Source: a virus. Taken from it: DNA of 23,151 nucleotides. Where the stretch lies: IMG/VR virus record IMGVR_UViG_3300047557_003583, positions 1 to 23,151 of that record, one strand, 5' to 3'. This document shows, in pieces, positions 1-23,151 of the stretch. The stretch's first letter is position 1. Each line of letters begins with the position of its first letter. The translations under genes and the position numbers were made by a program. Under the pieces are notes generated by a model. The model was not told the origin of the DNA. It worked only from the letters and a program-made list of their open reading frames with translations, and did not search any database.

Positions 1-171
1 CATCTGGGTACGCTCAATCTCTCTACGAGTCTCCTGTATCTTGGCATAGCGATTCTCGACCCAGAATGCAGCACTGACTGCCCCAACAATCAAGAACACG
101 ACCACTGCCCACTGCTGCGGAGTTAGGCCCAGCAGAGTCTTGACAACTTCTTCAGTATCGCGTAGTCCCAT
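1..171 (-). CDS. N-terminal part of a single-pass membrane protein (cut by window edge)
   Basis: Reading leftward from the ATG at 171, the frame stays open for 57 codons to the window edge, so the C-terminus is missing. The protein starts with a short polar stretch (MGLRDTEEVV), then has one clear membrane segment at about residues 21-38 (WAVVVFLIVGAVSAAFWV). A charged, probably helical tail follows (about residues 39-57, rich in R, E, K and Q). It begins 3 nt after the stop of the secreted protein at 175-378, so the two are probably co-expressed. One membrane anchor plus a charged helical tail would suit a lysis accessory protein such as an inner-membrane spanin or holin-like protein. That is inference only; no family was recognised. 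Confidence 0.6.
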   Translation of the reverse strand, partial: MGLRDTEEVVKTLLGLTPQQWAVVVFLIVGAVSAAFWVENRYAKIQETRREIERTQM

Positions 172-174
172 GTT

Positions 175-378
175 CTACCTGTTGATGATAACACCGTATG
201 CACGAAAGCGTGGCATGAAACACATGCTGCCTACAGGCTGAAACTGCACCAGTTCCCAACCCAGTTGATTCATGCAGATGTTACCGTACCAGATGCCGTC
301 TCTGCCCAATACAACTTCAGTGCTGGCAACACTGGGCAGCAGCAATAGTAGTAGCAGTATTGACTTCAGTAGCTTCAT
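175..378 (-). CDS. Small secreted protein with signal peptide, unknown function
   Basis: A 67-residue protein. It has a textbook signal peptide: MKLLKS, then a run of seven leucines, then LPSVAS with a likely signal peptidase I cut before TEVV. There is no lipobox cysteine. The mature part of about 48 residues has two cysteines and ends in a hydrophobic GVIINR. The ATG follows a tRNA gene by 15 nt and has no good Shine-Dalgarno, so translation probably depends on the tRNA-processed 5' end. It sits directly upstream of a membrane protein. A role in the cell envelope or lysis is possible, but no family was recognised. Confidence 0.6.
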   Translation of the reverse strand: MKLLKSILLLLLLLPSVASTEVVLGRDGIWYGNICMNQLGWELVQFQPVGSMCFMPRFRAYGVIINR

Positions 379-383
379 ACTGC

Positions 384-391
384 TATTTATC
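384..391 (-). promoter_or_regulatory. Possible T4-type late promoter motif GATAAATA
   Basis: On the minus strand the sequence is GATAAATA, one base from the T4 late box TATAAATA. It lies only 5 nt upstream of the ATG at 378, so a start about 12 nt downstream would fall inside the gene. That weakens the call. Confidence 0.2.
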
Positions 392-393
392 GT

Positions 394-465
394 TGGTTGC
401 GGTCGCCGGGGATGATCCGGTCCTTGGGCTTATGAGACCCACATGCTCCACTACACTACCCCGCA
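394..465 (-). tRNA. tRNA-Met(CAT), partly degenerate
   Basis: On the minus strand this is a 72-nt tRNA-like gene ending in an encoded CCA. The anticodon arm is good (TGGGT, loop CTCATAA, GCCCA), giving anticodon CAT. The D-arm pairs (GTGT/GCAT) around an AGTGGA loop. The 3' part is abnormal: only the first five acceptor pairs match, and the T-arm has four pairs with loop ATCATCC in place of the usual TTCRANY. It is either an unusual but working phage tRNA or one that is decaying. CAT could also be a lysidine-modified tRNA-Ile2. Confidence 0.65.
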
Positions 466-492
466 AGAGTATTATTCTATATGATGATATTT

Positions 493-566
493 TGGTGGCT
501 CATGGTGGTTCCGCCCCACCGATATATCCTTATGAAAGATCCTGTTTACTATTAGCATAATGAGCC
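493..566 (-). tRNA. Degenerate CAT-anticodon tRNA-like sequence overlapping a homing endonuclease end
   Basis: On the minus strand the ends form a perfect 7-bp acceptor stem (GGCTCAT/ATGAGCC) followed by A and CCA, 74 nt in total. A 5-bp T-stem (GGTGG/CCACC) encloses exactly 7 nt. A 4-nt variable region and an anticodon-like arm (GATCT, TTCATAA, GGATA; one mismatch) give CAT. The T-loop GGCGGAA lacks the conserved TTC, and no good D-arm is visible. The last codons of the endonuclease gene (stop at 530-532) lie inside its 5' half. It may be a tRNA damaged by endonuclease insertion, or a chance fold. Confidence 0.35.
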
Positions 567-1330
567 GTTATCTTAAATATTGTCCTATAATCTTTCTCAC
601 AATCTTCTATTTCAGATAGAAAGAAAATATTAATTTTTATATTCTGCTGTTGTTCGATTAATGTATATTTTCTTCTGGACTCGGGAGCAAAATATCCTTT
701 AGTGTCAATATACAAATTTTCTTTCGGTAGATAAAAATCTATCATACATCGTCTTGTCTGATTTCCATCTTTAAATTTAATCGGTTTTGCATACTCCCAA
801 GTAATTCCTGCTTGATCTAAAACTTTAGCAAATCTAACCTCATAAGAACCACGAAGTTTAACTTTCTTTCCATCTTTTTTTTCAAAGTCAAAATACTTTA
901 CATGATGAAAACCACCGGACTGATTTATTGATCGAATAAATGACAAATGTTCTTTTTCTGAAACTGTCAGACTTCTTCTTTTTCTGCTTATTTTGCCAGA
1001 AGAATATCCGTCAAGCAACGAATTTGAAATTTTTAAAACACTAGAATTATTCTCTTTGGTTAAACCTTTGTTCCAAATTGGTTTTTTCCTACTAAAGACT
1101 GGTTTTTTCTTATTTGAATTTAAATCGCACTGTGATTCGTGTACCCCACGACCAGAAGCCGTAAGAAATTCTTTGCCACAAAATTTACAGATGCATTCGA
1201 ATTTTCTATTTTTGTCCCATCTCTTTATAGATGATCCATTGCAAACCTTGTTATGTTTATTAAATCCAAACAGTGAAATCTCACTATTACATTTTTCACA
1301 TATTCTATAAACAGATTTTCCTCTTGGCAT
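530..1330 (-). CDS. Free-standing homing endonuclease, zinc fingers plus PD-(D/E)XK-like nuclease
   Basis: 266 residues from ATG 1330. That start is chosen over ATG 1348 because GGGAG lies 7-8 nt upstream of it, inside the longer reading. Two CxxC...H/C zinc-finger-like units lie at the N-terminus (CEKCNSEI... and CICKFCGKEF..., about residues 10-65). A basic linker follows, and then a C-terminal nuclease-like domain with GSYEVRFAKVL, MIDFYLPK and LYIDTKGY. This is the spacing of a PD-(D/E)XK/Vsr-like fold, in which D and D-x-K would bind the metal. Such DNA-cutting proteins spread into phage tRNA arrays. It lies between tRNA-Lys and two CAT tRNAs, and its 3' end runs into one of them. It is AT-rich compared with the neutral genes around it. 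The family call is by motif only. Confidence 0.75.
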   Translation of the reverse strand: MPRGKSVYRICEKCNSEISLFGFNKHNKVCNGSSIKRWDKNRKFECICKFCGKEFLTASGRGVHESQCDLNSNKKKPVFSRKKPIWNKGLTKENNSSVLKISNSLLDGYSSGKISRKRRSLTVSEKEHLSFIRSINQSGGFHHVKYFDFEKKDGKKVKLRGSYEVRFAKVLDQAGITWEYAKPIKFKDGNQTRRCMIDFYLPKENLYIDTKGYFAPESRRKYTLIEQQQNIKINIFFLSEIEDCEKDYRTIFKITAHYANSKQDLS

Positions 1331-1421
1331 ATAATTCTCCCGTATCATATTTATACAAAAGAACTACTTCCTCTTAAGATACCTGACCATATAGAAACAC
1401 ACTGTCTAATGTGCTTTTATA

Positions 1422-1497
1422 TGGTAGGGGTAGGGGGACTTGAACCCACCAACTTACCGGTTAAAAGCCGGTTACTCTACCATTGAGTTATACCCCC
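1422..1497 (-). tRNA. tRNA-Lys(TTT)
   Basis: 76 nt on the minus strand with encoded CCA. The acceptor is GGGGGTA/TACCCCT (one G-T pair). The anticodon arm is ACCGG, CTTTTAA, CCGGT, giving TTT. The T-arm contains GTTCAAGTC. It is the first tRNA after the promoter at 1631-1659. Confidence 0.95.
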
Positions 1498-1499
1498 GA

Positions 1500-1630
1500 T
1501 GCTGACTACTTGTTTACCGTGCCCAAGCAACCAACATCGAGGGTCACCTGGACACTACATCTTCGCAGATTTCATGTCACTCTCCAAATTATGCCTGTCG
1601 GCTCTCAGGCTGCCTCACTACTATGTACAC
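1500..1630 (-). other. Untranslated leader between promoter and tRNA-Lys, with a 6-codon ORF
   Basis: This is about 130 nt between the promoter at 1631-1659 and tRNA-Lys. The minus-strand RNA begins with a short hairpin (GCCTG, 8-nt loop, CAGGC). A GGAG then precedes a tiny ORF, ATG at 1575 to TAG at 1555, encoding MKSAKM. No tRNA or longer gene was found. It could be a processed 5' leader; the mini-ORF may be chance. Confidence 0.3.
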
Positions 1631-1659
1631 AGTATACTACGCTCTACATATGTTGTCAA
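1631..1659 (-). promoter_or_regulatory. Sigma70-type promoter (TTGACA-17-TATACT)
   Basis: On the minus strand, TTGACA (1659-1654), a 17-bp spacer, then TATACT (1636-1631). It points at tRNA-Lys and the zinc-finger endonuclease gene. Confidence 0.8.
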
Positions 1660-1687
1660 GAACTTTCGGACAACTGTGCTACATTGT

Positions 1688-1763
1688 TGGTGCCGCCGAG
1701 AGGGATTGAACCTCTTTTTACGGTTTTTCAAACCGTCACCATGACCACACCGGTTCCAGCGGC
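1688..1763 (-). tRNA. tRNA-Phe(GAA)
   Basis: 76 nt on the minus strand with encoded CCA. The acceptor is GCCGCTG/CGGCGGC. The anticodon arm is ACGGT, TTGAAAA, ACCGT, giving GAA. The T-arm is AGAGG, TTCAATC, CCTCT. It starts 13 nt after the stop of the 119-residue gene upstream. Confidence 0.95.
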
Positions 1764-1776
1764 AATTTTTACTTAA

Positions 1777-2136
1777 TCAAGGTCCCTTAAAAACTTGAGA
1801 GACATACGGGTGATAATAGTTCATGAACCAATACATCTCTTTACAGTGCTTCATCTCGACAAACATATCTTTGCTGTCAGCTTGAAGCACCAACTTCACA
1901 ATCAGAATCGGAAACACCTGATCGCAGAAACTGTGTTGATTCTCACGAAGAACTTGATGATCAGTTTTAAGAATCCGATGAATCTGTTCACGCACTTCAT
2001 AGCCGAAGTCGGTGATCTTGGGAAACTCAGCAGTAGTGAACTCTAGAAGCCGATCAATGATCGGTGCTCGTTCAGCAATATGCTGCTTGCTCAATGCCAG
2101 ATCGACTAGTTCAAGTGCTTGCTCACGCTTGTTCAT
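1777..2136 (-). CDS. Orphan protein of 119 residues, unknown function
   Basis: The frame is open from 2199, but the promoter -35 and -10 boxes (2171-2199) lie inside that longer frame, so RNA starts near 2164. The ATG at 2136 (MNKREQALEL) has GAAG about 8 nt upstream and is the likely start. The product is mostly helical and charged, with no signal or membrane segment. It has a hydrophobic patch (QVFPILIVKLVLQ, about residues 73-85) and an aromatic C-terminus (MYWFMNYYHPYV). It heads a short unit with tRNA-Phe under its own strong promoter, which suggests an early-expressed host-takeover protein. That role is inference; no family was recognised. Confidence 0.65.
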   Translation of the reverse strand: MNKREQALELVDLALSKQHIAERAPIIDRLLEFTTAEFPKITDFGYEVREQIHRILKTDHQVLRENQHSFCDQVFPILIVKLVLQADSKDMFVEMKHCKEMYWFMNYYHPYVSQVFKGP

Positions 2137-2170
2137 ACTATGATCTTCAGTTATTGAAAAGTTCATGTGT

Positions 2171-2199
2171 ATAGTAGCACAATGCGTTGATATTGTCAA
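2171..2199 (-). promoter_or_regulatory. Sigma70-type promoter (TTGACA-17-TACTAT)
   Basis: On the minus strand, TTGACA (2199-2194), a 17-bp spacer, then TACTAT (2176-2171), directed at the 119-residue gene and tRNA-Phe. Its position rules out the longest reading of that gene. Confidence 0.75.
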
Positions 2200-2206
2200 G
2201 TGCTAC
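2174..2206. repeat. Inverted repeat GTAGCAC/GTGCTAC bracketing the promoter
   Basis: GTAGCAC at 2174-2180 and its exact complement GTGCTAC at 2200-2206 flank the -35 box and spacer of the promoter. The motif resembles the longer inverted repeat at the tRNA promoter near 10600. It could be an operator. Confidence 0.35.
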
Positions 2207-2221
2207 CGTTACGAAAGTTTG

Positions 2222-2977
2222 TCATTTGCCAACTAAAGATGACTTTCGTTTGAAACATCGATGTTCATAGAATTCTGAGGCAAATCTTTTCATATGAATG
2301 TGAACCTTTTGTGGCTTTACACCCAAAATCACCGATGCTTTGTTGACCCAACCAAACGAAGAGAAGTCTATATCTGATGACAATAGCTTCTCGATTTTTG
2401 GTCGCATCTTTATTTCTGTTTTTCTAAACGCTTTTACTCCAGGAGCTTCCGTTTTTTTAGAAAGCTTTCTCATTTTCTGTATCTCAAAATACTCCCGATA
2501 GTCTGGCTGCTCGCGCTTTTCTATCAAAGTCTTGAGAAGAGTCTTATCGAAGCAAGAAGAGTAGTGTAGCTCTAATAGCTTCCATCCAGCAGATTCTATT
2601 AATTGATGTCTCTCTTGATAATAAGATTTCAGTGTACCATCACTATTGTAGTGCTGATTACCGTTGACCTCAATACCGAACATTATATCAGGGAAAGCAA
2701 TGTCTATGGAAAAGTTTCGATCAGTTAACGGAATCCATTCTTCTACAAAGAGAATATTCTCCTCACGAAGAAATTCTTTCAGCTTCTCACATGGAATGGA
2801 TTTAAACTTGTCGGATCTTTTCCACGGATGCTTTTCTGGATTATTTCTGAGAAAGTCTGATCTAGCCTTCGACAAGGCTTTCTTGCGATCATCGGTAAAT
2901 TTAGCCCCACACTCGTTGCAACAGTACTTACTTCTCTTTCTTTCGTGAGTATTCCCACATCTCTGACAGATTTTCAT
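2222..2977 (-). CDS. Homing endonuclease, Vsr-like (EDxHD-type) nuclease with zinc ribbon
   Basis: 251 residues from ATG 2977. An in-frame GTG at 2995 is possible but has no better signal. The N-terminus is a zinc-ribbon-like unit (CQRCGNTH... then YCCNECG, about residues 4-25). The middle holds the nuclease: SIDIAFPDIMFGIEVNGNQHY, then YYQERHQLIESAGWKLLEL, about residues 88-140. The E-V-N...H order is typical of the Vsr-like homing endonucleases found in phages. A helical C-terminus about 100 residues long, with a helix-turn-helix-like end (NKASVILGVKPQKVHIHMKR), probably reads the target DNA. It lies downstream of the odd tRNA-Arg and upstream of an orphan gene, a typical place for a mobile endonuclease. 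Catalysis is inferred from motif resemblance. Confidence 0.8.
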   Translation of the reverse strand: MKICQRCGNTHERKRSKYCCNECGAKFTDDRKKALSKARSDFLRNNPEKHPWKRSDKFKSIPCEKLKEFLREENILFVEEWIPLTDRNFSIDIAFPDIMFGIEVNGNQHYNSDGTLKSYYQERHQLIESAGWKLLELHYSSCFDKTLLKTLIEKREQPDYREYFEIQKMRKLSKKTEAPGVKAFRKTEIKMRPKIEKLLSSDIDFSSFGWVNKASVILGVKPQKVHIHMKRFASEFYEHRCFKRKSSLVGK

Positions 2978-3018
2978 AGTTTTCAGCAAAATCACCGAAA
3001 TATCAGTGATTTAAAAAA

Positions 3019-3100
3019 TGGCCCGACCGAAGGGACTCGAACCCCCATACTCCAATTACTCGGTTAACGACGGCTTAGAAGGCCGTTGAGATACGGTCGG
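3019..3100 (-). tRNA. tRNA-Arg(TCT)-like gene lacking a D-arm
   Basis: 82 nt on the minus strand, ending G-CCA. The acceptor is perfect (CCGACCG/CGGTCGG). The T-arm is GGGGG, TTCGAGT, CCCTT. The anticodon arm is perfect and canonical (ACGGC, CTTCTAA, GCCGT), giving TCT. Only 7 nt (TATCTCA) separate acceptor and anticodon stems, where about 19 are usual, so there is no room for a D-arm. The variable region is 23 nt in place of 4-5 and can form a weak 4-bp hairpin. It is tRNA-like for certain; its function is open. Confidence 0.6.
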
Positions 3101-3121
3101 ATTGTCTCGCAGTGTTCTAGT

Positions 3122-3150
3122 ACTATACTACAGTCGTTATTTGTTGTCAA
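3122..3150 (-). promoter_or_regulatory. Sigma70-type promoter (TTGACA-17-TATAGT) inside the end of an endonuclease gene
   Basis: On the minus strand, TTGACA (3150-3145), 17 bp, TATAGT (3127-3122). The TGA stop of the endonuclease at 3147-3812 is part of the -35 box. It drives the tRNA-Arg-like gene. Confidence 0.75.
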
Positions 3151-3812
3151 GAAGTTTGTTGCTGTTGTTTTAGAATCTTTATGAATCTTTTTCTTGAGCG
3201 TTTTTTGATCTTTGCTTGTCGAGTTTCTTCCATTTCTTGCATTTTTTGCAATTGGTTTTTATTCTTTATCTCATACAAAATATGAGAAGGGACAGAAATA
3301 TTATGTTCCCTTTTCTTTTTTCTAAACAGTGCTTTCACTTCTTCAATAGTGATTTTGCACCATTCTGAATTTCTCTCAAATAGTGATAGAATGTTTTCTT
3401 CTTCAGATATCCTATCATCCACAAAATAATAATCTATCAAATAGAAATCTCTCAAAGGAGACGATGTTTGATATGATTTTAGTCGATCATTTACATCGAT
3501 AGCTGATCCAATTTTAATAAAATTGGGCCAGGCAGGATTAGCTATTGCATATACATATCCCGCTCTTATTCCATTTGCAGATTTATTATTCTGTTTATAT
3601 TTTATTTTCAATAAATCACGACGAACAAAATCATATTGAAGAGTTATTGCTCTCTTTCGAGTTTTGATTGATTCTACCTGACTAATTTTGAATAGAGGCA
3701 ATAATACCTCGTGATACACAGTACGAATAAACTCATGATCAAAAGATACATCCATGCTCTTTGATGCAAGCCATGATTCGATGAGTTCTATGTTTTGATG
3801 ATTCAATTTCAT
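3147..3812 (-). CDS. GIY-YIG-like homing endonuclease, T5orf172/MUG113 type
   Basis: 221 residues from ATG 3812. Residues about 85-155 match the GIY-YIG variant seen in the T5orf172 family: GYVYAIANP, FIKIGSA, DVNDRLKSYQTSSPL, then EEENILSLFE. The first tyrosine strand, the K-I-G strand, the arginine and the glutamate stand where the catalytic residues of the family usually are. The helical N-terminus (1-80) and very basic C-terminus (from about 165, KKRSRKRF) probably bind DNA. It lies 7 nt downstream of tRNA-Thr and upstream of the tRNA-Arg-like gene, so it is inserted within the tRNA array. Its stop codon doubles as part of the next promoter. Confidence 0.75.
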   Translation of the reverse strand: MKLNHQNIELIESWLASKSMDVSFDHEFIRTVYHEVLLPLFKISQVESIKTRKRAITLQYDFVRRDLLKIKYKQNNKSANGIRAGYVYAIANPAWPNFIKIGSAIDVNDRLKSYQTSSPLRDFYLIDYYFVDDRISEEENILSLFERNSEWCKITIEEVKALFRKKKREHNISVPSHILYEIKNKNQLQKMQEMEETRQAKIKKRSRKRFIKILKQQQQTS

Positions 3813-3819
3813 AAATTGA

Positions 3820-3895
3820 TGGTGCTTCCAGCAAGGATTCGAACCCGCAACCTACTGCTTACAGGGCAGTTGCACTACCGTTGTGCTATGGAAGC
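3820..3895 (-). tRNA. tRNA-Thr(TGT)
   Basis: 76 nt on the minus strand with encoded CCA. The acceptor is GCTTCCA/TGGAAGC. The anticodon arm is ACTGC, CCTGTAA, GCAGT, giving TGT. D- and T-arms are normal (GGTTCGAATCC). Confidence 0.95.
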
Positions 3896-3907
3896 ATTTT
3901 ATCTCTT

Positions 3908-3986
3908 TGGCTCCGGGTAAGGGAATCGAACCCTTCTATCCATTGATTAACAGTCAAGCCCATGCGCCTTGCTCGGGTTTCCCGGA
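3908..3986 (-). tRNA. tRNA-Asn(GTT)
   Basis: 79 nt on the minus strand ending G-CCA, as usual for Asn. The acceptor is TCCGGG/CCCGGA. The anticodon loop is CTGTTAA between TTGA and TCAA, giving GTT. The T-arm is GAAGGG, TTCGATT, CCCTT. The D-arm (CCCG/TGGG) has an 11-nt loop. Confidence 0.92.
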
Positions 3987-4024
3987 ACTGTTGTTTATAA
4001 CCAAACAAAACATCCTATCAACTT

Positions 4025-4032
4025 TATTTATT
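4025..4032 (-). promoter_or_regulatory. Possible T4-type late motif AATAAATA
   Basis: On the minus strand, AATAAATA is one base off the T4 late box. It sits between the strong promoter at 4038-4066 and tRNA-Asn. In AT-rich DNA this may be chance. Confidence 0.15.
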
Positions 4033-4037
4033 CTACT

Positions 4038-4066
4038 ATTATAGTGAACAAATTATTTATTGTCAA
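4038..4066 (-). promoter_or_regulatory. Perfect sigma70 consensus promoter (TTGACA-17-TATAAT)
   Basis: On the minus strand both hexamers match the consensus exactly, with a 17-bp spacer. It drives the tRNA-Asn / tRNA-Thr / endonuclease unit and should be very strong. Confidence 0.85.
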
Positions 4067-4091
4067 GACATTTTGTATTGATTACTGAAAG

Positions 4092-4099
4092 TATTTATG
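4092..4099 (-). promoter_or_regulatory. Possible T4-type late motif CATAAATA
   Basis: On the minus strand, CATAAATA lies between the two tandem sigma70-type promoters. It is one base from the T4 late box. Weak by itself. Confidence 0.15.
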
Positions 4100-4105
4100 T
4101 GTGCT

Positions 4106-4134
4106 ACTATAGCACTGAAAAAATCTTGTGTCAA
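4106..4134 (-). promoter_or_regulatory. Second tandem sigma70-type promoter (TTGACA-17-TATAGT)
   Basis: On the minus strand, TTGACA (4134-4129), 17 bp, TATAGT (4111-4106). It is tandem with the promoter at 4038-4066. The -10 box lies in a small palindrome, GTGCTA-CTA-TAGCAC (4101-4115). Confidence 0.75.
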
Positions 4135-4169
4135 CTACAGTGTTGTCCAAATGCTACAAAGTAGTAGTA

Positions 4170-4199
4170 TTGATATGGCCAAGACTAAATATCTATACT
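4170..4199 (+). promoter_or_regulatory. Probable promoter of the prkA operon (TTGATA-18-TATACT)
   Basis: On the plus strand, TTGATA (4170-4175), an 18-bp spacer, then TATACT (4194-4199). It would start RNA about 12 nt before the prkA ATG, just ahead of the GAAGGA ribosome site at 4207-4212. It is divergent from the two minus-strand promoters. Confidence 0.5.
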
Positions 4200-4217
4200 A
4201 TTCAGTGAAGGAATGCT

Positions 4218-6155
4218 ATGGCCACTATCAAATCCCTGTTCAAGAAGAACTTTGACCGCACCAGCTACACCACTATGACTCTTGACGAGTACCTAGAGCA
4301 GTGTAAATCCGATCCTCTAGCCTATGCCAGCGCCAGTGAGCGTATGGTCAGTGCTATTGGTGAACCCGAATTGATTGACACCAGCAAGGACTCAAGATTG
4401 AGCAGAATCTTTAGCAACAGAACCGTGCGCGTATACCCTGCGTTTCGCGAGTTCTATGGTATGGAAGACGCTATTGAGCGCATTGTCGGATACTTTCGTC
4501 ACAGTGCTCAAGGTTTGGAAGAGCGTAAGCAGATATTGTACTTGCTAGGCCCAGTTGGCGGTGGCAAGAGCAGTCTGGCCGAACGCTTGAAAGAACTGAT
4601 GGAGCAGTATCCAATCTATGTGCTGGCAACTGAAGATGGTACTATCAGTCCAGTGTTTGAAAGTCCGTTGGTTCTGTTTCCTGCTCGCGAATATGGTTCT
4701 GTGCTTGAGCGGGAATACGGCATCGCAGCACGATATCTAAACAGCATCATGAGTCCCTGGGCAGTCAAGCGATTGCGTGAGTACGATGGCGATCTGGACC
4801 GTTTTCGTGTAGTCAAGCTACAACCCAGTAAGTTAGAGCAGATCGCAGTGATGAAGACTGAACCAGGTGACGAGAATAATCAGGACATCAGCACGCTGGT
4901 TGGTAAAGTAGACATACGCAAACTTGAACGCTATAGTCAAAACGATGTTGACGCATACAGTTTCAGTGGTGGACTCAACCGTGCCAATCAGGGTATGCTT
5001 GAGTTCGTTGAGATGTTCAAGGCTCCTATCAAGGTTCTGCATCCACTGCTAACTGCCACGCAAGAGAACAACTATACTGGCACTGAAGCTATTGGTGCCA
5101 TACCGTTCACTGGCATTGTGTTGGCTCACAGCAACGAGAGCGAGTGGCAGACATTCAAGAACAACAAGAACAACGAGGCATTCTTGGATCGTATCTGCGT
5201 AATCAAGGTTCCATACTGTCTACGCACTGATGAAGAGCAGCTCATCTATGAGAAGATGATTCGCAGCAGCGGCCTGGATAGTGCTCCCTGTGCTCCGCAG
5301 ACCTTGGAAATGCTGGCGCAGTTCAGTGTTCTAACCAGATTGCGTGAACACGAGAACAGCACGCTATACAGCAAAATGCGTGTATACAATGGCGAAAACA
5401 TTCGCGAAACCGATCCAAAAGCCAAAAGCATACAGGAGTATCGTGATGTAGCTGGCGTGGATGAGGGTATGGACGGTATCAGTACTCGCTTTGCCTATAA
5501 AATCCTGAGCCAAACTTTCAACTTCACTCCAGAAGAGATAGCTGCTGATCCAGTTCACCTAATGTTTGTGCTGGAGAATGCTATCAAGCGTGAGCAGTTT
5601 GGAGAAGAGCGCGAGAGCAAGTACATAGAGTTCATCAAAGCCGAACTGGCTACTAGATATGCCGAGTTTCTAGGTAACGAGATACAGAAGGCATACTTGG
5701 AAAGCTACAGCGAATATGGACAGAACCTGTTCATGCAATATCTATCTTATGCCGATTCTTGGATTCAAGATATAGATTTCAAAGATCCCGACACTGGTCT
5801 TCTCATGGACAGAGCACTGTTAAATTCCGAGCTGGAAAAAATCGAGAAGCCAGCAGGAATCAGTAATCCAAAAGACTTTCGCAACGAAGTAGTAAATTTC
5901 TGTTTGAGGGCGAAAGCAAAGTCCGGAAAAGATGTTCAATGGACCAGTTATGCCATTTTACGAGATGTAATAGAGCGCAGGATGTTTTCGCAGGTAGAAG
6001 ATTTACTTCCAGTAATCAGTTTTGACGGCAAGAAAGACAAAGAAATGGAGAGAAAGCACAACGACTTCGTTGGTAGAATGACTGCATTAGGATATACCCC
6101 TCGTCAGACCCGAAGATTGTGTGAATGGTTCATGAGAATCAGAAAGAGCAATTAA
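4218..6155 (+). CDS. prkA: PrkA/YeaG-family serine protein kinase
   Basis: 645 residues, against 644 in E. coli YeaG as I remember it, and alignable along its whole length with no large gap. The N-terminal PrkA AAA domain carries a Walker A loop at 111-118 (GPVGGGKS). Characteristic PrkA blocks follow: MSPWAVKRL, TEPGDENNQDIS, FVEMFKAPIKVLHPLL, HSNESEW and NNKNNEAFLDR. The C-terminal kinase-like region has YLESYSEYGQN and EKIEKPAGISNPKDFRNE. In E. coli YeaG is a cytosolic kinase that acts with YeaH and YcgB in stationary phase and nitrogen starvation. The ATG is set by GAAGGA 6 nt upstream. It is first in a plus-strand operon with yeaH and spoVR. By eye, the last 110 or so codons use more TTA, AAA and AGA than the rest. 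The identity is secure; the role in a phage is inferred. Confidence 0.97.
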   Translation: MATIKSLFKKNFDRTSYTTMTLDEYLEQCKSDPLAYASASERMVSAIGEPELIDTSKDSRLSRIFSNRTVRVYPAFREFYGMEDAIERIVGYFRHSAQGLEERKQILYLLGPVGGGKSSLAERLKELMEQYPIYVLATEDGTISPVFESPLVLFPAREYGSVLEREYGIAARYLNSIMSPWAVKRLREYDGDLDRFRVVKLQPSKLEQIAVMKTEPGDENNQDISTLVGKVDIRKLERYSQNDVDAYSFSGGLNRANQGMLEFVEMFKAPIKVLHPLLTATQENNYTGTEAIGAIPFTGIVLAHSNESEWQTFKNNKNNEAFLDRICVIKVPYCLRTDEEQLIYEKMIRSSGLDSAPCAPQTLEMLAQFSVLTRLREHENSTLYSKMRVYNGENIRETDPKAKSIQEYRDVAGVDEGMDGISTRFAYKILSQTFNFTPEEIAADPVHLMFVLENAIKREQFGEERESKYIEFIKAELATRYAEFLGNEIQKAYLESYSEYGQNLFMQYLSYADSWIQDIDFKDPDTGLLMDRALLNSELEKIEKPAGISNPKDFRNEVVNFCLRAKAKSGKDVQWTSYAILRDVIERRMFSQVEDLLPVISFDGKKDKEMERKHNDFVGRMTALGYTPRQTRRLCEWFMRIRKSN

Positions 6156-6158
6156 ATA

Positions 6159-6866
6159 ATGAGAACTGGTCATTTATATAAAATAGTGAGAAAAAGTACC
6201 GGAGAATATTATTACGGCATTCACAAGGGTTTATGTTTTGATGGATATTGGGGGAGTGGTATAATAATTCGTGATTATATCAAAACACACGGCACAACCG
6301 ATTTAGAATACAATGTATTAGTTATTGGACCATATGATTATATCATTGATATTGAATCTAAAATAGTCACGGAAACAGAAGTACTAAATGAACAATGCTG
6401 GAATTTAAAGACTGGAGGATATCGTGGTATTCCAGGAGAAAAAACTAGAGCATTAATAAGTGCATCCGGAAAAGGAAGAAAATATTCATCCGAAAGAACA
6501 GAAAAAATACAAAAATCCAGAGAGAGCAAGAAGGAAGAAATATATAAAAAGGTATCAGAATCAAATCTAGGGAAAATTAGAACTCCAGAACAATGTAAAA
6601 GAATTTCAGACATGAAAAAAGAAAAAATGTCGCACGAAACAAAAAACAAACTTCGTCTATCAAAGCTAGGAACAAAGAACCCCAGTTGGAAAGGATATAT
6701 AAAAACTCCAGACGGATATTTCACAAACACAATGAGTGCGGCAAAATATTATAACATGACCAATTCCAACATAGGAAAAAGATGCAGAAGTAATAATCCT
6801 TTATTTAAAGATTGGGAAAGAGTTCAAATAATTCCCGATGATGCTATTATTTTGGATATTATATGA
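6159..6866 (+). CDS. GIY-YIG-type homing endonuclease inserted between prkA and yeaH
   Basis: 235 residues. The N-terminal domain is GIY-YIG-like (LYKIV at 6-10, EYYYGIHKG at 16-24, DGYWGSG at 28-34). The glutamate expected to hold the metal may be in the TETEVLNEQCWNL stretch (about 70-82). The middle contains NUMOD3-like DNA-binding units (GRKYSSERTEKIQKS, SNLGKIRTPEQ and LGTKNPSWKG). The C-terminus is a helix-turn-helix-like NUMOD unit (MSAAKYYNMTNSNIGKRC). It starts 3 nt after the prkA stop and its TGA overlaps the yeaH ATG (ATGA). The gene is much more AT-rich than both neighbours. It is a mobile gene that keeps the operon running by translational coupling. Confidence 0.85.
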   Translation: MRTGHLYKIVRKSTGEYYYGIHKGLCFDGYWGSGIIIRDYIKTHGTTDLEYNVLVIGPYDYIIDIESKIVTETEVLNEQCWNLKTGGYRGIPGEKTRALISASGKGRKYSSERTEKIQKSRESKKEEIYKKVSESNLGKIRTPEQCKRISDMKKEKMSHETKNKLRLSKLGTKNPSWKGYIKTPDGYFTNTMSAAKYYNMTNSNIGKRCRSNNPLFKDWERVQIIPDDAIILDII

Positions 6867-8143
6867 GCAACATCATTGACAGACGATTGAACCCACGAGA
6901 CAAAAGTCTAAAGAATCGTCAGAAGTTCATACAGCGCAGTCGCGAGCAAATCAAGCGCGTGGTCAAGGAGACTATTGACAAGGGGAATATTGCTGACATT
7001 GAAGACGGCAAAGTTCGCGTAAAAGTCAAGGGCATTGATGAACCCGAGTTTGGTATTGATCCAAAGTCAGGCAACAAGAAGTACATACTGCCTGGCAATG
7101 ACAAGTACCTAGTGGGCGACACTGAAAAGAAGCAGCAGGAGCAATCTGGCAGTGGCGGCAGCGAGGGTGGTCTAGGAATCAGTGAAGATGACTTTGAGTT
7201 CATACTCAATCAGGACGAGTTTCTAGACTTTATCTTTGACGATCTGGAGCTACCAGATTTGCTAAAGAAGCAGATGCGCGATGTTACCAAAGTATTACCA
7301 CGGCGAGCAGGATACACCACCAGTGGCAATCCAAGTCAGCTAGATGTTATACGCAGCCTCAAGAATAGTATGGGTCGTCGTATAGGTTTACATCGCCCAA
7401 GCAATGAAGAACTAGAGCAATTGGAGCAGCAACTATTGTCGGCTCAACGGGCTCAGGATCACGAGCAGATATTGCTGATAGAGGAACAGATAGCAGAACT
7501 TCGTCGTCGCCAGATTACTATTCCCTGGATGGATCCAGTTGATGTCAGATACAGAAACTTTGTCCCACAGCCTCAACCAATGACACAGGCGGTTATGTTC
7601 TGCGTGATGGATGTCAGTGCCAGTATGGGCGAGAACGAGAAGAATCTTGCCAAGCGTTTCTTCTTCTTTCTACATATGTTCCTGCGCCGCAAGTACAGCA
7701 AGGTGGACATCGTGTTCATCAGACATCATGAAAGTGCGCTGGAAACTGACGAGCACGATTTCTTCTACAGCAAGGAAAGTGGCGGTACTGTTGTTAGCAG
7801 TGCTATCAATCTTACCAGAGAAATCATCACCAAGCGATACAATGTTGATGACTGGAACATCTATGTGGCACAGGCAAGTGACGGTGATAACAACAGCGGC
7901 GACAACAATCCACTGATAGGGGCAATGCATCAGTTGCTACCGCTTGTGCAGTATTTTGCCTATGTTGAAATCAAGAACCAATGGTACACCTATAACTTCA
8001 GCAACAATAGCTCACTGTGGAAATCATACACACTGCTGAACAACGAAGTCAACAAAATCAACATGCGTAGAGCAGAAGAGATGTCCGATATCTGGAAGGT
8101 ATTCAAGGAGCTATTCTCCAAGGAGCGAACCAAGCATGGCTAA
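6863..8143 (+). CDS. yeaH: YeaH-family VWA-domain protein (DUF444)
   Basis: 426 residues, against 427 remembered for E. coli YeaH. The family N-terminus is IIDRRLNPRDKSLKNRQKF. A Gly/Ser-rich linker (about 96-106) is followed by FEFILNQDEFLDFIFDDLEL and an RAGYTTSGNPSQL block. The C-terminal von Willebrand A domain has the MIDAS metal motif D-V-S-A-S at 250-254, with T309 and ASDGD (338-342) as the other contact sites. YeaH is a partner of the PrkA/YeaG kinase in proteobacteria. The ATG overlaps the stop of the inserted endonuclease and lacks a good ribosome site, so it relies on coupling. Its stop lies 8 nt inside spoVR. The identity is secure. Confidence 0.96.
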   Translation: MSNIIDRRLNPRDKSLKNRQKFIQRSREQIKRVVKETIDKGNIADIEDGKVRVKVKGIDEPEFGIDPKSGNKKYILPGNDKYLVGDTEKKQQEQSGSGGSEGGLGISEDDFEFILNQDEFLDFIFDDLELPDLLKKQMRDVTKVLPRRAGYTTSGNPSQLDVIRSLKNSMGRRIGLHRPSNEELEQLEQQLLSAQRAQDHEQILLIEEQIAELRRRQITIPWMDPVDVRYRNFVPQPQPMTQAVMFCVMDVSASMGENEKNLAKRFFFFLHMFLRRKYSKVDIVFIRHHESALETDEHDFFYSKESGGTVVSSAINLTREIITKRYNVDDWNIYVAQASDGDNNSGDNNPLIGAMHQLLPLVQYFAYVEIKNQWYTYNFSNNSSLWKSYTLLNNEVNKINMRRAEEMSDIWKVFKELFSKERTKHG

Positions 8144-9587
8144 ACTACTATACAACACCAATGACTGGACCTTTGATAGAATCCGCAGTGCTGATCGTGC
8201 AATAGCAGATATTGCACTAGGTGAACTGAAGTTGGATATCTATCCAAATCAGATAGAAATCATTGGCAGTGACCAGATGTTGGACGCATACAGCAGTCAT
8301 GGACTACCCTTGATGTACAATCACTGGAGCTTTGGTAAGCACTATATACAGCAGACATATAGCTATAGAAAGGGCTATCAGGGTCTTGCATACGAAATCG
8401 TTATCAACAGCAATCCTTGCATTAGTTATCTAATGGAAGAGAACAGCATGACTATGCAAACATTGGTCATTGCACACGCTGCATACGGACACAATCACTT
8501 CTTCAAGAACAACTATCTGTTTCGTCAGTGGACAGATGCAGAAGGAATCATTGACTATCTGGCATTTGCCAAGAACTATATCAACAAGTGTGAAGATTCC
8601 TATGGTGTTGAAGCAGTGACCAAAACATTGGATGCCTGTCACGCAATCATGAACTATGGTGTTGATAGATATCGCAGACCAACCAAACCAAACAAGCGTC
8701 GTGAAGAAGAGCTACAAAAGCAGCGTAGCGAATATGTACAGCAGCAGGCCAATATACTCTGGAGCACTATACCATCCAAGGAATCCGACAAGACAGAAAC
8801 AGTGACCAAGTTCCCAGAGGAGCCACAAGAGAACATTATGTACTTCATTGAGAAGCACAGTCCAAGTCTTGAAAGTTGGCAGCGCGAGTTAGTCAGAATA
8901 GTCAGAAAAATCAGTCAGTACTTCTATCCACAGCGTCAAACCAAACTTATGAATGAGGGTTGGGCCAGTTTTGTTCACCACTATGTGATGAACAGACTAT
9001 GGGAACAGGGTAGGATCAGTGATGGTCATTACTTGGAGTTCATACACAGTCATAGCGGTGTGCTAACTCAACTTCCATACAATCACAAGTACTACAATGG
9101 GTTCAATCCATATGCACTAGGCTTTGATATGTTCACTGATATCCGTCGTATATGCACCGAACCAACTGATGAAGATTGTGAATATTTCCCAGACCTAGTA
9201 GGTAAGAACTGGATTGATGTTTGTCTGGATGCAGTGCAAAACTATCGCGACGAAAGCTTTGTGGTTCAATTCTTGAGTCCATCACTAATGCGTCGTTGGA
9301 AACTGTTTCAGATAGATGATAATCACGAAGATGATTTTGTCGTTATTAGCAACATACAAGACGCTGCTGGCTATCGTGAAATCAGACAAACATTGAGCAA
9401 GCAATACAGCATCAACAAGTGGCAACCCAAAATTGAAATCATTGATGCCAATCTAAAAGGTGGCAGAGAACTGACATTGCTGTATACTCCTACCAATGAT
9501 GTCAAACTCAACAATCAGACCAACACAGTGTTGCGATTCATCGAATCACTATGGGGTTATCCAGTCAAGATTGAGACTGCCAAATAA
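8136..9587 (+). CDS. spoVR: SpoVR/YcgB-family protein
   Basis: 483 residues, within the family range (about 470-510). The diagnostic conserved blocks are present: HWSFGKHY (63-70), YEIVINSNPCISYLMEEN (86-103), AHAAYGHNHFFKNNYLF (113-129), TDAEGIIDYL, and a CHAIMNYGVDRYRRP stretch. The C-terminal half keeps MNEGWASFVHHYVMNRL and NPYALGFDMFTDIRRI. SpoVR is needed for proper spore coat/cortex formation in Bacillus. In proteobacteria the relative YcgB is linked to YeaG and YeaH. The exact activity is not settled. The ATG at 8136 has AAGGAG about 11 nt upstream, inside yeaH, and the genes overlap by 8 nt. This completes the kinase / VWA / SpoVR set in normal order. Confidence 0.97.
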   Translation: MAKLLYNTNDWTFDRIRSADRAIADIALGELKLDIYPNQIEIIGSDQMLDAYSSHGLPLMYNHWSFGKHYIQQTYSYRKGYQGLAYEIVINSNPCISYLMEENSMTMQTLVIAHAAYGHNHFFKNNYLFRQWTDAEGIIDYLAFAKNYINKCEDSYGVEAVTKTLDACHAIMNYGVDRYRRPTKPNKRREEELQKQRSEYVQQQANILWSTIPSKESDKTETVTKFPEEPQENIMYFIEKHSPSLESWQRELVRIVRKISQYFYPQRQTKLMNEGWASFVHHYVMNRLWEQGRISDGHYLEFIHSHSGVLTQLPYNHKYYNGFNPYALGFDMFTDIRRICTEPTDEDCEYFPDLVGKNWIDVCLDAVQNYRDESFVVQFLSPSLMRRWKLFQIDDNHEDDFVVISNIQDAAGYREIRQTLSKQYSINKWQPKIEIIDANLKGGRELTLLYTPTNDVKLNNQTNTVLRFIESLWGYPVKIETAK

Positions 9588-9657
9588 GTTATACTAGACT
9601 ATAGTAGAGACGGACATTAGATACTGTCTCATAAGTAATACTAGGAGGATATCTGAA

Positions 9658-9933
9658 ATGTCAAGCATTCTACTACGACAGTACATAGACTTACTCAAGG
9701 AATCAAATCTAGAAGAAAAATGGGCCGCTGGTGGCAAGGTCAATCCAGAAGAACGCGGCAAGTATGCTGGCAAGACAAAAGCCGAGCTACTAAAATCTTA
9801 CAATGCACTGAAGAAAAGTGGTCCACACAGTGTGGGCAGCCCAGAGTATGGACGCATGCGTGAACTGGCTTTTGCTATCAGAGCAAAGTCTGGCTGGGGC
9901 AAAGTCAAAGAAGACGGTTACGCTGACGAGTAA
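9658..9933 (+). CDS. Small basic conserved-type phage protein, unknown function
   Basis: 91 residues with a very strong ribosome site (AGGAGG at 9643-9648, 9 nt before the ATG). It begins with a helix (ILLRQYIDLLKESNLEEKW), then GKYAGKTKAELLKSYNALKK. It ends with a Gly/Ser-rich turn and a basic helix (ELAFAIRAKSGWGK). It has no membrane segment or cysteine. The gap of 70 nt after spoVR contains a weak hairpin (GAGAC/GTCTC) but no clear promoter, so it is probably read with the prkA operon. The tail pattern reminds me of short proteins seen in other phages, but no named family is claimed. Confidence 0.8.
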   Translation: MSSILLRQYIDLLKESNLEEKWAAGGKVNPEERGKYAGKTKAELLKSYNALKKSGPHSVGSPEYGRMRELAFAIRAKSGWGKVKEDGYADE

Positions 9934-9938
9934 TACTA

Positions 9939-10154
9939 ATGACCTGCTGCGAATATATCACTCTCAATGAGTTGGGAGTAGGCACTATATTCGTCAAGTA
10001 TACTGAAGTGATTAGCATAGAACTCACTGGAGCCTGTGCTAGTCGCATTACTTTGAGCAATGGATTCATCAAGATAGTAGCAGAAGATCCTTGTGAGATA
10101 GTACGCAAAATCACCAAACAAAAACAGCACTGCGAGAATGCTGCTGCAACATAG
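9939..10154 (+). CDS. Small protein, probably beta-rich, unknown function
   Basis: 71 residues, starting 5 nt after the previous stop. The pattern alternates strands (EYITLNELGVGTIFVKYTEV, then ISIELTG, RITLSNGFIKIVAE) and closes with a helix (CEIVRKITKQKQH). The ITLSNG strand turn resembles the FlbD-type fold, but that is a loose likeness. There is no clear Shine-Dalgarno, so coupling to the gene before is likely. It ends 27 nt from the converging tRNA array and is the last gene of the plus-strand unit. Confidence 0.55.
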   Translation: MTCCEYITLNELGVGTIFVKYTEVISIELTGACASRITLSNGFIKIVAEDPCEIVRKITKQKQHCENAAAT

Positions 10155-10181
10155 AATATATCAAATCAGCAGAGACATAAA

Positions 10182-10274
10182 TGGACCGACGGACAGGGGT
10201 CGAACCTGCATCAGTATCTACGATACCACTCCATTACCTTTGTCCGCGTTCGTAGCGCAGGGGGATACCGTCGG
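10182..10274 (-). tRNA. Unusual 93-nt tRNA-Arg(ACG)-like gene without a D-arm
   Basis: On the minus strand, a perfect acceptor (CCGACGG/CCGTCGG) with T and CCA, and a normal T-arm (GCAGG, TTCGACC, CCTGT). The best anticodon arm is CTGCG, CTACGAA, CGCGG, giving ACG. It lies only 7 nt after the acceptor stem, leaving no D-arm. A 34-nt region follows with a D-loop-like AAAGGTAATGG and a hairpin (GTATC, GTA, GATAC). An alternative reading has a normally placed arm with loop TCGTAGA (anticodon GTA, Tyr), with the ACG arm as a 17-nt insert in the D-loop. It is tRNA-like for certain; the identity is open. Confidence 0.55.
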
Positions 10275-10282
10275 ATTGAAAT

Positions 10283-10357
10283 TGGTGCTGATGGCGAGGA
10301 TTGAACTCGCGGCCTCATTCTTACCAAGAATGCGATCTACCACTGATCTACATCAGC
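10283..10357 (-). tRNA. tRNA-Thr(GGT)
   Basis: 75 nt on the minus strand with encoded CCA. The acceptor is GCTGATG/CATCAGC. The D-arm is GATC/GATC. The anticodon arm is CATTC, TTGGTAA, GAATG, giving GGT. The T-arm contains GTTCAATCC. Confidence 0.93.
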
Positions 10358-10373
10358 CGAATTGTTTTGTTAA

Positions 10374-10449
10374 TGGTCTCGCACACAGGCTTCGAACCTG
10401 CACCTTCCTGACCCCAAATCAGGTGGACTTCCAATTATCCCAATGCGAG
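10374..10449 (-). tRNA. tRNA-Pro(TGG)
   Basis: 76 nt on the minus strand with encoded CCA. The acceptor is CTCGCAT/GTGCGAG. The anticodon arm is CCTGA, TTTGGGG, TCAGG, giving TGG. The T-arm is GCAGG, TTCGAAG, CCTGT. Confidence 0.95.
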
Positions 10450-10454
10450 TAAAA

Positions 10455-10549
10455 TGGTGGAAGACGGAGGAGTCGAACCCCATCCCATTCTTCATGAGAA
10501 CCCAGTTTTCAAGGCTGGTCGGCCCACCAACGGACCTGCATCATCTTCC
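10455..10549 (-). tRNA. tRNA-Ser(TGA)
   Basis: 95 nt on the minus strand with encoded CCA and the long variable arm of class II tRNAs (TTCT/AGAA). The acceptor is GGAAGAT/GTCTTCC. The anticodon loop is CTTGAAA, giving TGA. It is the first tRNA after the promoter at 10580-10608. Confidence 0.93.
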
Positions 10550-10579
10550 ATAGCTGTTTACACACTCAACAGAGTGTGA

Positions 10580-10608
10580 ATACTACAGCACACTGCAATT
10601 ATTGTCAA
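10580..10608 (-). promoter_or_regulatory. Sigma70-type promoter of the second tRNA array (TTGACA-17-TAGTAT)
   Basis: On the minus strand, TTGACA (10608-10603), a 17-bp spacer, TAGTAT (10585-10580). It is directed at tRNA-Ser, -Pro, -Thr and the tRNA-Arg-like gene, and has the same design as the promoters of the first array. Confidence 0.75.
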
Positions 10609-10625
10609 GCAATGTGCTGTAGTAT
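10580..10625. repeat. 13-bp perfect inverted repeat over the tRNA promoter
   Basis: ATACTACAGCACA at 10580-10592 and its exact complement TGTGCTGTAGTAT at 10613-10625, separated by 20 bp. One arm covers the -10 box and the other lies just upstream of the -35 box. No T-run follows, so an operator is likelier than a terminator. Confidence 0.6.
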
Positions 10626-10734
10626 TAACCGAGTTTTTCGTTCCACAAGAGGAAGTTCATCATCGGTCCCGCCCGTTCGCTGGATGTTTATAGTGCCCAG
10701 CCTAGACCTCGTTTCTAGATTTCACACTCTGCGA

Positions 10735-10896
10735 TCAACGAAAGCTACTAACTTTCTCACGCCAGTACTGATTCATCTTTAGATATTGATAACCACGCTC
10801 TAGTTTCTCTTTAACTAGTCTTTCTTTACGCTCATCACTCAACGCAGTTTCACGATACCATCGAGATGTATTATCAAATAACTTCTGTTTCTTCAT
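10735..10896 (-). CDS. Short basic protein of 53 residues, unknown function
   Basis: ATG at 10896, TGA at 10735-10737, preceded by AAGG 6 nt upstream. The product is highly charged and helical: it begins MKKQKLFDNTSRWYRE, has a DERKERLVKEKLERG stretch and ends VSSFR. It has no cysteine and no membrane segment. A strong hairpin terminator lies just upstream (10915-10942), so it needs its own start of transcription, which I could not place. The 117 nt after it up to the tRNA promoter hold no other gene I can support. It is plausibly a small phage protein of unknown role. Confidence 0.6.
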   Translation of the reverse strand: MKKQKLFDNTSRWYRETALSDERKERLVKEKLERGYQYLKMNQYWREKVSSFR

Positions 10897-10914
10897 ATGC
10901 CCTTATAAGTAAGA

Positions 10915-10942
10915 AACCCCAAGATTTTTTGGTCTTGGGGTT
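10915..10942. terminator. Strong hairpin, probable transcription terminator
   Basis: A 10-bp perfect stem, AACCCCAAGA/TCTTGGGGTT, with an 8-nt loop. The tails are only mildly T-rich on either strand (CTGTTGTT on plus, TCTTACTTAT on minus). It separates the lysis/structural unit from the small gene and tRNAs to its left. Confidence 0.75.
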
Positions 10943-10965
10943 CTGTTGTTAGAGTTATTAGTTTG

Positions 10966-11085
10966 TTACCTAATAATCCTGTACCGAACCCCTACATTAC
11001 TAAAATCAATGCGTGTAGGTGCGGGCATGGACCAATTTGATCCTTGCTCGCAATATACTGATACTGATTTAAGTAATGTATGCAT
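10966..11085 (-). CDS. Possible 39-residue protein, unknown function
   Basis: ATG at 11085 to TAA at 10966-10968. The product begins MHTLLKSVSVYCEQG and ends GVRYRIIR. It has one cysteine and a mixed, protein-like composition. A GATAAATA late-type motif lies 20 nt upstream of the ATG, at a good distance for a late phage promoter. There is no clear Shine-Dalgarno. The stop lies in a 7-bp hairpin (TTATTAG/CTAATAA). The short length keeps this uncertain. Confidence 0.4.
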   Translation of the reverse strand: MHTLLKSVSVYCEQGSNWSMPAPTRIDFSNVGVRYRIIR

Positions 11086-11104
11086 GATTTTATCTATTGT
11101 ACTT

Positions 11105-11112
11105 TATTTATC
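11105..11112 (-). promoter_or_regulatory. Possible T4-type late promoter motif GATAAATA
   Basis: GATAAATA on the minus strand, one base off TATAAATA, 20 nt upstream of the 39-residue ORF and just after the endolysin gene. Cyanophage relatives of T4 are said to use an NATAAATA form. Confidence 0.35.
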
Positions 11113-11138
11113 ACCGTGCGTCAAAATATATGGATAAA

Positions 11139-11729
11139 TCAAATTTTTTGATGTTTTTTGGATTTACTATAGAAAATATGATTTCCTATACTAAAAACTG
11201 GATTATATGGCCAGTTTGGTTTTACGCTAGTGTTATGAAAGAACAACACATTGCTGGGAATAATATCACTCCAGGCATCTTCTGTCAATACTTTATGAGC
11301 AATCTCTTTAGCCAATTTATATTGAGGATTGTTCTCATTTGGTCTAGATTTACCCTGGCATACCCAACTGAACTGACAGCTACGAACTGATTCGTCACTA
11401 TCAGGAACAGACACAATATGTGACTGATAGATGACCTTACAGGGATTACTACCGTATCCATGCAATATTCTATTCATTACCACTCTGGCAACAGCAATCT
11501 GTCCCATGTAGGGTTCATTAGCTGCCTCGTGATAGATATTTGCTGCCAAGCAGTTTAGATGCTCAATGTTTGGCAAGCTTACTGCATTTGATACACTATG
11601 TACTGCGTTAGTTGCTAATGCAACTGATTCATTTAGTTTGAATGTGTTATTAACATATGCAGCAAGAAAAACGGTCGCAAATAGCAACACAGCCAACAAT
11701 TTAGTTGGCACAGTCATGCGTCTGTGCAT
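11139..11729 (-). CDS. Cell-wall hydrolase (SleB/CwlJ, Hydrolase_2 family), probable endolysin
   Basis: 196 residues from ATG 11729 with AAGGAG 7 nt upstream. An N-terminal hydrophobic segment at about 8-26 (PTKLLAVLLFATVFLAAYV) could be a signal-anchor-release sequence or membrane anchor. After a linker comes the SleB-type catalytic domain. It contains LAANIYHEAANEP (about 61-73; the glutamate at 68 is the expected catalytic residue), GQIAVARVVMNRI, CQFSWVC (about 117-123) and LFFHN. The family cleaves peptidoglycan as a lytic transglycosylase or related enzyme. The position directly downstream of virion genes fits a lysis enzyme or virion-associated murein hydrolase. It is separated from the large gene upstream by 16 nt. 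Confidence 0.88.
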   Translation of the reverse strand: MHRRMTVPTKLLAVLLFATVFLAAYVNNTFKLNESVALATNAVHSVSNAVSLPNIEHLNCLAANIYHEAANEPYMGQIAVARVVMNRILHGYGSNPCKVIYQSHIVSVPDSDESVRSCQFSWVCQGKSRPNENNPQYKLAKEIAHKVLTEDAWSDIIPSNVLFFHNTSVKPNWPYNPVFSIGNHIFYSKSKKHQKI

Positions 11730-11745
11730 GATTATTCTCCTTATT

Positions 11746-14664
11746 TTAATTGTTCCAGCAGTCGCAGTTGCAAATGGTTACTTCATTAATTGCTTGTTCT
11801 ACTGTATAACTGGAATTAGCAGTGGTCACTAGATTATCACTAACTGGAATTTGACCAGTATAGGGTGAACCCGCTAAACTACCTGGAACAACACTATAAC
11901 CCAATCTTTCTGGGCGAGGAGGAGGATCTATATACACTGTTAAGCATCCATCAGCTACACTGTATCCACTACCACTAGTCAATACTGTGATGCTAACAAC
12001 ACTGCCGTTTTCAATATTAGCAATAGCAGTTGCACCAGATCCACTTCCACCAAAAGACCCACCATAGGGCCCTATTCTTACTTTAGGAGGACTAGATACA
12101 CTGTATCCTGATCCACCATAGGTAACTGTTATTGTTTCTATTCCTCCTTGTTGATTGACGGCACATATTTCTGCACTTGCACCATTTGGATCTAAAACAC
12201 TAGGAACATCACTTTCCAAAGACCCAAAAGTATTTAGCAATCGTTGAGCATTTCTAGCCTCACGCATACTGGCAATAATAGATTGGCCACCCAGCGTATT
12301 GACATCACTGATATTCTCTATTACTGATGCCTCTCCACAATATTGAGTTTGTAATGCCCATTGAGACAAACTCTCAACCCAATTTTTAATCCAAAATCTG
12401 CCAACATCAGTGTATATATCAAAATTAGTTGGTATAGCATAGGGAATAGCTCGTTGCTCAATGAATAATTGTCTGCCTATTTTGTCCCATACTGCATTTA
12501 GTTTGGCAACAAGCTCGGCATTAGTTTCCATAATACGCAGAATTTCTAAATTGGCCGCATCTATTAAGTCCTGTACAGGAACACTAGCATTACCATCTAC
12601 TAGCGGAGTTAGTTTATAAATCGGAGTTTGTGCTGGCAAAGCAGTAGCAAGTCCTGGAGAGAAATAAACGGTGCTAGTATTAGTAGCTGCGTCATATCCA
12701 GTGGTGGTCACTACATATATATTGGTGGGGCTAGATTGAAACGCTATCTGTGATCCAGCAGGAATAAGACTGTTGATATCTAATTGAACAGTGATTACAT
12801 TACTACCAGCTGGACTATCAGTTTGAGATGCAAACAGTGTATATGCATACTCGGGAGGAACTGGAGGTCCTGGGTTTATTGTTGCGTTAGCCCACCCCTT
12901 GCCAGCACTAATCAGTTGCCAATTATTGTTCAGTGATTGTTGATATAACTTACTATAAACATTCCTGAGATTATCGGTCATACACTGCTGTAATAATTCC
13001 AGTGCAGTGGCATAATAATCACTGTACGGCAATCCACTCATTGCCCCATAAAAATCACACAGTCTGTATAATCCAGAGTTTCCACTACCCAATGCTGTTA
13101 ATGCTAGTTCTTGATTGGCCAACTCTGTGTTTCCAGGAGTTCCTGCATTGTTTACTAGTGGAAGATCCTTGTTAGTGACTTCAAGATTACTAACAACCTG
13201 TGCAAAGCTTTCAAACTGCATTGAGGTAATGTTCTTGATTTGGCCCATACTAACAGCAAATGCACCACAGGCAATCTGCAATTCAGTTGGCAATATTCCC
13301 ACAAGATAGGTACCGTGATTTGGAATTCTGCTGTTTACTCCACTTCTGCTATAGATAAAGTCGTATACTTTTGCGGTAGGAGCATCTACGGTATATCTTG
13401 GTACAGTTAAGCTGCCCCAACTATTGGGAAACATTTTGATAGGATTTAGTAAATCAGCCAGTGAGTCTAGACCGCTAGTAGTGCAGTTTATAATAGTAGC
13501 AATGCCCTCAAGATCCACTTGCTTTATCAGATTGAATGCACGATAAATCTTATTTTCTTGAGCAATGCTGGGAATATAGTCTGGAATGATAAGTTCATCT
13601 AATTCAGCAACTGTTAATTCAGATAGTAACAGTGCAAATCGTAGTGCTGAAGTATATGCTCCAACACTGTTCAAGTTTTTGAGTAATGCACTAGGTAATC
13701 CAAATCTGTTTATTGATTCAAGATTTATGCTTTTGCCTAGCGCAATGCAATCATTGCCGAATAACTTGAATGATAAGCTAACTCCACTTATATCAGCAGT
13801 AGTCAAATCATTGATATTACTGTATGTACCACGAATGAAATTTTTAGTATTAACGAAATTTCCTATAGTAGCATTAGCTCCACCATACCAATTCACACAT
13901 GTGCTGAATGATTTGGTAAATTCAGTGTATTGATTTCTGCGACGAGTTTCATAGTTATACCAGAATTCATAATACGCTTGACGAGCCACTGTACCAATAA
14001 ATCCATTCTTAAAATACTCATCGTATTCAATTAATTCCTGATCTCGCACTCTGATATCTGGTCTGGGATAGTAGGCCGCGGCATAGGTATCATCTGTGTT
14101 CTGCCAGCTACTTTTCCCTGGCCATGCAATAACCCAGCTGTATGGATAGTTCCACTGATAATCATGTGTATATGATCCAGCAGTTGTTGATCCCCACTGT
14201 CTGTAAACATAGCTATTGTTACCAGTCACTGGATAATCTTGTGGAGGATATGTTGGATCCACCATGTTCAAAGTACCGCTACTCTGAACATTATAATACT
14301 GATCCACAGTCTCGTATTTCCATGTTCCATAGCCTGCATAACTTGTTTGAAATGCATACGGTCTACTGTTTCCTAGTGCAGGGCAATCAACCTCTGGCAA
14401 GTTTACTGGGCGACCTATAGTTAGTGCCGCACGATAAACATCAATGTTTAGATTGGCACTCTCTACCATTGAGTAGAATCCAGGCAACGCTAGTGTAATA
14501 TCCTCTAGTCCAGTATCTACCGTGATACTGCCCTGCGTATACTGTTCTGGAGTCCAAAATCCCTGATATGATACAGCAGTATTGCTAATAGCAAAACCAC
14601 TGTTATTTGTCAGACTACTCTGAACATTTAACTCTAGACTGGTTGGAGTGCCATTTATACTCAT
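11746..14664 (-). CDS. Large virion-type structural protein, probably tail or baseplate
   Basis: 972 residues. Its ATG overlaps the stop of the PAAR gene (ATGA), so it is translationally coupled to a tail-tip gene. The sequence is rich in S, T, N, Y and G, as in beta-rich virion proteins. Residues about 640-680 (SPAGSNVITVQLDINSLIP) look like a beta-sandwich insertion. Near 865-940 are two glycine-rich repeats, YGGSGYSVSSPPKVRIG and TSGSGYSVADGCLTVYI, of the kind seen in phage tail and fibre proteins. The end is cysteine-rich (TICNCDCWNN), perhaps a metal or disulfide site. I do not recognise the family. A baseplate, tail-tip or adhesin role is inferred from context. Confidence 0.75.
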   Translation of the reverse strand: MSINGTPTSLELNVQSSLTNNSGFAISNTAVSYQGFWTPEQYTQGSITVDTGLEDITLALPGFYSMVESANLNIDVYRAALTIGRPVNLPEVDCPALGNSRPYAFQTSYAGYGTWKYETVDQYYNVQSSGTLNMVDPTYPPQDYPVTGNNSYVYRQWGSTTAGSYTHDYQWNYPYSWVIAWPGKSSWQNTDDTYAAAYYPRPDIRVRDQELIEYDEYFKNGFIGTVARQAYYEFWYNYETRRRNQYTEFTKSFSTCVNWYGGANATIGNFVNTKNFIRGTYSNINDLTTADISGVSLSFKLFGNDCIALGKSINLESINRFGLPSALLKNLNSVGAYTSALRFALLLSELTVAELDELIIPDYIPSIAQENKIYRAFNLIKQVDLEGIATIINCTTSGLDSLADLLNPIKMFPNSWGSLTVPRYTVDAPTAKVYDFIYSRSGVNSRIPNHGTYLVGILPTELQIACGAFAVSMGQIKNITSMQFESFAQVVSNLEVTNKDLPLVNNAGTPGNTELANQELALTALGSGNSGLYRLCDFYGAMSGLPYSDYYATALELLQQCMTDNLRNVYSKLYQQSLNNNWQLISAGKGWANATINPGPPVPPEYAYTLFASQTDSPAGSNVITVQLDINSLIPAGSQIAFQSSPTNIYVVTTTGYDAATNTSTVYFSPGLATALPAQTPIYKLTPLVDGNASVPVQDLIDAANLEILRIMETNAELVAKLNAVWDKIGRQLFIEQRAIPYAIPTNFDIYTDVGRFWIKNWVESLSQWALQTQYCGEASVIENISDVNTLGGQSIIASMREARNAQRLLNTFGSLESDVPSVLDPNGASAEICAVNQQGGIETITVTYGGSGYSVSSPPKVRIGPYGGSFGGSGSGATAIANIENGSVVSITVLTSGSGYSVADGCLTVYIDPPPRPERLGYSVVPGSLAGSPYTGQIPVSDNLVTTANSSYTVEQAINEVTICNCDCWNN

Positions 14665-14894
14665 AGACCAATTGATACTGTCAATGAACCCGCTGGTGAT
14701 CTCAACACTGGTCTGCCCTCTGCAAATACAGTAGCACTATGACTTGCAGGAGTAATTGTTCTGGTAGGTTTTTTGTGTATAAGCAAACTAACATGTGTGC
14801 CAACGGGGCGACCTTCACAGAATACAGTAGCTGCGCCATTAACTATTCTGCCTCGTGGAATTCCAGGATCACCAACTCGTCCCAATGTTGCCAT
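14661..14894 (-). CDS. PAAR-domain spike-tip protein (gp5.4-like)
   Basis: 77 residues. It contains two PAAR-type repeats: NGAATVFCEGRPVGTH (about 19-34) and HSATVFAEGRPVLRS (about 52-66), after a GDPGIPRG lead. PAAR proteins form the sharp, metal-bound cone at the tip of the central spike in contractile tails, and T4 has gp5.4 for this job. At 77 residues it is shorter than the T4 protein (97). GGGGTAA-type spacing upstream (TTGGGGTAAT) gives a ribosome site. It lies 5 nt after the 100-residue gene and overlaps the large structural gene by 4 nt, so the three form one tail unit. Confidence 0.85.
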   Translation of the reverse strand: MATLGRVGDPGIPRGRIVNGAATVFCEGRPVGTHVSLLIHKKPTRTITPASHSATVFAEGRPVLRSPAGSLTVSIGL

Positions 14895-14899
14895 AATTA

Positions 14900-15202
14900 T
14901 TACCCCAATACTATTCGCTTACTAGCAGTTGTGATTCCAGTGGTAGCCTCAATATACTTGATTCTAATCTGATCTGCGGTTTCACAATACATAGTAATTG
15001 CTCTAGTATTTAGCGTTACCGATTTGTCTTTTTCGGCAGTAAACATACTGGGCATCAAACCAATACCCTGTGGGCCTGGTGCTACGCTTAATGGCTCACT
15101 TAAAGTGATAGTATCAGCATCTACAGCAATAACTTTGCTGATAACTTCTTCTCCACTGGATAATTTCAGTGTGTATACTTCATTCAATTCAATGTTTTTC
15201 AT
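14900..15202 (-). CDS. Small conserved phage protein, probably Sm-like beta barrel
   Basis: 100 residues. The N-terminus VYTLKLSSGEEVISKVIAVD followed by TITLSEPLSVAPGPQGIGLMP has the alternating strands of an Sm-like barrel. The end has a TEATTG-like turn (EATTGITTASKRIVLG). I recall proteins with the GEEI..KV and GPQG pattern in T4-like cyanophages and relatives, of unknown role. Its ATG overlaps the glutaredoxin stop (ATGA). The neighbours are glutaredoxin on one side and a tail-tip gene on the other. No catalytic motif is visible. Confidence 0.75.
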   Translation of the reverse strand: MKNIELNEVYTLKLSSGEEVISKVIAVDADTITLSEPLSVAPGPQGIGLMPSMFTAEKDKSVTLNTRAITMYCETADQIRIKYIEATTGITTASKRIVLG

Positions 15203-15423
15203 TTTAGTCTCGCTACAAGTTCTTGATATCCGCCCACATATTCATCGTCTAGAAAGATTTGTGGTACTGATCTGGCGGTGGGTACTGCCAGTAGCAACTG
15301 TTCTTTGGTCCAGTCACTAGTGTTAATATTACGCTCTTCATACTGTATGCCCTTTAGTTTAAGCAATGATTTTGCCTGTTCGCAATAGGGACAATTATTC
15401 TTGCTCCATACAATTGCATGCAT
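15199..15423 (-). CDS. Glutaredoxin
   Basis: 74 residues from ATG 15423. The frame is open further upstream to 15477, but AGGAG stands 6 nt before 15423, and the longer form would overlap the gene before. The thioredoxin fold is clear: active site CPYC at residues 11-14, the cis-proline strand SVPQIFLDD, and VGGYQEL near the end, which binds glutathione. It reduces disulfides with glutathione, for example in ribonucleotide reductase. Phage T4 and its relatives carry similar short glutaredoxins (T4 nrdC). It ends in an ATGA overlap with the gene after. Confidence 0.92.
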   Translation of the reverse strand: MHAIVWSKNNCPYCEQAKSLLKLKGIQYEERNINTSDWTKEQLLLAVPTARSVPQIFLDDEYVGGYQELVARLK

Positions 15424-15436
15424 GGTAATCTCCTCT

Positions 15437-15892
15437 TCAAATATTACTAGTATCGTATGTTTTATTGAAGATGTCAACTTTTACTACACCATAATCGCCT
15501 GGGCCGTGTCTGACAATATAGTCTTTTCCAGCGTTATATTGTAGATCTCCCCAACTTGCGTGAACAACACCATCATGATCAGCCAGTTTAGCTAGCTTGA
15601 TTATCTTCTTTGGAGTGCAGCGACCATTACCAAGATCATCTTTTAGATTGTGAAAAGTTTCTGGACTAATTGGATATTGCTCGCCTTTTGGTCCAGTCAT
15701 TATATAGTACCCAGATTCATACTTAACTGGGCCCTCTAATGTTTGAACTACTCCTGGCTCTAGAGCTACATCATAACGCTCTACTGCTGGAACTTTATAG
15801 GTTTCAAAAGAGCCAGTCTTGAACCAAGCATCATTAATTTGATTAGCTGATTCGTTCACAATGTTTAGTAATTTTCTGAATGCTGAAGTCAT
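15437..15892 (-). CDS. PGDYG-family phage protein with an internal duplication
   Basis: 151 residues, ATG at 15892 with AAGGAA about 7 nt upstream, 1 nt after the epimerase stop. Residues 54-82 (VKYESGYYIMTG, GEQYPISPETF) and 115-146 (LQYNAGKDYIVRHG, PGDYGVVKVDIFNKTY) look like two copies of the same unit. Each is a Y..G.Y/DYI strand, then G(E/D).., then F....Y. The second carries the PGDYG signature of a small family often found in phages, function unknown. The ORF overlaps a spurious extension of glutaredoxin but not its real start. The N-terminus is helical. Confidence 0.7.
   Translation of the reverse strand: MTSAFRKLLNIVNESANQINDAWFKTGSFETYKVPAVERYDVALEPGVVQTLEGPVKYESGYYIMTGPKGEQYPISPETFHNLKDDLGNGRCTPKKIIKLAKLADHDGVVHASWGDLQYNAGKDYIVRHGPGDYGVVKVDIFNKTYDTSNI
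15449..15477 (-). promoter_or_regulatory. Possible promoter for glutaredoxin (TTGACA-17-GATACT)
   Basis: On the minus strand, TTGACA (15477-15472), 17 bp, GATACT (15454-15449), inside the end of the PGDYG gene. It would start RNA about 20 nt before the glutaredoxin ATG. The bases are also coding, so it may be chance. Confidence 0.3.
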
Positions 15893-15893
15893 G

Positions 15894-16808
15894 TTATATT
15901 CCTTTTAAAATTCCAGCGATATAATCTTCAATTTTAACTGACGGGTTCCATCCAAAAGTCTGTCTTATCTTGGTATTGTTTGCAAGAGTTATCCTGGCTT
16001 CTCCCTGACGAGGAGGTATGAATTTGATGTCATCAGATATCATTTTAGCCAATTCTAAAATAGAATGATTGCATCCAGTTCCCACATTATAAACTTGTCC
16101 ATATGGATTTTCATCTACACTAAATTGCTTGAGCATTGCTGCAATGTTTGCTGAAACTACATCTGACACATGCACAAAATCTCTGCGTTGCTCACCATCC
16201 CCAGTAATAGTCAATGAATTTCCAGACAGATGTTGTCTTAAAAATAATCCGACCACTGGGGCATATGACCCTTTTACTGGTTCGCGAGGTCCATATACAT
16301 TGAAATATCTGAATACAATTGTAGGAAGCTTGAATAGATCGCTGTACATTTTGCACAGCTTTTCTCCTGCTATTTTACTAACACTATAGGGATTTAGACA
16401 ATCATCTGGCATGTCTTCTGATTGTGGGAATATCTTGTTCAATCCATATCCACTGGAAGTTGAACTGTACATTACTCGTTTAACACCAGACTCTCTACTA
16501 CACTGTAGTACAGTCGCAGTTCCCTGCATATTGGTTCTAACTGCCAATAGAGGATTATCTATGGTCTGCTGAATTCGCGACTCGGCAGCACAATGAAAAA
16601 CATAATCTGCGTTATCGTACAATGCTCTAGTACTAGAATAGTCTGCGATGTCTAATTTGTGATATGTAGCAGCACTATTATAATAGTACTTGTCATTGAC
16701 TTCTGCTGATTCATTGTCAATTACTGTGACATTGTGACCAAGCTCTATCAACTTGTCAACAATATGTGAACCTATGAATCCTGCACCACCTGTTACTATT
16801 GATTTCAT
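15894..16808 (-). CDS. NAD-dependent sugar-nucleotide epimerase/dehydratase (extended SDR)
   Basis: 304 residues. The Rossmann motif GGAGFIG is at 7-13, with D31 after the second strand as NAD-type. The catalytic pair is YSVSK (Y141, K145) with S116/S117 upstream in YSSTSSGYG. RYFNVYGPREP, RRDFVHVSD and VYNVGTG are typical of UDP-glucose 4-epimerase and related UDP-sugar enzymes. The likely job is to interconvert a UDP- or other NDP-sugar for the glycosyltransferases of the same operon. Its ATG overlaps the stop of the GDPD-like gene. Substrate cannot be set from sequence alone. Confidence 0.9.
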   Translation of the reverse strand: MKSIVTGGAGFIGSHIVDKLIELGHNVTVIDNESAEVNDKYYYNSAATYHKLDIADYSSTRALYDNADYVFHCAAESRIQQTIDNPLLAVRTNMQGTATVLQCSRESGVKRVMYSSTSSGYGLNKIFPQSEDMPDDCLNPYSVSKIAGEKLCKMYSDLFKLPTIVFRYFNVYGPREPVKGSYAPVVGLFLRQHLSGNSLTITGDGEQRRDFVHVSDVVSANIAAMLKQFSVDENPYGQVYNVGTGCNHSILELAKMISDDIKFIPPRQGEARITLANNTKIRQTFGWNPSVKIEDYIAGILKGI

Positions 16809-17245
16809 AATGAATATTTAAATGGATAATCAGTACATATTCCGAATATGTTCTCTAGTTCAATTGGCTCGTAATCGCATTTTTCGGGCATGACTGCTAT
16901 TGATTTTTTAGAAATCAAGGGTTTTCCCGGATAAGTCCAAATAAAATTACTAGAAGTTAATGTTACAGTATCTTCTTCGTGCCAAAAATATTCTAAATCA
17001 GTTGATAACAATTTATCAAGAGCCTCTAGATTTTTGCAATGAATCCAAAGATTTGGTGTTCTTAAAAATTCATAGTCTATATTATATGTTGGATTATCAT
17101 GACCTAGCCACCATTTATCATTGATATACCATATATCTATTTCACAGTGAAATCCAATATTAAGTGTCTTTAATATAGTTTCTGGCCTATTCTCTAAATC
17201 AGAATCAGGCCCCTCTAGTAAACCACGATGTGCAATTATTATCAT
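16805..17245 (-). CDS. GDPD-like phosphodiesterase-fold protein
   Basis: 146 residues. It begins IIIAHRG (H6, R7), then ENRPE and GFHCEIDIWY (E35, D37), and WWLGHD (H49). These correspond to the metal and catalytic residues of glycerophosphodiester phosphodiesterases. It is about half the usual GDPD length and has no C-terminal part of the barrel. IHCKNLEAL and FWHEEDTVTLTSSNFIW follow. Short proteins of this kind occur in surface polysaccharide clusters. It may act on a phosphodiester in the glycan or its lipid carrier; that is inference. ATGA overlaps at both ends link it to its neighbours. Confidence 0.75.
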   Translation of the reverse strand: MIIIAHRGLLEGPDSDLENRPETILKTLNIGFHCEIDIWYINDKWWLGHDNPTYNIDYEFLRTPNLWIHCKNLEALDKLLSTDLEYFWHEEDTVTLTSSNFIWTYPGKPLISKKSIAVMPEKCDYEPIELENIFGICTDYPFKYSL

Positions 17246-17940
17246 ACTTTAATATTATTCTTTCTCAACACATGATTAACAATTTTTTTCTCGGAAATAG
17301 TCAATTCAGAATGTTTTAGTCCGTTGAAAAGTAATCTATGAGGAGGTTCATGATGACTATCTGAACATATTGGTTTATAAAATTCATTGCTTATAAAATT
17401 GCAAAAGTTAGTAAACTTATTTCTGTGCATGCCGAATATTAAATCATTAGGGAAAACATTCCCATTACTAATAATCGCGATAGACTCGGAATCATCTATT
17501 TCAAATTTATTCAGAATCAAGTCACATCTTGTTTTAATAACGTAATCGTATTTAATCTGATTATCTTTCTCATATTTTTCGAGTAATTCATATGCTTGAA
17601 GCAGTTTTCTATATTGCAGCACCGAGTGTGGATGATTCTTAAAATTTGGATGAAGTTGATTATGTAATACATTATCATAATGAGCACGAACATCAGATAT
17701 AGACTCAATGACATAATTTTTCAAATTGAAATCTTTAAACAAATCTAATATTTCGTCGTTAGATAGAAAGCAATCACTCGAATCGTGAATACTATTCTGA
17801 ACTGCGGGATGATAACCATATCTTAAGTCATAAGTAGACAAAAAAATATCATAATCTAGATTTGAAAAAACAGATCTGAAATTTTCTTTGCATTGATCCC
17901 AAGTTCTTATATTTCCTATTAATAATATTGCTGTTTTCAT
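17242..17940 (-). CDS. Probable glycosyltransferase-like protein of a surface-glycan cluster
   Basis: 232 residues. The start (KTAILLIGNIRTWDQCKENF) and the middle (IKYDYVIKTRCDLILNKFEI, about 130-150) follow the GT-A-like layout found in several poorly studied O-antigen proteins. The TRCD stretch stands where a DxD sugar-nucleotide motif is expected. No membrane segment is seen. It is coupled by ATGA to the methyltransferase before and the GDPD-like gene after. The call rests on context and a weak motif; acceptor and donor are unknown. Confidence 0.6.
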   Translation of the reverse strand: MKTAILLIGNIRTWDQCKENFRSVFSNLDYDIFLSTYDLRYGYHPAVQNSIHDSSDCFLSNDEILDLFKDFNLKNYVIESISDVRAHYDNVLHNQLHPNFKNHPHSVLQYRKLLQAYELLEKYEKDNQIKYDYVIKTRCDLILNKFEIDDSESIAIISNGNVFPNDLIFGMHRNKFTNFCNFISNEFYKPICSDSHHEPPHRLLFNGLKHSELTISEKKIVNHVLRKNNIKV

Positions 17941-18638
17941 TTTACAATGTAACCAGTGGGAGTCTTCACTTTTGTAGGAATCAATTTTAGTTCAAATTCT
18001 TTTACAAATCTATCAACTCCATTTGATTCACTCCATCCATGATATCCGTACTCATCAAAAACAACTATGCCACCATCTACTATTTTATCCCACATATTTA
18101 CTAAAGTATAATAAGTCGGATCACCTAAATCTAAATCCAAATATAATATGCTTATTCTTAATCCAGGTTTATCTTCAAGATATGACTTACTAGTATGCTG
18201 AATATCTCCCTCTATCAAATCGAATCTATCATTAGAAAATCCAGAATTAAGTATTTTAGTTTTGATATTATCTTTGGATAATTCATTAATTTCCAAATCT
18301 TTACATCTATCAAACACTTGTTGCATTAAATGTCTATCTACGTTATTACTCAAGTCATTGACGAATGTAGGATTAAAAAAATCAAAACCTAGAACTTTTT
18401 TAATACTGTTTGGCTCATTCATTTGCAATATCTTGAGCCATGTTAACATTCCAGAGCCTTTAAAAACACCACATTCAACGATATCACCGATTAAATGTTT
18501 AGTCATTTCATAGAACTTGATTCTACTGTACAACTTATTGAATACATTTCTATCTGTGCTAAAAATAAAATTATTGAAATTATCGTATATGCTTTGATTA
18601 TCATTGATATTTGAATTAGTGTTGTATAAATTAATCAT
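17937..18638 (-). CDS. SAM-dependent methyltransferase, TylF/MycF type
   Basis: 233 residues. The SAM loop is GDIVECGVFKGSGMLTWL (about 51-67). The metal and catalytic region is ILYLDLDLGDPTYY (about 164-177), then GGIVVFDEYGYHGW with the second metal site (D-E). The family O-methylates sugars of macrolides and surface glycans using a divalent cation. Here it probably caps or modifies a sugar. AAGGAT lies about 11 nt upstream of the ATG at 18638. It follows the hypothetical gene by 14 nt and overlaps the next gene by 4. Confidence 0.85.
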   Translation of the reverse strand: MINLYNTNSNINDNQSIYDNFNNFIFSTDRNVFNKLYSRIKFYEMTKHLIGDIVECGVFKGSGMLTWLKILQMNEPNSIKKVLGFDFFNPTFVNDLSNNVDRHLMQQVFDRCKDLEINELSKDNIKTKILNSGFSNDRFDLIEGDIQHTSKSYLEDKPGLRISILYLDLDLGDPTYYTLVNMWDKIVDGGIVVFDEYGYHGWSESNGVDRFVKEFELKLIPTKVKTPTGYIVK

Positions 18639-18652
18639 TGAATTAATAATCC

Positions 18653-19456
18653 TTAATTATTGAACCATTGACGAACCGGGCCTTCACGATCTGTTTGTCT
18701 ATTTTCAGATATGATGTCATGATATTTATGTACTACAAAAGAGCGATCTGTTTCTATTAAATAGTCTATTAATTTTTGAAACGATACTCCTCCCCAACTT
18801 TGTTGAGAAATATTTATCAATGACATTAATTCTATGGACAAAAAATGACAAGAAAAATCTCTTACTACATAACAAGAAAAAAATTTAATTTTAATATCAT
18901 TGATAGTTATATCTGTTCTAAGATAAAAATCGGTATTAGTGCTCTGATTTTTATCTTCCACAAAAAAGGTAATATCATCAGATTTAATAAATTGTTCTCT
19001 TTTAATATATTGCAATATATCTTCATCAGTGACTCTTTTTTTTGCATTTATAAATGGGGCAACAAAATATATTAAATTATTAACGGAAATTCTATTTAGA
19101 ATATCATCAAAATAATTCACCGATAACAAGCTATCAGATTTAACTAATAAAACTCTATCGTGCTTGTCATAGTGTTTTTGACAATAGTTTTTTATTGCGA
19201 GAATATCTCCACCCAATGTTTTGGAAGTATTCTCATCATAATCAAATACTTCTACAGCATCAAAAAATCTATTTAAGGAATATTTTTTAAACAATGTCAA
19301 TAAAGATTGATTTGAAAGTTCAGAACTATGAGAATTATATATGTAAAGTTTATTAAACTTTTTATCACAATTCTGAATTGAAAAACTGTGAAATGTCAAT
19401 TCAGCATTATAATGATTTAAAGTTTTATGTGTTATAAAAAAACATATATTTTTCAT
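18653..19456 (-). CDS. Hypothetical protein of the glycan operon, glycosyltransferase-like
   Basis: 267 residues, very AT-rich. The first part (NICFFITHKTLNHYNAELTF, then KLYIYNSHS) and DRVLLVKSDSLLSVNYFDDIL (about 98-118) look like a GT-A-type nucleotide-binding half, with SD.L in place of a DxD. It has no signal peptide or membrane segment. It starts 2 nt after the stop of the HAD/nucleotidyltransferase gene (TAATAATG). The base composition is like its neighbours in this cluster and lower in GC than the structural genes. The function is inferred from position only. Confidence 0.5.
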   Translation of the reverse strand: MKNICFFITHKTLNHYNAELTFHSFSIQNCDKKFNKLYIYNSHSSELSNQSLLTLFKKYSLNRFFDAVEVFDYDENTSKTLGGDILAIKNYCQKHYDKHDRVLLVKSDSLLSVNYFDDILNRISVNNLIYFVAPFINAKKRVTDEDILQYIKREQFIKSDDITFFVEDKNQSTNTDFYLRTDITINDIKIKFFSCYVVRDFSCHFLSIELMSLINISQQSWGGVSFQKLIDYLIETDRSFVVHKYHDIISENRQTDREGPVRQWFNN

Positions 19457-19458
19457 TA

Positions 19459-20841
19459 TTAGTCCTTATAATTACTCAAGAAATAGTTTAAATCTTCTGG
19501 AGTTCCTATTCCCCACATTTTGTCAATATTCTTCACACGAATTTTTTTACCGTCAGCTATTGCTTGATTGAATACTGGACAGACGTAAAACTCATTATTA
19601 GTTCGAATATTTTTAGAAATCATCTGTTCAGCATATTTAACATAGTCAGAACCATGTCTCCAATAATAAATTCCAACAGTTGCTTGATCTGAAATCACTT
19701 TCTTTTCAGCAACTTCAGAAACAAAACCATTATCATCTAATTTGGCATATGACCACTTTGGATGAGTGGCATTGAATGTAAGAATTCCGCCGTCAATTGA
19801 ATCCGCAGAAAATGCGTACATGCATTCATTTGAATTCCATTCAACATATTGATCTGAGTTTGCCATTACCAATGAGGCATCATTGTCAATATATTCTTTT
19901 GCCAGCAATGTAGTACATGCCGCTCCTTCTGTTAGTCCATCTACCTGAACAATTTTACAATTTGGAGCTATCAAATTAAGCAAATATTTCAAATTGTATT
20001 TTTCATAATGTTCTCGCTGAACTAAAAAGATATAATTTGCTTCTATGTTAAGATTCTCAACAACAACCTGAATCATTGGCTTTCCATTGACCTCAATGAG
20101 CGGCTTAGGAAAAGTATATCCAGCAGCAGAAAAACGAGATCCTGCGCCAGCCATTGGTATCAAGACATTCATCTTACTATCTCTCCATGGAAGAGATTTT
20201 TTACTTGTACCTTCAATGGTATTCATAATGTCGTATATCCTTTGTAACATTTGTTCTGAATTGACTTCTTTTGCATTTTCTACCGCAAGTAAATGAGCGC
20301 CAGAATCTAGTGCTCCCTGTCTTCCGATATGACTGTCTTCAATAATAATAGTATTTTTAGGCAATGCATTAAGAGCAATCATGCATTTCCAATACATTTC
20401 TGGATATGGCTTGGTGCGAGATACATCTTCATTGCTGACAAAATAATCAACATCATCCATTACACCAATACTCAATAGTGATAGTTTCACTGTCTCTCGT
20501 ATAGAATTTGAAGCCACTGCAATTTTATAACCACGCGATTTTATTTTCCTAAAAATCGACTGTAGCAAATATTCTTTATTAAATCCACGAACAAGATTAA
20601 ATGTTGCTTGTTGTTTATCTTTCCATATCTGATCATATGTTGAGATTGGAAGACCTTTTTCTTCCGTGAGCATTTTAAGCTTTTTGGTCGTGTTTAGACC
20701 GTCATATTTGCTGAGATGCTCTTCTCTGCTAATTACAAATTGTTCACCGACTTTACGAAGTGCAGCATTTAGAGCGTCATAGTGCAACTCACGAGAGTCT
20801 AACAATACTCCATCTAAATCGAAAATTATTAGTTTATTCAT
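19459..20841 (-). CDS. Fusion of a HAD phosphatase/phosphomutase and a sugar-1-phosphate nucleotidyltransferase
   Basis: 460 residues with two domains. Residues 1-210 are a HAD-IA hydrolase of the beta-phosphoglucomutase type: DLDGVLLDS (D8, D10), AVASNS (S111), RTKPYPEMY (K144), IIIEDSHIGRQGALDSGA (E168, D169). Residues 224-460 are a nucleotidyltransferase: MNVLIPMAGAGSRF (224-237), FPKPLIEVNGKPM (K246), then ANSDQYVEW as the metal site. The reaction would be removing or moving a phosphate on a sugar and then making an NDP-sugar. The substrate is unknown. The gene overlaps the HtrL-type gene by 4 nt. Internal ATGs exist, but the fused frame is open throughout, so I treat it as one protein. 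Confidence 0.85.
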   Translation of the reverse strand: MNKLIIFDLDGVLLDSRELHYDALNAALRKVGEQFVISREEHLSKYDGLNTTKKLKMLTEEKGLPISTYDQIWKDKQQATFNLVRGFNKEYLLQSIFRKIKSRGYKIAVASNSIRETVKLSLLSIGVMDDVDYFVSNEDVSRTKPYPEMYWKCMIALNALPKNTIIIEDSHIGRQGALDSGAHLLAVENAKEVNSEQMLQRIYDIMNTIEGTSKKSLPWRDSKMNVLIPMAGAGSRFSAAGYTFPKPLIEVNGKPMIQVVVENLNIEANYIFLVQREHYEKYNLKYLLNLIAPNCKIVQVDGLTEGAACTTLLAKEYIDNDASLVMANSDQYVEWNSNECMYAFSADSIDGGILTFNATHPKWSYAKLDDNGFVSEVAEKKVISDQATVGIYYWRHGSDYVKYAEQMISKNIRTNNEFYVCPVFNQAIADGKKIRVKNIDKMWGIGTPEDLNYFLSNYKD

Positions 20842-21656
20842 GGCGTGTCATTGAATTTCTGAAATAACACAAAAGGGTCTTGCCCTAATTGATGATCCGG
20901 AATCTTATGAGATTCAAACATATCTAATTCTGAGTGTTTAGACATTAATAATAAGCCCTGATCATCGTCCACTATATTTTGATTATTAAGCTCAATCCAG
21001 CTTCTTTCCATCAAACTGTCTAACAATGGCCACATTTTTTTATGTGCTACAATTTGAGCACCTAAGACATGAACGTCGTTATTAATTACAATGTCAATAA
21101 AAGATCTATTTGGATTTTTATCTTTGTATTCAAAAAGATGAATTTTATTAGGATCAAAATTATATGACCAGATTTTTGATCTAGGAACTTTGTTAGAAGT
21201 TCTCATATAGCCAAAATCTATCCACGCAATCATATCATTTTGTGGAAGATTCTTTTTAATTGCCTCATTGACAAATCTTGCTTTTAAATTTGTCACCAAG
21301 ACATAATATGAGTTCCAATACTCAGGATTTTTAATTTGACTTTGAGGAATTAATCTAATAAATTCTTCAGAATTTTGAATTCTACTAATAGTTTGCAAAA
21401 GACTTGCATATTCACTGTCTAAATCCATACAAATAATATTAGTTTTAAACAGTCTGTCTTTTGTTATTTGTTTTATTCGATCATAATGTTCATTATTGAT
21501 TATAACAGTAATATCGTTTTCCAATTGACATAAACGACTAAAACAATCCATATAGGTATCTACTGTTCTAGCTAGATAATGAGGATATCCCTTATCTTGA
21601 GTCCAATTTGCTCTACCTATATCAAAAAATGCTGTTACAATTGAAATTTTATTCAT
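20838..21656 (-). CDS. HtrL/YibB (WlaTC)-family putative glycosyltransferase
   Basis: 272 residues. The start ISIVTAFFDIGRANWTQD matches the opening of the HtrL/YibB family, and YLARTVDTYMDCFSRLCQ follows as in that family. KARFVNEAIKKN and the MIAWIDFGYMR metal-like patch (about 142-152) are also typical. YibB is found in O-antigen and capsule loci and is thought to act on sugars, but its activity is not proven. It starts 8 nt after the GT4 gene. No membrane segment is seen. Confidence 0.8.
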   Translation of the reverse strand: MNKISIVTAFFDIGRANWTQDKGYPHYLARTVDTYMDCFSRLCQLENDITVIINNEHYDRIKQITKDRLFKTNIICMDLDSEYASLLQTISRIQNSEEFIRLIPQSQIKNPEYWNSYYVLVTNLKARFVNEAIKKNLPQNDMIAWIDFGYMRTSNKVPRSKIWSYNFDPNKIHLFEYKDKNPNRSFIDIVINNDVHVLGAQIVAHKKMWPLLDSLMERSWIELNNQNIVDDDQGLLLMSKHSELDMFESHKIPDHQLGQDPFVLFQKFNDTP

Positions 21657-21664
21657 GATTATTT

Positions 21665-22615
21665 CTACTTTAAAAAAACCTCTTCAAATTTCTGTATTAC
21701 ATTTTCTGGAGAAAATTCTTTCACACGATCACTCCAGTTTTGTTTGATACTATTTATGTTTCTCACAATGTGATCTAATTGATTAATAGAGCTATACAAG
21801 GTGCCAGAGTTTTCTAACATGACTGTATGATTCTGATCTATACCTAGAGCACAGGCAATCACTGGCTTGTTATGAAACAAAAACTCAGCAATTGCTAATC
21901 CAAATGATTCCCCTCTTGCTCTAGCGTGGATCATAGCATCACATGTAGCAATAAAATTGCTCTTGATTTGCAAATCATGAATCTCATTGATGAATTTTAC
22001 ATTTGGATGTTCGCAGAATTTTTCAGTACCCACAAACAAAAACACATAGTCATTAGTACTGTTCACCAGATTGACGATGTATTGTTTAACTTCTGGAATG
22101 TCAAAAGTACTGTAACCACCTATTCTACCAAATACGATTTGGTCATCACTGATATTCAGAAACTTTCTATAATTATCAGTTGACTGCGGAAGAGTCACAA
22201 TGTGAGGGACAAAAGGTATAGTTCCGTTTGACATTTTATCTGATAGCCATTTAGAAATGTAAGCATATACATCTCCATAGGGTTGATAATATTGAAACAC
22301 ACTGTGTATAACATTTTTGCAGACACTCGGGAGTGGTTCTTTATTTCCAGATGTTATGAAATATGCTACATCTACTTTCAATTCTTCTAGCTTTTTATCA
22401 AGTGCTCCTCGTTCATATGAGCAAACATTGTATTCTTTACTCAATGAGTCAATGATACTAGGAACATTGCCCATATCAGGATCATTAGGATAGCTAGAAC
22501 AATATGTTATTACTGGATCTAGTCCTCGTAAATTTCTCAGATACTTACAATAATCAGTGACGGCCACCGTAGTTCCGCGATAGTTTAAAGTATTTGTATG
22601 TAAAAGAATCTTCAT
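21665..22615 (-). CDS. GT4-like (GT-B fold) glycosyltransferase
   Basis: 316 residues. The N-terminal half opens with MKILLHTNTLNYRGTTVAV, the usual nucleotide-loop start of GT-B enzymes. The C-terminal half has IVFGRIGGYS, FVGTEK and HARARGESFGLAIAEFLFHN (about 225-246), an E-x7-E donor motif. It ends with a FSPENVIQKFEEVF helix. It would move a sugar from an NDP-sugar to a glycan or other acceptor. It is shorter than many GT4 enzymes (about 370). The ATG overlaps the stop of the gene before (ATGA). Confidence 0.85.
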   Translation of the reverse strand: MKILLHTNTLNYRGTTVAVTDYCKYLRNLRGLDPVITYCSSYPNDPDMGNVPSIIDSLSKEYNVCSYERGALDKKLEELKVDVAYFITSGNKEPLPSVCKNVIHSVFQYYQPYGDVYAYISKWLSDKMSNGTIPFVPHIVTLPQSTDNYRKFLNISDDQIVFGRIGGYSTFDIPEVKQYIVNLVNSTNDYVFLFVGTEKFCEHPNVKFINEIHDLQIKSNFIATCDAMIHARARGESFGLAIAEFLFHNKPVIACALGIDQNHTVMLENSGTLYSSINQLDHIVRNINSIKQNWSDRVKEFSPENVIQKFEEVFLK

Positions 22616-23151
22616 CGAATTGTTTTACCATTATATGAGAAAGTAGTTGAACTATGAAATCCTTCAGTGCTGAATGTTCCTTTTATTACTTCATCACATC
22701 TTTTACAAAATAGTTCAATATTTTGAGCCATTCTTGATTGAAATAAGTGATACACAGCATTATCATATACTGTACCTATTCCAAAATATCCAAGACTGCC
22801 CAGAGACCATAAACCCTCGCTTGGTTCTCTTTCAAAAAAAGTTGGAAACAAACTACGATATCTCCAACCAAGCTCCTCGGCTCTATAACATACTTCTTCA
22901 GCAATGTCTCCTCTTCTTGTTGCTAAAAAAGAAGGATTACCTAGCTTACGATAAAATTCTCTGTTTATACAATAAAATCCCGGGCCTGCATAAATGTGAC
23001 ATTTAGGATGTATGTGATTAGCAACTTGAGCTATTCCAATCAGAGTTTTGTTATTGTAAACATACTCGATATATTCAAGATACTTCTTATTCAGAGGGAT
23101 ACAGTCTGGCTCAAAAAATACAATCACATCGGACTCTGAGCGTTCTAGAAC
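22612..23151 (-). CDS. GT-A-type glycosyltransferase, N-terminus outside the window
   Basis: The frame stays open to the window edge, so the start is missing; the GTG at 23127 is not a true start. The visible part begins VLERSESDVIVFFEPDCIPL, in which the E-P-D-C-I-P stretch is a DxD-like metal site. It continues with HIYAGPGFYCINREFYRKLG and EEVCYRAEELGWRYRSLFP, common in GT2-like enzymes of surface glycan clusters. The last part (FGIGTVYDNAVYHLFQSRM) is typical of the acceptor side. It ends in an ATGA overlap with the GT4-like gene and is the first gene of the visible part of the operon. Confidence 0.7.
   Translation of the reverse strand, partial: VLERSESDVIVFFEPDCIPLNKKYLEYIEYVYNNKTLIGIAQVANHIHPKCHIYAGPGFYCINREFYRKLGNPSFLATRRGDIAEEVCYRAEELGWRYRSLFPTFFEREPSEGLWSLGSLGYFGIGTVYDNAVYHLFQSRMAQNIELFCKRCDEVIKGTFSTEGFHSSTTFSYNGKTIR

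Follow-up and report, generated by a model that had tools for sequence, protein, structure and literature searches.

We found that the viral record IMGVR_UViG_3300047557_003583 carries a complete prkA-yeaH-spoVR gene trio, and that this trio belongs to a widespread family of virus-borne loci whose products co-evolve and are strongly conserved. We tentatively propose, as a reading that is quite possible though still short of probable, that it constitutes a working, virus-owned PrkA-YeaH-SpoVR machine by which large phages reprogramme their host cell's physiology during infection. The matter bears on how a virus whose genome is very large keeps its host alive and productive for hours, and equally on the biochemical action of PrkA, YeaH and SpoVR in bacteria; a compact, strongly selected viral trio with apparent inteins in the SpoVR core makes both questions testable.

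Organization of the trio locus

The window, i.e., the whole stretch of 23,151 nt that was analysed, contains the three genes as complete open reading frames on the + strand, and the Pfam matches of their products span nearly the entire models at a significance far beyond chance. This bears out a preliminary description of the DNA, according to which a full-length, phage-borne trio was present in this order; to all appearances the module is functional. The features of the locus are:

3820-3986, - strand: tRNA pair (Thr, Asn; ARAGORN), left border of the trio island
4170-4199, + strand: candidate sigma70-type promoter for the trio, TTGATA-18-TATACT, 10/12 consensus positions
4218-6155, + strand: prkA (YeaG family), 645 aa; PF08298 and PF06798; PHROG 22605
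6159-6866, + strand: free-standing homing endonuclease gene; PHROG 314, E 2.8e-23
6863-8143, + strand: yeaH/DUF444, von Willebrand A (VWA) protein with a MIDAS site, 426 aa; PF04285
8136-9587, + strand: spoVR (YcgB family), 483 aa; PF04293 and PF24755
10283-10545, - strand: tRNA triplet (Thr, Pro, Ser; ARAGORN), right border of the trio island

The three genes are neighbours in the order claimed, with a homing endonuclease gene, unmentioned earlier, splitting prkA from yeaH, beginning 3 nt past the former and overlapping the start of the latter by 4 nt; the spoVR start overlaps the yeaH end by 8 nt. As for the flanks, tRNAs (five to the left of the trio and three to the right, by ARAGORN) and endonuclease-like genes in the left flank (Pfam, PHROG) were indeed detected. 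The virion genes assigned to the right flank amount, within the window, to a weak baseplate/structural PHROG match, and no capsid or terminase gene was recognised in these 23 kb; the block of genes encoding glutaredoxin, phrog_527, PAAR, a 972-aa protein and a cell-wall hydrolase is found in synteny on phage contigs of 153 kb and 239 kb that carry a terminase gene.

The candidate sigma70-type promoter precedes an AAGGA that resembles a Shine-Dalgarno site and, after it, the start codon ATG at 4218, yet the match is weak, as 15% of shuffles score equally well. A conserved sigma70 promoter 5' of prkA was rejected: 10/12 matches occur in 9 of 36 phage loci against 3.2 expected, but that of the window is not unusual. 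A T4-type late promoter was rejected as well, the exact TATAAATA being absent upstream of the trio on the + strand and matches in the window occurring at chance level. On the - strand, a 12/12 match to the sigma70 promoter (4066-4038) is oriented into the left tRNA pair.

Distribution and evolution of the viral trio

Homologues had been thought to occur in a few phages, which proved far too low an estimate. The complete trio is present in 166 IMG/VR loci, representing at least 93 distinct versions (at 99% YeaH identity), in the same gene order as in the window. A literature search found no paper presenting prkA-yeaH-spoVR as a phage system; what has been published are single trio proteins annotated in a few phages. 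The yeaH-spoVR overlap is retained in most viral loci, and in most phages of the window clade the prkA-yeaH gap measures -1 to 12 nt. The homing endonuclease gene is missing from this gap in most relatives, while one locus (L122) has a related PHROG 314 insert there. The T4-type Gp23 capsid gene was detected on the trio-bearing contigs G025, G031, G032 and G034, and a terminase gene on G022, G025, G031, G011, G012, G014, G017 and others; the PrkA encoded on G025 (locus L119) is 77% identical to that of the window. Together with flanks of non-bacterial type, these hallmark genes argue against the concern, raised at the outset, that the trio might sit on a bacterial chromosome or in a chimeric assembly. 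Another contig (L002) matches the window at 99.99% over 13,089 bp spanning the trio and both flanks, though it possibly derives from the same sample. A structural relative of the window phage lacks the trio, so that the genes are dispensable in some hosts or habitats. Enterobacter phage LAU1 and the IMG/VR locus L024 were discarded as phage copies, since they contain host yeaGH, with spoVR absent, beside prophage genes.

The synonymous sites of the window genes are saturated, but dN/dS for phage-phage pairs ranges from 0.01 to 0.16; thus, the viral trio is under strong purifying selection. The PrkA, YeaH and SpoVR proteins co-evolve tightly, their distances across 58 phages giving Mantel r of 0.88-0.95, a value reached in 0 of 999 permutations. 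The phylogenies proposed in the preliminary description, with bacterial and viral homologues included, need just two to three changes of virus/bacterium label per protein tree, and the phage versions fall mostly outside the sampled proteobacterial homologues. The trio therefore appears, from these trees, to represent a long-standing line of viral descent in which transfers were rare, rather than a recent capture. A single viral clade was rejected for PrkA (AU p 0.024), implying at least one exchange with bacteria.

The closest known systems are the bacterial yeaGH and ycgB genes and the prkA-yeaH-spoVR operons of Pseudomonadota, with which the window shares the protein families, their order (found in 75 of the 80 bacterial loci fetched) and full length, the key YeaG residues and the MIDAS; the window PrkA is up to 74% identical to that of Azospirillum. 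In E. coli itself, ycgB lies away from yeaGH. The viral trio differs from the bacterial operons in its carriage by large phages, its mostly separate clades, flanking genes almost unshared with bacterial loci, the homing endonuclease within the window operon and the apparent inteins in SpoVR relatives.

Among other phages, the cultured Thermus phages YS40, YS40_Isch, MN1 and phiLo encode divergent trios, with VWA, SpoVR and PrkA genes adjoining or nearly so. Their PrkA and SpoVR are 22-28% identical to those of the window and the VWA protein, aligned in part, 31-37%; in contrast to the window, the order is vwa-spoVR-prkA, the VWA protein is short, and PrkA of YS40_Isch lacks the K426 equivalent. 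Three huge uncultured and unannotated phages (LR756502, LR745206 and LR756504, about 635-642 kb) are closer, at 58-61% identity for PrkA, 39-42% for YeaH and 50-51% for SpoVR, yet in LR756502 the SpoVR gene lies about 245 kb from prkA-yeaH. The Ralstonia jumbo phage RsoM2USA, known here from its published annotation, resembles the window in having SpoVR (ORF28) and PrkA (ORF30) genes one ORF apart; the paper annotates the two separately, under replication and signalling, respectively, and no description of the intervening ORF29 was found in the text consulted (PMC8504454).

Conserved features of the three proteins

PrkA consists of an AAA+ ATPase domain (residues 20-381; PF08298, AAA_PrkA, E 1.4e-173) and a C-terminal domain (residues 384-637; PF06798, E 3e-69), and matches PHROG 22605 with E 1.3e-219. 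The Walker A motif GPVGGGKS lies at residues 111-118, as described earlier, and is kept in phage and bacterial relatives. The residues K116, R232 and K426 of YeaG, each required for complementation in E. coli (PMC4664914), are all conserved as K117, R234 and K428 in the window. The family name 'kinase' is in doubt, because no kinase or protease activity was detectable for purified PrkA of B. anthracis (PMC13001217).

YeaH (PF04285, DUF444, E 2.7e-148) retains the MIDAS at residues 250-254, again where it had been placed before, and relatives from both phages and bacteria share it; D250-x-S252-x-S254, together with T309 and D340, is invariant among 27 aligned sequences. Its AlphaFold model resembles VWA folds in the PDB, including the MIDAS domain of Rea1/MDN1 (E about 1e-6). 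The pairing of an AAA+ motor with a MIDAS protein is known from RavA-ViaA and Rea1/MDN1, and the two genes are likewise neighbours in the window, with the homing endonuclease gene between them. Unlike those systems, PrkA has a C-terminal domain and makes up a separate AAA+ family (its match to the RavA profile is weak, E 0.008), and there is a third partner, SpoVR.

SpoVR matches PF04293 (E 4.8e-165) and PF24755 (SpoVR_C, E 9.3e-15), and its motifs are intact, as previously suggested, with H63, H114, H119, H169, E274, H281 and H306 invariant. The AlphaFold model is of good quality (pLDDT 82). Comparison with the PDB gave nothing better than E 0.3, no solved relative was found by sequence, and the predicted fold has one match to a viral protein. 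In viral SpoVR relatives, we observed insertions at three conserved sites, which we regard as apparent inteins because they are in frame, have intein-like ends and, in the loci scanned, lack a match to Rfam introns. Group I/II introns were ruled out on these grounds.

Possible roles in the infected cell

In the model that we favour, PrkA would act as the motor, an ATP-driven AAA+ ring. YeaH would serve as the adaptor, bound to PrkA and gripping clients with its MIDAS site, which depends on metal. The effector would be SpoVR, putatively an enzyme: its set of invariant His and Glu residues is reminiscent of a catalytic or metal-binding centre, and RNA binding is known for its Bacillus homologue. 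Acting as one complex, the three proteins would remodel their targets in the host and thereby slow metabolism, keeping the cell whole and resistant to stress for as long as replication of the large genome takes, to the benefit of the phage. This would reproduce, during infection, the action of YeaGH in starving E. coli, where YeaG and YeaH jointly form a 'metabolic brake' (PMC10954441). The role suggested at the outset, to maintain productivity in a starved host or to bring about dormancy, would likewise be an extrapolation from E. coli YeaGH (PMC4664914, PMC10954441). YcgB is co-conserved with YeaH and YeaG, and mutation of yeaH or ycgB renders cells sensitive to antimicrobial peptides (PMC2375023); the putative link of SpoVR/YcgB to the brake phenotype is one of co-conservation solely. 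We favour this model because of these E. coli precedents, and because genes and motifs are intact, the YeaG residues are kept, 166 viral loci exist, co-evolution is tight, dN/dS is low, label changes on the trees are few and trio contigs carry hallmark genes. The 270-min latent period reported for RsoM2USA (PMC8504454) fits a phage that holds its cells for long. The phage relative without the trio speaks against the model, as do protease and phosphoesterase genes gained at some loci, which suggest another role, and the dispute over the kinase activity of PrkA (PMC13001217). A broader version, which we consider rather doubtful, is that of an ancient, self-contained viral quiescence machine that diversified with its viruses, in some cases recruited proteases and phosphatases, and governs the metabolic state of the infected cell, with SpoVR as its core, bearing apparent inteins at three sites and an uncharacterised enzyme fold.

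The gained genes would fit an unlikely but live alternative, namely a protein-processing machine in which the AAA+ motor and MIDAS adaptor unfold or remodel proteins of the phage (or of the host), in some cases passing them to a peptidase, with SpoVR as a co-enzyme. A ClpP-family gene (E 4.7e-33) is closely packed between yeaH and spoVR in L153, L177 has a ClpP-like gene 49 nt 3' of spoVR, six further loci of its group have one close to the trio, and an M17 aminopeptidase gene is found 23 nt 3' of spoVR in L151. In L151, L152, L155 and L177, a calcineurin-like phosphoesterase gene separates yeaH from spoVR, and the likeness of YeaH to the MIDAS of Rea1/MDN1, partner of an AAA+ motor, points the same way. 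Yet, peptidase-linked loci are confined to two phage lineages, the window and the majority of phages having no peptidase gene beside the trio, and large phages often encode ClpP anyway. The B. anthracis PrkA likewise showed no protease activity (PMC13001217).

It is also conceivable, though improbable, that the trio counters abortive infection by suppressing self-shutdown in response to stress, through toxin-antitoxin systems or otherwise, and thus keeps the infected cell from killing or freezing itself. In starvation, E. coli YeaG represses transcription of mqsRA and dinJ-yafQ and supports rpoS expression; however, the toxin-antitoxin effect consists of mRNA changes in starved cells (PMC4664914), and the phage trio loci showed no link to defence systems. 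Even less probably, SpoVR and the motor would strengthen or remodel peptidoglycan or the envelope, delaying lysis or protecting the infected cell. SpoVR/CbgA is cited in PMC12456014 as contributing to formation of the spore cortex in Bacillus and Myxococcus, the antimicrobial-peptide sensitivity of yeaH and ycgB mutants (PMC2375023) would agree, and the window, L028, L018 and L023 each have a gene for a cell-wall hydrolase (Pfam Hydrolase_2) 1.0-1.7 kb past the 3' end of the trio. Such hydrolases are, however, ordinary phage lysis genes, that of the window is on the strand opposite to the trio, and Pfam revealed no wall-binding domain in any of the three proteins.

Finally, the GC content of the trio genes (0.41-0.49), somewhat above that of the left flank (0.36-0.40), and prophage records such as that of LAU1 might hint at host DNA recently joined to or carried in a phage without viral function, but we consider this hardly credible in view of dN/dS far under 1 in the viral family, the deep viral clades, capsid and terminase genes on sister contigs, the homing endonuclease within the operon, the L002 match (again, from a possibly shared sample) and bacterial and phage flanks with almost nothing in common.

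Organization and integrity of the trio

The window encodes prkA (YeaG family), yeaH (DUF444) and spoVR (YcgB family), packed with a homing endonuclease gene as a single unit:

4218-6155, + strand, prkA, near end-to-end domain match
6159-6866, + strand, homing endonuclease gene between prkA and yeaH
6863-8143, + strand, yeaH/DUF444, near end-to-end domain match
8136-9587, + strand, spoVR, near end-to-end domain match

The prkA stop lies 3 nt from the endonuclease gene, and the next junctions are overlaps of 4 nt and then 8 nt. Flanked by tRNA groups on the left and right, the unit forms a + strand island in a window where almost every other likely gene is on the - strand. A 91-aa ORF without Pfam or PHROG family (9658-9933, +), 70 nt 3' of spoVR, could be a further member. 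Facing away from the trio, a 12/12 sigma70 consensus (TTGACA-17-TATAAT) at 4038-4066 (-) is directed into the array of tRNA genes on the left.

The completeness of the trio, claimed in the preliminary description, is borne out by near full-model domain matches and by conservation of key residues. In an alignment with Enterobacter YeaG, window PrkA K117, R234 and K428 correspond to K116 (Walker A), R232 and K426 (C-terminal domain), which are required in E. coli (PMC4664914). The YeaH MIDAS residues D250, S252, S254, T309 and D340 are invariant in 27 phage and bacterial sequences, as are SpoVR H63, H114, G118, H119, H169, E274, H281 and H306 in 25; the latter set resembles a catalytic or metal site. 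For window SpoVR, AlphaFold gave a good model (pLDDT 82, pTM 0.81), and no solved-structure match to it was found. The YeaH model matches VWA domains, including Rea1/MDN1-MIDAS, and PrkA-family structures exist in the PDB (9xip, 9xiq, 9xir). All three proteins have PHROG families (22605, 19072 and 35217; function listed as unknown), so phage copies are already in databases.

Viral setting and distribution

Neither a capsid nor a terminase was recognised among the genes of the window, a 23,151-base IMG/VR record. Its viral nature therefore rests on context: arrays of tRNA and endonuclease genes, a PAAR-like gene and a conserved gene block. The block (glutaredoxin, phrog_527, PAAR, a 972-aa structural-like protein and a cell-wall hydrolase) is found again, with gene order kept and 39-70% identity, in two terminase-bearing contigs of 153 kb and 239 kb. 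These two relatives, L180 and L181, lack the trio, which makes the trio accessory cargo in the window's lineage. Contig L002 matches the window over 13,089 bp at 99.99%, spanning the whole trio region. The 164-kb L119 record carries a trio (PrkA 77%, SpoVR 69% identical to the window) together with a T4-type Gp23 capsid (E 8e-144) and terminase; terminase also accompanies the sister trio of L113 and those of 415-, 237- and 363-kb contigs. The contigs of these sister trios are unambiguously phage, and phage flanks have almost nothing in common with those of bacterial trios, which upholds the earlier assignment of the trio to phage DNA.

In four phages a cell wall hydrolase gene lies 1.0-1.7 kb downstream of the trio:

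Window 11139-11729, Pfam Hydrolase_2
L028:14073-14648
L018:13677-14201
L023:14301-14837

By eye, the AT-rich run at 15894-23151 (-; 25-38% GC) holds sugar-epimerase, HAD/nucleotidyltransferase fusion, methyltransferase-like and glycosyltransferase-like genes and looks like a phage glycan-synthesis cassette.

Queries with window PrkA and SpoVR returned 27 and 68 viral loci, respectively, and a SpoVR alignment query confirmed 223 stretches, 80 of them retained. The preliminary description tentatively placed homologues in a few phages; the setting proved far broader, with all three genes present in 166 of the collected viral loci (93, 83 and 59 YeaH groups at 99, 90 and 70% identity). The order prkA-yeaH-spoVR holds in 75 of the 78 loci newly fetched in the final scan. 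In GenBank, the families occur in 635-642-kb phage genomes, with spoVR distant from prkA and yeaH in LR756502. Thermus phages, among them YS40_Isch and MN1, possess very divergent members in a different gene order, and in RsoM2USA one ORF separates PrkA and SpoVR (PMC8504454). We found no open-access paper treating the trio as a phage system. The Enterobacter phage LAU1 record (L029, MN688132.1:1-3308) opens with yeaG-yeaH of the host chromosome under phage gene annotations, and L024 likewise holds host yeaGH; such prophage-flank carry-over can mislead database searches.

Evolutionary history and inserted elements

PrkA of the window shares 83% identity with L003, the nearest viral relative, and no more than 74% with any bacterial one. 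Quick maximum-likelihood trees (viral plus bacterial rows: PrkA 48 + 17, SpoVR 51 + 48, YeaH 55 + 46) require 2, 3 and 3 virus/bacterium label changes, respectively, against 15-33 in shuffles, and in each the window falls within the same group of a dozen or so phages. Alphaproteobacteria are the sister of this group in the PrkA tree (SH-aLRT 95) and a single viral PrkA clade is rejected (p-AU 0.024); thus, exchanges between viruses and bacteria were few but real. As bacterial rows came mainly from the nearest Pseudomonadota, the trees fix neither transfer direction nor root. Pairwise distances of the three proteins correlate at 0.88-0.95 across 58 phages, indicating that they travel together. 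Since annotations already exist for single copies in phages, and the three proteins and their operon are familiar from bacteria, the trio does not count as categorically new. It represents a viral form of an established bacterial machine that has evolved along a path of its own.

Mobile elements also occur in the trios of some other phages, and viral SpoVR has apparent inteins at three separate conserved positions (window protein numbering):

L174, GIY-YIG-type gene between yeaH and spoVR
L122, GIY-YIG-type gene between prkA and yeaH
L118, HNH gene between yeaH and spoVR
L156:8086-10344 and L159:8122-10362, SpoVR with an apparent intein of about 250-260 aa at Y52/S53
L026:11225-14275 and L170:9001-12072, SpoVR with an apparent intein of about 520 aa at Q268/T269
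L173:9001-11346, SpoVR with a Cys-starting insertion after A277

All the SpoVR insertions begin with Cys. Those of L156/L159 end in HN before Ser or Cys, with weak Intein_splicing matches, and those of L026/L170 in HN before Thr (Pfam Intein_splicing E 1e-14 to 1e-16); the L173 insertion, without a Pfam intein match, is the least sure. Inteins prefer conserved cores of important proteins, hence the sites point to the DAYS/HWSFGK and QxTK-MNEGWA blocks as the probable functional centre of SpoVR. Permuted tmRNA genes lie near the trio in three phages (L122:12266-12481; L174:11308-11536; L021, where 15162-15545 and 16744-17211 represent tmRNA/GOLLD, GOLLD RNA being present besides the permuted tmRNA). 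In L003, a 137-kb phage contig, a dense array of >20 tRNA genes (916-6877) directly precedes the trio.

Candidate roles

In nitrogen-starved E. coli, YeaG and YeaH jointly act as a metabolic brake (PMC10954441), and this action is associated with reduced transcription of toxin-antitoxin genes and raised rpoS (PMC4664914). YcgB, YeaH and YeaG are co-conserved (PMC2375023), and Bacillus SpoVR crosslinks RNA during sporulation (PMC12456014). What these findings share would be an AAA+ motor paired with a MIDAS adaptor, plus an effector whose action stabilises a resting cell. By analogy, the likeliest use of the trio to a large phage, which we propose tentatively, would be to impose this state, wholly or partly, on the infected cell; the role envisaged in the preliminary description is likewise plausible.

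Protein processing appears unlikely as the trio's task. It is hinted at, along with phosphorylation turnover, by neighbouring genes in two phage lineages only: a ClpP-family gene fills the yeaH-spoVR gap in L153, four loci of the L150-L177 group have a calcineurin-like phosphoesterase there, and in some members of that group an M17 aminopeptidase or ClpP-like gene lies 23-49 nt after spoVR. Neither kinase nor protease activity was detectable for B. anthracis PrkA (PMC13001217). The loci, inserted in or directly after the trio, are:

L153:8466-8999, ClpP-family gene
L177:10519-11181, L151:10508-11380 and L152:8013-8807, peptidase/phosphoesterase genes

A role against abortive infection, to which the toxin-antitoxin link may be relevant, seems quite improbable, and an envelope role very improbable, with the increased antimicrobial peptide sensitivity upon yeaH or ycgB loss (PMC2375023) on its side. 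dN/dS is 0.01-0.16 in phage pairs with unsaturated synonymous sites, and that the trio is an artefact or passenger is scarcely credible.

In three phages a dimethylarginine-dimethylaminohydrolase-like gene lies shortly upstream of prkA:

L003:7176-7961
L005:2092-2934
L113:3291-4088, matching Pfam DDAH
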